Below, piece after piece: positions 1-64,000 of a DNA stretch of 64,000 bases. Below the pieces are notes generated by a model, which saw only the letters and a list, made by a program, of their open reading frames with translations, was not told where the DNA came from and searched no databases. Source of the stretch: Ensifer sp. IC4062 (GTDB lineage: Bacteria > Pseudomonadota > Alphaproteobacteria > Rhizobiales > Rhizobiaceae); contig NZ_JADYVD010000044.1 in NCBI RefSeq assembly GCF_020193575.1, forward strand, positions 1 to 64,000, in the 5' to 3' direction. Position 1 is the stretch's first letter, and each line of letters starts with the position of its first letter. Both the position numbers and the translations under genes were made by a program.

Positions 1-121
1 GTGTTGTTTGAAGGCGTCTCTTTATTGGAGATGCGGTGAAATTAGAAGTACCTTGAAATGCGGGTCACGGGCGACCACCGAGAATTTCGTAAGAATTCAC
101 GACAATCGTCCCCATCTCTGT

Positions 122-334
122 CTAATCGTCCGATTCGTCCGTTTTTGCGGCAGGCAATCCGGATGCCTCGTCGGCGGCGCCTGCGCGGCGCGCTCGCATC
201 TGCTGCTTGCGGCGTTGGAGATTGTCGCGCAAGTTCTTTGCCAGCCGCAATCGCTTGGCGTCCGCTTCCGCGGTCCGCCCGGCCTTTGCTGCCTTCGGCG
301 TGCGCTGCTTGTCGTCATCGTCCTGCATGCCCAT
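122..334 (-). CDS. Small basic conserved-looking hypothetical protein
   Basis: A 70-residue protein of unknown function. It starts with an acidic patch (MGMQDDDD) and then becomes strongly basic and helical, with a central segment LRDNLQRRKQQMRARRAG. There is no signal peptide or membrane segment. The style matches small cytosolic proteins that recur in Rhizobiaceae chromosomes, but I cannot name a family. The first ATG (334) and a second ATG two codons later (328) are both possible; neither has a strong ribosome binding site. An overlapping frame at 97-318 is richer in Arg/Ser and less protein-like. Real gene status is moderately likely; function unknown. Confidence 0.55.
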   Translation of the reverse strand: MGMQDDDDKQRTPKAAKAGRTAEADAKRLRLAKNLRDNLQRRKQQMRARRAGAADEASGLPAAKTDESDD

Positions 335-484
335 GCATTAGCGCAAATTCGGCACCTTCGAAAGCATGAGCGCGATTTCTGATGGATCGGGCCAAAAACT
401 TCGAAATGCGGCTTGCGCTCGCCCCAAAGCTATGGCAATAGGCGCCTCGCTTGATGCGGCTTGTCACAAACCGGCCGCCGGATT

Positions 485-559
485 GCTGCTATAGCTCAGG
501 GGTAGAGCACTCCCTTGGTAAGGGAGAGGCCGAGAGTTCAAATCTCTCTAGCAGCACCA
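485..559 (+). tRNA. tRNA-Thr (anticodon GGT)
   Basis: All parts of the cloverleaf are visible. The 7-bp acceptor GCTGCTA (485-491) pairs with TAGCAGC (549-555). There is a D-arm with GCTC/GAGC, and an anticodon stem CTCCC/GGGAG (510-514/522-526) closing the loop TTGGTAA. The T-arm is GAGAG-TTCAAAT-CTCTC. The discriminator is A556 and CCA is encoded at 557-559. The anticodon is GGT at 517-519, so it reads ACC/ACT threonine codons. No integrase or direct repeat of the 3' end is seen nearby, so it is not acting as an attachment site here. Confidence 0.96.
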
Positions 560-868
560 GCTATGCTCTTGAAATCGCGGAAAACCTTGCGTTTCAACGC
601 TTCTGTTCAGTCTTCCGTTAAAACCGCTAAAACAATGTTTGATGGGCCCGCGAGTCTCGATATTTTTGCTCAATCGAGACGGTCGATATTCTGCTTGTGC
701 CGGTTATCCCGAAAGCGCTCCGCCGCTTCCTCGCTAACAGGACCGAACTTCGGGAGGCACTTCGGCCTGACGCGTGCCGGTTTCTTCCGCTACAGGCAAT
801 TTGCGCCGACCACGACCTTCTCACAAGCGTAAATCAGCCTCGGGCGCAGATCGCGGAAGGGCCGCCCA
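560..868. other. Intergenic region after tRNA-Thr, no gene seen
   Basis: About 300 bases with no convincing gene. The one structure is an 8-bp inverted repeat, GTCTCGAT (654-661) and ATCGAGAC (673-680), around an 11-nt T-rich loop. It could form a hairpin downstream of the tRNA but lacks a following T-run, so I do not call it a terminator. Short frames here have no start signal or recognisable composition. Confidence 0.5.
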
Positions 869-2491
869 TCACCCGCGCAGCCCCGGCGCTTCCTGTCCAG
901 TGCGCTCCACGTATTCAATGTAACCACCGCCGTATTGATGGATCCCGTCCGGCGTCAGCTCCAGCACCCGGTTGGAGAGTGCCGACAGGAAGCGGCGGTC
1001 GTGCGACACGAACAGCATGGTGCCCTCGTAGGCCGAGAGTGCCTTGATCAGCATTTCCTTCGTATCGAGATCGAGGTGGTTGGTCGGCTCGTCGAGGACG
1101 AGGAAGTTCGGCGGGTCGAATAGCATCGCCGCCATCACCAGCCTCGCCTTCTCACCGCCAGAGAGCACCCGGCAACGCTTCTCGACATCATCGCCCGAAA
1201 AGCCGAAGCAGCCGGCCAGCGCCCGCAGCGGCGCCTGCCCCGCCTTGGGAAAGCGTTCCTCCAGCCATTGCAGTATGGTGCTGTCGCCGTCGAGGAGGTC
1301 CATGGAGTGCTGGGCGAAATAGCCGAGCTTGACGCTAGCGCCGAGCGACACGCTACCCTTGTCCGGCGTGGTGGTGCCGGTGACCAGCTTGAGCAGTGTC
1401 GACTTGCCGGCGCCGTTGATGCCCATGATGCACCAGCGTTCGCGCCGGCGCACCATGAAGTCGAGGCCGTCATAGATCGTCCGGCTGCCATAGGCCTTAT
1501 GCACATTCTTGAGGTTGACGACGTCTTCACCGGAACGCGGAGCTGGCAGGAATTCAAAGGCGACTGTCTGGCGCCGGCGCGGCGGCTCGACGCGGTCAAT
1601 CTTCTCGAGCTTCTTCACCCGGCTTTGAACCTGGGAGGCGTGCGAGGCGCGGGCCTTGAAGCGCTCGATGAACTTGATCTCCTTGGCGAGCATCGCCTGT
1701 TGGCGCTCGAACTGCGCTTGCTGTTGCCTCTCGTTCAGCGCCCGCTGCCCTTCATAGAAGCCATAATCGCCGGAATAGGTCGTCAGCGCGCCGCCGTCGA
1801 TCTCGATGATCTTGGTCACGATCCGGTTCATGAACTCGCGATCGTGGGACGTCATCAGCAGGGCGCCGCCGTAGCCTTTCAGGAAATCTTCCAGCCAGAT
1901 CAGGCTTTCGAGATCGAGGTGGTTGCTCGGCTCGTCTAGCAGCATGATATCCGGGCGCATCAGCAGGATGCGGGCGAGCGCCACGCGCATCTTCCAGCCG
2001 CCCGACAGCTTGGCGACATCGCCGTCCATCATCTCCGGGCTGAAGCTCAGTCCCGCCAGAACCTCGCGGGCGCGTCCCTCCAGCGCATAGCCATCGAGCT
2101 CCTCGTAGCGCGCCTGCACCTCACCATAGCGTTCGATGATCGCATCCATTTCATCCATGCGGTCCGGATCCGACATCGCCGCCTCGAGCTCGCGCAGCTC
2201 CGCCGCCACCGCGCTGACCGGTCCTGCCCCTTCCATCACTTCGGCGACGGCCGACCGTCCGGCCATCTCGCCGACGTCTTGATCGAAATAGCCGATAGTC
2301 ATGCCTTTCTCGACTGAGACCTGTCCCTCGTCGGGCAGTTCCTCGCCAGTAATCATCCGAAAGAGCGTCGTCTTTCCCGCCCCGTTCGGGCCGACAAGAC
2401 CAACCTTCTCGCCGCGGTTCAACGCTGCTGAGGCTTCGATGTAGAGGATGCGGTGACTGTTGGACTTGCTGATATTCTCGATACGGATCAT
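869..2491 (-). CDS. ABC-F family ATPase (Uup/YheS/EttA type)
   Basis: A 540-residue soluble protein with two fused ABC ATPase domains and no membrane segments, the hallmark of ABC-F proteins that act on the ribosome rather than in transport. Domain 1 has Walker A GPNGAGKTT (residues 34-42) and signature LSGGWKMR. Domain 2 has Walker A GINGAGKST and signature LSGGEKARL. Both have LLDEPSNHLDL or VLDEPTNHLDL Walker B/D-loop segments. Between them lies the charged linker expected of the family (QQQAQFERQQAMLAKE), which contacts tRNA in studied members. Length is normal. It is a single gene reading away from the DUF2380 gene. Which ABC-F subgroup it belongs to cannot be settled by eye. Confidence 0.95.
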   Translation of the reverse strand: MIRIENISKSNSHRILYIEASAALNRGEKVGLVGPNGAGKTTLFRMITGEELPDEGQVSVEKGMTIGYFDQDVGEMAGRSAVAEVMEGAGPVSAVAAELRELEAAMSDPDRMDEMDAIIERYGEVQARYEELDGYALEGRAREVLAGLSFSPEMMDGDVAKLSGGWKMRVALARILLMRPDIMLLDEPSNHLDLESLIWLEDFLKGYGGALLMTSHDREFMNRIVTKIIEIDGGALTTYSGDYGFYEGQRALNERQQQAQFERQQAMLAKEIKFIERFKARASHASQVQSRVKKLEKIDRVEPPRRRQTVAFEFLPAPRSGEDVVNLKNVHKAYGSRTIYDGLDFMVRRRERWCIMGINGAGKSTLLKLVTGTTTPDKGSVSLGASVKLGYFAQHSMDLLDGDSTILQWLEERFPKAGQAPLRALAGCFGFSGDDVEKRCRVLSGGEKARLVMAAMLFDPPNFLVLDEPTNHLDLDTKEMLIKALSAYEGTMLFVSHDRRFLSALSNRVLELTPDGIHQYGGGYIEYVERTGQEAPGLRG

Positions 2492-2697
2492 GTGGAGGAC
2501 GGCCTAGTGGGGTTGCGGGGCACCCTATGCCACGGCTCGGTGTCGCTGTCACGCGAACCCGCACCCTTTGTCGTCGACGTTTGCCGCGCCGATTGACGAG
2601 GTTGCCAGTGGCCACGCGTCGAACATCCTCTAAGGCAATCGTGATTTGCGTGGTCAGGCCGTGTACAATGGCTGTCCTTTCCAGGGGAGTACTTCCT

Positions 2698-3204
2698 ATG
2701 CGCATTCGCACCTTGACCGTCCTCGCGGCGCTGCTTGTCGGGACCTGCCCACTTGCGCACGGACAGCAGACAAAGCCGATGTCGATTGAAGTGTTTCCTT
2801 TCGAATTGGAGGACAAGAGCGCTGGGGCAGGAATAATCCCGCCGGATGATTACGACAGGCGCTATCTGTCCGAGTCGGCGCAGGTCGCGAAGGACATGCT
2901 CTCAAATTCTGGGCGTTTTTCGGTAATCGATGCGCCTGCGGGGAATGAACAGGCGGCCGAACCGCACGGGCTGCGAAACTGCGGTGGCTGTGAGGCCTCT
3001 ATCGCCAAAGCGCACGGTGCGTCCCTTGCCTTGCTAGGCGTCGTAACGCGCGTGAACCGAACAGAGCACACGATGTTCATTCGCATTCTTGACGCTGAAA
3101 CCGGAGAGCTGGTTTCGACGGGGTTTACCAACCTTCGCATGGGCGCGAACCACGCTTGGCCCCGCTCGGCGAAATGGCTGATGACAAACAGGATTTTACG
3201 GTAG
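2698..3204 (+). CDS. Secreted DUF2380-like protein
   Basis: A 168-residue protein with a clear Sec signal peptide (MRIRTLTVLAALLVGTC..AHGQ). The mature part begins with a beta-strand segment (SIEVFPFELEDKS) and continues with YLSESAQVAKDMLSNSGRF, CGGCEASIAKAHGASLALLG and VNRTEHTMFIRILDAETGEL. This layout matches the DUF2380/DUF3280 family of periplasmic proteins of unknown function, some of which sit near PQQ/methanol dehydrogenase genes. No such genes are adjacent here. The start was set at the ATG at 2698, preceded by AGGGGAGT at 2683-2690; the longer open frame upstream lacks a signal peptide at its N-terminus. Two cysteines in CGGC could form a disulfide. Family call is from memory of the pattern. 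Confidence 0.78.
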   Translation: MRIRTLTVLAALLVGTCPLAHGQQTKPMSIEVFPFELEDKSAGAGIIPPDDYDRRYLSESAQVAKDMLSNSGRFSVIDAPAGNEQAAEPHGLRNCGGCEASIAKAHGASLALLGVVTRVNRTEHTMFIRILDAETGELVSTGFTNLRMGANHAWPRSAKWLMTNRILR

Positions 3205-3377
3205 AGTGGCGCGGCGGCTTACTGAAGTGTCAGACACACTGGCTCTCCAGATGAGTAAAACGCAGCAGGCTCGCTAGCCGACCAAATGAACCAGCGAGCC
3301 ACGTCTACTCGGGCATGTGATCGTCCAACAGCAGAAACCTCTACCAAACGCTCCGCACGTCGCTTAAGCTTCTCCTT

Positions 3378-3584
3378 ATGGAAGCTCAACGATACGACCT
3401 GAAAGAGGAGCCGGACGGCTCCTGGACCGTGATCGACAAGGAAACCGGGCAGGCCGCGGAGCTTAACGGTGAACGGCTGGCGCACCTCGATATTCATCTG
3501 GCGAACGAATACCTGCCGGTGTTGAGACTGAGGGACACCGTCTCCGGCTTGATCAGGAAACCCGGTGACGAGGGGTCGGCCTGA
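3378..3584 (+). CDS. Small hypothetical protein (68 aa)
   Basis: MEAQRYDLKEEPDGSWTVIDKETGQAAEL opens this short soluble protein. The pattern RYDL-x-E-x-DGSWTV-x-D-x-x-TG-x-A recurs in small rhizobial proteins annotated only as hypothetical, as far as I recall. There is no signal peptide or membrane helix. Its 3' end overlaps the 3' end of the oppositely oriented small gene at 3553-3813 by about 30 bases. No function can be assigned. Confidence 0.6.
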   Translation: MEAQRYDLKEEPDGSWTVIDKETGQAAELNGERLAHLDIHLANEYLPVLRLRDTVSGLIRKPGDEGSA

Positions 3585-3813
3585 AATCGGATAGCTGTGC
3601 CAGAAGCTGGTCGCAGGTGAATTTCTTCCTGCCCATCAGATCCAGGATGCGGCGCGCGGCCTCGTTGGCCTCCACACCATCCCTTCCGACGTTGTGCAGA
3701 GCGCACCAGACATCCAGTGCGCCGCGCATTGTATCGACATCATCCGGCGAATAGGCTTGACGCACGAACCCCTCCCAAGGTGTGTACCTCAATGCATTCC
3801 TCACCGGCATCAT
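3553..3813 (-). CDS. Small hypothetical protein (86 aa)
   Basis: A mixed-charge soluble protein containing WEGFVRQAYSPDDVDTMRGAL, then EANEAARRILDLMGRKKFTCDQLLAQL. The C-terminal part looks like a helical module similar in feel to small DUF982-type rhizobial proteins, but I cannot confirm this. Two adjacent ATG codons (3813, 3810) are candidate starts. Codons 10-12 lie in one arm of an inverted repeat whose other arm is just upstream (3843-3852). It is convergent with the 68-residue gene. Function unknown. Confidence 0.55.
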   Translation of the reverse strand: MMPVRNALRYTPWEGFVRQAYSPDDVDTMRGALDVWCALHNVGRDGVEANEAARRILDLMGRKKFTCDQLLAQLSDFRPTPRHRVS

Positions 3814-3852
3814 GGGGCATTCTGGGGCAAATTCAAGAAAATATTGAGGTAC
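3784..3852. repeat. Ten-bp inverted repeat around a small-gene start
   Basis: GTACCTCAAT (3784-3793) and ATTGAGGTAC (3843-3852) are perfect inverted copies 49 bases apart. They flank the start of the small minus-strand gene. The second arm runs into CCCCAATA, giving it a small dyad of its own. It could be a regulator binding site pair, but one copy lies inside the coding frame. The rest of 3814-4100 holds no gene that I can support. Confidence 0.4.
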
Positions 3853-4100
3853 CCCAATAAGTCATACGATTGGCGGGTCTTCGGACACGATTTCGTCCCT
3901 ACGCGGCCCTCGCAAGTCCCGCGCGGCGCACCTTCGAAGATCTGAAAGGTGCCCCGATGCTATTTGCGTCATGCACGCGACCTGTCATCAAACCTTAAAA
4001 CAAATCCGTATAACTCCGCTGGCGGCAACTCCGCCGGCGCATGACGCGCCATGACCTGCCTCTTCGGCATCTGATTTTTTTTCCAGAATACGGTGTTGTT

Positions 4101-4659
4101 ATGCGTTTATCCGTGAAGCTCCCGCTCGCAGCGGCGGGTCTGGCCGTTTTTTCCATCGCCGCAACCAGCCTTGCCAGCCTCACCGTCAGCGGCAGCATGT
4201 CCTCTCAAGCGGCAGTCGAGAAACTCGAAGCCCTGGCGGATGCCCGGCGCAACGAATTGCGCCATTACCTGACGACGATCGAAAATGACCTGCGCAATCT
4301 GCAGGGGCAAAAAACGGTCGCGATGGCATTGAGCGATCTCAGCAGTGCGATGGCCGGGATCGGCAGCGGTGCCGCAGGCGAGCTTGCGCAGCGCTACGTA
4401 ACGGCGAACCCCAATGCCGAGGACAAGCGGGCACTGCTTAGCTCTGCCGGAAAGGACAAATATGACGACCTACAAGCTCGACCGCATGACGCAGCAGAAC
4501 AACGCGATGGTCGAAGAAAGCACAGCAATGACGCATCGGCTTTCGAACGAGGCGTCCGGCCTCTCTGAGCTCGTCGCGCAGTTTCGCATTGCCTGCGACC
4601 AGGCCGCCGAAAGCAGCCCCGCTGACAACAGGGTCGAATTTGTTCGCCGGCGCGTGTAA
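4101..4659 (+). pseudogene. Methyl-accepting chemotaxis protein, internally deleted
   Basis: The 5' part encodes an intact chemoreceptor N-terminus: a signal anchor (MRLSVKLPLAAAGLAVFS) and the start of a periplasmic sensor domain (ALADARRNELRHYLTTIENDL up to SSAGKDKYD). Near 4458-4470 the frame changes (+1 relative). The sequence then continues as the extreme C-terminus of a receptor, LDRMTQQNNAMVEEST followed by a degenerate tail ending at 4659. The rest of the sensor domain, the second membrane helix, HAMP and nearly the whole signalling hairpin are missing. A full receptor is usually 500-700 residues; about 180 codons remain. This is best explained by one large deletion joining the two ends out of frame. 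A terminator follows at 4749. Confidence 0.85.
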
Positions 4660-4748
4660 AGGGGGCGCCACAGCGACCTTAACGCAACCTTAAGATTCTA
4701 CCGCTAGATCTGACAATGCGATGATGGACAATCGCAATCCCCTTCTTG

Positions 4749-4777
4749 AAACCGGCGCTTGCCGGTTTTCTTTTTTT
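4749..4777 (+). terminator. Rho-independent terminator
   Basis: The stem AAACCGGC (4749-4756) pairs with GCCGGTTT (4761-4768) around a GCTT loop. It is followed on the plus strand by TC and seven T residues (4771-4777). It ends the transcript of the decayed chemoreceptor and sits directly beside the 3' end of pncB on the other strand, where the T-run is too short for efficient use. Confidence 0.85.
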
Positions 4778-4785
4778 GGGCGAGT

Positions 4786-6090
4786 TCACACCTTGACGGT
4801 CTGCTCGACGAAATCCTCGGTCCCAAAGAATTTCAGATACCGCTGCACTTCCTTGGGGTCTCCGGTGGCCTTGTGCGGGTTGTCCGAAAGCTTGACCGCC
4901 GGCCGACCATTGGCGTCACTCACCTTGCAGACGATCGAAATCGGGTTAAGTCCGCTGATTTCCGTCGGCGCGCAGCCGGCGAAATCGTTGGTGAGGTTGG
5001 TTCCCCAGCCGAAACTCATGCGCACGCGGCCCTCGAAATGGCGATAGGTCTTGATAATCGTGTCGACGTCGAGCCCGTCGGAAAAGATCAGCAGCTTTTC
5101 TCGCGGGTCGCGGCCCATCTTCTTCCACCAGCCTATGATCTTCTCGCCGCCTTCGATCGGCGGCGCGCTGTCCGGTCGAAAGCCGGTCCAGTCCGCCACC
5201 CAATCCGGCGCGTCGCGCAGGAATGCCGCGGTCCCGAATGAATCCGGCAGCACGATCAGCAAATTGCCGCCATAGAGCTGGTTCCAGTCCTGCAGGACCT
5301 TGTAGGGTGCTGCGGCGAGTTCTTTGTCGTTGCGCGCGAGCGCCGCCGCCACCATTGGCAGCTCGTGCGCGTTGGTGCCGAGGGCCTCGAGATCGTTGTC
5401 CATGGCGAGCAGCACATTGCTGGAGCCGGAAAACGAGCCGCCGATTCCCTCCTTCAATGCCTCGACGCACCACCGCTGCCAAAGAAAGCTGTGCCGGCGA
5501 CGCGTGCCGAAATCGGAAATGCGCAGGTCAGGATATTGCCGCAACTGCTCGACCTTCGACCACATCTTGGCCTTGGCGCGCGCATAGAGGACGTCAAGAG
5601 TGAAGGGACCCAGACCTTTCATCGCGGCGCGCGAGCGCAGCTCGTTGATGATCGCCAGCGCCGGAATCTCCCACATCGTCGTTTCGACCCAGCGGCCACG
5701 AAAGATCAGTTCGAACTGGCCGTCGCGACGCGACAACTCGTATTCGGGCAGTTGGAACTTGGCAAGCCAGGCGAGGAATTCCGGCGAGAAGATCTGCTTT
5801 CGCCCGTAGAACGTGTTACCGGCGAGCCAGATCATCTCTTTCTTGCTGAAACGCAGGGTCCGCGCGTGATCGAGCTGGTCGCGCAGTTCCTGCTCGTCGA
5901 TTTCCTCGGCGAGGCGCACGATCTTGGTGCGGTTGATCAGTGAAAAAGTTGCCTCAACATTCGGATGAAGCTTCCAGATCATCTGCAGCATCAGGAGCTT
6001 GTAGAAATCCGTGTCCAAAAGACTGCGGATGATCGGATCGAGCTTCCAGGTATGGTTATAGACCCGCCGTGCGATATCAGTCTTTGGCAT
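4786..6090 (-). CDS. pncB: Nicotinate phosphoribosyltransferase
   Basis: This 434-residue enzyme converts nicotinate and PRPP to nicotinate mononucleotide, the entry step of NAD salvage (Preiss-Handler pathway). The N-terminus [17 protein letters not shown] is a family hallmark. Further on are the segments [40 protein letters not shown] and [16 protein letters not shown], with [10 protein letters not shown] near the end, all typical of bacterial PncB. Length is normal. The start at 6090 follows AAGGAG about 11 bases upstream. It lies 85 bases downstream of pncA on the same strand, so nicotinamide deamidation and nicotinate use are encoded together. Confidence 0.97.
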
Positions 6091-6175
6091 CTACGACTAC
6101 GCTCCTTCTGGATCACCGGGCACTCGGCCGAGCCTGATCGATTTCGTCGTTCCGAGCGGTCCCGCTCCAGTGTGG

Positions 6176-6775
6176 CTAGACCAGCGCAACCCCTGCATCG
6201 CGCATGCGCTGCGTCATGGCCGCGAGTGATCCGTTCAGATCTATGCCGCGGCAGGCGCCGAGCACAACGGAGGTCGAAAAGCCCTGAGAGACCGCATCGA
6301 GCGCCGAGAAGGCGACGCAGAAATCAGTGGCAAGACCGCAAAGCGACACCCTGGAGATGCCCCGCTCGCGCAGGTAGCCGGCCAGGCCGGTGGGTGTCCG
6401 GTGATCGTTTTCGAAAAAGGCGGAATAGCTGTCAATCTCCGTGCGGAAGCCCTTGCGAACCACCAGCTCTGCCGTCGTCCATTCGAGATCAGGATGAAAG
6501 TCGGCGCCCGCGCTGCCCTGAACGCAATGATCGGGCCAGAGCGTCTGCTCGCCGTAAGGGACGGTGACCGTCGCAAAGGGCGCCTTGCCGGGATGGCTCG
6601 ATGCGAAACTGGAGTGGCCGGCCGGGTGCCAGTCCTGCGTGAGGATGACATGGGCCGATTGCTGAATGAGGCGATTGACGATGGGCACGATTTCATCGCC
6701 GCCGGCAACGGCAAGAGCGCCGCCGGGGCAGAAATCGTTCTGCACATCGATGACGATCAAGGCTTCTTCAGCCAT
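6176..6775 (-). CDS. pncA: Nicotinamidase (pyrazinamidase)
   Basis: A 199-residue cysteine hydrolase of the isochorismatase fold that deamidates nicotinamide to nicotinate. The catalytic triad is visible as Asp10 (VIDVQNDF), Lys108 (VVRKGF) and Cys153 (ATDFCVAF). The metal site is given by Asp48/His50/His54 (DWHPAGH) and His83 (WPDHC). GGAGG sits a few bases before the ATG at 6775. It is the first gene of the pncA-pncB pair and supplies the substrate of PncB. All key residues are present, so it should be active. Confidence 0.96.
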   Translation of the reverse strand: MAEEALIVIDVQNDFCPGGALAVAGGDEIVPIVNRLIQQSAHVILTQDWHPAGHSSFASSHPGKAPFATVTVPYGEQTLWPDHCVQGSAGADFHPDLEWTTAELVVRKGFRTEIDSYSAFFENDHRTPTGLAGYLRERGISRVSLCGLATDFCVAFSALDAVSQGFSTSVVLGACRGIDLNGSLAAMTQRMRDAGVALV

Positions 6776-6891
6776 GGGCCCTCCTCGCGATCCGGCCGGA
6801 CCGCGCCGACCATCAACAAAATCGATTTAAGCCGAAGATCAATCACAGAATTTGCTTGGCAGCAAGCAGGTTCGCTTGCCGCCGGGCTTCG

Positions 6892-8079
6892 TCAGTTCTG
6901 CAGATTGTCCAGGTTGTCCGCGATGTTGACGCCCGTATTCGCGATGCCGATCGGCCGCGCCACGAAGTCGAGGAATTTCGCAATATCGACGGAGGGATGA
7001 CGCGATGCATAGATCACGTCGCGGTTCTTGATCGGGAAGGTCTGGCCGACGATCAGGCTATCCGGATTGGTCATGTTGAAACGGTAGACGATCGGATAGC
7101 GCCCGACGCTGTCGGGCTTCATGCCCTTGCTCAGCATCGTGTTGAACCGCTCTCGTCCAAGCAGACTCATGACGATATCGGGTTCTTCGTAGCGGAAGAC
7201 GAAGTAGCCCTTTGCATCAACGGTTCGGTCGGCGCCGCCACCCGCAAGTGCCACGGCTTCGAGCAGGTTCAGGTCATTGGCGCCGAACTCGACGCGTTGG
7301 TTTGCCCTGACCTGACCGAGGATCGTGAACGTGCGCGGATCGCGGGTCACGAACACCTGGTCGCCCGGCTTGACGTGAATATTTTCCGACGGGTTTTCGA
7401 TGATGGATTTCAGCAGGACCGTTCCGGTTTTCTTGCCGCGCACGAGCGTGACGTAGGTCTCGTAAGGCTGCGCCGACGGACCGCCGGCCTTGGCGATGAC
7501 TTCGTTGATCGACTCGCTGACGAGGTTCAACGGCACGACCGACGGACGGCCGACTGCGCCGGAAACCGTGACGATGCGCGATGCCGTGGACGTGCTCGTC
7601 ACGATGACATCGGGCTCCACGGCTTTCTGCTTCAGGGCTTCGAGAATTGCCTGGCGCGCCTGTTCCAGCGTCAAGCCGGCAAAGCGGACCGGACCGACAT
7701 AGGGAATGGCCGCCTTACCGTCTGGCTGGACGACCAGATCGATGTTGGTCTGCTTTGATTCTGTTGTGGAAAACAGGCCGTCGCTGCCCGCCTCGAAGAT
7801 CGATATTTTCAACTGATCGCCGACACCGATGACGACCTGGCCGACGCCGCCGCCAATGCCGAAGCGTCGGCTGAGCGTCGTGGAAACATAGTCCGAGACC
7901 AACCGTGCCGATTGACCGTCGACGTCGACGATATCGAAGACGGTCGCATTCTTTCTGCCGATCTGCGCACCGGACTGGCCGGCATCCGCAACGATGTCGG
8001 TGGTCAGAGGGCCTTCTCCCGGCACGGCCTGACATCCCGCAAGCGCGGTGCAAAGCAGAAGGGCAGTCACTCGTCTCAC
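6892..8079 (-). CDS. rkpU: K-antigen outer-membrane export lipoprotein (Wza/KpsD-type)
   Basis: A 395-residue polysaccharide export protein. The N-terminus is a lipoprotein signal with lipobox LAGC, lipid-modified Cys16. The poly_export domain follows, with VGVGDQLKISIFEAG, and then SLBB-like segments (VVQPDGKAAIPYVGPVRFAGLTLEQARQAI, ending the part that matters here, plus VTVSGAVGRPSVVPL and FTILGQVRANQRVEF). It likely forms the outer-membrane pore for capsular K-antigen. The start is GTG at 8079 with GGAG about 10 bases upstream. It is divergent from rkpA across 414 bases, the position reported for rkpU in Sinorhizobium fredii. The symbol rests on this position and on fold; a generic export protein is the alternative. 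Confidence 0.85.
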   Translation of the reverse strand: MRRVTALLLCTALAGCQAVPGEGPLTTDIVADAGQSGAQIGRKNATVFDIVDVDGQSARLVSDYVSTTLSRRFGIGGGVGQVVIGVGDQLKISIFEAGSDGLFSTTESKQTNIDLVVQPDGKAAIPYVGPVRFAGLTLEQARQAILEALKQKAVEPDVIVTSTSTASRIVTVSGAVGRPSVVPLNLVSESINEVIAKAGGPSAQPYETYVTLVRGKKTGTVLLKSIIENPSENIHVKPGDQVFVTRDPRTFTILGQVRANQRVEFGANDLNLLEAVALAGGGADRTVDAKGYFVFRYEEPDIVMSLLGRERFNTMLSKGMKPDSVGRYPIVYRFNMTNPDSLIVGQTFPIKNRDVIYASRHPSVDIAKFLDFVARPIGIANTGVNIADNLDNLQN

Positions 8080-8493
8080 TACTATACTCCGTATTCGGCA
8101 CAGCGATGATTCTGTTTACAGATCTGCGCCGTATGTTTTCCCGGCAGGGAATCCGCCGGTCACTGCAAAGCACAATCGCCGTTTCACAACAAGCCACCTC
8201 GCCGCCGGGCGACCAAAATATTCGGCACTGCGCCTTTCCGGTCATACCTCCTCGACATTGTTTACGATCCGTCGCCGTAATTGTCTGGATGGGGCCCCCA
8301 CGACGTGTGTATCTAAGCCTTTGGGGTTGAAAGCTAGGTACTTTGAGTTAAAAGCTCACTAATACAGCGGGGACGGCTGGACGAATAAAATCGGGGAAAA
8401 TAACACATCGGTAATCTCACCAATTGCAATTTACGTTTGGCGCGGCAATTGGCTAGGACAATTTTAACGGCAGTTTAGAGCGTTCGATCATAC
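8080..8493. promoter_or_regulatory. Divergent rkpU/rkpA control region
   Basis: This 414-base region is more AT-rich than its surroundings, especially from 8330 to 8470, and holds no gene. Two ordered motifs lie on the rkpA side. A direct repeat GTTGAAAGCT (8326-8335) and GTTAAAAGCT (8347-8356) has a 21-bp period, two helical turns. A perfect dyad CCAATTGC (8420-8427) / GCAATTGG (8445-8452) has a 17-base spacer and ends 41 bases before the rkpA ATG. The ribosome binding site of rkpA is weak (GAGCG). The region should hold both divergent promoters; the motifs are candidate operators only. Confidence 0.55.
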
Positions 8494-11400
8494 ATGACTG
8501 TTGAAATCATAGGGCGTGCATGCCTCGCCCCCGGAGCAAAATCGCCTGAGGCGCTGTTCAAGATTCTTCGCCAGGGCAAATGCACCGTGTCCAGCGTTCC
8601 CTCGGACCGTTGGGATTTGGCGCGTTTTTGGCATCCCGTCATGGGCGTGCAAGGCAAGACCTATTCTTTTGCAGCCGGCGTGCTCGATCAGATCTATGAT
8701 TTCGATCCCGCTGTCTTCGGCATGTCTCAGCGGGAAGCCATGTATATGGATCCGCAACAGCGTGTGCTGCTGCAGCTCGCCTGGCGCGCGCTCGAGGATG
8801 CCAATATTTCCATTGCATCCCTCCATGGCGAGAACGTCGGCGTTTATGTCGGCGCGTCGAGCCTCGACCACGCCAACCTGACGGTCGAAGATCCGGCCGC
8901 CGCCGGACCCTATTTCATGACCGGCAATACGCTGTCGATCGTCTCCAACCGCATTTCCCATATCTTCGGGTTGAGCGGACCGAGCATGACGGTGGATACC
9001 GCCTGTTCCTCTTCGCTCGTGGCGCTCGATCAGGCGATGCGGGCGCTCAACGCCGGCGACATCGACACCGCGATCGTTGGCGGCGTCAACATTCTTGCCC
9101 ATCCCCTTCCCTTCGTCGGCTTCGCCCAGGCACGGATGCTGTCGCCGGAAGGCCTCTGCCGCGCCTATGACAATGACGGCGCCGGCTATGTCCGCGCCGA
9201 AGGCGGCGTTGTTTTCATCCTGCGCCGCTCGGATCGGGCGCGCCGCGAACGCGACCGCAGCTACGCCAGGATCGTGGCGACCGGGGTCAACTCGGCCGGC
9301 CGGACAAACGGCATTTCGCTTCCCTCGCGCGAGGCGCAGGCCAACTTGCTCAGGGCCATCTACGAAGGCAACGGCATCGATGCCAACCAAGTCGCCTTCG
9401 TCGAGGGTCACGGCACTGGCACGAAGGTAGGTGACCCGGCGGAAGTATGGTCCATCGGCACCGTCATTGGCGCAAAGCGCAGGGCGCCGGTCCCGATCGG
9501 CTCCATCAAGTCCAATATCGGCCACACCGAACCGGCGTCCGGACTGTTCGGCATGATGAAGGCCGTTCTGGCGCTCGAACACAACTACCTGCCAGCGTCG
9601 CTGCATTTCGATACGCCGAACGAACACATCGATTTCGACGGACTGAACGTTCGCGTCACCGCCAATCCGATCGAACTGCTGAAAGGCAAGCGTGCGCGCC
9701 TTGCCGGCATCAACTCCTTCGGCTTCGGCGGCGCCAACGCGCATGTGGTCATCAGCGACCCGGAAACTGTACAGGAAGAGAAAGCCGCGCCTTCATCGGC
9801 CGGCCATGTATTCATGGCAAGCGCCCACACGGCATCGAGCCTTGATAACCTGTTGAAGGAGTACAAGGCGAGGTTCGCAGGTGCGTCCAAGGAAGAAACG
9901 CGTGCGATGATCGCCGCCTCCGGCGCCAATCGCACCCATATGCGCCATCGCTTCGCCGCGCGCAGCGACCACCCCGAAGATATCGTGCGGGCGATCGCCA
10001 GCCATCTGGACAAGCCCGGCTCCGACATCGGCGAAGTGGGCGAGGCCCCGGTGAAGGATGCAAAAGTCGCGTTCGTCTTCTCGGGCAACGGCTCCCAATG
10101 GGCCGGCATGGGCGTCGAAGCCTTCCGTGAGAACCTGCACTTCCGCCAGTCCTTCACGTCCGTAAGCGCGCTCTTCAAGTTTCATTCCGACATCGTCCTG
10201 ACCGATCTTCTGACGGATCCGGAACTCGACAAGAAGCTCTCGGACACGAAGATCGCGCAGCCGCTACTTTTCGCCGTCCAGGCTGCGCTCTCCGATTCGC
10301 TGGTCGCGATGGGCATCAAGCCGGCAGCCGTCTTCGGCCACTCGGTCGGCGAGATCGCCGCCGCCTATGCGGCCGGCGCCCTGTCGCTCGTCGATGCCGT
10401 GTCGATCGTGGCCAAGCGCTCGCTGCATCAGGATCTCCTGGCCGGCCAGGGAACGATGGCCGCCGTGATGCTCGGCGAGGAAGCCGCACAGGCATTCGCG
10501 CAGGGGCGCGGTCTCAACGAGCTCTGCGTCGCAGCCATGAATGCGCATAATTCGGTCACTATGTCCGGTCCGGCGCATGAAATTTCCGCCTTCCGCGACG
10601 CCGCACGCAAGGCCAAGATCCCGGTCCAGATCCTCGACATCAACTATCCGTTCCACCATCCGGTCATCGACCAGGCAAAGCAGTCCTTCCTTTCCGACAT
10701 TCCGGATATTGCCCCGCGGCGGACAGAGCTGACGTTTCTCTCGACCGTAACCGGCGCCGCACTCGAGGGAACGCAGCTCGACCCGGACTATTGGTGGAAG
10801 AACGTCCGCGAACCGGTCCGCTTCCAAGCCGCCGCCGAGGCGGCACTCGAACTCGGCTGCCAGCTTTTCATCGAAATTTCCCCGCGTCCGATCCTGGCGT
10901 CCTATGTCAAGGAAACGATCAAGCACGCGGCCTTCCCGGCGGCGGTCGTCCCGACATTGCTTCGCGACGTCGGCCAGAGCGGTCACGATCCGATTTCGGC
11001 GTCGATGGCGCGCGCCGTCGCGCACGGTGCGGCTGTCGACCGGCCCCGCGTCTATGGCAAGCGCAACGCTTTCGTCGAATTGCCGGCATTGCCCTTCGAA
11101 CCGGTCGAACTGCGACCTGCGGTCACGACCGATTCTACGGACCTCTTCGGCCGTTCCGGCCGGCCTTATCGCCTGACGGGCTGGCGCGGCGATCCGAACA
11201 GCGGCAGTTGGAAGAACCATGTCGATGCGCATCTCTTCCCGGACCTTGCAGAGCATGTCGTCGACGGCAAGCCGATTCTGCCGGGCAGCGGCTTCATTGA
11301 GGTGGCGGTTTCCGCCGCGCAGCAATATTACGGCAGCGACGAGGTAGAGATCACCAATCTTGAGATCGTTCGCCCGCTGGAGCTCAGCGACAGTCGCCTG

Positions 11401-14400
11401 ATGGAACTCTCGACCATCCTCTCACCCGAGACGGGCGACATCGAGATCCGTTCGCGCGAGCGCCTCTCGGAGGACGACTGGACGGTGCATGCCGTCGCGA
11501 GAAGCCGCAAGCCAGTGCCCGGAAAAACCAACGCCCCTACGTCCTTCGCCGGTTTGGCGAAAACGGCAAGTGTCGATCCTTCGAAAGCCTACGAGACGGC
11601 GAAACAATTCGGGCTCGACTATGGTCCGAGCTTCCAGTTGCTTTCAAAGGCTGTCGCATACGCCGACCGGATCATTGACGTCGAACTGAAGACACCGAAG
11701 GGGGCGGGACACCCGCTCGTCACCTACTCTCTTCATCCGATCTCCGTCGACGCAACGTTCCATGGACTCGTTGCACTCTTCGGCCGCTTTACGGGTGACA
11801 AAGGCGGAGCACCGTATATTCCAGTACGCTTCGGTTCCGTGCGTGTCGTCAACCCCGGACGGCCAATCGCCCGCGCCACGATCGAGATCGAGCGCGTCAG
11901 CGCCAATTCGATCAAGGCGAGGTTTCATTTCTTCGACAAATCGGGCGAAGCGATTGCGCATTTCGACGATTGTCGTTTCCGCCGCACCTATTTGCGCAAA
12001 CACAAGACGCTGGACGGGCTTTCCTTCCACTACGAGGCCGTGCTCTCCGACACGACGCTGCCCGGCGCCAAGCCGGCTGCACCGATGCCGCACTTGCTGA
12101 CGGCGCCCGCCGGTGGCGATGGCAGCGTCGACAATGCGACGTTGCTGTTCAACGCTGCGATCTACCGCGCTTGCCAGGAAATAGCGCTGAAGCTTGCCAA
12201 GGGAAACGCCACGATCAACAGCGACGCCCTGCCCGGCGACTTCGCCTTCCAGTGTTTCCTGACAAGCTGCCTCTACGTATTGGAGGACGCCGGACTCAGC
12301 GAACATCAAAATGGCGTCTGGACTGTCGCGCGGGAGTTCAGTCTTCCGACCGTGGCTGAAATCCTCGGAGAGCTCTATGGCGAGCGTCCCGATCGCGCGG
12401 TCGAAGCCGTGCTCATCAACAATGCCTACGCCGAGGCCTTAAGCCGCCTCGATGCGCTTTTCGCTGCGGGGCCAGATGACGACCGGGCGCAGTCCTTCAG
12501 CGCGGGCTTCATCAGCGACGCGACGCTCGACCACCAGGCCGTGCATTCCGTTGCGAGCCGGCAGCGCATGGAGCGGGTACTCGCCGCGGCGGAACGGGCG
12601 ATGACCGCGCAAACCGCTGCGGCCCCCTTGCGCATTGTCGAATTCGGAAGCGTTTCGACAGGTTTCACGCGCCGGCTCGCTGACCTGGCGGCGCGTCATG
12701 GCGCAAGCCTGGTCGTGGCCGAACCGCGCGACAACGCGCAGCGCAACCTTGAGATCGCATTCGAGAACGACGCGCATGTGCGTATTCTCAAGAAAAGCGA
12801 ATTCGCGGCGATCGCATCCTTCGACCTCGCCGTCAGCGCCTCGGACAACCTTTACCATCTGATCGAGGACGAGACCGCGCTGCGCACCGCATTGCGCTCG
12901 ATGCTGCGCGAAGGCGGCGCGCTGGCTGCAGCCGTCAGTGCGCCCTCGATCTTCGGCGACTTCGCTCTCGGCCTTTCCGAAGGTTGGTTTGCCCGCAGCC
13001 AGACGGCCGAATTCCCGATCGGCAATCTTGCCGCCGTGCCGCATTGGCAGAAATGCCTAACAGATCTCGGGCTGCGCGACGTCAACGTCGCGGACCATGA
13101 GTGCGCACACGGCAATATCATACTGCTCGAAGCCCGCGGCGCGGCTGCTACGACAACATCCGGCGAACCGGTGCAGGCGATCCAGACGGTTACCGGCCCC
13201 TATCTGGTCATCCAGGTCGAAGGTGCGCCCCACGATGCGGCGCCGATGCCCGCACATGCGGTCCCGGTACTGCTGTCAGGCGATATTGCGGCCGACGTTG
13301 CAAGGCTGCAGGCCGCACTCGGCAGCTTGGGCCAGAATCCCGTTCAAGCGGTGCTTGTTTCGCCGGCGACCGGTCATGCAAGCGACACCGATTCCGTCTC
13401 GCTGCAGGTTCATGTGCTTGCGTTGAGCGCCTTCGCCGAAGCGCTGAGACAGCATGTCGGAGATGCCGGACCGTCCGACGACGACCGCCCCCGGTTGGTG
13501 ATCGTCGCGCCGGGCGGCGCGCCGATCGCTTCGCGGGCAGATGGCGTCGCGATCAGCTCCGGCGTGAATTCCGGCCTCTGGGCGTTCGCTCGCGTTCTGC
13601 AGAACGAATACGAATTCCTCGACGTCCATTCGCTCGACCTTGACGGTTGGAACAAAGCAGGCCTGGAGGATGGCATCGCGTCGGCGTTGCCTCTATTGAC
13701 CGTATCCGGGTCGAATCGCGAATGGTTGCTCGACAAGGCCACTGGATTGCTCTCTGAAATTCGGGCCGTTCCCGGCCCCGCCGTCAAAACCGAAGGCAAG
13801 ACAAGCGCCTTTGCGGCGGCGACAATCCACCAGCGCGTCAGCTCGCAGGTTGCGAGCATTGCTTGGGAGCAAGCTGATGTGCCGCAGGCCGGCCAGGGCG
13901 AGATCGTCGTCACCGTAGCGGCAACGGGCCTGAATTTCCGTGACGTGATGTGGGCGATGGGCCTTCTTCCCGAAGAAGCGCTCGAGGACGGCTTTGCCGG
14001 CGCAACGATCGGCATGGAGCTTTCCGGCCATGTGGTCGCGATCGGCGAAGGGGTAGACGACCTTGCCGTCGGCGACGCGGTTATGGCGATCGCGCCTTCG
14101 GCATTCTCCACGCACGTGGTCGTTTCCCGCGCCGGCGTGGCAAAACTGCCGCGGACCATCAGCCCCGTGGCCGCTGCCACGGTGCCCGTCGCTTTCCTCA
14201 CGGCATACTACGCGATGGTCGAGCTCGGCCGCATCCAGGCTGGAGAGACGATCCTCATCCATGGCGCTGCCGGCGGCGTCGGGCTCGCCGCGCTTCAGGT
14301 CGCCAAGCTCAAGGGCGCAAGGGTCATAGCGACGGCTGGAACGCGCGAAAAAAGGCGCTTCCTGGCAATGCTCGGTGCCGATCATGTCTTCGATTCGCGC

Positions 14401-16038
14401 TCGCTCGGCTTCGCCAATGACGTGCGCGCCGTCACCGGTGGAGATGGCGTCGATCTGGTACTGAACTCGCTGTTTGCCGAGGCGATGGAACAAAGCCTCG
14501 CGCTGGTGAAGCCTTTCGGCCGGTTCCTGGAACTCGGCAAGCGCGATTATTACGCGGACAGCAAGATCGGATTGCGGCCATTCCGGCGCAATGTCAGCTA
14601 TTTCGGCATCGATGCGGACCAGCTTCTGGTCAATGCGCCTGCGCTTACCAAACGCATCTTCATGGAAATCGGGGCGCTCTTCGAGGAAGGCAAGCTGACG
14701 CCGCTGCCCTACCGCGCCTTCGATTTCGATGAAATCGGCAACGCCTTCCGCTTGATGCAGAATGCCGGGCACATCGGCAAGATCGTCGTCCTGCCGCCAG
14801 TCGCCGGCAAGCACGAGATCGCCGTGAAGCCGCGCAAGGGCGTCAAAGTGGATCCGGACGGCGTGCATCTCGTCGTCGGCGGCATTGGCGGTTTCGGTCT
14901 CGCGGCCGCCAACTGGCTGGTCGAAAAGGGTGCGCGCAGGATCGCACTGTGCTCTCGCCGCGGTCAGGCGGACGCCGAAACGAGCGCGATGCTCGCACGC
15001 TGGAACAAGATGGGCGTCTCTGCCTCGCTCCATGCCTGCGACATCACCGATACGGCCGCGGTCGACGGACTTCTCGCGACGCTTCGTGCCGAGGCGCCGC
15101 TGCGTTCCGTCGTCCATGCGGCGATGGTGCTGGACGACGCCTTGATCAGCAATCTCAACCGCGAGCGCAATCGACCGGTGATCGACACGAAGGCCAAGGG
15201 CGCAGCGATCCTCGACCGGCAGACGCGTGGCGATGAGCTCGACAATTTCATCCTGTTTTCGTCGGCAACGACGCTTGTCGGCAATCCCGGACAGGCCAAC
15301 TATGTCGCGGCCAACGGCTATCTCGAAGGCCTTGCCCGCGCCCGACGCGCGGAGGGTCTCGCCGGTCTCGCCGTCGGCTTCGGCGCGATCGCCGACGCCG
15401 GATATCTCGTGCAGAACACCGATGTAAACGATCTTCTGGCCAAGCGCATCGGCAAGACCGCCTTGAAGGCCCAGGTGGCGCTCGACATGGTCGAAAGCCA
15501 CATCGCATCGGATCCGGGCACCGTCGACGCGGCGGTCGTGATGATTTCGGAGATCGACTGGTCGGCCGCGCGCAACCTGCCGGTTGCCCGCAACGCACTC
15601 TTCGAGGTGATCCAGCGCAGCGCCGATCAGCATTCGTCCGGTGCCGAGGGAACGCAGATGGACCTCGTGGCGATGATCGAGGGGAAGTCGCCGCAGGAAG
15701 CGGAAGACATCCTGTTCGATCTGGTGGCAGGCGAGATCGCCGCGATCCTTCGCGTGTCGAAAGATACGGTGACCCGCGGCAAGATCCTGAAGGAAATCGG
15801 CCTGGACAGCCTGATGGCGGTCGAACTCGGCATGAGCTTCCAGCAGAACACCGGCTTCGACATGCCCTTGAGCGGCGTCGCCGACAATACGACGGTGGGC
15901 GACGTTGCGCGCAAACTTTATGAAAAGGTAAGCAAGCGGGATCAGGGCGAAGATGGCGAGGCAGTTGATGATCGGCTTGTGACCGAACTTGCACAGCGCC
16001 ACGCCGGGGCGGACAGGGAAAAAGCACTGAGCCAATGA
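8494..16038 (+). CDS. rkpA: Multidomain fatty-acid/polyketide synthase for K-antigen lipid
   Basis: A 2514-residue type I synthase. Ketosynthase: VDTACSSSL with active Cys171, EGHGTGT and SNIGHTEPASG. Acyltransferase: GHSVGEIAA with Ser617. Dehydratase: HVVDGKPILPG with His921 and a second-site Asp1086 (HPISVDATFHG). A methyltransferase-like region at about 1370-1530 has a degenerate SAM motif (VEFGSVSTGFT). Enoyl reductase: IHGAAGGVGLAAL at about 1923-1935. Ketoreductase: VVGGIGGFGL at about 2127-2136 with Tyr2270. Acyl carrier: GLDSLMAVEL with Ser2439 for phosphopantetheine. There is no thioesterase. This order matches iterative highly reducing synthases and predicts a fully reduced chain held on the carrier domain until another enzyme removes it. 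It overlaps rkpG by four bases (ATGA). Known in S. meliloti as the first gene of the rkp-1 K-antigen region. Confidence 0.93.
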   Translation: MTVEIIGRACLAPGAKSPEALFKILRQGKCTVSSVPSDRWDLARFWHPVMGVQGKTYSFAAGVLDQIYDFDPAVFGMSQREAMYMDPQQRVLLQLAWRALEDANISIASLHGENVGVYVGASSLDHANLTVEDPAAAGPYFMTGNTLSIVSNRISHIFGLSGPSMTVDTACSSSLVALDQAMRALNAGDIDTAIVGGVNILAHPLPFVGFAQARMLSPEGLCRAYDNDGAGYVRAEGGVVFILRRSDRARRERDRSYARIVATGVNSAGRTNGISLPSREAQANLLRAIYEGNGIDANQVAFVEGHGTGTKVGDPAEVWSIGTVIGAKRRAPVPIGSIKSNIGHTEPASGLFGMMKAVLALEHNYLPASLHFDTPNEHIDFDGLNVRVTANPIELLKGKRARLAGINSFGFGGANAHVVISDPETVQEEKAAPSSAGHVFMASAHTASSLDNLLKEYKARFAGASKEETRAMIAASGANRTHMRHRFAARSDHPEDIVRAIASHLDKPGSDIGEVGEAPVKDAKVAFVFSGNGSQWAGMGVEAFRENLHFRQSFTSVSALFKFHSDIVLTDLLTDPELDKKLSDTKIAQPLLFAVQAALSDSLVAMGIKPAAVFGHSVGEIAAAYAAGALSLVDAVSIVAKRSLHQDLLAGQGTMAAVMLGEEAAQAFAQGRGLNELCVAAMNAHNSVTMSGPAHEISAFRDAARKAKIPVQILDINYPFHHPVIDQAKQSFLSDIPDIAPRRTELTFLSTVTGAALEGTQLDPDYWWKNVREPVRFQAAAEAALELGCQLFIEISPRPILASYVKETIKHAAFPAAVVPTLLRDVGQSGHDPISASMARAVAHGAAVDRPRVYGKRNAFVELPALPFEPVELRPAVTTDSTDLFGRSGRPYRLTGWRGDPNSGSWKNHVDAHLFPDLAEHVVDGKPILPGSGFIEVAVSAAQQYYGSDEVEITNLEIVRPLELSDSRLMELSTILSPETGDIEIRSRERLSEDDWTVHAVARSRKPVPGKTNAPTSFAGLAKTASVDPSKAYETAKQFGLDYGPSFQLLSKAVAYADRIIDVELKTPKGAGHPLVTYSLHPISVDATFHGLVALFGRFTGDKGGAPYIPVRFGSVRVVNPGRPIARATIEIERVSANSIKARFHFFDKSGEAIAHFDDCRFRRTYLRKHKTLDGLSFHYEAVLSDTTLPGAKPAAPMPHLLTAPAGGDGSVDNATLLFNAAIYRACQEIALKLAKGNATINSDALPGDFAFQCFLTSCLYVLEDAGLSEHQNGVWTVAREFSLPTVAEILGELYGERPDRAVEAVLINNAYAEALSRLDALFAAGPDDDRAQSFSAGFISDATLDHQAVHSVASRQRMERVLAAAERAMTAQTAAAPLRIVEFGSVSTGFTRRLADLAARHGASLVVAEPRDNAQRNLEIAFENDAHVRILKKSEFAAIASFDLAVSASDNLYHLIEDETALRTALRSMLREGGALAAAVSAPSIFGDFALGLSEGWFARSQTAEFPIGNLAAVPHWQKCLTDLGLRDVNVADHECAHGNIILLEARGAAATTTSGEPVQAIQTVTGPYLVIQVEGAPHDAAPMPAHAVPVLLSGDIAADVARLQAALGSLGQNPVQAVLVSPATGHASDTDSVSLQVHVLALSAFAEALRQHVGDAGPSDDDRPRLVIVAPGGAPIASRADGVAISSGVNSGLWAFARVLQNEYEFLDVHSLDLDGWNKAGLEDGIASALPLLTVSGSNREWLLDKATGLLSEIRAVPGPAVKTEGKTSAFAAATIHQRVSSQVASIAWEQADVPQAGQGEIVVTVAATGLNFRDVMWAMGLLPEEALEDGFAGATIGMELSGHVVAIGEGVDDLAVGDAVMAIAPSAFSTHVVVSRAGVAKLPRTISPVAAATVPVAFLTAYYAMVELGRIQAGETILIHGAAGGVGLAALQVAKLKGARVIATAGTREKRRFLAMLGADHVFDSRSLGFANDVRAVTGGDGVDLVLNSLFAEAMEQSLALVKPFGRFLELGKRDYYADSKIGLRPFRRNVSYFGIDADQLLVNAPALTKRIFMEIGALFEEGKLTPLPYRAFDFDEIGNAFRLMQNAGHIGKIVVLPPVAGKHEIAVKPRKGVKVDPDGVHLVVGGIGGFGLAAANWLVEKGARRIALCSRRGQADAETSAMLARWNKMGVSASLHACDITDTAAVDGLLATLRAEAPLRSVVHAAMVLDDALISNLNRERNRPVIDTKAKGAAILDRQTRGDELDNFILFSSATTLVGNPGQANYVAANGYLEGLARARRAEGLAGLAVGFGAIADAGYLVQNTDVNDLLAKRIGKTALKAQVALDMVESHIASDPGTVDAAVVMISEIDWSAARNLPVARNALFEVIQRSADQHSSGAEGTQMDLVAMIEGKSPQEAEDILFDLVAGEIAAILRVSKDTVTRGKILKEIGLDSLMAVELGMSFQQNTGFDMPLSGVADNTTVGDVARKLYEKVSKRDQGEDGEAVDDRLVTELAQRHAGADREKALSQ

Positions 16039-17450
16039 ACAACGACGGAAACGGCCAGACCTTCTCCAAGATGAGCAGCAGCCTCAAGGAGAACCTGCTG
16101 GACAGGATGAGGAACACGCACCAATCGTCCGAGCGCAACCGGATGGCGCGCTCGGAACGGGAGTTGCCGGCGCCGCCGCGTCGCCGCCAGGCGCGTTTCG
16201 AGGACCTTCCAGAATATAAGCAGGTTCTTACGCAAAAATTTGCGAGCGAGCAGTTGGGTATCGCCAACCCTTTCTATCGGGCACACCAGACGGCAGCCGG
16301 CGCGACGACCGTGATCGACGGCCGTACGATGATAAATTTCGCCTCCTATGATTACCTCGGGCTGAACCGCCACGCCCATGTACTCGACAGGGCGCGCGAC
16401 ACAATCGGGAACTTTGGCATTTCCGCCTCCGCGAGCAGGCTCGTTGCCGGCGAGCGGCCCGTGCATGTCGAGCTCGAGGAAAAGATCGCGCGCTTCTACG
16501 GCGTCGAAGCGGCGGTTTGTTTCGTCAGCGGCTATCTCACCAACGTTACCGCCATCAGCTGCCTGATGGGTCCCAAGGATCTCGTCATCCATGACGAGTT
16601 CATCCACAACAGCGCGCTCGCCGGCATCAAGCTTTCCGGCGCCACGCGCCGCCTCTTTAAGCACAACGACACGGCCGACTTAGAGCATGTGCTGCGCACG
16701 GTCGCCGGAGAATACCGTCACATCATGGTCATCGTCGAAGGCATCTATTCGATGGACGGCGATGTCGCGAACCTCCCAGCACTGCTGAAGCTCAAGGCCG
16801 AATATGGCTTCTGGCTAATGGTCGACGAGGCCCATTCACTCGGCGTTCTCGGGTCGCGTGGCAAGGGTCTCGCCGAGCACTTTGGCGTTGATCCGGAAGA
16901 GGTCGACATCTGGATGGGAACGCTGTCGAAAACGACGTCGAGCTGCGGCGGCTATATTGCCGGCAACGAGGCGTTGGCGGCGGTGCTCAAGGCATCGGCC
17001 GGTGGATTCGTCTACAGCGTCGGCCTGGCACCCGTGCTCGGCGCATCCGCCGTCGCCAGCCTCGATATCCTCGAACGCGAACCCGAACGCACCGCGGCGC
17101 TCAGGCGCAATGGCGGCTTGTTCCTCAAGCTTGCTAAGGAAGCTGGACTCGATACGGGCTTGAGCGGCGGCTTCTCGGTTGTTCCCGTCATCGTCGGCGA
17201 TTCGTTGCGCGCCGTGCAGCTTTCCAACGATCTGCTCACGGCGGGAGTGAATGTGCTGCCGATCATCCATCCTGCCGTACCGGAAGGATTGGCCCGTCTG
17301 CGCTTCTTCATTACCAGCGATCACACCGAGGAGCAGATCCGCCGTACCGTCGCACTGACCGCTGAACGCCTCAAGGATTTGACCGAACGGAATTTCGGGC
17401 TTGGCGGCGTCGATATCGAACAAATGTTGAAGGCGCTGTCGGCGCGCTAG
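16035..17450 (+). CDS. rkpG: Alpha-oxoamine synthase (KBL/SPT-like) of K-antigen locus
   Basis: A 471-residue PLP enzyme of the alpha-oxoamine synthase family (KBL, AONS, ALAS, serine palmitoyltransferase), which condenses an acyl thioester with an amino acid and releases CO2. Visible are YLGLNRHAHV, ASASRLVAG, HDEFIHNSALAG, VDEAHSLGVLGSRG and the PLP lysine Lys299 in GTLSKTTSSCGG. There is an N-terminal extension of about 60 polar, basic residues before the catalytic core. Its ATG is within the rkpA stop (ATGA), so translation is coupled to the synthase. As RkpA lacks a thioesterase, RkpG is the obvious candidate to unload its acyl chain as an aminoketone. The amino acid used cannot be read from sequence. 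Confidence 0.9.
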   Translation: MNNDGNGQTFSKMSSSLKENLLDRMRNTHQSSERNRMARSERELPAPPRRRQARFEDLPEYKQVLTQKFASEQLGIANPFYRAHQTAAGATTVIDGRTMINFASYDYLGLNRHAHVLDRARDTIGNFGISASASRLVAGERPVHVELEEKIARFYGVEAAVCFVSGYLTNVTAISCLMGPKDLVIHDEFIHNSALAGIKLSGATRRLFKHNDTADLEHVLRTVAGEYRHIMVIVEGIYSMDGDVANLPALLKLKAEYGFWLMVDEAHSLGVLGSRGKGLAEHFGVDPEEVDIWMGTLSKTTSSCGGYIAGNEALAAVLKASAGGFVYSVGLAPVLGASAVASLDILEREPERTAALRRNGGLFLKLAKEAGLDTGLSGGFSVVPVIVGDSLRAVQLSNDLLTAGVNVLPIIHPAVPEGLARLRFFITSDHTEEQIRRTVALTAERLKDLTERNFGLGGVDIEQMLKALSAR

Positions 17451-17525
17451 ATCATTTCTTACGCAATTCCAGAGTGAATCGTAGTTGAAACCACTGCCCC
17501 ATTGAGCCGCAGGCGGAACCTTAGC

Positions 17526-18329
17526 ATGACCCATGTGATCATCACCGGTGGCTCGAGCGGCATAGGCCTGGCATTAGCATCCATCTACGCGAGCCGCGGC
17601 GCACGGCTCTCTCTCATCGCACGTTCCCGCGATCTTCTGGAGCAGGCCCAAGAAATGCTCGTCTCAGAGCATGGTGCAGCGGCCGGAGATATCCACGTGG
17701 AGGCAGCCGACGTTGCCCGCGAGGAAGAAATCGAAACGGCCATTCGTCGCTGTATCGAAACATTCGGTCCCTGCGACATTCTCGTGACCTCGGCCGGCGT
17801 CGTCGAACCGGCACCTTTCGAGGAGCAGCAAAGCACGACCTTTCGTCGACAGATCGAAACGAACCTCTCCGGCACGGTGCATGCCGTGCGCGCCGTCTAT
17901 CCGGAAATGAAGCGGCGGCGCAACGGCCACATCATGATGATCTCGTCGGGCGCCGGCTTGATCGGCATTTACGGCTATACGGCCTATTGCGCGTCGAAAT
18001 TCGCATTGCACGGCTTTGCCCAGGCGCTCAGAAGCGAGGCGCGACGCCACAATGTCGGAGTGTCGGTCAGCTTTCCGCCCGATACCAAGACGCCGCAGTT
18101 CGCGCGCGAACTTGGCCTGCGGCCACCCGAAGCACGCGTGGTGATGGGGGCGGTGCGGCCCTGGACCGCCGAGGCGGTAGCAAGGAGGATCGCGAAGGGC
18201 ATCGACCGACGGCGGTCCGAAGTCTATTTCGGCCTCGCGCTTTTCTTGCTCGGCCGCTTCGGCCCGGCAGTGAGACCACTCCTTGACCGGTGGTTCGACA
18301 GGGCAATCGCCCGTGACAGTGGACGGTGA
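17526..18329 (+). CDS. rkpH: Short-chain dehydrogenase/reductase of K-antigen locus
   Basis: A 267-residue classical SDR. The NAD(P) motif TGGSSGIG is at residues 7-14, with VTSAGVVEP as the central motif and catalytic Tyr154/Lys158 in YTAYCASKFAL. The segment SVSFPPDTKTPQF and the overall layout resemble 3-ketodihydrosphingosine reductase, which reduces the product of serine palmitoyltransferase. That fits its place after the oxoamine synthase rkpG. I chose ATG 17526 because AGGCGGA lies about 8 bases upstream and the Rossmann motif then sits at the usual distance; an in-frame TTG at 17502 gives an extra MSRRRNLS. A hydrophobic C-terminal stretch (LALFLLGRFG) may associate with membrane. Confidence 0.88.
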   Translation: MTHVIITGGSSGIGLALASIYASRGARLSLIARSRDLLEQAQEMLVSEHGAAAGDIHVEAADVAREEEIETAIRRCIETFGPCDILVTSAGVVEPAPFEEQQSTTFRRQIETNLSGTVHAVRAVYPEMKRRRNGHIMMISSGAGLIGIYGYTAYCASKFALHGFAQALRSEARRHNVGVSVSFPPDTKTPQFARELGLRPPEARVVMGAVRPWTAEAVARRIAKGIDRRRSEVYFGLALFLLGRFGPAVRPLLDRWFDRAIARDSGR

Positions 18330-18415
18330 CGGCCGCAGGCCGCAGCCGTGCTTGTGCCGGCCAACGTTAGCATTTAAGTGTCGAGCGACGGCCTGCTGCC
18401 GAGGCGGCGTCGGCG

Positions 18416-20032
18416 GTGAAATGGCTCAAAGGTATCGGCTTGGCGCTTCTTCCCTTCCAGTTGCATGACTACCCGGCGGCGCTGACTCTCTTTTGCTATC
18501 TCCTGTCCTGTGCCGCGATTTTCTTCACGGATCGCTTCGCACTGCCGGCGCGCGAGCGCAGGAGGAACAGACCTCCCTACGGACGCGATCAGGACATCAT
18601 CGATGCGATCGCGCGCCTGCCGATCATAGCGCTCGTCTTTGCCGGTTTCTTCGCGATTTCCTGGCGGCCCCTCTATGCCGCGGCCGGCGCGATGAGCTTC
18701 TTTATCATCTTCACCGGCATTTCCCGCGCGAAGTTCAAGTTCATCCGCGAGCCGCTGGTATTCTCGGATATCGCCCTTGTTGCGGACGTCCTCAAATACA
18801 AGACGATCTTCTACGCGACGTCGCTGAACATCCTGTTCTGGATCGTCGCTTTCCTTTATGTGTTCGGCGTCTCCGCTCTCTACATGTATTTCGAGCCGAG
18901 CATCTTGCCGGCGCGAGGCAAGTTGTTCTGGGTTCTGGTGATGATCCTCGCCGCGAGCGCACCTTGGGCTCTTTTGTTCTACGGCCCGGTGAATCGGCCG
19001 ACGGCGGCCCTCGTGCAAAAGCTCGTAAGGGCGGTCAACGTCAAGATGAATACGGTGCGCTTCGGGACGTTTGCCTCCGTCGTCTTCCATTTCATCATAT
19101 GGCTGGGCGTGAAACGCGAAAAAATCGTCGCCGAACTCTCTGAAAGGCTTCGCGCCGTGGTGCTCGATCTCATCGGGCACGAGGAAGCCCCGCTGATCGT
19201 CGTCTGGCAGTCGGAATCCTTCATCGACATGCGCCATTTCGGCGTCAAGACGATCAAGCTGCCGACAATCGACCGACTGCGGAAGCAAGCGATACAGTGG
19301 GGCCGCCTCAGCAACGTGTTCGAGGGCGGCTATACCTTGCGGACCGAGTTCGCCGTGCTGAGCGGGCTTGTGCCGGACGACCTCCATGTCGATGCGAGCT
19401 ATCCCTATCTGCGCGCCGCCCATTATGCCGACGTCGTCTGGCCGGGAAAGTTGAAGCGCGCCGGCTGGCATACACACTTCATTCATCCCTATGACCGCAC
19501 GTTCTTTCTCCGGCACAAGGCAATGCCACAGCTTGGCTTCGACAAGCTCACTATGCTGGACGCCTTCGACCACAGGCCCGAGCGCGACGGGCTCTATGTC
19601 TCCGACGCGACGCTGACAGAAAGAGTGATCGCGGAAGTCGAAAAGCTGCCGGAAGACGAAAGCGGCTTCTTCTTCGTCGCCTCCATGGCCAATCACGGCC
19701 CGTGGGAGGCCGGCCGCGTGGGCACGCTCACGAATCCGGTCGATATCTACATGGCAATCCTGCAGCAGTCGGATGCTGCACTCAAACAGTTGGTCAACAG
19801 TCTCAACAAGCTTGAGCGTCCCGTCTGGCTCGTCTTCTACGGCGACCATGCGCCTCTTCTGAAATCCTTCGCGGATCCGTTCCCGGATCCCCGCACGGAC
19901 TATTTCATCGTGCCGCTCGCCAAGGCACGCCCCGCCCAATCCGGTGCGAAAGCACCCAAGGACGAGGACCCGTGGAACCTGATACGGTCATTGCTCAGAC
20001 ATGCGAACCTGCAAAAGGATGCGCTGCAATAG
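18416..20032 (+). CDS. rkpI: LTA-synthase-like membrane enzyme of K-antigen locus
   Basis: A 538-residue protein with about five N-terminal membrane helices (for example LPIIALVFAGFFAISW and ILFWIVAFLYVFGV) and a C-terminal alkaline-phosphatase-superfamily domain of the LtaS/sulfatase type. The metal/nucleophile signature is YTLRTEFAVLSGL, where Thr307 aligns with the LtaS catalytic threonine. FVASMANHGPW and FYGDHAPLLKS supply the metal-binding residues, and WQSESFIDMRHF the first one. Such enzymes transfer phospho-groups from lipids to glycans, or hydrolyse esters, on the outer face of the inner membrane. The start is GTG 18416, preceded by GAGGCGGCG. It follows rkpH by 86 bases. The reaction in K-antigen synthesis is not established. 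Confidence 0.87.
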   Translation: MKWLKGIGLALLPFQLHDYPAALTLFCYLLSCAAIFFTDRFALPARERRRNRPPYGRDQDIIDAIARLPIIALVFAGFFAISWRPLYAAAGAMSFFIIFTGISRAKFKFIREPLVFSDIALVADVLKYKTIFYATSLNILFWIVAFLYVFGVSALYMYFEPSILPARGKLFWVLVMILAASAPWALLFYGPVNRPTAALVQKLVRAVNVKMNTVRFGTFASVVFHFIIWLGVKREKIVAELSERLRAVVLDLIGHEEAPLIVVWQSESFIDMRHFGVKTIKLPTIDRLRKQAIQWGRLSNVFEGGYTLRTEFAVLSGLVPDDLHVDASYPYLRAAHYADVVWPGKLKRAGWHTHFIHPYDRTFFLRHKAMPQLGFDKLTMLDAFDHRPERDGLYVSDATLTERVIAEVEKLPEDESGFFFVASMANHGPWEAGRVGTLTNPVDIYMAILQQSDAALKQLVNSLNKLERPVWLVFYGDHAPLLKSFADPFPDPRTDYFIVPLAKARPAQSGAKAPKDEDPWNLIRSLLRHANLQKDALQ

Positions 20033-20047
20033 CGGCGGCGACTGGTA

Positions 20048-21364
20048 ATGACAGCGGACATGACGATCAATCGCTCGGCACCACGGACATTCCTGTTTCT
20101 GCAGGGCCCCTCGTCGCCGATCTTTGCCAAGATCGCCACTCGGCTCGAGGCATTCGGCCACACCTGTCTTCGCATCAACCTCAACGTCGGCGACCAGATC
20201 TTCTGGCGACGCGGGGGCGCGTTCAATTATCGCGGTTCCATGTCCGCGTGGCCGGCCTTTGTCGAGGCCTTCATCCGTCGCCATGCTGTCAGCGACCTTG
20301 TGCTGCTTGGCGAAGAGCGCCCCTACCACCAAGTCGCGACCGCCGCTGCCCGCAAGGCAGGCGTTGCCGTCTTCGTCGTGGAAATGGGCTATCTGCGCCC
20401 GGACTGGCTGACGCTGGAGCGTGGCGGCATGTCGTCCAACTCGCATTTTCCAGCCGAACCAGACCAGATCCTCAACGCAGCAGCAGGCCTGCCGGAACCG
20501 GACTGGCGGCGGCGTTACGAACAGTCCTTCCTCGCCGAGGCAACCTGCGATCTGCTCTACAATCTTCCGAACGTCTTTCTTTGGTTTCTTTTTCCGGGCT
20601 ATCGCCGGCACGGGATCTTTCATCCCCTGGCGGAATATGCGGGGTGGGTCCTGCGTCTTGCCACGCGGGGCCGGCAACAACGCGCGGCCGATGCCCTTAT
20701 CCGCTCGCTAGCGTCGGATGGGCGCGATTATTTCGTCTACCCTTTGCAGTTGGAGACCGACTATCAACTGCGTGCGCACTCGCCGTTCAACAGCCAGAAG
20801 GAAGCGATCCGCGCGATCCTCGCCTCCTTCGCACGCCACGCCCCCGCAGGCAGCAAACTTGCGATCAAGAGCCACCCCCTCGACAATGGCCTCATCCGCT
20901 GGCGCGAGGTCGTCGCTGAAGCAGCAGCCAAGATCGGAATCGCAGACCGCGTCGCTTATCTCGACGGCGGCAATCTGGACGCTTTGGTGCAGGGAAGCGC
21001 GGGCGTCGTGACGGTCAACTCGACCGCCGGCCTGCATGCATTGAAACAGGGCAAGGCCGTAAAAGTGCTCGGCAGTGCCGTATTCGACATTGCGGGGCTC
21101 ACCGATCAGCAGCCGTTGGATATCTTCTGGCAAAGGCCTCGAGGGCCGGATGCCGCCCTGAGCGCGGCCCTGTTCAGATTGATGGCCGCGGCCATCCAGG
21201 TGCGTGGCAATTTCTATTCAAGCGCAGGCACCAACGCCGGCGCAAACGCGATCGCCGAGCGTTTGCATCGGGGCGTCGTCAACGAGCCTGGTGCGTTCAT
21301 CGACCCTCCGCCCAGGCGAAAACCGGCGAAAGGCACATTGTCCACCGCCTTCGGCAGTCGCTAG
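20048..21364 (+). CDS. rkpJ: Capsule polysaccharide lipid-linker protein, KpsS-like
   Basis: A 438-residue soluble protein of the Capsule_synth family (KpsS/LipB-like). The N-terminus FLFLQGPSSPIFAKIATRL, then INLNVGDQIFW, VLLGEERPYH and VFVVEMGYLRPDWLTLE, match KpsS. The second half has YFVYPLQLETDYQLRAHS, KSHPLDNGL and VTVNSTAGLHAL, the HP and ST motifs typical of this family. In E. coli, KpsS and KpsC build the beta-Kdo linker joining capsule to its lipid. ATG 20048 is used; ATG 20060 is an alternative. It is 15 bases after rkpI, last gene of the rkpAGHIJ run, and convergent with kpsF. Confidence 0.88.
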   Translation: MTADMTINRSAPRTFLFLQGPSSPIFAKIATRLEAFGHTCLRINLNVGDQIFWRRGGAFNYRGSMSAWPAFVEAFIRRHAVSDLVLLGEERPYHQVATAAARKAGVAVFVVEMGYLRPDWLTLERGGMSSNSHFPAEPDQILNAAAGLPEPDWRRRYEQSFLAEATCDLLYNLPNVFLWFLFPGYRRHGIFHPLAEYAGWVLRLATRGRQQRAADALIRSLASDGRDYFVYPLQLETDYQLRAHSPFNSQKEAIRAILASFARHAPAGSKLAIKSHPLDNGLIRWREVVAEAAAKIGIADRVAYLDGGNLDALVQGSAGVVTVNSTAGLHALKQGKAVKVLGSAVFDIAGLTDQQPLDIFWQRPRGPDAALSAALFRLMAAAIQVRGNFYSSAGTNAGANAIAERLHRGVVNEPGAFIDPPPRRKPAKGTLSTAFGSR

Positions 21365-21381
21365 ATCGCGCGAAGCCTGGA

Positions 21382-22392
21382 TCACGCCACGCCAGCGCGC
21401 AAGAGATCGTGGATGTGGAGAATGCCGACCGGGTGTCCGGCGTCGTCGACCAGGAAAAGGACGGTCACCTTGTGCTCCTGCATGAACTCCATGGCGGCGC
21501 TCGCAAGCACGTCGCCTTTGATGACCCTCGGATTGCGCGACATCACGTCCTCGACCCGCTGAAGCAGCAGATCGCCCGCCATGTGGCGGCGCAGGTCGCC
21601 GTCGGTGATCACGCCGATCAGCGTGCCGCCTTCTTCGACAATTCCGACAACACCGAATCCCTTCGACGACATCTCGATGACCGCTTCGCTCATCGGACGG
21701 CCGACGACGAGCAGCGGCACCTGTTCCGCCACATGCGCCAGTTCATGCACCAGGCGCAGCTGCGCGCCGAGCTTGCCGCCGGGGTGGAATGTCTTGAAAT
21801 CTTCAGCCGAGAAACCGCGGCGCTCAAGGAGCGCGATCGCCAAGGCATCTCCGACGGCGAGTTGCAGCATGGCAGACGTCGTAGGAGCGAGTCCGTGCGG
21901 ACAGGCCTCCGGTACCTTCGGCAGCACCAGGGCGACGTCGGAGTTGCGGGCAAGGATGCTGTCGCGATTGGCGCAGATCGAAACGACCGGCACCTTGAAG
22001 CGCTTTGCATAGGTGAGCATGTTGCCAAGCTCGGCCGTCTCCCCCGACCAGGAAAGCAGGATCAGAACATCCTGCGACGTGACCATACCGAGATCGCCAT
22101 GGCTCGCCTCGGTCGGATGGACGAAATAGGCGGACGTGCCAGTGGACGCCATGGTCGCGGCGATCTTGCGGCCGATATGCCCGCTCTTGCCGACGCCCGA
22201 GACGACGACCCGGCCCTCGCTGTCGCCGATCAATTCGACCGCGTCCACAAGGCTGCGCGCAAAGGCTTCATCTATCGTCAGGTGGTTGGCGAGAGCCTTG
22301 ATCCCATTGGTTGCGGTTGTCAGCGTCCTGCCGATCGAATCCAGCATGGCGGAGCGGGATTGCCCATCCGCCTTCACTTGTCTCAAGCCCAT
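21382..22392 (-). CDS. kpsF: Arabinose-5-phosphate isomerase (KpsF/KdsD family)
   Basis: A 336-residue enzyme that interconverts ribulose-5-phosphate and arabinose-5-phosphate, the first step toward Kdo. An N-terminal SIS sugar-isomerase domain contains SGVGKSGHIGRKIAATMASTG, HPTEASHGDLGM and LSWSGET. Two CBS domains follow (about 215-335) with VGIVEEGGTLIGVITDGDLRR and FLVDDAGHPVGILHIHDLL. All family landmarks are present. It converges on rkpJ with 17 bases between stops. The neighbouring capsule genes suggest it serves K-antigen or its Kdo linker, although the enzyme would also feed LPS Kdo. Rhizobia often have several kpsF copies, so the exact number symbol is not assigned. Confidence 0.92.
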   Translation of the reverse strand: MGLRQVKADGQSRSAMLDSIGRTLTTATNGIKALANHLTIDEAFARSLVDAVELIGDSEGRVVVSGVGKSGHIGRKIAATMASTGTSAYFVHPTEASHGDLGMVTSQDVLILLSWSGETAELGNMLTYAKRFKVPVVSICANRDSILARNSDVALVLPKVPEACPHGLAPTTSAMLQLAVGDALAIALLERRGFSAEDFKTFHPGGKLGAQLRLVHELAHVAEQVPLLVVGRPMSEAVIEMSSKGFGVVGIVEEGGTLIGVITDGDLRRHMAGDLLLQRVEDVMSRNPRVIKGDVLASAAMEFMQEHKVTVLFLVDDAGHPVGILHIHDLLRAGVA

Positions 22393-22537
22393 CGTTGACC
22401 TAATCCCCGCGACGAAATTGTCCGAAAGCCCGCCGTTTCAGCGGCAATTCGAGTATATAGAAGGCAGATAAGCGCTTTTTCTTGGCAAACCAAGTCTATT
22501 TACGACTGTTTGCACTGAAACCGACGATGTTCGGGCG

Positions 22538-22993
22538 TCAGCCGGCGCGTTTTTCCTCGATGATCTCGTGCGGCAGCTCACCATCCCGCGCAAATTCCGC
22601 GAGCGTCATCGAATCGAGGATAGAGGCGATGGCGTCGCGAACAGTCGTCATCGATATCCGCACACGACAGGTCTCCGGGTCGCTGCAGTCTTCGCAGACC
22701 TCATAAGCCGTGCGACTGGCGCAACGGATTGGTGCGAGGGGACCGTCAAGCGTGCGTATGACATGGCCGATGCGAATCTCCGAAGCCGGGCGAGAAAGCG
22801 AATAGCCGCCACCCGGCCCCTTCTTGGAACGGAGCATGCCGGCGTTGCGCAATTCGAGCAGAATCGTGTCGAGGAATTTTTTGGGAATGTTGTTGCGCTG
22901 GGCAATTTCATTGATGAAGGCGGTCTCGCCAGGCTCGAGGCGCGCCAGATCGACGAGGGCTTTGAGGCCGTATTTTCCTTTCTTCGTCAGCAT
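22538..22993 (-). CDS. Rrf2-family transcriptional regulator, possibly Fe-S sensing
   Basis: A 151-residue winged-helix regulator of the Rrf2/IscR/RirA group. MLTKKGKYGLKALVDLARL is the classic N-terminus, and IPKKFLDTILLELRNAGM followed by GPGGGYSLSRP forms the wing. Cys91, Cys100, Cys103 and Cys109 sit where IscR and RirA bind an iron-sulfur cluster, but the spacing differs from both, and there is one extra cysteine. The start at 22993 has GGAGGAG upstream; the longer open frame to 23227 runs through a palindromic repeat and is rejected. It is a single gene. Target genes are unknown; iron, nitric oxide or cysteine status are possible signals. Confidence 0.88.
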   Translation of the reverse strand: MLTKKGKYGLKALVDLARLEPGETAFINEIAQRNNIPKKFLDTILLELRNAGMLRSKKGPGGGYSLSRPASEIRIGHVIRTLDGPLAPIRCASRTAYEVCEDCSDPETCRVRISMTTVRDAIASILDSMTLAEFARDGELPHEIIEEKRAG

Positions 22994-23157
22994 TCCCAGA
23001 AATTCTCCTCCCGGTCCCCGAGCGGGGACCGTTGGCAAACAACAAATCCTGCCTTGGCATAGCATAAGAAGCGCGTCGCCAATACACAATTTTGGTCGAC
23101 AATTCGGGAGGATGAACTTCAAATTTTGATGGATCTGTTGCCGCGTTGCGGCGGAGG

Positions 23158-23261
23158 CTACAGCGCCCCGGGTCTCATCGGACGCGCAAAGGACGCTGTA
23201 GGACTTTGAGTTGCTGCATGGTTTCATCCTTAAAACGACTACGATTTAAGGAAACATGCAG
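23158..23261 (+). repeat. Two-module intergenic palindromic element (family 1)
   Basis: Left module: CTACAGCG.. to ..CGCTGTAG, a palindrome with an inner GACGCGC arm. Right module: TTGCTGCATG.. to ..AAACATGCAG, with CCTTAAA/TTTAAGG arms. Together about 104 bp. The same two modules recur at 38611-38713 and 41922-42023, and parts recur elsewhere in the window. They resemble RIME-type elements of Sinorhizobium. The element separates the Rrf2 promoter from the end of the small gene at 23266. Confidence 0.8.
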
Positions 23262-23265
23262 TCGG

Positions 23266-23475
23266 TCACGCCGCCGCAATGCCAATCTGATGGGTTCCGG
23301 CGCCCTGGCCGGCGAGCAGGCGGCCAATCGCCGCACGAGCTTCATCGGCAGAGCGGAAACGCTGCGCGTCCAAGTCCCAGACGTGATACTTCACGGCCAA
23401 GAACTTCAACCGGTCCTCGTCAGGGACAACAACGCCGACGGCCTCGCCGTCATATTCGATAACTTGCTTGCTCAT
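23266..23475 (-). CDS. Small conserved-looking hypothetical protein (69 aa)
   Basis: MSKQVIEYDGEAVGVVVPDE opens a short protein that continues RLKFLAVKYHVWDLDAQRF and SADEARAAIGRLL. It reads as a compact beta-beta-alpha fold, with no signal or membrane segment. The ATG at 23475 has GGAGGAG about 10 bases upstream, which is better than the upstream in-frame ATG at 23493. Similar short proteins are common as hypothetical proteins in Rhizobiaceae, to my recollection. Its stop codon is four bases from the palindromic element at 23158-23261. Function unknown. Confidence 0.75.
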   Translation of the reverse strand: MSKQVIEYDGEAVGVVVPDEDRLKFLAVKYHVWDLDAQRFRSADEARAAIGRLLAGQGAGTHQIGIAAA

Positions 23476-23553
23476 GTAGTAACGCTCCTCCACGCCCCGC
23501 GGCGCGGATCATTCGATTCTCGGCAAAAGGTGAAATTCGGGAAGTTCAGACAG

Positions 23554-23649
23554 TCACATTCGGCGAAGTGCGCGAAGGTGACGTTTCACTGTTGCACGAC
23601 AATAGGAACGCGAGCCGCAGAAAGCGGCGGTCGAGACGATTCCGGACAT
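23554..23649 (-). CDS. Candidate 31-aa small ORF with strong ribosome binding site
   Basis: Reading the minus strand, AAAGGAGAG stands five bases before an ATG at 23649. It opens MSGIVSTAAFCGSRSYCRAT and ends at a TGA at 23554 after an Arg-rich tail (VKRHLRALRRM). It lies about 80 bases upstream of the 69-residue gene on the same strand and could be co-transcribed. The evidence is only the well-placed Shine-Dalgarno sequence and an open frame. It could equally be a leader peptide or chance. Confidence 0.35.
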   Translation of the reverse strand: MSGIVSTAAFCGSRSYCRATVKRHLRALRRM

Positions 23650-23933
23650 GTCACTCTCCTTTGGCTGGGGGCCTGGCGCGTCGCGCGCCGCGGCCGCTTC
23701 ATGAACAATGCGAGGCGGACTCCTTCCGCATCACAGTTTGCAAACTAGAATAATCTACCAAATTAGTCAATTCCAAAAACCAAGAGTAGAAAAATAATTC
23801 TCTACGCTCCCGTTCCGAACCATCTTGGCGACAATTCTATTTTTGTCGTCCCCCGCTGAGGACTCTGACGCTATCTAGGTAGCGACGAATCAATCTGCAA
23901 GGGACGTTGGTATAAAGACAGTTCTTTCGGACG
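23650..23933. other. AT-rich intergenic region, no gene seen
   Basis: Between the small-ORF start and the secDF terminator. The stretch 23740-23900 is clearly AT-rich for this genome and likely holds a promoter reading toward the small genes on the minus strand. I find no supported gene or repeat of the families seen elsewhere. Confidence 0.45.
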
Positions 23934-23934
23934 A

Positions 23935-23963
23935 AAAAGGGGCAGCCGCCGGCCGCCCCTTTT
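23935..23963 (-). terminator. Rho-independent terminator of secDF
   Basis: AAAAGGGGC (23935-23943) and GCCCCTTTT (23955-23963) form a perfect 9-bp stem with an 11-base GC-rich loop. Reading the minus strand, the stem ends in a run of five T residues (complement of 23934-23938). It lies 23 bases past the secDF stop codon. Confidence 0.88.
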
Positions 23964-23985
23964 GGTTTTGTCATTCGTGATCGAA

Positions 23986-26523
23986 TCAGGCTGTCGGCGT
24001 TCCCGGCTGCTGCGTTGCGGTGCGGCTCGCCTCCCGATCCTTCCACCAGCGGCTGAGGAACAGCAGGATCGGTCCACCGATATAGATCGACGAGGTCGTG
24101 GCGACGATGACGCCGAAGATCATCGGCCAAGCGAAACTGCGCACCGTTTCGCCACCCCAGATCGCCATCGGCACCAGCGACAGGGCCGTCGCCACCGAGG
24201 TGAAGATGCATCGCGCAATCACCTGGTTGATGCTCATGTCGATGAGATCGGAGAAGGGCATCGATTTGTACTTACGCAGGTTTTCACGCATGCGGTCGTA
24301 GACGACGACCTTGTCGTTCACCGAATAGCCGATCATCGTCAGCAGCGCGGCGATTGCCGTCAGGTTGAAATCGACGCCGGTCAGGGCGAAGAAGCCCACC
24401 GTCTTGGTAATGTCGAGCAAGAGTACCGCGATCGCGCCGACGGCGAAGTGCCATTCGAAGCGGAACCAGATGTAGAGCAGGATCGCCACCATCGCGAGAC
24501 CGACGGCCAGGAAGCCCGATCGCGCCAGTTCGCTACTGATCGTCGGCCCGACGACCTCGGTCCGCTCCAGCGTCGCGCCGGGAACGGACACCGTCACCGC
24601 ATCCTTGATCCGGTTCAGCGCCGCCGTCTGCTCCTGCTCACCGCCCGGCTGCCGCTGGACGCGGATCAGTACCGATTGGCCGCCGCCGAAGTCCTGCAGC
24701 GCCACCTCGCCGAGGTTGAGCTCCTCCAGGCTGCCTCGCAGCGTCGGCAGATCGATCTTGTCCTTCGACACCGCCTCGACCTGAATACCGCCGATGAAAT
24801 CGATGCCGTAATTCAGGCCCGGCGTGAAGAACAGGACGACGGAGCTGATCGACAGGAAGGCCGAAAAGCCGATCGCCTGGAAGCGTCGCTTCATGAATGA
24901 GAAGGTCGGCAGGTGCGGCACGCGACCGAACAGCGACGGGATCTCCAGCTTCTTCATCTTGCGGCGGACGACGACCTCGCGCATCAAGAGGCGCACGACC
25001 GTGACCGACGTGAACATCGAGATGACAATGCCAAGCATCATGGTGACGGCAAAGCCGCGGACGGGGCCGCTGCCGAGCCAGAACAACAGGATCGTGCCCG
25101 TAAGAGTCGTGATGTTGGAGTCGAGAATCGTGGCGTAGGCTTTGTTGAAGCCGACGTCGAGCGCCTTCATGGCGCCGGCGCCCCCCTCCGTCTCTTCGCG
25201 GATGCGGGCGTTGATGAGGATGTTGGCGTCGACGGCCATGCCGATGCCGAGGATGATTCCGGCGATACCAGGCAAGGTGAGCGTCGAGCCGATCAGGCCC
25301 AGAACGCCGATCGTCATGATCGTGTGCAGCATCAGGCCCACATTGGCGATTATGCCCCACGCACCGTAGAGAACGACCATGAGGGCGACGACAAGGCCGA
25401 AGCCGGCAAGCCCGGTATAGAGACCCATGCGGATCGAGTCGCTGCCGAGGTTCGGGCCGACCGACCGCTCTTCGATGATCGTCAGCGGCGCCGGCAGTGC
25501 GCCAGAGCGCAGCAACGCCGAAAGAACCGTCGCCGACTCGGCGGTGAAGTTACCGCTGATCTGACCGCGGCCACCGAGGATCGGCTCGTTGATGACCGGG
25601 GCCGTCAGCACCTTGCCATCAAGGACGATCGCAAAGGGCCGCCCGACGTTTTCGCGGGTGATCTCGGCGAACTGCCGCGCACCGAGCGAATCGAAGCTGA
25701 AATCGACCACCGGCTGGTTGGTGCGTTGGTCGAAACCGACCTTGGCATCGTCAAGGCGTTCGCCGGAAATGGCGACGCGGCTTTCGACCGGGTATTTGTT
25801 CGTGTCATCATTGGCGCCGGGAAGGATGTCGACGCCGCGCGGCGGCGGCTGCGTGACGTCCACGGTCTGGTCGAGCATGTGGAAGCTCATCTGCGCCGTG
25901 GAGCCCAGGAGTTCGCGCAGACGGGTCGGATCCTGGAGGCCCGGGAGCTGGACCAGAATGCGGTTCGAGCCGATGCGCTGGATCAGCGGCTCGGCAACGC
26001 CGACCTGGTCGACGCGGTTGCGGATGATCTCGAGACTCTGCTCGACCGCTTTGGTCATGCGGTCGGCAATGCCCGCCTCGGTGATCGCCAGCGTGACCAC
26101 GTCACCGTTCGCCGTCACCTCGACCTCGGGGGCAGATGCGCCGAAGCCGATGGTGCTGACGGGGGTGGCCAGTTCCTGCAGCTTCGGCAGAACCTTTTCG
26201 CGATCGGCCGCGTCCGCGATGCTGACCGTCACGGTGTTGCCGCTGATGCGCGCCGACGAGGCGGAGACGCGCTCGCCACGGAGAACGCGGCGGGTATCGT
26301 CAAGAAGCGTATTGAGCCGCGCCTTCTGCAGGCCGGCACCGTCGACCTCGAGAACGAGGTGCGAGCCGCCCCTCAAATCGAGACCGAGAGTGACAGGCTT
26401 GAAGGGCAGGACGGCAGTGAACTGCTCTCTCATCGCCTGCGGCAGAACACTCGGCACCGCCGCGAGGCACCCGAAGATAATGATCGCGACATAGGCGAGG
26501 ACCGCCCATTTGGATGTACGCAT
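23986..26523 (-). CDS. secDF: Fused protein-export membrane protein SecD-SecF
   Basis: An 845-residue fusion of SecD and SecF, the RND-type proton-driven subunits that pull secreted proteins through SecYEG. The SecD half begins MRTSKWAVLAYVAI, has LGLDLRGGSHLVLEVD, the long periplasmic P1 region, and GIIANVGLMLHTIMTIG with GIGMAVDANILINARIREE. The SecF half starts near the segment FMKRRFQAIGFSAFLSI and has GIDFIGGIQVE, AIAALLTMIGYSVNDKVVVY and DRMRENLRKYK. The start was set at ATG 26523 because SecD proteins usually begin at this MR(T/S) motif; the longer frame adds 11 residues. Fused SecDF is normal in alphaproteobacteria. It ends at a strong terminator. Confidence 0.95.
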   Translation of the reverse strand: MRTSKWAVLAYVAIIIFGCLAAVPSVLPQAMREQFTAVLPFKPVTLGLDLRGGSHLVLEVDGAGLQKARLNTLLDDTRRVLRGERVSASSARISGNTVTVSIADAADREKVLPKLQELATPVSTIGFGASAPEVEVTANGDVVTLAITEAGIADRMTKAVEQSLEIIRNRVDQVGVAEPLIQRIGSNRILVQLPGLQDPTRLRELLGSTAQMSFHMLDQTVDVTQPPPRGVDILPGANDDTNKYPVESRVAISGERLDDAKVGFDQRTNQPVVDFSFDSLGARQFAEITRENVGRPFAIVLDGKVLTAPVINEPILGGRGQISGNFTAESATVLSALLRSGALPAPLTIIEERSVGPNLGSDSIRMGLYTGLAGFGLVVALMVVLYGAWGIIANVGLMLHTIMTIGVLGLIGSTLTLPGIAGIILGIGMAVDANILINARIREETEGGAGAMKALDVGFNKAYATILDSNITTLTGTILLFWLGSGPVRGFAVTMMLGIVISMFTSVTVVRLLMREVVVRRKMKKLEIPSLFGRVPHLPTFSFMKRRFQAIGFSAFLSISSVVLFFTPGLNYGIDFIGGIQVEAVSKDKIDLPTLRGSLEELNLGEVALQDFGGGQSVLIRVQRQPGGEQEQTAALNRIKDAVTVSVPGATLERTEVVGPTISSELARSGFLAVGLAMVAILLYIWFRFEWHFAVGAIAVLLLDITKTVGFFALTGVDFNLTAIAALLTMIGYSVNDKVVVYDRMRENLRKYKSMPFSDLIDMSINQVIARCIFTSVATALSLVPMAIWGGETVRSFAWPMIFGVIVATTSSIYIGGPILLFLSRWWKDREASRTATQQPGTPTA

Positions 26524-26635
26524 GTGGAAATTCCATGAATGCCTGAACGCGCTCAACCAGCGGCGTCCGGGCTAGGTTTTCATCAAAACTCAGGCGGAAC
26601 CGGAAATCGCCGGCCCCACCAAACACTGGACACTT

Positions 26636-27049
26636 TTATGCCCGGGGTGGAGCGCGAATGCGTTCGCTGGAAAACGGCGCCGCCGCTGTGACTTGCGCTC
26701 GTGGAAACGACGGCGATCGCGCGTTATCAAGGACAGGTAAGCTGGCGAGGTCGAAAGGAAGAACCGGTGGGAGATCGCCTCCGGTCGTCGATTTTCCATC
26801 CGCCCGCTCGCCGACGAAACGGAGATCGGGCAATGTAACGGCCCTGGAACCCTGCCGTAGTGCTGGACGATCGGAAGAACCGGTATCCGGCGCAGCGACG
26901 TTGCCGGTCGGCACGCCTGCGGCAACGCGGCTCGTAACACTCTGCCCGACGGCGATCACCTGCATGGCAAAGGAGGCACAAAACAACCACAGCACGGCAA
27001 CGAGCCGGCTGGCCTGCATGCTCTTACTGCCACCACCCAACAGGTCCAT
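26636..27049 (-). CDS. Putative secreted protein of unknown function
   Basis: A 137-residue protein with a plausible signal peptide (SRLVAVLWLFCASFAMQVIA) and a low-complexity mature part rich in Pro, Ala and Ser. Recognisable stretches are VGERADGKSTTGGDLPPVLP and FDLASLPVLDNARSPSF. No family is recognised. The ATG at 27049 has AAGGGA about 9 bases upstream; ATG 27019 is another option. Three copies of a 12-bp repeat lie just upstream. It reads toward secDF with about 110 bases between, so the two may share a transcript. The opposite strand also has an open frame, but it lacks a start signal. Confidence 0.5.
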   Translation of the reverse strand: MDLLGGGSKSMQASRLVAVLWLFCASFAMQVIAVGQSVTSRVAAGVPTGNVAAPDTGSSDRPALRQGSRAVTLPDLRFVGERADGKSTTGGDLPPVLPFDLASLPVLDNARSPSFPRAQVTAAAPFSSERIRAPPRA

Positions 27050-27066
27050 CGAGGACACAATCCCTT

Positions 27067-27113
27067 TTTCTCGACCGGGCCCTCTTTCTCGACCGGCCCC
27101 CTTTCTCGACCGG
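27067..27113. repeat. Three direct 12-bp repeats
   Basis: TTTCTCGACCGG occurs exactly at 27067-27078, 27085-27096 and 27102-27113, with periods of 18 and 17 bases. The array lies 18-64 bases upstream of the ATG at 27049 on the minus strand. It may be a small tandem duplication or a multi-site operator. Confidence 0.7.
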
Positions 27114-27241
27114 GACGCCGACGAGACGAAGTTCAGCCCGATTGTCAGCCTAGCGAAAGAACATGGCTGGATTCGAGCGTGCGGCGCTCTTAACACCATT
27201 CCGAGGCGGAAAAGTCAAATCCAGCTCGGCTTGTCGCCTTG

Positions 27242-28855
27242 TCAGGCGGTAACGCCGACGGTCTTCGCCTGATGGATTTCAACGAGCGAGGGCCCGGATC
27301 GCGCAGCAGCCTTAGTGAGCACGCGCGGCAAATCCCGGACATCGGCCAACCGCTCCGCCGGGACGCCATAGGCCCCTGCTGTCATCAGAAAGTCCGGAGC
27401 AGAGGGCTTCACGCCTTCCGGGGTGATACCGGAATCGACCATGTAGGACTCGATTTCCTGATAGCCGTCATTGTTCCAGACAAGGAAGATCACCTTGGCC
27501 GCGGCATCGACTGCCGAGCCGATCTCGGCCAGCGAGAATTGGAAGCCGCCGTCACCGACGAGGCAGACGACGGGCTTGCCGCGATCCGCCACGGCCGCGC
27601 CGACCGCCGCCGGCGGCGCATAGCCGAGCGCCCCGTAACCCGTCGCGGAATTGAACCAACTCCGTTGCCGGGGCGCATCGCAATAGAGATTGCCGGCGTA
27701 AACGGCTTGCGTGGAGTCCCCGACGATCGTGCAATCCGGAAGCGCCCCATAGATCATGTCGATGACGGCCACTTCCGCACGCATCTTGCCGGACAATTCC
27801 TTCAGCGCCGCCTTGCGGGCCGCTTCCGCACGCTCGGCGCCGTCCTTGGCAGGCACGTGGCCGGGCAGAAAGCCTAGGATGCCCGCCGTCGCCATCTTCG
27901 CGCCCGACAGAATGGAAAGCGCTGCCTGCGGCCCGCGGGCAAGCTGCGCGGCATCGATGTCGGTGCGGATCAGATTGCGTAGTTCCGGAAAGCCGCCATC
28001 GGCATAAAGATCGTAGTCAGTTTGGCCCATCTCCGTGCCTAGCGCCAAGACAAGATCCGCAGTCCGCAGCAGGGAGCGCACGGCCTTCAGGCTCGGGCTC
28101 GCCGGCACCCTCAGGGGATGGCCCGCAAGCATGCCGCGCGCATTGACGGTCATCACCACCGGCGCACCGATAAGCTCGGAGAGCTGCCGCACTTCCGTTT
28201 CCGCCGTCAGCGCACCGCCCCCGCAGAGAATCACCGGACGCGCGGCATCGGCGCACAGGATCGCCGCCCTCTGCAGGGTTTCACTGTCGGAACGCGGGCG
28301 GGTCGCTGCGGCAGGTCTAACCGGCTTGCTCTCGATCCGCAGAGCCATCACGTCGGTCGGAATCTCGATGTGCACCGGCCCGGGCCGACCAGAAAGCAAG
28401 GCTGCAAAGGCCCGGTCCACCACAAGCGGCAAATCGGTGGGATTGAGCAGCGTGTGGGAATAAAGCGCCAGCGTCTTCATCATTCCGTGCTGGTCGGGCA
28501 ATTCATGCAGCAGGCCACGACCGTGGCCGAGAGAATCGCGACGGTTGACGCCGGAAATTACCAGCATCGGGATCGAATCCTGCCGGGCCTGCGCCATCGC
28601 CGTGATGGTGTTGGTGAGACCGGGGCCAGTGATGACCAGCGCCACACCAGGCTTGCCGCTGACGCGCGCATATCCGTCGGCCATGAAGCCCGCGCCTTGC
28701 TCATGCCTCGGCGTGACATGGCGAATCCTCGATGAGGCAAGACCGCGATAAAGCTCGACCGTGTGCACGCCTGGGATGCCGAACACGACTTCGACGCCGT
28801 TTGCCTCGAGGAGATCGACAAGGACCTCGCCTACGGTTTTCATTTCAGCAGTCAT
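27242..28855 (-). CDS. ThDP-dependent decarboxylase, AruI-like (2-ketoarginine decarboxylase)
   Basis: A 537-residue thiamine-diphosphate enzyme of the acetolactate synthase/decarboxylase fold. The catalytic Glu is in TPRHEQGAGFMADGYAR. The ThDP/Mg motif is GDGGFQFSLAEIG followed by WNNDGY. ILCGGGALTAETEVRQL and VLALGTEMGQTDYDLY mark the central domain. In Pseudomonas, AruI decarboxylates 5-guanidino-2-oxopentanoate made from arginine by AruH. Here the gene directly follows an AruH-like transaminase, overlapping by ATGA, which supports that role. ATG 28855 has GGAAGGAGC 8 bases upstream. It could be another 2-oxoacid decarboxylase; it is not a typical IlvB, as no ilvH or ilvC is near. Confidence 0.8.
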   Translation of the reverse strand: MTAEMKTVGEVLVDLLEANGVEVVFGIPGVHTVELYRGLASSRIRHVTPRHEQGAGFMADGYARVSGKPGVALVITGPGLTNTITAMAQARQDSIPMLVISGVNRRDSLGHGRGLLHELPDQHGMMKTLALYSHTLLNPTDLPLVVDRAFAALLSGRPGPVHIEIPTDVMALRIESKPVRPAAATRPRSDSETLQRAAILCADAARPVILCGGGALTAETEVRQLSELIGAPVVMTVNARGMLAGHPLRVPASPSLKAVRSLLRTADLVLALGTEMGQTDYDLYADGGFPELRNLIRTDIDAAQLARGPQAALSILSGAKMATAGILGFLPGHVPAKDGAERAEAARKAALKELSGKMRAEVAVIDMIYGALPDCTIVGDSTQAVYAGNLYCDAPRQRSWFNSATGYGALGYAPPAAVGAAVADRGKPVVCLVGDGGFQFSLAEIGSAVDAAAKVIFLVWNNDGYQEIESYMVDSGITPEGVKPSAPDFLMTAGAYGVPAERLADVRDLPRVLTKAAARSGPSLVEIHQAKTVGVTA

Positions 28856-30042
28856 GCACGGCGCTCCTTCCGGGCGGTGAAACGTTCCGCCAGAGAGCTG
28901 ATGCGCCGGCACGCTTCGTCAATATCGGCATCGGGCACGGTGAGGCTCACCCGCAGGAAATTCTGCGCTTCCTCTCCGAAGGAGGAACCCGGCATCACCG
29001 CCACGCCTTCCTCTTCGAGCAGCGCCCAGGCGAAGGCTTCGCCGGAAAGACCGGTACCAGAGACGTCGATCAGCGTGAACATGCCCGCTTCCGGCGGCAG
29101 AACAAAGACGCCCGGCGCATCGGCAAGGCCATCGACGATGCGCCCCGCGCGCCGCTTGTAGGCTTCGCGCATCTTTTTCGCCGTGTCGATCTCATGCGTC
29201 AGCGCAAAAGCCGTCATGTCGGCGATGAAGGGCTGCACGCCGAATAGCATGGTTTCGGAGATCGGCAGGAGACGATTCGTGAATTCGGCAGGACCGACCG
29301 CCCAGCCGCTGCGGAAGCCCGGTGCGGCATGCGACTTGGAAATCGACGAGACGACCACGGTGCGCTCGGCAAGATCAGGGTTGTCGAAAGGCGACGCGAA
29401 CGCGGCATCGAAGACCAGCTCCTCATAGACTTCGTCGCAGACGATCCAGAGGTCGTGGCGACGGGCGACTTCGCCGATGGCGGCTATCTCGGCGGCGGTC
29501 AGCACCGCACCGGTCGGGTTGTGCGGCGTGTTGAGGAGCAGCACGCGGCATTCCGGCGTTAACGCCTTTTCCAAGTCCTCCGCCCGCATGTGAAAACCGA
29601 ATTCGGGTTTCAGCGGGACCAGTACGTGGTGGGCACCGGTGGACCGAATGACGCCTTCATAGGTGGCATAGAGCGGATCGCCGACGAGCACGGCATCACC
29701 CGCCTCGACGAGGCCCAGCATGACGGCAAAAAGCGCCGTCTGGGTGCCCGGAAAGCACAGGACGTTTTCCGCAGTCACGCCGGCGCGGCGCCGCTGGTAT
29801 TTTTCCGCGAGAGCGGCGACGACGGCTGGTTCGCCGCGCCCGTTCGAGTAGCGGTACCGACCGGCATTCATCGCGCGCTGGCATTCGTCGAGCAGAGCGC
29901 GATCGGGCGGCAGATCCGGCTCACCGATCGTGAGCTCGATGATATCGGCCCCTCCCGCCTTCAACTGGCGCGCGCGGATGTGCAGCGTCCATTTGCCGGA
30001 ACCGAGATCAGCGAGACGTGAGGTGATCGACGCGTAGCGCAA
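28852..30042 (-). CDS. PLP aminotransferase, AruH-like (arginine:pyruvate transaminase)
   Basis: A fold-type I aminotransferase of 396 residues. Motifs are the substrate loop ELTIGEPDLPPD, PLYATYEGVIRSTGAH, NTPHNPTGAVL, IVCDEVYEELVFD and the PLP lysine in VVVSSISKSHAAPGFRSGW. The text of the region DEVYEELVFDAAFASPFDNP closely recalls Pseudomonas AruH. I place the start at TTG 30042 (LRYASITSRLADLG), with GGGAG about 7 bases upstream. It matches the MRY start of AruH, and the upstream in-frame ATGs at 30075 and 30099 lie inside a palindromic repeat. It precedes the AruI-like gene with a 4-base overlap, so the pair likely degrades arginine or a similar basic amino acid. Confidence 0.82.
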   Translation of the reverse strand: MRYASITSRLADLGSGKWTLHIRARQLKAGGADIIELTIGEPDLPPDRALLDECQRAMNAGRYRYSNGRGEPAVVAALAEKYQRRRAGVTAENVLCFPGTQTALFAVMLGLVEAGDAVLVGDPLYATYEGVIRSTGAHHVLVPLKPEFGFHMRAEDLEKALTPECRVLLLNTPHNPTGAVLTAAEIAAIGEVARRHDLWIVCDEVYEELVFDAAFASPFDNPDLAERTVVVSSISKSHAAPGFRSGWAVGPAEFTNRLLPISETMLFGVQPFIADMTAFALTHEIDTAKKMREAYKRRAGRIVDGLADAPGVFVLPPEAGMFTLIDVSGTGLSGEAFAWALLEEEGVAVMPGSSFGEEAQNFLRVSLTVPDADIDEACRRISSLAERFTARKERRA

Positions 30043-30067
30043 ATGTTTGCTCCCTTTTGGTCCTTTG

Positions 30068-30120
30068 TTATGCATCTCGTTATCCCAAAATCGCTGCACG
30101 GTTTTGGACGAGATGCATCA
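30068..30120. repeat. Palindromic element (family 4) between aruH-like gene and TetR gene
   Basis: Outer arms ATGCATCTCGT (30070-30080) and ACGAGATGCAT (30108-30118) and inner arms CCAAAA (30085-30090) and TTTTGG (30102-30107) make a long stem around a short loop. The outer edge supplies the TGA stop of the TetR gene (30118-30120). The pattern is typical of RIME-like intergenic palindromes in Sinorhizobium. Confidence 0.75.
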
Positions 30121-30732
30121 GTTTTCGATCGGCAGGCCGAGGACGGCCTCGACCGAGGCCATTGCGATACTGACCAGCTCGCCATCGCGAAACAGGTCGC
30201 CGGCAAGGCAGCCCTCGACCCAGAGCCCATCCACCAGGCCGTTGATCGCAATCGCATACCGGCGGCACTCTTCCTCGCTTGCGCGTCTGCCCTTAGCGGC
30301 AAGAAATTCGCTCAGCAGTTCCTGCAAGGTGTTGCGGAAGGCGAGATAGCCTTCGCGGTGAATCTCGGCGAGGATGGGATCGACCCGCACCTGGCTGATG
30401 AAGGCAGCCCAGAGCGAGACGCTGCGGCTATCGGCAACCGGCTCCGTGAAATTGACCGCGATAAATTCTCTTAGCCTCGTCGCAGGATCGCCTTCGACGT
30501 TCTGCGCCTGCTCGGTCAGCGACGCGATAACGGCGCGGTAGGCCTCGGCGACCATCTGGTCCTTGGATTCGAAATAGTGACGAACCAGTCCCGCAGTGAC
30601 GCCGGCCCGGATCGCGATCTGTCGGACGGTCGCACCTTTCAGGCCGAATTCCGCGATGCAATCGAGCGTCGCCTCGATCAGTTCCTGGCGCCGCTCGCCC
30701 TCGGGAGCGCGGTGAAATGTGCGGCGCGTCAC
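30118..30732 (-). CDS. TetR-family regulator (BetI-like C-terminus)
   Basis: A 204-residue repressor. The N-terminal helix-turn-helix is RQELIEATLDCIAEFG, ATVRQIAIRAGVTAGLVRHYF, then ESKDQMVAEAY. The C-terminal half (LREFIAVNFTEPVADSRSVS, WAAFISQVRVDPILAEIH, INGLVDGLWVEGCL) resembles the BetI-type ligand domain. The start is GTG 30732 with GGAGG upstream. It lies upstream of the aruHI-like pair on the same strand and divergent from the amino-acid importer, so it probably controls both. A candidate operator dyad lies at 30857-30876. The inducer is unknown, perhaps an imported amino acid or its oxo-acid. Confidence 0.9.
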   Translation of the reverse strand: MTRRTFHRAPEGERRQELIEATLDCIAEFGLKGATVRQIAIRAGVTAGLVRHYFESKDQMVAEAYRAVIASLTEQAQNVEGDPATRLREFIAVNFTEPVADSRSVSLWAAFISQVRVDPILAEIHREGYLAFRNTLQELLSEFLAAKGRRASEEECRRYAIAINGLVDGLWVEGCLAGDLFRDGELVSIAMASVEAVLGLPIEN

Positions 30733-30856
30733 TGCAACCTCCGGTACGCAGCGCCGCGGAACCAGATCGTCAGTGTCAGCGAACCGGGTGGGCTCATGCG
30801 TTGCTCCTGCGGTGATGCTCGTTCGGACAGCGCGGCCAAAAAAACCGCGGCGAAGT

Positions 30857-30876
30857 TATTATACGCTTGAATAATA
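30857..30876. promoter_or_regulatory. Candidate TetR operator dyad
   Basis: TATTAT (30857-30862) and ATAATA (30871-30876) are inverted around an 8-base spacer ACGCTTGA. The site lies in the 274-base divergent region between the TetR gene and the importer operon, in an AT-rich patch where promoters are expected. Size and placement suit a TetR-type operator; nothing more is shown. Confidence 0.4.
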
Positions 30877-31006
30877 TCGGCACAAGTGCAACATTCCCCT
30901 CAATGAAACAACGTGACAAGCCGAAGATGCTGCACGAGAGAACGATCAGGGGAACTGTTTTCATGCCTTCGAGGAAAGCTCTTCGAGCCACGGGAGTGGC
31001 GCGTCG

Positions 31007-31780
31007 ATGACGGGTACGGCCCAGGCAATCGCGGTCACTGACCTGCACAAGCGTTTCGGGCCATTGGAAGTGCTGAAAGGTGTGTCGCTTACGGCTCGAC
31101 AGGGCGACGTGATCGCGATCATCGGCGGCAGCGGCTCGGGCAAGTCCACCTTTCTTCGCTGCATCAACATGCTGGAATTGCCTTCGGCCGGGCGCGTCAG
31201 CATTCACGGCGAGGAAATCCGCATGAAGTCCGACGGCCATGGCGGACTGATGCCCGCCGATCGCAAGCAAGTGCAGCGTATTCGAACCCAGCTCGGCATG
31301 GTCTTCCAGAGTTTCAATCTCTGGCAGCACATGACCATTCTTCAAAACGTCATCGAAGTGCCGGTGCATGTGCTGGGCAAATCCAAGGCCGAGGCGATCG
31401 ACACCGCGGAGACGCTGCTGCGCCGGGTCGGTCTCTATGAGAAGCGCGACGCCTATCCGGCCTTCCTCTCCGGCGGCCAGCAGCAACGCGCGGCGATCGC
31501 CCGGGCGCTGGCGATCCAGCCGCTGGTGATGCTCTTCGACGAACCGACCTCGGCCCTCGATCCGGAGCTTGTCGGCGAGGTGCTCTCCGTTATCGGCGAC
31601 CTTGCGCGCGAAAAGCGCACAATGATCCTCGTCACGCACGAGATGAAGTTCGCCCGCGACGTCGCCAACCACATCGTCTTCCTGCACAACGGCGTCATCG
31701 AAGAACAGGGGTCGCCCGAGGCGATCTTCGGCGCGCCGAGATCCGAGAGGCTCAAGAAGTTCATCAGCTCCATTCACTGA
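31007..31780 (+). CDS. Polar amino-acid ABC transporter ATP-binding protein (HisP/OccP type)
   Basis: A 257-residue ATPase that powers amino-acid uptake. Walker A is GGSGSGKST, the Q-loop is in GMVFQSFNLWQHMT, the signature is LSGGQQQRAAIARAL, Walker B is VMLFDEPTSALDPELV and the switch His is in LVTHEMKFARDV. The insertion HGEEIRMKSDGHGGLMPADR after the second strand is typical of the histidine/octopine/nopaline transporter ATPases. GGGAG precedes the ATG. It is the first gene of a five-gene run with the binding protein, two permeases and an amidohydrolase. Confidence 0.95.
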   Translation: MTGTAQAIAVTDLHKRFGPLEVLKGVSLTARQGDVIAIIGGSGSGKSTFLRCINMLELPSAGRVSIHGEEIRMKSDGHGGLMPADRKQVQRIRTQLGMVFQSFNLWQHMTILQNVIEVPVHVLGKSKAEAIDTAETLLRRVGLYEKRDAYPAFLSGGQQQRAAIARALAIQPLVMLFDEPTSALDPELVGEVLSVIGDLAREKRTMILVTHEMKFARDVANHIVFLHNGVIEEQGSPEAIFGAPRSERLKKFISSIH

Positions 31781-31816
31781 ATTCCGCAATGCTCAACAAC
31801 CAAAAAAGGGAACAGC

Positions 31817-32599
31817 ATGAAGAAGACATTGAAACTCCTGGCGGTCGCGGCCGCATTGTCGATCACCGGCGCCGTCGCGGCGCAGGCGGAAACGGTCAAG
31901 GTCGGTTTTGCCGCCGAGCCTTATCCGCCCTTCACGTCGCCTGACGCCAACGGCAATTGGGAGGGCTGGGAAGTCGAGTTCATGAAGGCGATCTGCGCCG
32001 AGGCGAAACTCGACTGCGTGATCACGCCGGTCGCCTGGGACGGCATCATTCCGGCACTGACTTCCAAGAAGATCGACATGATCATCGGTTCGATGTCGAT
32101 CACGGAAGAGCGCCTGAAGACGATCGATTTTTCGGACAAATACTACAACACGCCGACCGGGATCATCGGCACCAAGGGCGAGGACATCAAGCCTACGCCG
32201 GAAGGCCTTTCGGGCAAGACACTCGGCGTGCAGGTATCGACCGTGCATCAGGCCTATGCGACCAAGCACTTCGCCCCGGCCGGCGTGGAGGTCAAGGAAT
32301 ACCAGACGCAGGACGAGGCCAATCAGGATCTGGCCGCCGGCCGCGTCGACGCCGTGCAGGCAGATGCGATCGCACTCGATGCCTTCCTGAAGAGCGACCA
32401 GGGCAAGGAATGCTGCGATTACAAGGGTGATGTTGCCCAGGACCTCGCTGTCCTCGGCCCCGGTGTCGGCGTCGGCCTGCGCAAGGGTGAAACCGAGCTC
32501 AAGGACAAGATCAACGCGGCGATCAAGGCGATCCGCGAGAACGGCACCTACGAGACTTTCTCGAAGAAGTATTTCGACTTCGACATCTATGGCGGTTAG
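31817..32599 (+). CDS. ABC transporter substrate-binding protein for polar amino acids
   Basis: A 260-residue periplasmic binding protein (family 3, SBP_bac_3). A signal peptide (MKKTLKLLAVAAALSITGAV..AQAE) is followed by VKVGFAAEPYPPFTSPDANG, WEGWEVEFMKAICAEA, DGIIPALTSKKIDMIIGSMS and ITEERLKTIDFSDKYYNTP, the standard lobes and hinge of lysine/arginine/ornithine/histidine binding proteins. The pair of cysteines in KECCDYKGD is unusual. AGGGA precedes the ATG. The neighbours suggest arginine-like or opine-like substrates, but specificity cannot be read from sequence. Confidence 0.94.
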   Translation: MKKTLKLLAVAAALSITGAVAAQAETVKVGFAAEPYPPFTSPDANGNWEGWEVEFMKAICAEAKLDCVITPVAWDGIIPALTSKKIDMIIGSMSITEERLKTIDFSDKYYNTPTGIIGTKGEDIKPTPEGLSGKTLGVQVSTVHQAYATKHFAPAGVEVKEYQTQDEANQDLAAGRVDAVQADAIALDAFLKSDQGKECCDYKGDVAQDLAVLGPGVGVGLRKGETELKDKINAAIKAIRENGTYETFSKKYFDFDIYGG

Positions 32600-32639
32600 G
32601 CGCTTCGGCCGGCAGTCCCTCGATTGCCGGCCGACGCAT

Positions 32640-32733
32640 TAACAGCGCTGCGCGCCCACCCGGACGCATGGTCGCTGTGACCTTTTGAATTGCTGCATCT
32701 CCCCAGCCCGGTTCCGAGCTGAGGAATATGCAG
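32640..32733 (+). repeat. Degenerate family 1 element before the first permease gene
   Basis: ACAGCGCTGCGCGC, GGACGC, TCGCTGTGA, then TTTTGAATTGCTGCAT and, after a diverged centre, GGAATATGCAG. The module order matches the intact copies. Its last bases ATGCAG form an apparent start codon (32728), and the AAGGAG following it serves as ribosome binding site of the permease at 32752. Confidence 0.6.
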
Positions 32734-32751
32734 AAGGAGCATGAAGTCGCC

Positions 32752-33477
32752 ATGGCTGCGGATTCCATCATCAACTGGAGCCTGCTCTCGCTCTCGGCGC
32801 CCGGCTGGGGCGGCGTGTTGCTGCAAGGCTTTCTCCATTCGATCCAGATCGCGGTCGGCGGCTATGCGCTGGGTCTCCTGCTCGGCGTCGGCGGCGCCTT
32901 CGGCAAGCTTTATGGCGGGCCGGTAACGCGCGATCTTCTCGAATGCTACACGACGATCGTCCGGGCCGTGCCCGAGCTCGTCCTCATCCTTCTCCTCTAT
33001 TATGCCGGGACCGACCTCTTAAATCAGCTTCTTGGCGCCGTCGGCTTGGGGGCGGTCGACATCAGCGGCCTCATGGCCGGCATCTTCGTGATCGGCGTCG
33101 TTCAGGGGGCCTATTCGACCGAAGTGTTGCGCGGCGCGATCAAAGCCGTACCCGCCGGCCAGATCGAGGCGGCGCGCGCCTATGGCATGTCGCCCGGAAA
33201 GGTCCTGCGGCGTGTCACCTTGCCTGCCATGCTGCCCTATGCCATCCCCGGCCTTGCTAATCTCTGGCTGATCGCCACCAAGGACACCGCTCTGCTCGCG
33301 GTCGTCGGTTTCAGCGAGCTGACGCTGGTAACCCGCCAGGCGGCCGGTGCGACCAAGGCCTATCTGCTTTTCTTCTGCGCGGCAGGCGCGCTCTATCTCA
33401 CGTTGACGCTCGTATCCAACATTTTCATCGGCGCATTGGAACGGCATGCGAGGCGCGGTTTCGTGGAGCAGCGATGA
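32752..33477 (+). CDS. Polar amino-acid ABC transporter permease (first)
   Basis: A 241-residue inner-membrane permease of the HisQ/OccQ type with about five helices. LLQGFLHSIQIAVGGYALGLLLG opens the transmembrane domain. The cytoplasmic EAA loop is RGAIKAVPAGQIEAARAYGM followed by PGKVLRRVTLPAMLPYAIPG. ATG 32752 is preferred over the in-frame ATG at 32728: AAGGAG lies between them at a suitable distance, and 32728 belongs to a repeat element. Its stop overlaps the next permease start (ATGA). Confidence 0.92.
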   Translation: MAADSIINWSLLSLSAPGWGGVLLQGFLHSIQIAVGGYALGLLLGVGGAFGKLYGGPVTRDLLECYTTIVRAVPELVLILLLYYAGTDLLNQLLGAVGLGAVDISGLMAGIFVIGVVQGAYSTEVLRGAIKAVPAGQIEAARAYGMSPGKVLRRVTLPAMLPYAIPGLANLWLIATKDTALLAVVGFSELTLVTRQAAGATKAYLLFFCAAGALYLTLTLVSNIFIGALERHARRGFVEQR

Positions 33478-34298
33478 CCAACGAAACGACCCACGCGCTC
33501 GCCTTTACCCCCGAAGACCTGCCGAAAGGCGAGAACTTCCTCAAGCCTCACCGTATCGTTCTCATCCTCTTCGCCGCGGGATTGATCGTCGCCATCGGCG
33601 TCCTGATGCGCTGGGACTGGCTGCCGCGCTACCTGCCGAGGCTCGGCTGGGGCATCCTCGTCAGCATGATGATGCTGTTCACCACGTCGATCCTCGGATT
33701 CCTGCTCGCCGTGCCGCTGGGTCTCGTCCAGGTAACCGGCCCCTGGTATCTCAAAGGCCTTGCCAAGATCTTCTGTACGGTCATCCGCGGGACGCCGCTG
33801 CTCCTGCAGCTGTGGCTGCTCTATTACGGGCTCGGCTCGCTGTTTCCGCAATTTCCGGCGATCCGCCACTCGTTTCTCTGGCCCTATCTGCGCGAAGCCT
33901 GGCCCTATGGAGTCGCGGCGCTCACCATCTCCTTCGCCGCCTACGAGGGTGAAGTGATGCGCGGCGCCTTTGCCGGCGTGCCGGCCGGCGAGCTAGAGGC
34001 GGCGCGAGCCTATGGCATGAGCCGCTGGTCAATGTTCCGGCGGATCTGGCTGCCGCGTGCGGTTCACCGCGCGCTCCCGACCCTCAACGGCGAGACCGTA
34101 TTGCAGCTCAAGTCGACGCCGCTGGTTGCGACCATCACCGTCGTCGATGTCTATGCGGTCATCTCGAAGGTGCGGCAGGAAACCTATCTCACCTACGAAC
34201 CGCTGCTCCTGCTTGCGCTGATCTATCTATGCCTTACGGGCATTCTGGTGGTCGCCTTCCGCTATTTCGAAAACCGCATACCGACTCGTGGTGCCTGA
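33474..34298 (+). CDS. Polar amino-acid ABC transporter permease (second)
   Basis: A 274-residue HisM/OccM-type permease. It has a longer polar N-terminus than its partner (MTNETTHALAFTPEDLPKGE), then LGWGILVSMMMLFTTSILGF as the first helix of the conserved domain. The EAA loop is RGAFAGVPAGELEAARAYGM, followed by RRIWLPRAVHRALPTLNGE. It pairs with the first permease to form the membrane channel and contact the ATPase. Coupled by ATGA to the gene before and one base from the amidohydrolase after. Confidence 0.93.
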   Translation: MTNETTHALAFTPEDLPKGENFLKPHRIVLILFAAGLIVAIGVLMRWDWLPRYLPRLGWGILVSMMMLFTTSILGFLLAVPLGLVQVTGPWYLKGLAKIFCTVIRGTPLLLQLWLLYYGLGSLFPQFPAIRHSFLWPYLREAWPYGVAALTISFAAYEGEVMRGAFAGVPAGELEAARAYGMSRWSMFRRIWLPRAVHRALPTLNGETVLQLKSTPLVATITVVDVYAVISKVRQETYLTYEPLLLLALIYLCLTGILVVAFRYFENRIPTRGA

Positions 34299-34299
34299 C

Positions 34300-35469
34300 A
34301 TGAAGCTCTCCGCCGCTATCGACAACGCCATGCCGGATTTGGTGGCCATCCGCCGCGACCTGCATGCGCATCCGGAATTGGGTCTCGAGGAAAAGCGGAC
34401 CTCAGCATTCATTGCACGGCACCTCGATGCGCTTGGCTACACGGTAACAACTGGACTTGCGAAGACTGGCGTGGTCGGCACGCTCAGGAACGGCACCGGG
34501 TCGCGCTCGATCGGCATCCGCGCCGATATCGATGCCTTGCCGATCCACGAGGAAACCGGTCTCGACTATGCCAGCAGGACGCCCGGGTTGATGCATGCCT
34601 GCGGGCATGACGGCCACACGGCGATGCTGCTCGGCGCCGCCCGCGCGCTTGCCGAACGGAGGAATTTCGACGGCACGATCCATCTCATCTTTCAGCCGGC
34701 GGAGGAGAATTTCGGCGGCGCAAAGATCATGATCGACGAGGGGCTGTTCGAGAGATTCCCCTGCGATGCCGTGTTCGCGCTCCACAACGAACCGAATCTT
34801 CCTTTCGGCCAGTTCGCCCTGCGCGACGGCCCGATCATGGCGGCGGTGGACGAGGCGCGGATCACGGTCCATGGCCGCGGCGGTCACGGCGCCGAACCGC
34901 AGGAGACAGCCGATCCGATCGTCTGCGGCGCCAGCATCGTCATGGCGCTGCAGTCCATCGTATCGCGCAACATCCACCCCATGGACCCGACCGTCGTCAC
35001 GGTCGGCGCCTTTCACGCCGGCTCCGCGAGCAACATCATCCCGGAACGGGCCGAGATCGTCGTCGGCATTCGCTCCTTCGACCCCGCAGTTCGCGACGAA
35101 CTGGAGCGCCGCCTCCGCATGGTCACGGAGGCGCAGGCGGCAAGCTTCGGCATGCGCGCCACCGTCGACTACCAGCGAAGCTATGACGCGACGATCAACC
35201 ACAAGAGGGAGACGGATTTCGTGCGCGAAGTCGCCGGCCGCTTCGCCGGGCCAGACAAGGTCGTCGACCTCGCGCGGCCCTTCATGGGCAGCGAGGATTT
35301 CGCCTATATGCTGCAGCAGAGGCCGGGCACCTATTTCTTTCTGGGATCAAGAGTGACAGGCGAGGAGAAGCCACTCCACCATCCCGGCTACAACTTCAAC
35401 GACGATCTGCTGCCGATCGGCGCCGCCTTCTGGACGCAGCTAGCCGAGACCTATCTCGCTACCGCATGA
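34300..35469 (+). CDS. M20 family amidohydrolase (hippurate hydrolase/aminoacylase-like)
   Basis: A 389-residue metal-dependent peptidase-fold hydrolase. Visible are RRDLHAHPELGLEEKRT, ADIDALPIHEETGL, HACGHDGHTAMLLGAAR with metal ligands, FQPAEENFGGAKIMI with catalytic and ligand Glu, HGRGGHGAEPQETADPI, and GSEDFAYMLQQRPGTYFF. Such enzymes remove acyl groups from N-acyl amino acids or cleave related amides in the cytoplasm. As the last gene of the importer operon it may process the imported compound, for instance an N-acylated amino acid. ATG 34300 lies one base after the permease stop. Confidence 0.92.
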   Translation: MKLSAAIDNAMPDLVAIRRDLHAHPELGLEEKRTSAFIARHLDALGYTVTTGLAKTGVVGTLRNGTGSRSIGIRADIDALPIHEETGLDYASRTPGLMHACGHDGHTAMLLGAARALAERRNFDGTIHLIFQPAEENFGGAKIMIDEGLFERFPCDAVFALHNEPNLPFGQFALRDGPIMAAVDEARITVHGRGGHGAEPQETADPIVCGASIVMALQSIVSRNIHPMDPTVVTVGAFHAGSASNIIPERAEIVVGIRSFDPAVRDELERRLRMVTEAQAASFGMRATVDYQRSYDATINHKRETDFVREVAGRFAGPDKVVDLARPFMGSEDFAYMLQQRPGTYFFLGSRVTGEEKPLHHPGYNFNDDLLPIGAAFWTQLAETYLATA

Positions 35470-35472
35470 TTC

Positions 35473-35542
35473 CTTAACCCGGTTCGATTCAAGGACAAGT
35501 GCTACAACGCCGCGGGTCCGATTGGACGCGCGGCGTTGTAAG
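35473..35542 (+). repeat. Partial family 1 element after the amidohydrolase gene
   Basis: CCTTAACCCGGTTCGATTCAAGG-type right-module sequence (35472-35495) is followed by the palindrome CTACAACGCCGCG..CGCGGCGTTGTA (35502-35540). The order of modules is reversed compared with the intact copies. It separates the importer operon from cydA. The remaining bases to 35723 hold no gene. Confidence 0.65.
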
Positions 35543-35723
35543 GGCCGAGCATCAGACACGCAAAAATGCCGCAAGCGAAACTTTGCCGCAGTGTGACAAC
35601 GTGGCGATCCGGCCGTCATTGACGTTTGGCGAATTTGCTTCAGATTCAATCACACGATGAAAAAGCGGCTCCGGCTGACAGGCGGGCGCCTGGCTTTGCG
35701 GCAACGCACAAGAGGATCACGTC

Positions 35724-37139
35724 GTGTTTGAATCCTTCGACGCAACCATGCTCGCCCGCATGCAGTTTGCCTTCACCGTCTCATTCCACATCATCTTTCC
35801 TGCCTTCTCCATCGGGCTTGCCAGCTACCTCGCCGTTCTCGAAGCCCTCTGGCTCTGGAAGAAGGATGAAGTTTACCTGGAGCTTTTCAACTTCTGGAAG
35901 ACGATTTTTGCTGTCGCCTTCGGCATGGGCGTCGTATCCGGGATCGTCATGTCCTATCAGTTCGGCACCAACTGGAGCGTGTTCTCCGACAAGGCCGGCC
36001 CGATCATCGGCCCGTTGATGGGCTACGAGGTGCTGACGGCTTTCTTCCTGGAAGCCGGCTTCCTCGGGGTTATGCTTTTCGGCCTGAACCGTGTCGGTCC
36101 GAGACTGCATTTCTTCGCAACCGCCATGGTGGCGATCGGCACGCTGATCTCGGCCACCTGGATCTTGTCCGCCAATTCCTGGATGCAGACCCCAGCGGGC
36201 TTTACGATGAACGAAGCCGGCCAGTTCACGCCGGTAGACTGGTGGGCAATCATCTTCAACCCGTCCTTCCCATACCGCCTCGTCCATATGGTGCTTGCCG
36301 CCTATCTGACGACGGCATTCGTCGTCGGCGCCTGCGGCGCATGGCATCTCTTGCGCCAGACAGCACCACGCCGGGCCCGCACCATGTTCTCGATGGCGAT
36401 GTGGATGGCCGCGATCGTCGCGCCGATCCAGATCTTGGCCGGCGACCAGCACGGGCTCAACACGCTCGAGCACCAACCCGCCAAGGTGATGGGGATGGAG
36501 GGCCACTTCGAAAGCCATCCCGACGGCGCTCCCCTGGTGCTGTTCGGCGTCCCCAATTCGGCCGAAAAACGCATCGACTACGCGATCGAGGTGCCAAAAC
36601 TGGGGAGCCTCATCCTGAAACACGACCTCAATGCGCCGCTTGCCGGACTGGACACGATCCCCGAGGAACTGCATCCGCCGGTCGCGGTGATCTTCTGGTC
36701 GTTCCGCATCATGGTCGGCATCGGCCTGGCCATGCTCGGCATAGGGCTGTGGTCGCTCTGGTGTCGCTATCGCGGTACGCTCGACAGCGATTCCCGGCTC
36801 CACCGCGCGGCCGTGCTGATGGGACCTTCCGGCTTTGTCGCGGTTCTGGCGGGTTGGGTAACCACGGAAGTAGGCCGGCAGCCTTACACCATCTACGGTC
36901 ATCTGCTGACCGCCGACTCAGTCGCGCCGATCGAAGCTCCTGCCGTTTCCGCCTCGCTTCTGGCATTCATCATCGTCTACTTCTTCGTCTTCGGCGCGGG
37001 AACCTTCTACATCCTGCGGCTGATGGCGCGACTGCCGCGCGATACCATGCCGGAACTGGACGAGGGGCCGATCCGCACGGCGGGTGTCGCGCCCGGCCCG
37101 GCAAGCCCCAAATCACATGGAGCGCATCATGGACTTTGA
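35724..37139 (+). CDS. cydA: Cytochrome bd-type quinol oxidase subunit I (CIO type)
   Basis: A 471-residue integral membrane haem protein that oxidises ubiquinol and reduces oxygen at high affinity. RMQFAFTVSFHIIFPAFSIG carries a haem ligand His. EALWLWKKDEVYLELFNFW, GIVMSYQFGTNWSVF and GYEVLTAFFLEAGFLGVMLF follow, with a second His in FPYRLVHMVLAAYLT and a Met in WSFRIMVGIGLAM. GWVTTEVGRQPYTIYGHL is the family signature. The Q-loop is short, as in cyanide-insensitive oxidases (CioA). The start is GTG 35724 with AGAGGAT upstream. Overlaps cydB. Confidence 0.95.
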   Translation: MFESFDATMLARMQFAFTVSFHIIFPAFSIGLASYLAVLEALWLWKKDEVYLELFNFWKTIFAVAFGMGVVSGIVMSYQFGTNWSVFSDKAGPIIGPLMGYEVLTAFFLEAGFLGVMLFGLNRVGPRLHFFATAMVAIGTLISATWILSANSWMQTPAGFTMNEAGQFTPVDWWAIIFNPSFPYRLVHMVLAAYLTTAFVVGACGAWHLLRQTAPRRARTMFSMAMWMAAIVAPIQILAGDQHGLNTLEHQPAKVMGMEGHFESHPDGAPLVLFGVPNSAEKRIDYAIEVPKLGSLILKHDLNAPLAGLDTIPEELHPPVAVIFWSFRIMVGIGLAMLGIGLWSLWCRYRGTLDSDSRLHRAAVLMGPSGFVAVLAGWVTTEVGRQPYTIYGHLLTADSVAPIEAPAVSASLLAFIIVYFFVFGAGTFYILRLMARLPRDTMPELDEGPIRTAGVAPGPASPKSHGAHHGL

Positions 37140-38133
37140 TCTGCCAATGATCTGGGCCGCCATCATTGCCTTTGCCGTTCTGGCCTATGTCGTTCTCGAC
37201 GGCTTCGATCTCGGCGTCGGTATCCTATTCCCGTTCTTTCCCGAGAAGCATGATCGCGACGTGATGATGAACTCGGTTGCCCCTGTCTGGGACGGCAACG
37301 AGACCTGGCTCGTGCTCGGCGGCGGTGGTCTGATGGCCGTCTTTCCACTTGCCTATGCGACGGTCCTGCCGGCGCTCTATGCGCCGATCATCGCCATGCT
37401 GATCGGCCTCATCTTCCGGGGCGTGGCTTTCGAATATCGCTGGCGCACGAAGCGTGCCGAATATCTGTGGAATTGGGCCTTCGCCGGCGGCTCGATGCTG
37501 GCGGCCTTCGCGCAAGGGATCGCGCTTGGCGCACTGGTTCAGGGAATACCGGTCGAAAACCGCGCCTATGCCGGCAGTTGGTGGGACTGGCTGACGCCCT
37601 TTTCCATCGTGACCGGAATCGCGATCGTCGTCGGCTACGCCTTGCTCGGCGCCACCTGGCTCGTCATGAAGACGCACGGCGATCTCGCCGACCGGGCACG
37701 CGCAATTGCGCTCAGATGCTGCTTTGCGACCATTGGGGCCATGGGTGTCGTCAGTCTCTGGACGCCATTTCTCGAGCCCGTCTATCTGCAACGGTGGTTC
37801 GGCTGGCCGACCGCAACCTTCAGCGTGATCGTACCCTTGCTCGTCCTCGGTTGCCTCTATCTCCTCATCAAAGGCATTCGTGACCGGTACGACGCGCAGC
37901 CGTTCGTCGCCGCCCTCGGACTTTTCGTCCTCGGCTACATCGGCATCGGCATCAGTTTCTATCCCTATATGGTGCCGCCCTCGCTCACCATCTGGGAAGC
38001 GGCCGCGCCGGAGGAAAGCCTTGCCTTCCTGCTTACCGGGGCGCTCGTGCTTGTACCGATCATTCTGGCCTATACCGGCTATGCCTATTGGGTCTTCCGC
38101 GGCAAGGTCGATCCGGACGAGGGCTACCATTGA
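37129..38133 (+). CDS. cydB: Cytochrome bd-type quinol oxidase subunit II
   Basis: A 334-residue multi-helix partner of CydA. MIWAAIIAFAVLAYVVLDGFDLGVGILFPF is split here as WAAIIAFAVLAYVVLDGFDL and GVGILFPF; then VAPVWDGNETWLVLGGGGLM, FRGVAFEYRWR and GIGISFYPYMVPPSLTIWEA. ATG 37129 (MDFDLPMIW) is the usual CydB start and has GGAG before it; it lies inside the end of cydA by 11 bases. The stop overlaps the start of a third tiny gene by one base (TGATG). Confidence 0.95.
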   Translation: MDFDLPMIWAAIIAFAVLAYVVLDGFDLGVGILFPFFPEKHDRDVMMNSVAPVWDGNETWLVLGGGGLMAVFPLAYATVLPALYAPIIAMLIGLIFRGVAFEYRWRTKRAEYLWNWAFAGGSMLAAFAQGIALGALVQGIPVENRAYAGSWWDWLTPFSIVTGIAIVVGYALLGATWLVMKTHGDLADRARAIALRCCFATIGAMGVVSLWTPFLEPVYLQRWFGWPTATFSVIVPLLVLGCLYLLIKGIRDRYDAQPFVAALGLFVLGYIGIGISFYPYMVPPSLTIWEAAAPEESLAFLLTGALVLVPIILAYTGYAYWVFRGKVDPDEGYH

Positions 38134-38246
38134 TGCGGGCGGATGGCACCGGCCGGAAGCTTCTCTGGTTTGTCGCGCTCTGGCTTGCAGGGGTAGCTGC
38201 CGTCAGCATCGTCGGCCTCGCGATCAAACTGGTGCTGGGCACGTAG
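38133..38246 (+). CDS. DUF2474-like single-helix protein of the oxidase operon
   Basis: A 37-residue protein: MRADGTGRKLLWFVALW, then LAGVAAVSIVGLAIKLVLGT. It is one membrane helix with a positive N-terminus. DUF2474 proteins of this size and pattern follow cydAB in many cyanide-insensitive oxidase operons and are thought to be accessory subunits comparable to CydX, although their role is less tested. The ATG overlaps the cydB stop (TGATG), indicating coupled translation. The stop codon TAG is also the first base triplet of an intergenic repeat. Confidence 0.82.
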   Translation: MRADGTGRKLLWFVALWLAGVAAVSIVGLAIKLVLGT

Positions 38247-38543
38247 AGCGGGATGAGGAAAAGTGCGCGGTTTTCCGCCCGCATCCGCTCTCGCTCATTA
38301 AAAGCGAAAAAGCTTCGCTCAAGTTTGAGGGCCTAACTTCTTCATACACATCGGCGGGCGATCGTCGGCGGAGACAGGACCGCACCCTCCTCTCCGGCAA
38401 TCACCCGCCGAGGTGACCACTGCGAAAGCCGCAGTGTGTAGATTACGATGGGGTCGAATCGAGCCCATATCATCGTGATCGCTCTAATAAGTTAGAGCGG
38501 ATGCGGGCGGAAAACCGCACACACTTTTCCTCATTCCCCTAAA
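38244..38543. repeat. Inverted pair of family 3 palindromic elements
   Basis: Copy 1 (38244-38291) reads TAGAGCGGGATGAGGAAAAG.. and ends CCCGCATCCGCTCT. Copy 2 (38492-38543) is its reverse complement with few changes (AGAGCGGATGCGGGCGGAAAAC..). About 200 bases with no gene lie between. The pair could form a large hairpin in RNA or DNA. Copy 1 supplies the stop codon of the DUF2474-like gene. Confidence 0.75.
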
Positions 38544-38610
38544 TCGCTGCGGCCGTTTTGCCTCTTCTCAGCCACGCTCCCCTTTGCTAGCAGTTCGGGG
38601 GCGACGAACC

Positions 38611-38713
38611 CTGCAGCGCCGCGTGTCTTGTCAGGTGCGCAAGGGAGGCTGTAGCACTTTGAATCTCTGCATGTTTTTGTCCTTAAATCGCTATGGTTTG
38701 AGAAAACATGCAG
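38611..38713 (+). repeat. Two-module intergenic palindromic element (family 1)
   Basis: CTGCAGCGCCGCGTGTC.. GGAGGCTGTAG (left module) followed by CACTTTGAATCTCTGCATG.. and ..GAAAACATGCAG (right module). Same organisation and orientation as 23158-23261 and 41922-42023. It precedes the chorismate mutase gene by 35 bases. Confidence 0.78.
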
Positions 38714-38747
38714 GAGGGGCCTCCGCCCCGCAGGAATTGGACAAGCG

Positions 38748-39053
38748 ATGCTGAAGACCCCCGCAGAATGCACCACAATGGCGGATGTCCGCGTCGAGAT
38801 CGATCGGCTCGATGGCGCCCTGATGAAGTTGCTCGCGGAGCGCTGGGGTTACATCGATCGTGCGGCCGAAATAAAGCGCCCGCTCAAATTGAAGGCCGAT
38901 ATCCCGGCGCGCGTCGCCGAAGTGCGGGAAAATGTGCGCAGGCACGCAAGCGAATTTGGTCTCGATCCCGATTTCTACGAGCGCCTCTGGGCCCAGTTGA
39001 TCGACCATGCCATTGCCCACGAACGCCAGCTGCTCGGCGAGGCTGACGGGTAG
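38748..39053 (+). CDS. Chorismate mutase (AroQ class)
   Basis: A 101-residue all-helical enzyme that turns chorismate into prephenate on the way to phenylalanine and tyrosine. ADVRVEIDRLDGALMKLLAE carries the active-site Arg and Asp-Leu pattern. RWGYIDRAAEIKRPLKL has the lysine region, and VAEVRENVRRHASEFGLDPD and YERLWAQLIDHAIAHE complete the fold. It is a stand-alone domain, not fused to prephenate dehydratase or dehydrogenase. The family also includes isochorismate-pyruvate lyases, but no siderophore genes are near. Confidence 0.9.
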   Translation: MLKTPAECTTMADVRVEIDRLDGALMKLLAERWGYIDRAAEIKRPLKLKADIPARVAEVRENVRRHASEFGLDPDFYERLWAQLIDHAIAHERQLLGEADG

Positions 39054-39110
39054 CCCGCGGGGCATCGGAATTGCGTACCGGCGCGCCGACACGGTGATCC
39101 TGGCTCTTTC

Positions 39111-40115
39111 TCAGACGGCCTTGTCGTAGCTGTTCTTGCGCCTGAGATACATCTCCCAGTCGAAGGCGCTCTGCACGATGTTTTCAAGGCTTGCATGGGT
39201 CGGCACCCAGTCGAGTTTCAGCCGTGCAAGCGAGGGGTCCGCGACGACCTGTGCGGCGTCGCCCGGACGCCGCGGTGCATAGTCCACACGGAAATCACGC
39301 CCCGAGACCTCCCGCACCGTGTCGAGAACCTGCAGCACCGAAAAGCCTTTGCCATAACCGCAGTTGCTCGTCAGCGGTTCACCGCCGCCCCTCAGATAGC
39401 CGAGCGCGTCCTTATGTGCCGCAACGAGATCGGCAACGTGGATATAGTCCCGAATGCCGGTTCCGTCGGCGGTCGGGTAGTCGGTTCCGTAGACATCGAC
39501 CTTGCGGCGTATACCAAGGGCCGCCTCGCAGGCGACCTTGATGAGATGAGTGGCACCAGCCGTCGATTGGCCGGCGCGACCAAGCGGATCCGCCCCCGCA
39601 ACATTGAAATAGCGCAGCACCACATAGCGGAAATCGTGAGCGGCCGCGGCATCCTGCAGCATGATTTCCGACATCAGCTTTGAGCGGCCATAGGGGCTCT
39701 CGGGACGTAACGTGACCGTTTCTTTGACTGGATCGGCAGTATCCTGTGTCCCGTAAACCGCCGCGGTCGATGAGAAGACTAAGTGGCGAATACCGGCCGC
39801 TATCGTCGCGGCGATCAGCGTGCGCGTGTTCGCCGTGTTGTTTTCATAATAAGTAAGCGGGTCGGCAACGGATTCCGGGACGACCGCTGACCCCGCGAAA
39901 TGGATAACCGCATCGATCTCGTTTTCCGCAAAGATCCTGCTGAGCAGCGTCCTGTTGCCGACGTCCCCGAAATAAAACTTTGCTTCCGGCGCGATCGCCC
40001 AGCGAAAGCCTGTCGACAACCGGTCAACCACGACGACAGACTCTCCCGCATCGAGAAGCGACCACACCATGTGGCTGCCGATGTAACCCGCTCCACCCGT
40101 TACCAGTATCGCCAT
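39111..40115 (-). CDS. galE: UDP-glucose 4-epimerase
   Basis: A 334-residue extended SDR that interconverts UDP-glucose and UDP-galactose for surface polysaccharides and galactose use. The NAD motif is MAILVTGGAGYIGSHMVW. VIHFAGSAVVPESV, FSSTAAVYG, the catalytic Tyr-Lys in SPYGRSKLMSE, YFNVAGADPLGRAGQS and YGTDYPTADGTGIRDYIHV are all typical. It is a single gene here. Rhizobia often also have exoB of the same family in an exopolysaccharide cluster; nothing exo-like adjoins, so galE is the safer name. Confidence 0.92.
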   Translation of the reverse strand: MAILVTGGAGYIGSHMVWSLLDAGESVVVVDRLSTGFRWAIAPEAKFYFGDVGNRTLLSRIFAENEIDAVIHFAGSAVVPESVADPLTYYENNTANTRTLIAATIAAGIRHLVFSSTAAVYGTQDTADPVKETVTLRPESPYGRSKLMSEIMLQDAAAAHDFRYVVLRYFNVAGADPLGRAGQSTAGATHLIKVACEAALGIRRKVDVYGTDYPTADGTGIRDYIHVADLVAAHKDALGYLRGGGEPLTSNCGYGKGFSVLQVLDTVREVSGRDFRVDYAPRRPGDAAQVVADPSLARLKLDWVPTHASLENIVQSAFDWEMYLRRKNSYDKAV

Positions 40116-40301
40116 CGCCCGACTTCCATCCGCTCAAAGATGGAAACAGAAAAGACGAGCTGAGCTTTCTGAATTGGTAAACTCGGGGCGTGCCCGGCGG
40201 CTTTCGCCCGATATTCTCGTGGCTGTAGTTAAGCAGCGCTCTGCGGATTATCGAGAATTTTATCGATGACGTCGCAACTCCGCCCGCCGCCGGAGAGGTG
40301 A

Positions 40302-40571
40302 CGAGCGGTATGGGTCGATTTCTCCGGTTGCGGGCAGGGTTTCATCGCCGGCGGCAATGGTGATTGCAACAGCACCGGAAAGACGCCCAAGACGAACAAC
40401 GAGGGACACGTCGTCACGTTGAAGCCCGGAACCTCTCAAAGCCTGGACATTAAGCGCGCCGTAAATCTCCTGCCCGGCAACGACATCGTTGACGGCGAGC
40501 GCCTGGAAGTCGGCAGCCAGGCCAACGTGACCGGCGAGGGCATCACTTTCTTCCTCATGAATGGCGCGCTA
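40302..40571 (+). pseudogene. Remnant of a TadE/TadG-like pilus assembly protein
   Basis: An open frame without a start codon reads FSGCGQGFIAGGNGDCNSTG, then VVTLKPGTSQSLDIKRAVNL and LEVGSQANVTGEGITFFLMN. The last parts resemble the repeated segments of Flp/Tad pilus TadG-like proteins in rhizobia, which contain phrases such as LNPG.Y..GLDI and ..ANVTGTGVTFYL. It is bounded upstream by a stop (40299), and downstream the match ends before the aminotransferase gene that overlaps its frame. No tad genes are nearby. I read it as a decayed fragment; 40116-40301 holds nothing else that I recognise. Confidence 0.45.
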
Positions 40572-40619
40572 TTGGCGGAGCGACTTGAGGCTTGCCTCGA
40601 TCGAGCCGGGAGCGCAACT

Positions 40620-41786
40620 CTACCGACTCGATATAAAGCGGCTGAGGCGCTGAGCCGCCTCCGCAACCTGCGATGGATCGCGCAGAAAGCAGGCGCGCAT
40701 GAAGAGCGAGCCGCCCTCGCCAAAAGCAGTTCCAGGCGCCAATCCGACCCCTGTCTTGTCGACAATGTCGATCGCCGCCTGTCTTGAATCGGTCACCCCG
40801 TCGATCTTCAGGAAAGCGTAGAGCGCGCCGTCCGGCTTCAGGGTTTCGACCCGATTGGTCGCAATCAGCGCGTCGCAGAGCAGGTCGCGGCTCAGCGCCG
40901 CCTTGGCGATGTTCTCGTCGACAAACGCATCTCCCTCGTCGAGGGCCACAACCGCGCCGCGTTGCATGAATTGCGCAACGCCGGATGTCGAATACTGGAT
41001 CAGATTTTCCAGCACCTGTCCCATCGCCGGCGGCGCAACGATCCAACCGACGCGCCACCCGGTCATCGACCAGTTCTTGGAGAAGGAATTGACGAACAGT
41101 ATTCGTTCGTCATCATCCATGATGTCCAGGAACGACGGCGCTCGCCCGCCGGCATAGTAGTAGAGTGCATAAATTTCGTCGGCGATGATCCAGAGGCCGT
41201 ACTTGCGCGCGAGCGTCAGGATCGCCTTGAGATCATCCTGCGTCGCGGTCCAGCCGGTCGGATTGGACGGCGTATTGATGAACAAGGCCCGCGTCTTCTC
41301 GCCGATCGCGGCCTCGAGTCGGTCGAGATCGAGCTGCCATTTGCCATGTTCGAAATGCAGGGGCACGGAAACCGGCCGCGCTCCTGAAATCCCGGCAGCA
41401 GCAGCAAAATTCGGCCAAGCGGGCGTCAGCAGCACCATTTCGTCGCCGGGCGACGTCACCGCCTCGATTGCAAGCTTGATCGCCTGCATCCCCGATCCCG
41501 TGACGTAAAAATTTTCCGGAGACAGCGTCTGCTGGAACCGGCGCTGATAGTAGCGCACCAGCGCTTCGCGAAGCGGTGGGATGCCACGCTGCCAGGTGTA
41601 GAATGTCTCACCGGCCATAAGCGCCTCGGCCGCCGCTCGGCTGATGAAATCCGGCGTGGCAAGATCCCCCTCGCCCACCCAGAGCGGAATCACGCCTTCT
41701 CTTCCGCGCGCATAGTTCACAACCTCGACGATGCCGCTTTCGGGGGCCGAAAGAGAACGAGGGCTGAGACTCTTCGTGATCGTCAT
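40620..41786 (-). CDS. Class I/II PLP aminotransferase
   Basis: A 388-residue aminotransferase of fold type I. LWVGEGDLATPDFI, TFYTWQRGIPPLREAL, NTPSNPTGWTATQDDL, WIIADEIYALYYY and the PLP lysine in FVNSFSKNWSMTGWRVGW are all intact. The motif set fits aspartate-type transaminases acting on amino acids, with TGVGLAPGTAFGEGGSLFMR near the end. ATG 41786 has GGAG a few bases upstream. It stands alone between repeats and a gene remnant, so the substrate is open. It is distinct from the AruH-like enzyme at 28852. Confidence 0.88.
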   Translation of the reverse strand: MTITKSLSPRSLSAPESGIVEVVNYARGREGVIPLWVGEGDLATPDFISRAAAEALMAGETFYTWQRGIPPLREALVRYYQRRFQQTLSPENFYVTGSGMQAIKLAIEAVTSPGDEMVLLTPAWPNFAAAAGISGARPVSVPLHFEHGKWQLDLDRLEAAIGEKTRALFINTPSNPTGWTATQDDLKAILTLARKYGLWIIADEIYALYYYAGGRAPSFLDIMDDDERILFVNSFSKNWSMTGWRVGWIVAPPAMGQVLENLIQYSTSGVAQFMQRGAVVALDEGDAFVDENIAKAALSRDLLCDALIATNRVETLKPDGALYAFLKIDGVTDSRQAAIDIVDKTGVGLAPGTAFGEGGSLFMRACFLRDPSQVAEAAQRLSRFISSR

Positions 41787-41812
41787 GTGTGGGCTCCATC
41801 TGCATGACAAAT

Positions 41813-42023
41813 CATGCAGCAATTCAAACTGCTACAGCCCGCAGCTTCTAGACGCTTTTGCGCAGACGATCACGCGACATTATCTGACCGGTTTATCGAT
41901 TTTTGTGATGTTTTGCGGCTCCTACAGCGCCGTGCGTCCTTTCAGGCGCACAAGGGACGCTGTAGGGCTTTGATCTGCTGCATGTTTTATCCTTAAATCG
42001 GCTCCAAATAGGGAAACATGCAG
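41813..42023. repeat. Family 1 element pair, one partial inverted and one intact
   Basis: CATGCAGCAATTCAAACTGC..CTACAGC at 41813-41838 is the reverse complement of the module junction. The full two-module copy at 41922-42023 runs CTACAGCGCCGTGCGTCC.. to ..GGGAAACATGCAG. Both lie between the mscL 3' end and the aminotransferase start. No gene is seen in 41787-42059. Confidence 0.75.
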
Positions 42024-42059
42024 GAACGAATTCGGAAGCCGCAATTGCCTTTGAGGCGA

Positions 42060-42488
42060 TCAGGCGCGCTGTTTTAACAGGTCGCGAATCTCGGAAAGAA
42101 GCAGGATATCCGCCGGCGGCGGAGCCGCGGGCGCCGCTTCCTTTTTCGTTTCGATCGATGCACGCAGCCGGTTAACGACCTTGATCATCAGGAAGATGAT
42201 CCAGGCAAGAATCAGGAAATTGATGAGCACGGTAATGAAGTTGCCATAGGCAAAGACGGCGCCCTGCTGTCTGGCTGCCGCAAGCGAGGGTGCGGTGACG
42301 TTTGCGGAAAGCGGGATGAAGTAGTTGGAGAAGTCGAAGCCGCCGCCCGTGATGGCGCCGACGATCGGCATCACGAGATCGTTGACGACCGAATCGACGA
42401 TCTTGCTGAAGGCGGCGCCAATGATCACGCCGACCGCAAGATCCATGACGTTGCCGCGGGCAATAAACTCCTTGAATTCGTTCAGCAT
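42060..42488 (-). CDS. mscL: Large-conductance mechanosensitive channel
   Basis: A 142-residue channel that opens on osmotic downshock. It shows the N-terminal helix [20 protein letters not shown], pore helix [35 protein letters not shown] with periplasmic loop, second helix [20 protein letters not shown], and a C-terminal amphipathic bundle [15 protein letters not shown] 42488 has GGAGAG about 6 bases upstream and gives the standard N-terminus; the longer frame is rejected. A single gene, divergent from the histidine kinase gene. Confidence 0.96.
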
Positions 42489-42719
42489 GCGACTCTCCAT
42501 GTGGTCCCCATTTGAGAACGGCAACCGCATCTGTCCTACGCGGCAACCGCTGGTTTGGAATCTAGACCAAAGGTCGCCCAGTGGGAACCGTTCTTTGCAT
42601 TTGATCAACTCGGATCAACGCCGGGCGCGAACGCCCGCTTTCTTGGACTTAAGACGCATAGGCCGGGCAATTCTCAACCCGCTGGACTTGCCCTATGCTG
42701 CTTTTCGGAGGAGTGAGGC

Positions 42720-45700
42720 ATGCTTTCGGGTTCTGTAATTTTTGCCTCGGCCTTCGCCTATCTGCTGCTGCTCTTCGCAGTCGCAAGTTATGGCGACCGG
42801 CGAGCCAGGAGAAACAATGCTGCCAGCAAGGGCAGACCGTTGGTCTATGCGCTCAGTCTCGCGATCTATTGCACGTCCTGGACCTATTTCGGCGGCGTGG
42901 GACTGGCGGCCGAACGCGGGCTCGAATTCACCGGCATCTATATCGGACCGATCCTGATGTTCACGCTCGGGATGCCGCTGATCCGCCGCATCATCCAGCT
43001 TGCCAAGACCGAAAAGCTGACATCCGTCGCCGATTTCATGGCGGCGCGCTACGGCAAGAACCCGGCTGTCGCGGCGATCGTGGCATTGATTTCGCTGGTC
43101 GGGGCCATTCCCTACATCGCCCTCCAGCTCAAGGCGGTTTCGAGCTCGGTCGCGGCGATGATCGACACGAGCCACTACGGCATTGGTGCCGGGCAGACTT
43201 TCATTGATCTGCCGCTGCTTGTGACGCTTTTCCTCGCCTGCTTCGCAATCGTCTTCGGAACGCGCCACACGGATGCGACCGAGCATCAGGACGGCCTGAT
43301 CCTCGCGATCTCCATGGAGTCGGTGGTGAAGCTCGTGGCGATGCTCACCATCGGCGCCTACGTCGTCTTCGTCCTGTTCGACGGCCCCGCGAACCTGTGG
43401 GCGCAAGCCCAGCAAAGTCCCGCAGTTCTCGCCGCCCTCGAATACCGCACGCCGCCGGCGCGATGGATCCTGCTGATCGTACTCTCGGCCTTCGCGATCA
43501 TCATGCTGCCGCGGCAGTTCCATGTAACCGTAGTCGAAAACCGCACCGAAACCGAATTGCGCACCGCGGGCGTTCTCTTTCCGCTTTACCTGATCGCAAT
43601 CAACCTCTTCGTGCTGCCGATCGCCATCGCAGGCATTCTGACCTTTTCGGGCTCCGGCGACGCAGATCTCTACCTGCTGAAGCTGCCGCTTGCCGGCGAG
43701 GTCCCCCTTTTGTCACTAACGACGTTCATCGGCGGCTTTTCCGCGGCAACCGCCATGGTCATCGTCGCATCGGTGGCGCTGTCCATCATGATTTCCAACG
43801 ACATTGTCATGCCTGTGTTCTTGCGCCGTCGGCTCGGCTTGCGTGGTGCACTCCAGGAGGACATGGCGGGGACGCTGCTCAACATTCGCCGCACAGCGAT
43901 CTTCGTCGTCCTTCTACTCGGCTATGCCTATTATCGCTCGGCCGATATCAGTGCCGGTCTCGCGTCGCTCGGGCTGCTGTCCTTCGTTGCCGTATCGCAG
44001 ATGGCGCCCGCACTTCTCGGCGGCCTCGTCTGGCGGCAGGCCAATGCTCGCGGGGCGATCACCGGAATGGTCTGCGGCTTTCTCGTCTGGGCCTATCTCC
44101 TATTCCTGCCGAGCCTCGGCGGGCCTGACAATTCCCATGTGGCGACGACGGTGCTGAGTTTCCTTCTGCCGTTCACAGATCTCTTTTCTGGACCGGATGC
44201 GGACCCGCTGGTCAATGCGACGGCTTTGAGCCTCTTCGTCAACAGCGCAGCCTACGTCCTTGCCTCGCTGACCCGGACGCCGAAACCCTTGGAGCGCTTC
44301 CAGGCCGGCGTGTTCATAACCCGCCGGTCGCGCACTGAAGGAACGTTCCGCGGACGCAAGACCAAGGTGACTGTGCGCGACCTCAAGACGACGATCGCCC
44401 GCTACATGGGTGAGGAACGCATGCAGCGCTCCTTCCACACCTATGAGCAGCAGTCCGGCCGCTGGCTTGACGAGAATGCCTCCGCCGATATGGCGCTCGT
44501 TCATTTCTCGGAACAGCTGCTCGGCAGTGCCATCGGTTCATCCTCCGCTCGCCTCGTGCTTTCGCTCGTGCTGCAGCGGATGGACGATGCCTCCTCGGAT
44601 ACGGCCTGGCTGCTCGACCAGGCGAGCGAGGCCCTGCAATATAACCAGGACATGCTGCAGACGGCGCTCTCGCAAATGGATCAGGGCATCGCCGTCTTCG
44701 ACAATGCCAACAACCTGATCATCTGGAACCGCCGTTTCAGGCATTTGCTCGATCTGCCGGAAGCCGCAGGCCAGGTCGGCTTCCCGCTCGCCGATATCGT
44801 CGAGATCCTGACCAGACGCGGCGATATCCGCAAGGACCAGGAGAAGGTGCTGGTCGCCAACTTCCTGACGCTCGACAAGCCCTTCCTGCTTGAACTCGCC
44901 AATGGCCAGCGCATCGTCGAGGTCAGAACCAATGCGATGCCGGACAAGGGCATCGTCACCACCTATACCGACATCACGCAGCGCGTCGCAGCCGACATGG
45001 CCCTGAAACAAGCCAACGAGACGCTGGAACTGCGCGTCACAGAGCGGACGGGAGAGCTGACGCGGGTCAACCGCGAGCTCGCCGAAGCGAGGGCGGCAGC
45101 GGAGGAAGCAAATATCGGCAAGACCCGCTTCTTCGCTGCCGCCGGGCACGACATCCTGCAGCCATTGAACGCTGCGCGCCTTTATTCCTCGTCGCTCGTC
45201 GAGCGCCTCGGCGACTCCGACGACAGCACGCTCGTGCACAACATCGACTCCTCGCTGGAATCGGTCGAAGCCATTCTCGGCGCGGTGCTCGATATTTCCC
45301 GGCTCGACACGGGGGCGATGAAGCCGCGCCTGCAATCCGTGCCGCTCAACGACTTGCTCCGGCGCATCGAGACGGATTTCGCGCCGATGGCGCGGGCGAA
45401 GGATCTCGAACTCATCGTCATGCCGACGTCCCTCGTCGTGCGCAGCGACCCGAACCTCCTGCGACGGGTGGTCCAGAACCTTGTCTCGAACGCCATCAAA
45501 TACACGCTGAAGGGCAAGGTGCTCGTCGGGGTGCGCCGCCGCGGCCGGACCGCGACGATCGAGGTGCTCGATTCCGGTATCGGCATTCCGCCCTCGAAAT
45601 TTCGCACCGTCTTTAAGGAGTTCGCGCGCCTCGACGAAGGCGCGCGCACCGCGGCCGGCCTCGGCCTCGGCCTCTCGATCGTCGACCGCATCTCGCGCGT

Positions 45701-46226
45701 CCTCAACCACCCGGTCAGCCTTCAGTCGAAACATGGCAAAGGCACGGGCTTCAAGGTCGCGGTGCCACTCGAAGCACGCGTGAGCGAACGCGCCAAACCG
45801 CGAGACGTCGCGGCCGCGAAGGCGAGTGATGCCCTGGCCGGTCTGAGCGTCATCTGCATCGATAATGAGCCGAAAATCCTCGACGGCATGGCAGTGCTAC
45901 TTGGGGGATGGGGCTGCAACGTCACCACAGTGGAATCGCTTGCGGGCTGCTCGGAGATGGGCCCCAACCTTCAAGCGAAGAGACCCGATGCGATCATCGC
46001 CGATTATCATCTCGGCGACGGCACCGGTATCGAAGCAATTGCCCGCATCCGCGCGCTTTGGGGGGAAAGCCTTCCAGCCCTGCTGGTCACGGCCGACCGC
46101 TCGCCAGAGGTACGCGGCGCCGCCGAACGCGATGCTATCGCCCTGCAAAACAAGCCCGTACGGCCGGCAGCCATGCGCGCATGGTTGACCCAGCTCTCTG
46201 TTGCCGGGAAAGCGGCTGCGGAATAG
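42720..46226 (+). CDS. Hybrid histidine kinase with N-terminal Na+/solute symporter domain
   Basis: An 1168-residue CbrA/ErcS'/NahK-type sensor. Residues 1 to about 500 form a sodium:solute symporter-like domain with about 13 helices (SLAIYCTSWTYFGGVGLAAE, PRQFHVTVVENRTETELRTA). A PAS-like segment follows (QTALSQMDQGIAVFDNANN), then a coiled coil, HisKA with His810 in AAGHDILQPLNAAR, HATPase with LLRRVVQNLVSNAIKYTL and GLGLGLSIVDRISR, and a receiver with Asp1095 in IIADYHLGDGTG. GGAGGAG precedes the ATG. Such kinases link nutrient sensing or uptake to carbon and nitrogen control. The convergent LuxR-type regulator at 46320 is a likely partner. Confidence 0.94.
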   Translation: MLSGSVIFASAFAYLLLLFAVASYGDRRARRNNAASKGRPLVYALSLAIYCTSWTYFGGVGLAAERGLEFTGIYIGPILMFTLGMPLIRRIIQLAKTEKLTSVADFMAARYGKNPAVAAIVALISLVGAIPYIALQLKAVSSSVAAMIDTSHYGIGAGQTFIDLPLLVTLFLACFAIVFGTRHTDATEHQDGLILAISMESVVKLVAMLTIGAYVVFVLFDGPANLWAQAQQSPAVLAALEYRTPPARWILLIVLSAFAIIMLPRQFHVTVVENRTETELRTAGVLFPLYLIAINLFVLPIAIAGILTFSGSGDADLYLLKLPLAGEVPLLSLTTFIGGFSAATAMVIVASVALSIMISNDIVMPVFLRRRLGLRGALQEDMAGTLLNIRRTAIFVVLLLGYAYYRSADISAGLASLGLLSFVAVSQMAPALLGGLVWRQANARGAITGMVCGFLVWAYLLFLPSLGGPDNSHVATTVLSFLLPFTDLFSGPDADPLVNATALSLFVNSAAYVLASLTRTPKPLERFQAGVFITRRSRTEGTFRGRKTKVTVRDLKTTIARYMGEERMQRSFHTYEQQSGRWLDENASADMALVHFSEQLLGSAIGSSSARLVLSLVLQRMDDASSDTAWLLDQASEALQYNQDMLQTALSQMDQGIAVFDNANNLIIWNRRFRHLLDLPEAAGQVGFPLADIVEILTRRGDIRKDQEKVLVANFLTLDKPFLLELANGQRIVEVRTNAMPDKGIVTTYTDITQRVAADMALKQANETLELRVTERTGELTRVNRELAEARAAAEEANIGKTRFFAAAGHDILQPLNAARLYSSSLVERLGDSDDSTLVHNIDSSLESVEAILGAVLDISRLDTGAMKPRLQSVPLNDLLRRIETDFAPMARAKDLELIVMPTSLVVRSDPNLLRRVVQNLVSNAIKYTLKGKVLVGVRRRGRTATIEVLDSGIGIPPSKFRTVFKEFARLDEGARTAAGLGLGLSIVDRISRVLNHPVSLQSKHGKGTGFKVAVPLEARVSERAKPRDVAAAKASDALAGLSVICIDNEPKILDGMAVLLGGWGCNVTTVESLAGCSEMGPNLQAKRPDAIIADYHLGDGTGIEAIARIRALWGESLPALLVTADRSPEVRGAAERDAIALQNKPVRPAAMRAWLTQLSVAGKAAAE

Positions 46227-46242
46227 GGGCGGCTGACGGAAA

Positions 46243-46298
46243 TGCCCTCATACTGCTCCCCGAGAGAGGGGACTTTGGAAGTGCCGCGTATGAGGGCA
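46243..46298. repeat. Branched palindrome between convergent kinase and regulator genes
   Basis: Perfect 11-bp outer arms TGCCCTCATAC (46243-46253) and GTATGAGGGCA (46288-46298) enclose a smaller hairpin TCCCC (46257-46261)/GGGGA (46268-46272). It sits midway in the 93-base spacer between two 3' ends. It may end both transcripts or be another intergenic repeat family; it lacks a T-run. Confidence 0.6.
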
Positions 46299-46319
46299 GA
46301 AGCGAACGTGACCGGCAGA

Positions 46320-46967
46320 TTAAGCCGCTGCCACCGTACCGATCTTCGACAGCTGGATGACTGCCTGCGTGCGGCTGTCGACGTTGAGCTTCAGCAGGAT
46401 CGCTGAAACATGGGCCTTGATCGTCGCCTCCGAGACGCCGAGCTCGTAGGCGATCTGCTTGTTGAGCAGGCCCTCGGCAAGCATGCTGAGCACGCGCGAC
46501 TGCTGCGGCGTCAGCGTCTGCAGCCGATGGAGGAGATCGGCCACTTCCGGCTCGTATTCCTGATTCTGGTCGTAGCCCGCCGGAACGAAAACTTCACCGG
46601 CGATCACCTTGGTGATGCCGTCGCGAATTTCATCGATGCCAGCAGACTTGGAGAGGAAACCGGCGGCACCTAGATCGATCGCACGATGAATGGTCGCCGG
46701 GTCGTCGTGGGCCGAGACGATCATAACCGGGAGGCTCGGAAACTCCGCCCGCAACGCAATAAGGCCCGAAAGACCGCTGACGCCGGGCATGGTGAGGTCC
46801 AACAGCATCAGGTCCGCATCCGGATATTCGGTCGCCGCTTTGCGCGCGGCCGCGAAATCACCCGCTTCGACTATACCCGGGGCATCGGCCATGCCGCTCA
46901 GCGCCTGGCGCATTGCACCACGAAAGAGCGGGTGGTCATCGGCGATGATGATGGTCATTTCCGGCAT
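46320..46967 (-). CDS. NarL/LuxR-type response regulator
   Basis: A 215-residue two-domain regulator. The receiver has acidic residues Asp10-Asp11 (IIADDHPLFRGAM), phospho-acceptor Asp57 (LMLLDLTMPGVSG), VMIVSAHDDP and FLSKSAGIDEI. The LuxR-type DNA-binding domain is LTPQQSRVLSMLAEGLLNKQ then IAYELGVSEATIKAHVSAIL. ATG 46967 has GGAGGGAGC about 7 bases upstream; ATG 46958 is three codons later. It is convergent with the symporter-fused kinase. In Pseudomonas, kinases of that class work with AgmR/ErbR-type regulators of this same family, so pairing is plausible. Confidence 0.92.
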   Translation of the reverse strand: MPEMTIIIADDHPLFRGAMRQALSGMADAPGIVEAGDFAAARKAATEYPDADLMLLDLTMPGVSGLSGLIALRAEFPSLPVMIVSAHDDPATIHRAIDLGAAGFLSKSAGIDEIRDGITKVIAGEVFVPAGYDQNQEYEPEVADLLHRLQTLTPQQSRVLSMLAEGLLNKQIAYELGVSEATIKAHVSAILLKLNVDSRTQAVIQLSKIGTVAAA

Positions 46968-47057
46968 AGGATGCTCCCTCCCAAGAGCCTCAGCCCCCGA
47001 ACCCTGCGCATCCTCCAACGCGCCGGATCGCGTCTCAATGGTTCGTGCCGACGCCCG

Positions 47058-47492
47058 TCAGGTCTTTTGCGGCACCCCGGAACCATCGGTGGAACCGTCT
47101 CCGCTCCCTTCGAGATCCTTCACGATCTCCATGAACTTACGCATCATTCTTTCCATGATGCTCATCGTCCGGTCAATCTCTTCATCGCTCGGAAGAGCCG
47201 GTTTCATCGCTGTTTCACCGCTTTTGACGGCCTTTTCCAGTGCCTCGACGCGTTTGGTCAAAAGATCGATCTCCCGCTCGAAGGCCGACCGCTCATCGGC
47301 CGCCATCCGGCAGACGAGCTCGCCATCCTTTTCCCGGCACAATGTAACCTCTCCCGTCTCAGTGTCGAGCCGCGCGATGCCGGTGTCCGATTTTTGCATG
47401 CTGTAGCGCCCAGGGGCCACCTCCTGGGCATAGGCCGACGCGACCCAGCCGAGCGTCAGCCCCATCGCCAGTGCCGCAACTACCTTCCTCAT
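47058..47492 (-). CDS. Periplasmic protein with C-terminal coiled coil, unknown function
   Basis: A 144-residue protein with a Sec signal peptide (MRKVVAALAMGLTLGWVASA..AYAQ). A small beta region follows (GRYSMQKSDTGIARLDTETG, VTLCREKDGELVCRMA) with two cysteines that may pair. The next part is a heptad-rich helix (FEREIDLLTKRVEALEKAV) and a Met-rich helix (TMSIMERMMRKFMEIVKDL). ATG 47492 has GGAGGAG upstream. It is divergent from the DUF952 gene. No named family recognised. Confidence 0.75.
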   Translation of the reverse strand: MRKVVAALAMGLTLGWVASAYAQEVAPGRYSMQKSDTGIARLDTETGEVTLCREKDGELVCRMAADERSAFEREIDLLTKRVEALEKAVKSGETAMKPALPSDEEIDRTMSIMERMMRKFMEIVKDLEGSGDGSTDGSGVPQKT

Positions 47493-47597
47493 GACAGCTC
47501 CTCCATTGGATGCTGCGGAAATCCGCCTTCCGTGGTGGACAAGCGCCAATATTTGCGGCAAGGCCACGATTGGGTTTCACGACGGACAAGCGGGCAC

Positions 47598-47945
47598 ATG
47601 AACGCCATTATATACAAAATCGTCCCGGCACTGCTATGGCAGGAGGCGCGGCGGGCTGGACAATTCACGGGGGCGCCCGTCGACCTCGCCGATGGCTTCA
47701 TCCATTTCTCGACCGGGGATCAGGTCGTCGAAACGGCCGCAAGGCACTTCGAAGGGCAGGACGGCCTGGTGCTCGTCGCCATCAATGGTGCGGCCCTTGG
47801 CGACAAGCTCGTGTACGAGCCGTCGCGCGGCGGCGCGCTGTTTCCCCATCTCTACGGGCCGCTCCCGCTCGATGCGGTGATCTGGGAGAAGCCGTTGCCA
47901 TTGGGTGCCGACGGCCTCCACGTCTTTCCCGAGCTTCTACCATGA
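47598..47945 (+). CDS. DUF952-family protein
   Basis: A 115-residue protein with the DUF952 pattern: IIYKIVPALLWQEARRAGQF, LADGFIHFSTGDQVVETAAR, then LVLVAINGAALGDKLVYEPS, FPHLYGPLPLDAVIWEKPL. The family resembles glutathione-S-transferase-related or tRNA-synthase-related small folds by annotation, but its activity is unknown. It overlaps pyrD by four bases (ATGA), a coupling often seen in rhizobia, so expression is tied to pyrimidine synthesis. Confidence 0.88.
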   Translation: MNAIIYKIVPALLWQEARRAGQFTGAPVDLADGFIHFSTGDQVVETAARHFEGQDGLVLVAINGAALGDKLVYEPSRGGALFPHLYGPLPLDAVIWEKPLPLGADGLHVFPELLP

Positions 47946-49030
47946 TCGATGCCCTGAAATTTCTCTCACGCAGCGGTCTGTTCCTTCTCGATCCGGAGGC
48001 CGCGCACGGCCTATCGATCAAGGCGCTCAAAAGTGGACTGGTGCCAAGTTGCGCGGCGCCGGCCGATCCGCGCCTCAGCCAAGAAATCGCCGGTCTCACC
48101 TTCCCTAACCCCATCGGCATGGCGGCCGGGTACGATAAGAATGCAGAAGTGCCGGAGGTGCTCCTGAGGATCGGCTTCGGTTTCACCGAAATCGGCACCG
48201 TCACGCCTAGACCGCAGCCCGGCAACGACAAACCCCGTATCTTTCGGCTGGTGGAAGATCAGGCGGTCATCAACCGCCTGGGCTTCAACAACGAGGGCCA
48301 CGGAGCCGCGCTCGCGCGCCTTCAAGCCTGCTCGCGTCAGGCACTGATCGGCGTCAATATCGGCGCCAACAAGGACAGCGCCGATCGCATCAACGACTAT
48401 GTCGCGGGCATCCGGACATTCTATCCGGTCGCGCACTATTTCACGGCCAACATCTCATCGCCGAACACGCCCGGTCTGCGAGACCTCCAGGCGCGCGAAA
48501 GCCTGGTAGCGCTGCTTTCGGCTGTGCTTGCGGCCCGCGACGAGGAAGCAAGGAAAAGCGCGAAGCGAATTCCGGTTTTCCTGAAGATCGCCCCTGATCT
48601 CACCGAGGAAGGGATGGACGACATCGCGGCTGAAGCCTTGGCACACGATCTCGACGGCCTGATCGTTTCCAACACCACGCTTGCGCGCGACGGATTGAAG
48701 GACCGGCGGCAGGCTCAAGAAGCGGGCGGGCTTTCTGGCAGGCCGCTTTTCGAAAAATCGACGGCAGTGCTCGCGCGGATGCGCAAGCGCGTCGGCCCCG
48801 CCCTGCCGATCATCGGCGTCGGCGGCGTCCACTCGGCGGAAACCGCGGCGGAGAAGATCCGCGCCGGCGCCGATCTCGTCCAGCTTTATTCCTGCATGGT
48901 CTATGAGGGGCCGGCGCTGCCTGGCCGGATCGTGAGGGGGCTGTCAGAACTCTGCGATCGCGAGAAGCTCGCCTCAATCCGCGACATCCGCGACAGCCGC
49001 CTGGACTACTGGGCCGCGCGAAACGCCTGA
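47942..49030 (+). CDS. pyrD: Dihydroorotate dehydrogenase (quinone), class 2
   Basis: A 362-residue membrane-associated flavoenzyme of pyrimidine synthesis that oxidises dihydroorotate with ubiquinone. The N-terminal amphipathic extension LSRSGLFLLDPEAAHGLSIK is specific to class 2. FMN and substrate motifs are FPNPIGMAAGYDKNAEVPE, FGFTEIGTVTPRPQPGNDKP, RLGFNNEGHGAA, ANISSPNTPGLRDLQ with the catalytic Ser, LDGLIVSNTTLAR and IIGVGGVHSAETA. The start ATG overlaps the DUF952 stop. Its 3' end overlaps the convergent MATE gene by 25 bases. Confidence 0.96.
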   Translation: MIDALKFLSRSGLFLLDPEAAHGLSIKALKSGLVPSCAAPADPRLSQEIAGLTFPNPIGMAAGYDKNAEVPEVLLRIGFGFTEIGTVTPRPQPGNDKPRIFRLVEDQAVINRLGFNNEGHGAALARLQACSRQALIGVNIGANKDSADRINDYVAGIRTFYPVAHYFTANISSPNTPGLRDLQARESLVALLSAVLAARDEEARKSAKRIPVFLKIAPDLTEEGMDDIAAEALAHDLDGLIVSNTTLARDGLKDRRQAQEAGGLSGRPLFEKSTAVLARMRKRVGPALPIIGVGGVHSAETAAEKIRAGADLVQLYSCMVYEGPALPGRIVRGLSELCDREKLASIRDIRDSRLDYWAARNA

Positions 49031-50373
49031 GCGGCGCGCCGCGGTACCAGGACCAGCAGGAACAGCCCGCGCATGAGCAGGAACAGATTGAGCCCTGCCC
49101 AGAGCCCGTGATTGCCGAAGGCCGGGATCAGTATCGCGAGCGCGAACACATAGCCGATAAAGGCTGCCAGCATCATGTTGCGCATATCGCGTGACCAGGT
49201 GGCGCCGATGAAAACGCCATCCATCAGGAAGGCGAGCGCGCCGGTCAGCGCCGTCAGCGCCGCCCAGGGCATGTATTCGTAAGCGAGCGCCCGCACATCC
49301 GGCGCGGTCGTCAGCACATCGACCAGCGCATCCCCGAAGACGAGGAAGCCAAGCGTCGTCAGTGCAGCGAGTCCAAGCGACCAAAGCGCGGTCATGCGCA
49401 AGGCGCGATCGAAGGCCGGACGATATCCGGCGCCGATCGATCGTCCTGTCAACTGCTCGGCCGCATTGGCGAGGCCGTCGAGATAGTATCCGGCGACCAG
49501 GAAAATCGTCATCAGCACGGCGTTGGCGGCAAGCGTCACAGGCCCGAAGGCCGTGCCGATCCGCGTCATCAGCGTGAAGGCTGCAAGCAGCACGAAGGAG
49601 CGGATCATGATGTCGCGGTTGAGACCGAAGAGTGGCTTCAGCCGCTCGCGGGCGAAGACCGTCCGCCAGTCTGGCGCATCGCGCCGGTCAAATCTCCCAT
49701 AGACGATCGCGAAGCCTACGAGTGCGCCGATGACTTCGCCCGTCACCGTCGCCAGCGCCACGCCAGTCACGCCCCAACCGAGGACGAGGCCGAGCAGGAT
49801 GGAAAGCACGATGTTGATGCCGTTGATGAGCGTCTGCAGCAGGAGGCCGATGGACCCTTCGCCGCGCCCGAGGACGAAGCCGAGGATCGCGTAATTAGCG
49901 AGCGCCGCCGGCCCGGACAGGATCCGATAGAAGAAATAGGTGCGCGTGACCGCTTCGACCTCGGCACCGGGCGCCATCAGCCAGAGGCCAGCGGCAAACA
50001 GCAAAGGCGAGAGCAAGACGACCGCGACGCCCGAGACAAGCGCGATCACCAGCGACCGCCAGAAGACCGCCTGCTGCTCGCGGCGGTCGCCTCGGCCATA
50101 GGCCTGCGCCACAAGACCGGTGGTAGCAGCCCGAAGGAAGTTGAAGGTCGTGAAGATCAGGTCGAACATCACGGCGCCAACCGCGAGCCCGGCTAGCAGA
50201 TCCGCCCGGCCGAGACGGCCGACCACCGCGGTGTCAACAAGACCAAGCAGCGGCGTCGTCAGGAACCCCAGCGTCATCGGCAGGGCGATGGAGAAGATCA
50301 GCCGATTGGTGACGTGAAACGGACCGGCTTCGCCAGCATGCGCGTCGCGTTTGAGGGCCTCCGTGGCAGCCAT
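49006..50373 (-). CDS. MATE-family efflux transporter (DinF-like)
   Basis: A 455-residue transporter with about 12 helices that should export drugs or metabolites using an ion gradient. RLIFSIALPMTLGFLTTPLL, GLVDTAVVGRLGRADLLAGL, TTFNFLRAATTGLVAQAYGR and ILGFVLGRGEGSIGLLLQT are typical of the DinF branch; the second half repeats the fold (GYYLDGLANAAEQLTGRSIG). ATG 50373 has GAGGAT about 7 bases upstream; ATG 50388 and 50412 are further in-frame options. It is transcribed after the DUF6460-CAP pair on the same strand. Confidence 0.92.
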   Translation of the reverse strand: MAATEALKRDAHAGEAGPFHVTNRLIFSIALPMTLGFLTTPLLGLVDTAVVGRLGRADLLAGLAVGAVMFDLIFTTFNFLRAATTGLVAQAYGRGDRREQQAVFWRSLVIALVSGVAVVLLSPLLFAAGLWLMAPGAEVEAVTRTYFFYRILSGPAALANYAILGFVLGRGEGSIGLLLQTLINGINIVLSILLGLVLGWGVTGVALATVTGEVIGALVGFAIVYGRFDRRDAPDWRTVFARERLKPLFGLNRDIMIRSFVLLAAFTLMTRIGTAFGPVTLAANAVLMTIFLVAGYYLDGLANAAEQLTGRSIGAGYRPAFDRALRMTALWSLGLAALTTLGFLVFGDALVDVLTTAPDVRALAYEYMPWAALTALTGALAFLMDGVFIGATWSRDMRNMMLAAFIGYVFALAILIPAFGNHGLWAGLNLFLLMRGLFLLVLVPRRAAQAFRAAQ

Positions 50374-50423
50374 CGTCAATATCCTCATGGGCGGCTTCCG
50401 AACCACCCACAAGGGGAATCACA

Positions 50424-50927
50424 TCAGCCGGAGAGCACCATGGCCCAAAAGGGGCGGTTTCCGGAAGCGGAATTCTGCGCCACTGCAACACCGAGGCCAC
50501 GGTATGTACCGAGCATGTTTTCGAGGTGCTTCGGAGAATGGAACCAGGCGTTATAGGCACTCTCCGCATCGTCCTGGCCCATGGCGATGTTTTCCGCTGC
50601 CGGAAGGGTAACGCCCTGTGATTTCATCCGGTCGTAGAAATTGTCGCGCCAGCCGATGTTGTGCTGCATCTTGCCGACACGCGCCATGCGCGCCGCCTGG
50701 CTCAAGGCCGCAACCGACGCGACGGGATCGTGAACGAGAGACGACAGCCCGCGATCCTTCCGGAGCGTGTTTACATAGCCAAGCGTCGCTGTCGTCTGGT
50801 CGCTTCCGCTGCCTTCGCCAGTAGACAGGAGGTTTGATGTCGTGCAGCCGGCAAGTGCGCCGAATGAGAGGAAACCGCCAGCCCGCAACAGGACGCGCCT
50901 GCGGATCAGAAATTGCTGATGCTGCAT
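50424..50927 (-). CDS. CAP/SCP-domain lipoprotein
   Basis: A 167-residue secreted protein. The N-terminus has RRRVLLRAGGFLSFGALAGC. This combines a twin-arginine-like start with a lipobox whose Cys is residue 28, so it may be a Tat-exported lipoprotein. The CAP domain has VNTLRKDRGLSSLVHDPVAS, ARVGKMQHNIGWRDNFYDRM, LPAAENIAMGQDDAESAYNA, then FHSPKHLENMLGTYRGLGVA, all matching the bacterial SCP-like family of unknown enzymatic role. ATG 50927 is 2 bases after the DUF6460 stop, so the two are co-transcribed. Confidence 0.88.
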   Translation of the reverse strand: MQHQQFLIRRRVLLRAGGFLSFGALAGCTTSNLLSTGEGSGSDQTTATLGYVNTLRKDRGLSSLVHDPVASVAALSQAARMARVGKMQHNIGWRDNFYDRMKSQGVTLPAAENIAMGQDDAESAYNAWFHSPKHLENMLGTYRGLGVAVAQNSASGNRPFWAMVLSG

Positions 50928-50929
50928 GC

Positions 50930-51196
50930 TTACCGTCGATAGCTCAAAACACGAAGAATGAGGAAGGCGGGAATGACGATCGCGGCGCCAAGCAACAGAT
51001 AGTCGCCGACCCTTCCAAGGGCCGCGAAACCCGTACGCCACAGGTCGAGCAGAAAATTGCGAACGGCGAAATAGATGTCGACCGGATACCAGTCGAACAC
51101 GGTCATGACGAAACCGACAAGGATCGACACCACCACGAGCTTGACCAGCACGCGCAACGGCGTGTCCCCCAGAAACTTGTTAAGTCCGTCCGACAT
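50930..51196 (-). CDS. DUF6460-type small membrane protein
   Basis: An 88-residue protein. MSDGLNKFLGDTPLRVLVKL leads into a first helix (VVVSILVGFVMTVFDWYPVD), then an amphipathic segment (FLLDLWRTGFAALGRVGDYL) and a second helix (LLGAAIVIPAFLILRVLSY). The pattern matches DUF6460 of Rhizobiales as I recall it. ATG 51196 has AGGAG about 11 bases upstream; the longer frame to 51331 lacks a start signal. It precedes the CAP lipoprotein by two bases. Confidence 0.8.
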   Translation of the reverse strand: MSDGLNKFLGDTPLRVLVKLVVVSILVGFVMTVFDWYPVDIYFAVRNFLLDLWRTGFAALGRVGDYLLLGAAIVIPAFLILRVLSYRR

Positions 51197-51342
51197 CAGC
51201 GAATATTCTCCTGTTACCCTCAAATAAGCCGCCTTCACCGAGGTCGCAAGGCGCAACAGAAAGCGAGTTGCGTCGTCCTTCAAATTCCGCTTGTATTTTT
51301 CCGTGGCCAGCGCCAGAAGCGTCCATCGCAAACCACGCCGTC

Positions 51343-52287
51343 ATGTCGATGACCCTCAACCAGCTTACCTCCGGCGACCTGATCGCCGATCGCCGCGCCG
51401 ACTACGCCAAGATGCTCGCCGAATCAGGTGAACCGCAAAGTGCGGCAGAACTGATGGCCCAGGCTCTCGAACGCGCGCCCGACTGGGCCGCAGGCTGGTT
51501 TCGGCTGGCGGACTATGAGGAAAAATCTGGCCGAAAAGAGGCAGCGATCGAGGCACTTCGCAACACGCTGCGGCTCAATCCCGAGGACATTTTCGGCGCT
51601 GGCCTAAAGCTCGCCCTTCTCGGCGCCGCCGATACACCCGAACAGCCGCCGAGCGTCTATGTCGAACGTCTCTTCGACGACTATGCGGAACGCTTCGACA
51701 AGGCCCTCGTCGAGAAGCTCGAATATAGCGTCCCCGAAAAGCTCGCAGCGCTGATCGACCGAGCGACCGACGGCCGCCGTTTTCATCACGTCACCGACCT
51801 CGGTTGCGGCACTGGCCTTTTTGGCGAGCGCATCCGCCATCGTTGCGCCTATCTCGAAGGCTTCGACCTCTCCGCCAACATGCTGGCCAAGGCAGAGGCA
51901 AAGACGATCTACGACCGCCTGGCGCAGGCGGACCTGTCGCTCGCACCGGAATGCTCCGGCGCGTTCGGCGAGTTTACCGCCGCAAGAGCCGATCTCGTCA
52001 GTGCAGCGGACGTGTTGATGTATCTCGGCAATCTCGAAAACGTCTTCGTGATCGCCGACCGACTGCTCGCACCCGGTGGCCTCTTCGCGTTTTCCGTCGA
52101 GGACGCAGCAACGGACGACGATTTCATTCTCCGACGGTCGCTGCGTTACGCGCATTCCGAACGCTATATCGGCAATGTCAGCGCTGAACACGGGTTTTCG
52201 CTGGTCGCAACGGACCGCACGGTCATTCGCATGGATGCCGGAAAGCCGATCGCGGGAATTCTGTTTCTCGTTCGGAAGCCTGCATAG
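51343..52287 (+). CDS. TPR-containing SAM methyltransferase
   Basis: A 314-residue protein. Residues 10-95 form tetratricopeptide-like helices (YAKMLAESGEPQSAAELMAQ, AAGWFRLADYEEKSGRKEAA, ALRNTLRLNPEDIFG). A class I methyltransferase follows, with motif I VTDLGCGTGLFGERIR, FDLSANMLAKAEAK and LAPGGLFAFSVED. FDDYAERFDKALVEKLEYSV before motif I is typical of this TPR-methyltransferase group. The substrate is unknown. Candidate starts are ATG 51343 and ATG 51349. Divergent from DUF6460. Confidence 0.88.
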   Translation: MSMTLNQLTSGDLIADRRADYAKMLAESGEPQSAAELMAQALERAPDWAAGWFRLADYEEKSGRKEAAIEALRNTLRLNPEDIFGAGLKLALLGAADTPEQPPSVYVERLFDDYAERFDKALVEKLEYSVPEKLAALIDRATDGRRFHHVTDLGCGTGLFGERIRHRCAYLEGFDLSANMLAKAEAKTIYDRLAQADLSLAPECSGAFGEFTAARADLVSAADVLMYLGNLENVFVIADRLLAPGGLFAFSVEDAATDDDFILRRSLRYAHSERYIGNVSAEHGFSLVATDRTVIRMDAGKPIAGILFLVRKPA

Positions 52288-52365
52288 AACGCAAAGCTGC
52301 CAATCGAAAATAGGTCAGCATTGCTTACATATTTTTCTTGAATGTTTTGTGCATTGCAGCAATGC

Positions 52366-52408
52366 TGATGGCCTACGCCGCGCGTCCAATCGGACGCGAG
52401 TCACGCAG
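52366..52408 (+). repeat. Partial family 1 palindrome upstream of yitT-like gene
   Basis: GCCTACGCCGCGCGTCCAAT followed by CGGACGCG (to 52398) reproduces the inner arms of the family 1 left module; CTGTAG-type outer bases are lost. The upstream TGTGCATTGCAGCAATG resembles the right-module junction. It leaves about 20 bases before the YitT start. Confidence 0.55.
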
Positions 52409-52427
52409 TAGCAATCGGGGTTTCGTC

Positions 52428-53063
52428 ATGGCACAAGGCAGCAGCGTTTTTGGTCTCTGGAACACCAGCCCCACCCGGCACACGCCTGTCGAGGACGTGC
52501 AGGGCATCTTTTCCGGCAGCCTCGTCGCCGCGCTCGGGCTCTATTTCCTCGCGAGCGCCGGACTTCTGACCGGCAGCACCGCCGGCATCGCCTTCCTGCT
52601 GCATTACGCGACCGGCGTGAACTTCGGCCTTGCCTTCTTTCTCCTCAACCTGCCCTTCTTCTACCTGTCGCTGAAGCGGCTCGGGCCGGCCTTCACCATC
52701 AAAACGTTCATCGCCATTGCGCTGACGTCGTTTCTGACCGACACGCAATCCCGTCTGTTTCAGGTTGGCGAAATTCATCCCGCGTGGGCCGCCCTGCTCG
52801 GCGGGCTGCTGCTCGGCTACGGGCTTCTCGCACTCTACCGCCACCGCGCCAGCCTCGGCGGCGTCGGCATTTTGGGGATCTACCTGCAGGAGCGGTTCGG
52901 CATTCGCGCCGGGCTGGTGCAGCTTGCGATCGACATGGTCGTCCTCGCCATCGCCTTCACTGTTACGACGCCGTCCGTTGTCGTCTGGTCGGTGCTCGGC
53001 GCGGTCGTCCTCAACCTGTTCGTGGCCATCAATCACCGCGCTGATCGGTATATCGCGCTTTGA
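52428..53063 (+). CDS. YitT-family membrane protein
   Basis: A 211-residue protein with five to six helices (DUF161/YitT). DVQGIFSGSLVAALGLYFLA, LLTGSTAGIAFLLHYATGVN, FFLLNLPFFYLSLKRLGPAF and LGGLLLGYGLLALYRHRASL then GGVGILGIYLQERFGIRAGL are all family features. Its function is unsettled; a transporter role is suspected. ATG 52428 has GGGG about 8 bases upstream; the open frame extends upstream through a repeat and is not used. Confidence 0.9.
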   Translation: MAQGSSVFGLWNTSPTRHTPVEDVQGIFSGSLVAALGLYFLASAGLLTGSTAGIAFLLHYATGVNFGLAFFLLNLPFFYLSLKRLGPAFTIKTFIAIALTSFLTDTQSRLFQVGEIHPAWAALLGGLLLGYGLLALYRHRASLGGVGILGIYLQERFGIRAGLVQLAIDMVVLAIAFTVTTPSVVVWSVLGAVVLNLFVAINHRADRYIAL

Positions 53064-53174
53064 GGGGGCGGGAAGCGTGCGACAAGCGAGCGCCCTTTCA
53101 GGTTAAATCCGAGGAGAGGGGCAGTCGTAACACGCTGCATAGCGGCCTTCTCTTTTCCGGAACATGATCTACTT

Positions 53175-55721
53175 TTGTTCCCCGTGAACAGGATCGATTC
53201 TCCATTGCCGGAAAGCGACGCGCTGACGTTGCCGGCGCCGTTTCTCCGGTGGTTCGCGGAGAAGGGGTGGCGACCTCGCGCCCACCAGGTCGAACTCCTG
53301 TCACGCGCAGAGGCGGGTGAAAGCACGCTTCTGATCGCGCCGACTGGTGCCGGCAAGACGCTTGCCGGATTTCTGCCTTCGCTGGTCACGCTTACGCGGC
53401 GCGGCAAGATCCCGCCCGGCTCACCCTTCATCGGCATCCACACGCTATATATATCGCCGCTGAAAGCGCTCGCGGTCGACATCGAACGCAACCTGATGAA
53501 GCCCGTAGCCGAGATGGGTCTGCCGGTCAGGATTGAGAACCGGACGGGCGACACGCCGCAGGGCAAGCGACAGCGCCAAAAGCTCAATCCGCCCGATATC
53601 CTGCTGACCACGCCGGAGCAGCTCGCCCTCCTCATCGCCGATGGCGAGGCGGAGCGCTTCTTCAAGGATCTGCGCTACGTCGTGCTCGATGAATTGCACT
53701 CGCTGGTGACCTCGAAGCGCGGACATCTGCTCTCGCTCGGTCTCGCACGACTGCGCCGGCTGGCGCCCGAACTCCAGACGATCGGGCTTTCGGCAACCGT
53801 CGCCGAGCCAATGGACTTGCAGCGCTGGCTCGTAGCGCAGACCGAGGAGCGGCAGTATCATGCAGGACTGATTACCGTTTCCGGTGGCGCGAAGCCGGAA
53901 ATCTCGATCCTGCGCACTGACGAACAGGTGCCTTGGGCCGGGCATTCGGCGCGTTATGCGATCGTCGACATCTATGCCGCCATCAAGGATCACGGCACGA
54001 CGCTGCTTTTCGTCAACACCCGCAGCCAGGCGGAAATGCTGTTCCAGGAACTCTGGAAGATCAACGATGATAACCTGCCGATCGCGCTCCATCACGGTTC
54101 CCTCGATGTCGCGCAACGCCGCAAGGTCGAGGCGGCGATGTCCGAAAACCGGCTGCGTGCCGTCGTCGCCACCTCGACGCTCGATCTCGGCATCGACTGG
54201 GGAGATGTCGATCTCGTGGTCCATGTCGGCGCTCCCAAAGGGGCGAGCCGCCTTGCCCAACGCATCGGCCGCGCCAACCATCGCATGGACGAGCCGAGCC
54301 GGGCGATCCTCGTGCCCGCCAACCGCTTCGAAGTGATGGAATGCCAGGCGGCGCTCGACGCCAACTATATCGGCGCGCAGGATACGCCGCCCGTCGGCCG
54401 AGGCGCGCTCGACGTGCTGGCCCAACATGTCTTGGGAATTGCCTGCGCGAAGCCCTTCGATGCCGTCGAGCTTCATCGGGAGATCACCAGCGCGGCGCCC
54501 TACGCGGATCTTTCCTGGGAGACGTTCGAGCGCATCGTCGATTTCGTCGCCACCGGCGGCTATGCACTTCGCACCTATGAACGCTACGCCCGCATCCGCA
54601 AGACGAAGGACGGGCTTTGGCGGGTGTCGAACCCGATGGTCGCCCAGCAATACCGCCTCAATGTCGGAACCATCGTCGAATCCCCGATGCTGAACGTGCG
54701 CATGGTAAAGCGCAACGCGCGCGGCTCGCTTGGCAGGGGCGGCATGACGCTCGGCAAGGTGGAGGAATATTTCCTCGAAATGCTGTCACCGGGCGACACA
54801 TTTCTCTTTTCCGGCAAGGTCGTCCGTTTCGAGGGCATCCGCGAAAACGAGTGCCTCGTCTCCCAAGCCTTTTCCTTCGACCCGAAGGTGCCGACCTATG
54901 CCGGCGGGAAATTCCCGCTCTCCACCTATCTCGCGGCGCAAGTTCGCAAGATGCTTGCCGATCCCGCGCGCCGCGCCTCATTGCCGGACCAGGTGCGCGA
55001 CTGGTTGGCGCTGCAGAAGGACGTCTCGATGCTGCCGCGCGCGGATGAGCTGCTGATCGAAACCTTCCCGCGCGGCAGCCGCCACTACATGGTGATCTAC
55101 GCCTTCGAGGGCCGGCTTGCGCACCAGACGCTCGGCATGCTCTTGACGCGCCGCCTCGACCGCGCCGGCCTGAAACCGCTCGGCTTCGTCGCCACCGACT
55201 ATTCGCTCGCCGTTTGGGCGCTCGACGATCTCAGCAGCGCCTTCCGGGCACGCCGCCCGTCGCTCGCGCAACTCTTCGACGAAGACATGCTCGGCGACGA
55301 CCTCGAAGTCTGGTTGAACGAATCCTTCCTCTTAAAGCGCACCTTCCGCAACTGCGCCGTCATTGCCGGATTGATCGACCAGCGCCATCCGGGCAAGGAG
55401 AAAACCGGGCGACAGATTACTGTTTCGGCCGATCTCATTTACGACGTATTGCGGGCGCACGAGCCGGACCACATTCTGCTGGAGGCAACGCGCAGCGACG
55501 CCGCGACAGGACTTTTGGACATCGGCCGGCTCGGATCTATGCTGAAGCGAATCAAGGGCCACATTACCCACCGCCGGCTCGATCATATCTCGCCGCTCGC
55601 CATCCCCGTGATGCTGGAGATCGGCAAGGAAGTGATCCACGGAGAGGCTCACGACTTCCTGCTGACGGAGGCGGCCGATGACCTGTTGAACGAGGCGATG
55701 GGCGCCGGCCATGATGGATAG
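53175..55721 (+). CDS. Ligase-associated DEXH-box DNA helicase (Lhr-like)
   Basis: An 848-residue superfamily 2 helicase of the Lhr group, of the type called ligase-associated DNA damage response helicase. Motif I is IAPTGAGKTLAGFLPSL. Further landmarks are LYISPLKALAVDIERNL, motif II VVLDELHSLV, GLSATVAEP, HHGSLDVAQRRKVEAAM, VATSTLDLGIDWGDVDLVVH and motif VI RLAQRIGRANHRMD. A large C-terminal DUF4145/Lhr-core region follows. The start may be TTG 53175 or GTG 53184 (NRIDSPLPES); neither has a strong ribosome binding site. The next gene, PdeM-like, supports the family call. The ATP-dependent ligase of the system is not in this window. Confidence 0.9.
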   Translation: MFPVNRIDSPLPESDALTLPAPFLRWFAEKGWRPRAHQVELLSRAEAGESTLLIAPTGAGKTLAGFLPSLVTLTRRGKIPPGSPFIGIHTLYISPLKALAVDIERNLMKPVAEMGLPVRIENRTGDTPQGKRQRQKLNPPDILLTTPEQLALLIADGEAERFFKDLRYVVLDELHSLVTSKRGHLLSLGLARLRRLAPELQTIGLSATVAEPMDLQRWLVAQTEERQYHAGLITVSGGAKPEISILRTDEQVPWAGHSARYAIVDIYAAIKDHGTTLLFVNTRSQAEMLFQELWKINDDNLPIALHHGSLDVAQRRKVEAAMSENRLRAVVATSTLDLGIDWGDVDLVVHVGAPKGASRLAQRIGRANHRMDEPSRAILVPANRFEVMECQAALDANYIGAQDTPPVGRGALDVLAQHVLGIACAKPFDAVELHREITSAAPYADLSWETFERIVDFVATGGYALRTYERYARIRKTKDGLWRVSNPMVAQQYRLNVGTIVESPMLNVRMVKRNARGSLGRGGMTLGKVEEYFLEMLSPGDTFLFSGKVVRFEGIRENECLVSQAFSFDPKVPTYAGGKFPLSTYLAAQVRKMLADPARRASLPDQVRDWLALQKDVSMLPRADELLIETFPRGSRHYMVIYAFEGRLAHQTLGMLLTRRLDRAGLKPLGFVATDYSLAVWALDDLSSAFRARRPSLAQLFDEDMLGDDLEVWLNESFLLKRTFRNCAVIAGLIDQRHPGKEKTGRQITVSADLIYDVLRAHEPDHILLEATRSDAATGLLDIGRLGSMLKRIKGHITHRRLDHISPLAIPVMLEIGKEVIHGEAHDFLLTEAADDLLNEAMGAGHDG

Positions 55722-55803
55722 GGAAACGATATGAGAGAGATGGTCGGCAGGCCAGACGGGGGTTCAGGCCCCCGCACGTCACTCCAGAGAATGGCGGGAT
55801 AAC

Positions 55804-56529
55804 ATGCATCGACTTGTTCACGCGATGTCGGCTCCGCCTGCAAATGCCACTTTTCACGCGCGCACCACAGTTAACGGCGTCGCCGCGATCTGCGACCCGC
55901 TCGGCGGTCTCTATCTCACAGAGAGCGGCACGCTCGTCGTCTCCGACCTTCATCTCGAAAAAGGCTCGGCCTTCGCCCGGCGTGGCATGATGCTGCCGCC
56001 CTACGATACGCTTGCGACGCTGCGCATTCTCGAGGCGGTAATCGCTCGCCACGATCCCCGCACGGTTATCAGTCTTGGCGACAACTTCCATGACCGGAAG
56101 GGATCCGTGGCGATGCCGGAGACTTTTCGGCAGATGATCGCGGCCATGGCCCGCGGCCGTGACTGGATCTGGATCAACGGCAACCACGATCCGGATGGCG
56201 CGTGGGGGCTGCCGGGCGCCTCCATGGACGAGCTCCGTCATGCCGGGCTCGTCTTCCGGCACGAACCGTCGAGGATTGAGGCCGAGGGTGAGATCGCCGG
56301 CCACCTGCATCCGTCGGCGACCGTCCGGCGCCGTGAAAGGTCGGTCCGGCGCGCCTGCTTCGCAACCGACGGCAAGCGGCTCCTGATGCCGGCCTTCGGC
56401 GTTACGACCGGCGGGCTCGATCTGCGCCACCGGGCGATGAGCGGCCTCTTCGATCACGGCAAGTTGGTTGCCCACATGCTTGGCCGCAATCGCATCTACT
56501 CAGTTCGTTACGACAATCTCATTGGCTGA
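55804..56529 (+). CDS. pdeM: Ligase-associated metallophosphoesterase PdeM
   Basis: A 241-residue calcineurin-fold phosphoesterase. Metal motifs are VVSDLHLEKGSAFARRG, ISLGDNFHDRKGS, INGNHDPDGAWGLPG and IAGHLHPSATVRRRERSVRR, with LMPAFGVTTGGLDLRH near the end. This set is characteristic of the ligase-associated endonuclease/phosphoesterase partner of the Lhr-like helicase. ATG 55804 or ATG 55825 could be used. It lies 82 bases after the helicase on the same strand. It likely trims DNA or RNA ends in repair. Confidence 0.9.
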   Translation: MHRLVHAMSAPPANATFHARTTVNGVAAICDPLGGLYLTESGTLVVSDLHLEKGSAFARRGMMLPPYDTLATLRILEAVIARHDPRTVISLGDNFHDRKGSVAMPETFRQMIAAMARGRDWIWINGNHDPDGAWGLPGASMDELRHAGLVFRHEPSRIEAEGEIAGHLHPSATVRRRERSVRRACFATDGKRLLMPAFGVTTGGLDLRHRAMSGLFDHGKLVAHMLGRNRIYSVRYDNLIG

Positions 56530-56550
56530 GGCGGCGCAACTGTCCGCGGT

Positions 56551-56587
56551 GATCTTTGCGCGTCCGATTGGACGCGCGGCGCTGTAG
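56551..56587 (+). repeat. Family 1 left-module palindrome
   Basis: GATCTTTGCGCGTCCGATTG followed by GACGCGCGGCGCTGTAG. The GCGCGTCC/GGACGCGC arms are perfect around ATT. It sits between pdeM and the 3' end of the DHFR-like gene. Confidence 0.7.
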
Positions 56588-56602
56588 TCATGGGCAAACG
56601 CA

Positions 56603-57160
56603 TCAGACCGCTTCCGGGGCGTAGCGGAGAATAACGCTGCCGTTGGAAAGCGGACGCGCCTCGAGCAGACTGAACGGCGTCGCGGCCGTGGCCTTCTTGA
56701 AGAACGGCGTCCCGTCACCGAGCTGCACGGGAACGAGGCAAAGCATGATCTCGTCGACGACGTTCTCCGGCAGCAGCGACGCGACGAGGTCGGCGCTTCC
56801 GAAGATATAGAGGTTCTTCTCGCTTTCCGCCTTCAGTCGCCGCAATTCGGGGGCGACGTCCCGAACGACGCGGCTATTGTTCCAATCCGCCTTTTCCATC
56901 CTGCGCGAGGCGACAATCTTCGGAAGGGCATTCATAAAGGTCTTCACCGGGCCCTCCCCTTCCGCCGTCGGCCAATAGGCCGCCATGCCCTCATAGGTGA
57001 CCCGACCGAAGACGAGCGCCTGCGCCTTGTCTCCGAATTCCAGACTGAGCGCTTCCAGCTCTGGCCCCCAAGCACGGTTATGGAAGTCGAGATCCCATTT
57101 CTTCGTGCCTTCGAAGTACCCGTCGAGCGTGACCAGATTCCAGACAATGACCTTGCCCAT
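56603..57160 (-). CDS. Dihydrofolate reductase-family protein (RibD C-terminal fold)
   Basis: A 185-residue NADPH-binding-type fold. GKVIVWNLVTLDGYFEGTKK, LVFGRVTYEGMAAYWPT, IVASRRMEKADWNNSRVV, LYIFGSADLVASLLPENVVD, then EIMLCLVPVQLGDGTPFF match the RibD_C/YwjB group. The physiological substrate of these stand-alone proteins is unknown. ATG 57160 has GGAGGA upstream. A single gene. Confidence 0.9.
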   Translation of the reverse strand: MGKVIVWNLVTLDGYFEGTKKWDLDFHNRAWGPELEALSLEFGDKAQALVFGRVTYEGMAAYWPTAEGEGPVKTFMNALPKIVASRRMEKADWNNSRVVRDVAPELRRLKAESEKNLYIFGSADLVASLLPENVVDEIMLCLVPVQLGDGTPFFKKATAATPFSLLEARPLSNGSVILRYAPEAV

Positions 57161-57351
57161 GATTCCATCCTCCGTGAAACTGCTTGCATAATCGAAGCGG
57201 TTTCATCATAGCCAACCGATTTCAATTTGCAACCGGTTTATCTGGAATACCTTGACATCCGGCGCCGTTGCGGGACGCGGCAGGCGGAAGATTGTCAGGG
57301 CAATTGTTGGAAGAACGGGAAGGCTGCCTCCTCGAACAAGGAAGGCGTCGG

Positions 57352-57397
57352 CTACTGCAGCGATCTTTGCGCGTCCGTAAGACGCGCGGCGCTGTAG
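57352..57397 (+). repeat. Family 1 left-module palindrome
   Basis: CTACTGCAGCGATCTTTGCG followed by CGTCCGTAAGACGCGCGGCG and CTGTAG. It is nearly identical to 56551-56587. It lies in the 265-base space between the RAM-domain gene and the DHFR-like gene, which otherwise holds no gene. Confidence 0.7.
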
Positions 57398-57425
57398 GGC
57401 GAAACAAGCCGCGCCGGAAGCGATT

Positions 57426-57662
57426 TCAGAACGCGTTAAAGGTCAAGGTCGTCAACGACCGGGAAATGCCCGGAACCGATGCGATGTTATCGTTGATGAA
57501 CTTGCCGATATCGTCACCCTCCTGAACGTAGATCTTCAGAAGCAGATCATAATCGCCGCTCGTCGAATACATCTCCGAGACGATCTCCTTGCGGTAGATC
57601 TCGTCGGCCACCTCGTAGGTCTTGCCGGGAGCGCACTGCAACTGGACAAAAATCGGTTTCAT
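57426..57662 (-). CDS. Stand-alone Lrp/AsnC ligand-binding (RAM) domain
   Basis: A 78-residue protein: MKPIFVQLQCAPGKTYEVAD, then EIYRKEIVSEMYSTSGDYDL and LLKIYVQEGDDIGKFINDNI. This is the beta-alpha-beta-beta-alpha-beta RAM/SMAD fold of Lrp regulators without any DNA-binding domain. Such proteins bind amino acids and may modulate full-length Lrp proteins or act as separate sensors. AGAGGAAA precedes the ATG. It is flanked by repeats on both sides. Confidence 0.9.
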   Translation of the reverse strand: MKPIFVQLQCAPGKTYEVADEIYRKEIVSEMYSTSGDYDLLLKIYVQEGDDIGKFINDNIASVPGISRSLTTLTFNAF

Positions 57663-57737
57663 GGGGTTTCCTCTGCTGCCCGGAGTACCGCGCCTCTCCT
57701 CAAGGGCGCTCCGATGTCAAAATGCCTTCCCACTCCT

Positions 57738-57838
57738 TAGATCATTTCCCCGTTTTAATGAAACGAGGAAATGCTCTAAGTCTTTGAGACGGCCAATTCC
57801 GGACGGAAAACGTGGCACACTTTTCCTGGAATTGCCTG
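57738..57838. repeat. Two-module intergenic element (family 2)
   Basis: First module: ATTTCCCCGTTT..AAACGAGGAAAT palindrome (about 57742-57772). Second module: CCAATTCCGGACGGAAAAC.. to ..CCTGGAATTG (57793-57835), also a loose palindrome. The same two modules in the same order occur at 60080-60180, next to podJ. Confidence 0.7.
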
Positions 57839-57892
57839 GACCGCCACCGCACAAAGAAAACGCGAAAAAGGCCTATGTCGATGAGAAAAGCT

Positions 57893-58693
57893 TCACTCCT
57901 TGCGGAACAGCAGACTGGCTCCCCAGCCGGTGATGACCGCCAGGAGCACGGCAAAGAGACCATAGACCACGGGCTGATCGTGCGCTGCGCGCGTGATCGC
58001 CTGTTCGAGGCCGGTTTTGACGACTGTCAGCGGAAGCGCTTTTGCGGCGACGAACAGGCCGTCACGGAAAAGATAGGCCCGCACGATGTGGACGCCATTC
58101 GGCACATTGGCAGGGAGGCGCACGGACGCCCTGAACAGGCTCGAACTGATAAACCGCACGCCGCCTGGGTCGCGCTGGTAGACACCACTCGTCTCCCTGA
58201 TCCGGCGGAAAGCGTTGCGGAACTCGCCGAGATTGCTGCCGTCGCCGACGAATCCCAGCGGCACGAGACGCATGTGATCGACGCCGATACCCATGTTGCC
58301 CAGCTCGCCCGGCGGCGCGATCGTCTCGATGTCATGCGTGCTCGACAGCGAATAGGATTCCGGCACCAGCTCGAAGGTCATCGAACGCGTGTTCACCCAG
58401 ATGCCGAAGACGCGCTCCTTCCTGCGTACCGTCGCGTTTTCCTTGGGACCTTCGAGGGTGACGATGATGCTGTACTTGCCCTGGGCGAGCAGGTTTTCGT
58501 CAAACCCGTCGATTGCACCGAAGATCGTGAGGTCGGCGCCGCGAAAGTCGGAGGTGATGGAGATCTCGTCCGTCGAAATGCCGATCTCGAGCTTCTCCGT
58601 GAATTCCGAGAGGTCTTCCTGAACCTGGGCAGCGGCTGGCGCCGCGAGGGCGAGAACCAAGGAGACAAGACATAGGCGCGCGAGATCGAACAT
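57893..58693 (-). CDS. TIGR02186-type membrane-anchored periplasmic protein
   Basis: A 266-residue protein with an N-terminal signal (LCLVSLVLALAAPAAA), a periplasmic beta-rich body and a C-terminal membrane helix (YGLFAVLLAVITGWGASLLF). The body has LEIGISTDEISITSDFRGAD, LTIFGAIDGFDENLLAQG, RKERVFGIWVNTRSMTFELV and LPANVPNGVHIVRAYLFRDG. The pattern matches the TIGR02186 family, which commonly adjoins TauE/SafE transporters, as here, where it overlaps the transporter stop by one base. Its role is unknown, perhaps as transporter partner. Confidence 0.85.
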   Translation of the reverse strand: MFDLARLCLVSLVLALAAPAAAQVQEDLSEFTEKLEIGISTDEISITSDFRGADLTIFGAIDGFDENLLAQGKYSIIVTLEGPKENATVRRKERVFGIWVNTRSMTFELVPESYSLSSTHDIETIAPPGELGNMGIGVDHMRLVPLGFVGDGSNLGEFRNAFRRIRETSGVYQRDPGGVRFISSSLFRASVRLPANVPNGVHIVRAYLFRDGLFVAAKALPLTVVKTGLEQAITRAAHDQPVVYGLFAVLLAVITGWGASLLFRKE

Positions 58694-59619
58694 CAGAAGC
58701 CGAACCCCGCTGAAACAACCGAATAGATATCCTTCGGCGGAATGATGAGTTCGATCGCCAACCGGATACCGACGGCGAGGACGAGAAGAGCAAGCAGCGC
58801 CCGCAACTGTTCGCCACGCAACCGCTGGCCGACGCGAACGCCATATTGCGCCCCGATGACGCCAGCGATCATCAACACGAAGGCGAGCACGATGTCGACC
58901 GTGTAGTTTGTCGATGCCTGGACGATCACGGTATAGGCCGAGACGAAGACGATCTGGAAGAGCGAGGTGCCGACGACGACGCTCGTCGGAATGCGCAAGA
59001 GATAGATCATCGCCGGCACCATGATGAAGCCGCCGCCGACGCCCATGATCGAGGTTAGGATGCCGATGGCGAAACCGAGCGTGGCGACCGGAATGACGCT
59101 CAGATAGATCTTCGATTTCTTGAATCGCATCTTGAGCGGCAGGCCGTGAATCCAGTTGTGCTGCCCAGGCCGGCGGCGTGGCGTTGACTGGTTCTTTGCA
59201 GCCTTCCGCATCGCGCCGATGCTCTCCCAGAGCATCAAGCCACCGACCGAGCCCAGCAGCACGACGTAAAGCAGCGAGATCACGAGGTCGAGCTGCCCCA
59301 CCCGGCGCAACAGCGAGAAAAGCCAGACGCCCAGAGTCGCGCCGACGAGTCCGCCGCAAAGCAGCACCGTACCGAGCTTGATATCGATTGTGCCTCGGCG
59401 GAAATGCGTTATCGCACCGGAGATCGAGGAGGCCACCACCTGATTTGCGCCCGTCGCCACCGCCACAACCGGTGGAATGTTATAGAAGATCAACAGCGGA
59501 GTGATCAAGAAACCGCCGCCGACGCCAAACATGCCGGACAGAAATCCGACGGCCGCACCCATGCCGAGAATGATGAGTATGTTCACCGACAACTCTGCAA
59601 TGGGCAGATAGACCGTCAC
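58693..59619 (-). CDS. TauE/SafE (TSUP) family sulfite/organosulfur exporter
   Basis: A 308-residue transporter with about eight helices. MGAAVGFLSGMFGVGGGFLI and, in the second half, GILTSIMGVGGGFIMVPAMI are the paired family signatures. VAVATGANQVVASSISGAIT, VVVGTSLFQIVFVSAYTVIV and GAQYGVRVGQRLRGEQLRAL are also conserved. A cytoplasmic basic loop (PRRRPGQHNWIHGLPLKMRF) lies in the middle. The start is GTG 59619 with GAGGTT upstream. Substrates of this family include sulfite, sulfoacetate and related anions; the one here is unknown. Confidence 0.93.
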   Translation of the reverse strand: MTVYLPIAELSVNILIILGMGAAVGFLSGMFGVGGGFLITPLLIFYNIPPVVAVATGANQVVASSISGAITHFRRGTIDIKLGTVLLCGGLVGATLGVWLFSLLRRVGQLDLVISLLYVVLLGSVGGLMLWESIGAMRKAAKNQSTPRRRPGQHNWIHGLPLKMRFKKSKIYLSVIPVATLGFAIGILTSIMGVGGGFIMVPAMIYLLRIPTSVVVGTSLFQIVFVSAYTVIVQASTNYTVDIVLAFVLMIAGVIGAQYGVRVGQRLRGEQLRALLALLVLAVGIRLAIELIIPPKDIYSVVSAGFGF

Positions 59620-59668
59620 GGCCGAACCTCAATACGACAAAGGCCCGCGACGCGGGCGAAACTGCGTC

Positions 59669-59817
59669 TCCACATTCCTTAACCGGAATCGATTGAGGAA
59701 TTGTGCAACGCCCACTGCATGATTTCTTAAATCGGAATCGATCTAAGGACAAAATCATCCAGCAATTTAGGTGCTACAGCGATCTTAGCGCGCCCGATCG
59801 GACGCGCGGCGCTGTAG
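59669..59817. repeat. Cluster of family 1 modules
   Basis: CATTCCTTAACCGGAATCGA..GAGGAATTGTG (59670-59710) and TTTCTTAAATCGGAATCGAT..AAGGACAAAATC (59720-59755) are two palindromes of right-module type. CTACAGCGATCTTAGCGCGC..CGGCGCTGTAG (59774-59817) is a left module. This stacks three modules behind the TSUP gene promoter region. Confidence 0.65.
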
Positions 59818-60079
59818 AATTATTCGCATTCCGCACGCATCCGGAGAGACGCGCGGCGCGAGGTTTCAAAGTGGCAAGTGATCTACCACGAGCGGGGATG
59901 CATGGCGGACCGCCCCTCGGCGACGAGAACAAGCGGCAATTCCTCATGCGCCCCAGGGCCGGAGCTGTCAACCTTTTCAGGCACATGGCCCCAGAATTCG
60001 CCCCTGAACCCTGTCGCGCCGATCTGCGGCTTTATTGCGGCGGCGGTTGACAGGAGAGTACGCTTGCGCGGCGCTGTCG
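59818..60079. other. Intergenic region without supported gene
   Basis: Lies between the repeat clusters. An open frame of about 115 codons runs through part of it and through the upstream repeats, but it has no ribosome binding site or protein-like composition. I see no gene here. Confidence 0.5.
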
Positions 60080-60235
60080 ATCATTACGTTGTTTTATTGA
60101 AACAGTGAGATGATCGAGTTCTTTGAGGCGACGCAATTCCGACGGAAAACCGCTGCGCACTTTGCCTGGAATAGCTTTTAGAACAACGCAATTCCGGACG
60201 GAAAACCGCTGCGCACTTTGCCTGGAATAGCTTTA
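60080..60235. repeat. Family 2 element with a tandem 50-bp duplication at the podJ stop
   Basis: A first module around TGTTTTATTGAAACA (60089-60105) is followed by two tandem copies of a 50-bp unit, 60131-60180 and 60186-60235 (period 55). Each reads ACGCAATTCC(G)GACGG.. to ..CCTGGAATAGCTTT. They differ mainly by one G. The second copy ends in the bases TTA that are the podJ stop codon on the minus strand. Confidence 0.85.
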
Positions 60236-63200
60236 GGAGTTCCGCTTCAAAAGTTCCTTGACGAGTGCGTCGGTGATCTCTCCCGTCGGCTCCTGGCCAA
60301 TGGATTTCTGGAAGGCCTTGATGGCGGTAATCGTCTTCTTGCCCATATGTCCATCCGGCGCGCCGGCGTCGAACCCATTGTTGTTGAGAATCGCCTGGAT
60401 ATTGCGCACGGCCTTGGTCATGTCGACCGTGGCTGTCTTGGTGGGCGGACCGACCCACGCGTCGGGGATATCCACGGTGTTGGCCTTGGCGTCGACCGGC
60501 TGGAGTTTCCATGAGTCGGCCTTGGCCATGGCGCTAGCCAGTTGTTCCGGCTTCATCGCCTTGGCAATTTCGTCGCGCTTTTCGCCGGCATCCTTGTCGC
60601 CGTCGCGAGCCGCAATCGAGAACCACTTGTAGGATTCCTCCAGGTCCTGCTTGACGCCATTGCCGCGGGCATAAAGCACCGCGAGGTTGAATTGACTGTC
60701 GCGGACGCCGAGGCTCGCCGCCTTCTCGAACCATTTGGCAGCTTCGGCGAAATCCGGTGCCCCGTCGCGGCCGCTGGCGAGCATGACGGCGAGATTGTGG
60801 ATCGCGCTGGCGTTGCCAGCGGCGGCGGCCTTGAGGTAAAGCGTCTTCGCCTTGACCGGGTCCCGCGCGACGCCCGCCCCTTTTTCATAGAGATTGGCGA
60901 GCCGGTACTCGGCCGGGATCACGCCGGCATCCGCCGCGCGCTGATACCATCTTGCCGCTTCCGCGGGATCTATCTTGACGCCGCGACCTTCGGTGAAGCG
61001 TGTGCCGATCTCGTAGAAGGCGAGAGGGTCGCCACCCTTGGCGGCCGTGACAAGAGCTGGCGGACCAAAACCTTCCGGAAGGACTATATCGCCGGCCTTG
61101 TCGATCGGCTCGAATGTCCCTGCTTTGGCAGTGACGGCAGGAGCGGCCTGAAATGTCGCCGTGCTCGCTCTTGCCGGTTCGCTTGCGGGGTGCAGCAACG
61201 GCGCGTGACTGCTGCCGGCGGTCGCGGTCTCAGCCGAGGCCGTCACCGCCGGAGTCGTATTCGCTGCGCCGGCCGCCAGTGCGGTTGGCGCCGCATTCGT
61301 CTCCAGCGCATCTGCCGGTATCTTTGCGGCAGGGGCGGAGGCCGTTTCTGTCAGACGGTCGTCCAGTGCCTTCGCTTCTGCAACCTGCGGAACCGCCTTC
61401 TGCTCGATCGCCGCTACGGGCTGGACTTCGGGCATGTCCCGGCCCTTGAGGACGGTGCTGACGAGCGGATAGGACATGATTGCCAGGAGCACCGCACCGA
61501 CCGCCATCAGGATCGGACGGCGATGACGGGCAAAGGCACCGATGCCGGATGAGCCGCTTCCGTCCTTCACGGCGTTCAGCGTATCCGCTTCCTCGACCGC
61601 CAATTGCGCCGCGCGACGCGCAGCCGCGATGAAATCGGCCTTGTCGCCTTCGACGGCCGGCTGGCCGCCGCGGCTTATCTGACCGGCGCGGACGCGCTCG
61701 AGAATCTTCTTGACGTCCGGCGCACCGGAGCCGGGCTCGAGCAGCTGGTTGGCATCCTCGGGGGCGAGCATCTCGGACGGGTCGATCGATGGAGCGGGTT
61801 CGACCACCTGCCGCACACGCTCAGGCAACGTCGCAGTTCGTTTTCCGCTGAAGCGACGTGTGAGACCGGCGAGCAATCCCGCCTTGGCGGGGGGCGCCGG
61901 CTCCCGAACCTCGCCCTTTTCGACCGTGGAAACTGCCTCGGCAATCACCAGATCATCGGCAGTGGCGGAGACCGGCGCGGCTGCTGATACCTCGTCTTCC
62001 GCCTGCAGCACCCGGACATTGCGCCCACGATCGTCGTCGCGATCATCGAGACGGGCGCTACCGAACGGATTGCCGAATTCCGGCTGCGCGGCCTTCGGCA
62101 TTGCTGGCATGTCGCGCGTTATCGTTGCCTCGGACCGCACAGCGGCAGCAACCGGCTCGCGGCCTTCGAGCAGTTCCAGCTTCTCGGCGATCTGAACCAG
62201 CGTTTCATGCAGGGCCTCGAATGTCCGCGCCGTGCGTTCATTGCTTGAACGGCTGAGATCCTCGAGCGTCCTCAGATCTTCGGCGAGTGCCGAGATTGCC
62301 GCCATGTCACCGCTGGCATGCATCGGCCCCTTCTTGGCAAAGGCCTCCATGACAGCCTCGGCCGCCTGGCGCGCCGCTTCGATGATGTATTCGTCACTGG
62401 TTGCCAGGTAGTCTTCAAGAGCGCTCATCCGGCTTTCGAAATCGACCGGAGCCGCGCCGGCCTCGACGCGTGGCTGGCCGATCAACGTCGACAGATTGGC
62501 GATCTGAGCCTCGAGGTTGCGCAGCGCCTCACGGTCGTCGAACGGAGCGGCATGCGTTTCTTCCAGGCGTTGCGCGATATCCGCAAGACGGTCTTCCAGA
62601 CGCTCGAAGCGCTGATCCGCCACGGGTGGCGCGGCGTGCATGTTCAAGTCGTCGATCCGGCGCGCGAGATAGTCGAGGCGTTCCGCCAGAGCCGAGTTGA
62701 CGCTGCCTCGGTCCAGGGACTCGATCCGCTGTGAAATGTCGGCGAGATAGTCAGCCAGTTCCGCTTGCGCATTTTTCTGGTTGCTTTCGAGCAGCATCGA
62801 GAGTTCGTCGAGGCGCTCCTCGAGCCGCGTTGCAGCCTTTTCGCTCGACAGTTCTTCGATGCGCGCTGTCAGCGCTTCGATCCGCGCCCCGAGCCCGGTC
62901 TCGACCGGACGAGCTTCGTCGATCTGCCGCGAAAGATCGCCAAGCCGACTTTCGAGACGGCTGACGAAAGCGTTGTCAAAGTCGGCAGCACTGCGGCTGC
63001 TGACGGCGATCGCCCGGCTGATTTCATCAAACCGCGCATCAAAATCGGCAAGCTGCGAGACGACGCGGCCGTCATCCGGCTGTATTTGCCGTCCCAAGAG
63101 CTCGATCGCATCGGCAATCGCGAGCAGCTTTTCCTGCAATCCGTCGAAGGCCGCTCCGTTATCCAGCGAGCCGATTTGCGACTTGATGTCATCGAGCCGG

Positions 63201-63919
63201 TAGGCGAGGGCCACGAGTTCGTCGTCGCGGTTCCGGTCGAAGGCGTCCAGGCGCTCCTCGACACCGTTCCAGCGGTTTTCCAGGCGACGGATGCCGTCTT
63301 CGCGCGCCAGGCCGTCTATCAGGGCCCTGAGGGCATCGAATTCGACGCGCAGCGCGTCCGCCTGAGCGGGCGAAGTCTGGCGGTCGAGCTGATGAATGCT
63401 GTCCGCCAGCCGCTGCATATCTGCCCGAATGTCCTCGGCGAAACGATGATCCTGAGCCTCGGCCTTGATGCCGCGGATTTCCGATCTGAGAGCACTCAGT
63501 TCGCGAACGAGCCCGTCGCTTATATCGCGCTTCAGTTCCTGTCTCAGGCCGACCAGCGCTTCGGCTATGTCGGCCGCAGCCGATGCGGATCGAGCCGGTT
63601 CGGCTGGCGTTCGCGGTGCCTCCTGGACGCGACCGGACGCAAAACGATCGACCTCTCGCGCGGCGATACGTTCGCGCAGCGACGTCCGCTCGCGGCTTGC
63701 GTTCAAGGCGCGCTGGCGCTGCAGAATTTCGGAGACAGCGTCGCTGGTCGTGGTCGAGCGCTCGGTCTGGCGGAGCTGAGCCTCGCGCGCCGCTCCGCTC
63801 ATCAAGCCTTCGATCCGCGCCTCCAGGCCCTCTATCGTGCGGTTCAGGGCATCAAGCGAGGGCCTGTCGCTGTAGGACGGGATACTTGCGCGCTGAGGAT
63901 TGGATCGCGATCCGTTCAT
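60233..63919 (-). CDS. podJ: PodJ-like cell-polarity protein
   Basis: About 1228 residues. The first 640 or so are acidic coiled coil (LNRTIEGLEARIEGLM, IRRLENRWNGVEERLDAFDR, LEERLDELSMLLESNQ). A proline/acid-rich stretch leads to one membrane helix near residue 815 (PILMAVGAVLLAIMSYPLV). The periplasmic part has Sel1-like repeats (YEIGTRFTEGRGVKIDPAEA, YRLANLYEKGAGVARDPVKA, FNLAVLYARGNGVKQDLEES) and a C-terminal peptidoglycan-binding domain (LNNNGFDAGAPDGHMGKKTI). This is the architecture of PodJ, which organises the new pole in alphaproteobacteria; S. meliloti podJ1 mutants have envelope defects. ATG 63919 is preferred to 63949. Its stop codon lies in a repeat. Confidence 0.88.
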   Translation of the reverse strand: MNGSRSNPQRASIPSYSDRPSLDALNRTIEGLEARIEGLMSGAAREAQLRQTERSTTTSDAVSEILQRQRALNASRERTSLRERIAAREVDRFASGRVQEAPRTPAEPARSASAAADIAEALVGLRQELKRDISDGLVRELSALRSEIRGIKAEAQDHRFAEDIRADMQRLADSIHQLDRQTSPAQADALRVEFDALRALIDGLAREDGIRRLENRWNGVEERLDAFDRNRDDELVALAYRLDDIKSQIGSLDNGAAFDGLQEKLLAIADAIELLGRQIQPDDGRVVSQLADFDARFDEISRAIAVSSRSAADFDNAFVSRLESRLGDLSRQIDEARPVETGLGARIEALTARIEELSSEKAATRLEERLDELSMLLESNQKNAQAELADYLADISQRIESLDRGSVNSALAERLDYLARRIDDLNMHAAPPVADQRFERLEDRLADIAQRLEETHAAPFDDREALRNLEAQIANLSTLIGQPRVEAGAAPVDFESRMSALEDYLATSDEYIIEAARQAAEAVMEAFAKKGPMHASGDMAAISALAEDLRTLEDLSRSSNERTARTFEALHETLVQIAEKLELLEGREPVAAAVRSEATITRDMPAMPKAAQPEFGNPFGSARLDDRDDDRGRNVRVLQAEDEVSAAAPVSATADDLVIAEAVSTVEKGEVREPAPPAKAGLLAGLTRRFSGKRTATLPERVRQVVEPAPSIDPSEMLAPEDANQLLEPGSGAPDVKKILERVRAGQISRGGQPAVEGDKADFIAAARRAAQLAVEEADTLNAVKDGSGSSGIGAFARHRRPILMAVGAVLLAIMSYPLVSTVLKGRDMPEVQPVAAIEQKAVPQVAEAKALDDRLTETASAPAAKIPADALETNAAPTALAAGAANTTPAVTASAETATAGSSHAPLLHPASEPARASTATFQAAPAVTAKAGTFEPIDKAGDIVLPEGFGPPALVTAAKGGDPLAFYEIGTRFTEGRGVKIDPAEAARWYQRAADAGVIPAEYRLANLYEKGAGVARDPVKAKTLYLKAAAAGNASAIHNLAVMLASGRDGAPDFAEAAKWFEKAASLGVRDSQFNLAVLYARGNGVKQDLEESYKWFSIAARDGDKDAGEKRDEIAKAMKPEQLASAMAKADSWKLQPVDAKANTVDIPDAWVGPPTKTATVDMTKAVRNIQAILNNNGFDAGAPDGHMGKKTITAIKAFQKSIGQEPTGEITDALVKELLKRNS

Positions 63920-64000
63920 TGTCTCTTCGCCCCTGTCGTTGACTACCATCGAAAGCCGCGACGAGAAGAGTCAGGCTCCGAGCCCGCTGTGCGATCGATG

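Follow-up and report, generated by a model that had tools for sequence, protein, structure and literature searches.

The closest described precedent for the locus reported here is bacterial: the SgaA-SgaB system of Pseudomonas fluorescens MYb115, which yields C24-28 sphinganines and, most likely, phosphoglycerol-sphinganines, the best fit to the masses. SgaB is a serine palmitoyltransferase (SPT), nearly exclusive for L-serine, and SgaC is proposed for the keto reduction (KDSR) (PMC12134224). The Sga lipids occur free and act on the host, and the cluster is treated as one of secondary metabolism, with 0 occurrences of "capsul" or "rhizob" in the main text (PMC12134224). Rhodobacterial SPT also condenses serine, with a preference for acyl chains carried by a dedicated acyl carrier protein (ACP) (PMC9386255); it works with a separate ACP and an acyl-ACP synthetase and without a polyketide synthase (PKS). 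For the group 2 capsule of Escherichia coli, KpsS and KpsC prime (lyso)phosphatidylglycerol with Kdo (PMC10148158).

In Burkholderia/Cobetia, wcbPQRT is described as an operon for the capsule lipid in which WcbQ is a lipoteichoic acid (LTA) synthase; a 2025 reading has the operon making a lipid carrier, "probably fatty acids" (PMC11766843). For rkp-1 of Sinorhizobium, a 2012 reading gave rkpA to biosynthesis and rkpGHIJ to modification/transport of a lipophilic molecule (PMC3557214), and published summaries citing the 1997 rkp work associate the locus with a lipid carrier and with export of the capsule, the kind of lipid being unnamed in these summaries. The rkp-1/wcb locus has thus been called a lipid-carrier locus before; a sphingoid as its product is our proposal. 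No rkp/wcb-sphingolipid link appeared in the titles or opening lines of the papers listed by the literature searches, a set with few subscription papers.

Gene layout of the locus

The window was a 64,000-nucleotide stretch of Ensifer sp. IC4062 (contig NZ_JADYVD010000044.1), in which the open reading frame list and Pfam placed rkpA-G-H followed by rkpI-J, all on the plus strand. The analysis covered which genes are present, whether their domains and active sites are intact, where the proteins fall among their families, which homologues are fused, and which gene sets are conserved or co-occur. RkpG was 91% identical to an S. meliloti copy, and the locus is rkp-1. The three-gene arrangement described in the initial annotation was exact to the base, with rkpA at 8494..16038 (+; 2514 aa), rkpG at 16035..17450 (+; 471 aa) and rkpH at 17526..18329 (+), and the reported coupling of rkpA and rkpG was confirmed as an ATGA overlap of stop and start codons at 16035-16038. 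The listed rkpH frame opens at a TTG (17502); the ATG at 17526 is the likely start. The functional unit runs beyond these genes into rkpI (18416..20032, +) and rkpJ (20048..21364, +).

Upstream lies a gene for an rkpU-like polysaccharide export protein (6892..8079, −; PF02563 and PF22461, Poly_export and SLBB). Downstream, a kpsF-like sugar-phosphate isomerase (21382..22392, −; SIS and CBS domains by Pfam), whose S. meliloti counterpart is annotated KpsF/GutQ, probably supplies Kdo precursor. The closest relatives were compared over short flanking stretches: in 10 of the 11 (L006-L015), matches to rkpA, rkpG and rkpH were adjacent and in the same order, so the arrangement is not chance; the eleventh (L016) had rkpA and rkpG matches with rkpJ beside them.

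Proposed chain synthesis, release and reduction

RkpA has the make-up of the Sga-type synthase, an iterative reducing type I PKS without a thioesterase. Pfam and motifs agreed on a KS domain (aa 3-486; 8500..9951, +; PF00109, PF02801, PF16197; DTACSSSL at 168-175, HGTGT, NIGH), AT (aa 527-828; 10072..10977, +; PF00698; GHSVGE), DH (aa 904-1164; 11203..11985, +; PF21089, PF14765; HVVDGKPILP), ER (aa 1778-2099 by the TIGR02824 stretch, about 1800-2099 by Pfam; 13825..14790, +; PF08240, PF00107, PF13602; GGVG), KR (aa 2123-2300; 14860..15393, +; PF08659; YVAANG) and ACP (aa 2411-2473; 15724..15912, +; PF00550; GLDSL at 2436-2440). Between DH and ER lies what we take to be an MT-like stretch, its SAM motif degenerate (VEFGSVSTG at about residue 1380). 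Pfam reported no MT domain in RkpA, and the domain string first given, KS-AT-DH-MT-like-ER-KR-ACP with no thioesterase, was fairly worded. The 75 residues past the ACP GLDSL held no GxSxG, and at most 107 aa followed the last ACP-type motif in all of 100 unfused RkpA homologues (DH pattern HxxxGxxxxP in 61, KS second histidine in 89, KR tyrosine in 96). Through repeated rounds of extension, RkpA would build a long, saturated acyl chain, which would stay on the ACP of RkpA because there is no thioesterase.

RkpG is a PLP-dependent alpha-oxoamine synthase (AOS), proposed to condense serine and release the chain. As stated in the initial annotation, its PLP lysine is intact (K299 in GTLSK; further site residues H191, D264, H267 and R423). 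Like its Sga counterpart, it is an AOS adjacent to the PKS and of the PKS-linked clade, grouping apart from the KBL, BioF, ALAS and bacterial SPT proteins tested in a tree made by a short search, with reference rows on long branches and Pseudomonas relatives in place of the SgaB sequence. PKS-AOS fusions occur naturally in three phyla. NCBIfam gave RkpG its top score with bioF (360 bits; cut-off, 426), with lower scores for PRK06939 (298/460), TIGR01822 (245/493) and ALAS (239/339); the canonical SPT models, which set it apart from rhodobacterial SPT, scored 276/500 (NF047599), 301/640 (NF047600) and 207/670 (NF047603). RkpG receives no NCBIfam name because no model reaches its cut-off, and such cut-offs can miss true members, the genome's own BioF-like protein also falling short (332/426). 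No NF047603 match was present in the genome at an E value of ≤1e-150.

The bioF top score, together with a fold common to RkpG and KBL, would suit an enzyme of KBL/BioF type that uses glycine, alanine or a short acyl-CoA and whose product has no 1-hydroxyl of a true sphingoid. We regard this as improbable, since the RkpG clade is separate from KBL, BioF-like and ALAS proteins, each of which the genome already carries (the KBL above its cut-off), the tested relative SgaB takes L-serine almost exclusively, and the fusions to, and location beside, a PKS suggest that the chain is long and bound to an ACP. KBL activity was rejected for RkpG on its clade placement (short search, long branches) and the genome's own KBL; fold comparison was of no help in deciding it. 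Serine is the most likely amino acid substrate. The older rkp-1/wcb reading, in which a special fatty acid comes from RkpA and is only modified, as acyl carrier, by RkpG and RkpH, agrees with the published assignments cited above for wcb ("probably fatty acids") and for rkpGHIJ. The intact PLP site and the bacterial SPT precedent of SgaB make it highly improbable, and we know of no AOS chemistry that merely modifies a fatty acid.

In the proposed sphingoid pathway, RkpG would join the acyl thioester to L-serine with loss of CO2, releasing 3-keto-sphinganine, which RkpH would reduce to sphinganine. RkpH, proposed as a 3-ketosphinganine reductase, was identified by Pfam and motifs as an SDR; it carries GGSSGIG, the S-Y-K triad and, further, a PPDTKTP stretch. 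The last may be a motif of KDSR; of 58 SDRs compared, 41 had no PPDTxT stretch, those of Pseudomonas among them. No KDSR-named chain was among the best 60 of 154 PDB matches to RkpH. The likeness to 3-ketosphinganine reductase claimed earlier stands as an SDR match plus this putative KDSR motif.

The locus seems to hold every enzyme needed to make a sphingolipid. A sphingoid is a likely product of the locus, and we hold this with good confidence. The earlier proposal that a PKS chain is released by an AOS in a decarboxylative condensation with an amino acid and then reduced to a long-chain 2-amino-3-hydroxy lipid is supported by SgaA/B and by the PKS-linked clade of RkpG. PfSgaA-SgaB-SgaC and rkpA-G-H both consist of an iterative PKS, an adjacent AOS and an SDR proposed as KDSR. 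The parallel with fumonisin drawn in the initial annotation holds for the overall logic, in which a PKS product is released by an AOS and its keto group reduced, reportedly by Fum1 and Fum8 for the first two steps; the Fum1-Fum8-Fum13 system is only an analogue, being fungal, making a secreted toxin and having no capsule genes, unlike the rkp locus, and the Sga precedent is closer. FUM13 has been named as a KDSR homologue (PMC12134224).

RkpI, RkpJ and the capsule

RkpI is a membrane protein with an LtaS/GacH-type catalytic domain (PF00884), and its best match was GacH by both sequence and fold. E267, T307, D477 and H478 were invariant in 20 of 20 alignment rows, and the conserved Thr, Glu, Asp and His, common to RkpI, GacH and LtaS along with the fold, are presumably the nucleophile and metal ligands of the GacH/LtaS type. 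The known acceptors of GacH and LtaS are glycans or teichoic acid, not sphingoids. We propose that RkpI is a phosphoglycerol transferase with the sphingoid as its acceptor. The best fold match, GacH, acts in the decoration of a polysaccharide, and RkpI could likewise put glycerol phosphate on the sugar chain, the carrier being bare sphinganine or another derivative. This is rather unlikely: among KpsS genomes in the sample described below, RkpI relatives occurred in 13 of 16 with sphingoid capacity versus 1 of 42 without, a pattern not predicted by sugar decoration, and masses in the Sga system fit phosphoglycerol-sphinganine.

RkpJ is a KpsS-like protein of the KpsS/KpsC Kdo transferase family, as in group 2-like capsules, by PF05159 (369 bits) and not by the narrower NCBIfam KpsS model (210 bits; cut-off, 600); we propose that it lays the first unit of the Kdo chain onto the lipid. 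The genome holds three further PF05159 places, and an ABC exporter is represented on another contig, where two permeases resemble KpsM (26% identity; E values, 8.5e-28 and 3.2e-20).

With RkpI acting on the sphingoid, phosphoglycerol, presumably from phosphatidylglycerol, would be transferred onto the C1 hydroxyl, giving a one-chain phosphoglycerol lipid that would be a look-alike of the lyso-phosphatidylglycerol under E. coli group 2 capsules. RkpJ would then add the first Kdo, and the polymer would be exported together with the lipid; we infer this order of RkpI and RkpJ. Both systems have a KpsS-like enzyme and would share Kdo priming of a phosphoglycerol lipid, but E. coli uses (lyso)phosphatidylglycerol, whereas rkp has a dedicated lipid pathway adjoining the Kdo transferase, and the lipid terminus is where the two are predicted to differ. 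On balance, we favor the reading in which rkpA-G-H-I-J produces a sphingolipid carrier for the capsule and primes it, and we lean to the same modest degree toward the sphingoid being the capsule anchor. The K-antigen anchor role suggested in the initial annotation gains from the gene context and from the published lipid-carrier proposal for rkp-1, short of proof.

Distribution and possible capsule anchor classes

Co-occurrence was assessed in 398 sampled genomes, a sphingoid route being PKS-AOS or canonical SPT; 41 had one. A strong RkpI relative was found in 14 of the 398, all 14 with a sphingoid route (12 PKS-AOS, 2 canonical SPT), and RkpI, KpsS and sphingoid routes tracked one another across the sample. 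Genes of four capsule families lay in the flanks (about 9-12 kb fetched) of 62 of 90 PKS-AOS loci; the 97 long loci include near-duplicates (e.g., L045 and L085). These patterns bear on a rival reading, in line with how the SgaAB authors saw their own cluster, by which the sphingoid serves in the membrane or is secreted as a metabolite and merely shares its locus with capsule genes. Free, host-acting lipids in Pseudomonas fit it, as do PKS-AOS genomes without KpsS (5 of 19) or a strong RkpI relative (7 of 19). Given the capsule flanks, the co-tracking and the published summaries, which connect rkp-1 with a lipid carrier and with export of the capsule, it is unlikely.

In the KpsS tree, genomes with a sphingoid route separated from the others in 3 changes versus 13.9 when shuffled, with weak separating branches (36-42) and rows picked by score, and a match of KpsS lineage to sphingoid route is only suggestive. 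Pairing rkpAGHI with wcbRTPQ gene by gene, as we infer, we tentatively put forward, at somewhat under even odds, two anchor classes for the ABC-transporter capsules of Proteobacteria: lyso-phosphatidylglycerol, and a phosphoglycerol sphingoid made on site by PKS, AOS, SDR and LTA-type enzyme or, in genomes that have it, supplied by canonical SPT, with a KpsS lineage to match. If so, the host-protective sphingolipids of MYb115 would be capsule-anchor precursors and not stand-alone secondary metabolites. MYb115 sga is probably also a capsule locus, by analogy, because in the related locus of Pseudomonas sp. TMW 2.1634 the AOS and SDR genes are separated by four others (for a PhyH-type dioxygenase, a capsular polysaccharide biosynthesis protein, a GNAT and an LTA synthase) and the numbering of the MYb115 locus tags allows for four genes at sga as well.

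The vague "lipid carrier" of rkp-1/wcb becomes a named candidate molecule, which, if correct, would answer the decades-old question of the rkp-1 product. Anchored by a sphingolipid, the capsule would represent a surface polymer of a new class, and phosphoglycerol exchange by RkpI (perhaps extending to the entire capsule head group, moved from diacylglycerol to the sphingoid) would be a new capsule assembly step. The K-antigen, a symbiosis factor, would sit on a lipid class also made by plants and animals. The same kit was found in rhizobia, burkholderias, bordetellas and methanotrophs among the 80 named loci (not a random sample, but those of 591 that most resembled a Pseudomonas query), and sphingolipid synthesis would be suggested for the bearers.

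Genome G182 had a KpsS of 452 bits, yet no RkpI relative or SPT at the limits used and no PKS-AOS. Six AOS loci without an adjoining PKS (L057, L058, L059, L068, L073 and L074) formed a side branch. It looks like a different lipid pathway because an inositol-1-phosphate synthase lies nearby in L059 and L068, the two whose neighbours were scanned; L059 also has a CTP transferase and LptF/G-like permeases.

The rkp locus of the window

The window lies on contig C114 of a 7.12-Mb genome. The iterative reducing polyketide synthase (PKS) gene rkpA (8494 to 16038) overlaps via ATGA the start of rkpG (16035 to 17450), encoding an alpha-oxoamine synthase (AOS), followed by rkpH (17526 to 18329), encoding an SDR proposed as a 3-ketosphinganine reductase. 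The RkpA domains and catalytic motifs were present (Pfam and motif check), with a degenerate SAM motif in the MT-like region, and no thioesterase motif was seen in the 75 residues C-terminal to the ACP motif. The initial annotation had described this arrangement correctly, but its boundary fell one gene short, as rkpI (18416 to 20032; LtaS/GacH-type membrane protein) and rkpJ (20048 to 21364; KpsS-like Kdo transferase) continue on the same strand. The rkp names are sound, because a Sinorhizobium meliloti record carries an RkpG with 91% identity to that of the window and is annotated in the same order (export protein, rkpA, rkpG, rkpH, rkpJ, and kpsF). The RkpI match in S. meliloti Ak57 (CP090106; L086:14341-15953) is broken across two reading frames and lacks a gene annotation; rkpI looks interrupted in the record or in its sequence.

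PKS-AOS coupling and related loci

With the genome of the window counted in, RkpG relatives (E ≤ 1e-90) occurred in 21 of the 151 genomes from the family and in 23 of the 398 from the phylum; in 19 of those 23, a PKS adjoined the AOS. Of the fetched loci, 97 were at least 19 kb long, and 90 of these carried a PKS (distant and on the opposite strand in L057); in 81 of the 90 it overlapped the AOS or lay within 60 bp on one strand. Ranked by similarity to a Pseudomonas query, the 80 named loci are the top 80 of 591 confirmed stretches and so do not form a random sample. Single fused PKS-AOS proteins occur in Planktothrix agardhii, Streptomyces anthocyanicus, and one further proteobacterium. This closeness and the natural fusions are strong evidence that this AOS acts on the chain carried by the PKS. 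The chemistry first proposed for RkpA-RkpG-RkpH, giving a long-chain 2-amino-3-hydroxy (sphingoid-type) lipid, is supported, and these proteins very probably produce a sphingoid.

A bacterial PKS-AOS pair producing sphinganines is already published, in the Sga system of Pseudomonas fluorescens MYb115 (sgaA RS19805, sgaB RS19800, and sgaC RS19775; PMC12134224). The sgaB-sgaC interval has room for four tags, like the four-gene space between AOS and SDR in Pseudomonas capsule locus L081; from these locus tags, we infer that the sga cluster is probably a capsule locus. Pseudomonas loci (L081:13243-17004, L089, and L092) carry an extra PhyH-type dioxygenase and GNAT between AOS and SDR, which may hydroxylate and N-acylate the base. 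In Burkholderiaceae-type loci (L082:10907-11833, L083:10887-11801, L149, L163, and L050), an LpxC-like deacetylase separates the PKS from the AOS. In L059:8797-15797 and L068:8879-12778, an AOS from a side branch of the RkpG clade has a myo-inositol-1-phosphate synthase and an SDR nearby, joined in L059 by a CTP transferase and LptF/G-like permeases; these loci look like inositol lipid clusters with their own export, perhaps sphingoid based.

Co-occurrence of RkpI, KpsS, and sphingoid routes

The same 398 genomes were searched for RkpI relatives, KpsS, and canonical serine palmitoyltransferase (SPT; NF047603, 22 genomes at E ≤ 1e-150, 17 above the cut-off). Both the RkpI and the KpsS profile were built from PKS-linked loci, with the genome of the window and G537 supplying rows for RkpI and the genome of the window and G459 for KpsS, and only three (RkpI) or four (KpsS) candidates per genome were scored. 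Related genomes do not count as independent; f17 contributes 26 of the 58 that have KpsS. Strong RkpI relatives (E ≤ 1e-90) occurred in 14 genomes, 12 with PKS-AOS (Fisher P = 1.6e-16; by genus, 8/10 versus 14/213, P = 1.4e-9). The remaining two (G448 and G471) have SPT above the NF047599 but below the NF047603 cut-off, so a sphingoid route (PKS-AOS or SPT) was present in 14/14, versus 41/398 overall. At the looser limit of 1e-50, 15 of 22 genomes fell within this union. The seven outside it comprise G461, which has SPT by NF047599, and six that score only 218 to 259 bits. Among the 58 KpsS genomes, RkpI relatives occurred in 13/16 with a sphingoid route versus 1/42 without, the one being G461. 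The co-occurrence is not wholly due to close linkage, because RkpI relative and AOS lie on different contigs in five genomes (G331, G459, G242, G416, and G297). In G448 (L198:9506-12342) and G471 (L199:8299-11288), whose genomes have canonical SPT, capsule loci have KpsS adjoining the RkpI relative and lack PKS-AOS; these possibly use SPT-made sphingoids.

A putative sphingoid capsule carrier

The cited passages describe KpsS as beginning group 2 capsules by adding Kdo to (lyso)phosphatidylglycerol (PMC10148158 and PMC13171606), and Sga masses fit phosphoglycerol-bearing sphinganines (PMC12134224), which have a single chain and share the head group of that primer. In the simplest reading, RkpA, RkpG, RkpH, and RkpI would provide phosphoglycerol-sphinganine and RkpJ would prime it. 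RkpI more likely than not adds the phosphoglycerol to the sphingoid, and the K-antigen anchor role originally proposed is plausible, with the balance modestly favoring a sphingoid carrier or anchor. Topology is where this mechanism is weakest: the distribution of charges in RkpI suggests a periplasmic catalytic domain, whereas the Kdo primer is assembled on the inner leaflet. This would require either that the lipid flips or that RkpI works after export, for example, by swapping the lipid on an exported chain; since published summaries report rkp-1 as required for secretion, a lipid needed before export is favored.

Passages in PMC4881576, PMC3557214, and PMC11766843 already present rkp-1 or wcbPQRT as maker of a lipid carrier or anchor. 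No paper linking it to PKS-AOS sphinganines was found in the literature searched; "capsul" and "rhizob" have 0 occurrences in the main text of PMC12134224, as does "sphing" in a 2025 capsule review (PMC12220298). New here is a proposed capsule system with a sphingoid, rather than a glycerolipid, as its carrier.

Elsewhere in the genome, two KpsM-like permeases ~14 kb apart, each adjoining a PF05159 protein (contig C109, 163428 to 179758), are likely two capsule export modules away from the window. Within the window, 60233 to 63949 (minus strand) encodes a 1,238-amino-acid protein that combines Sel1 repeats with a peptidoglycan-binding domain, a makeup shared with polar organizers such as PodJ.
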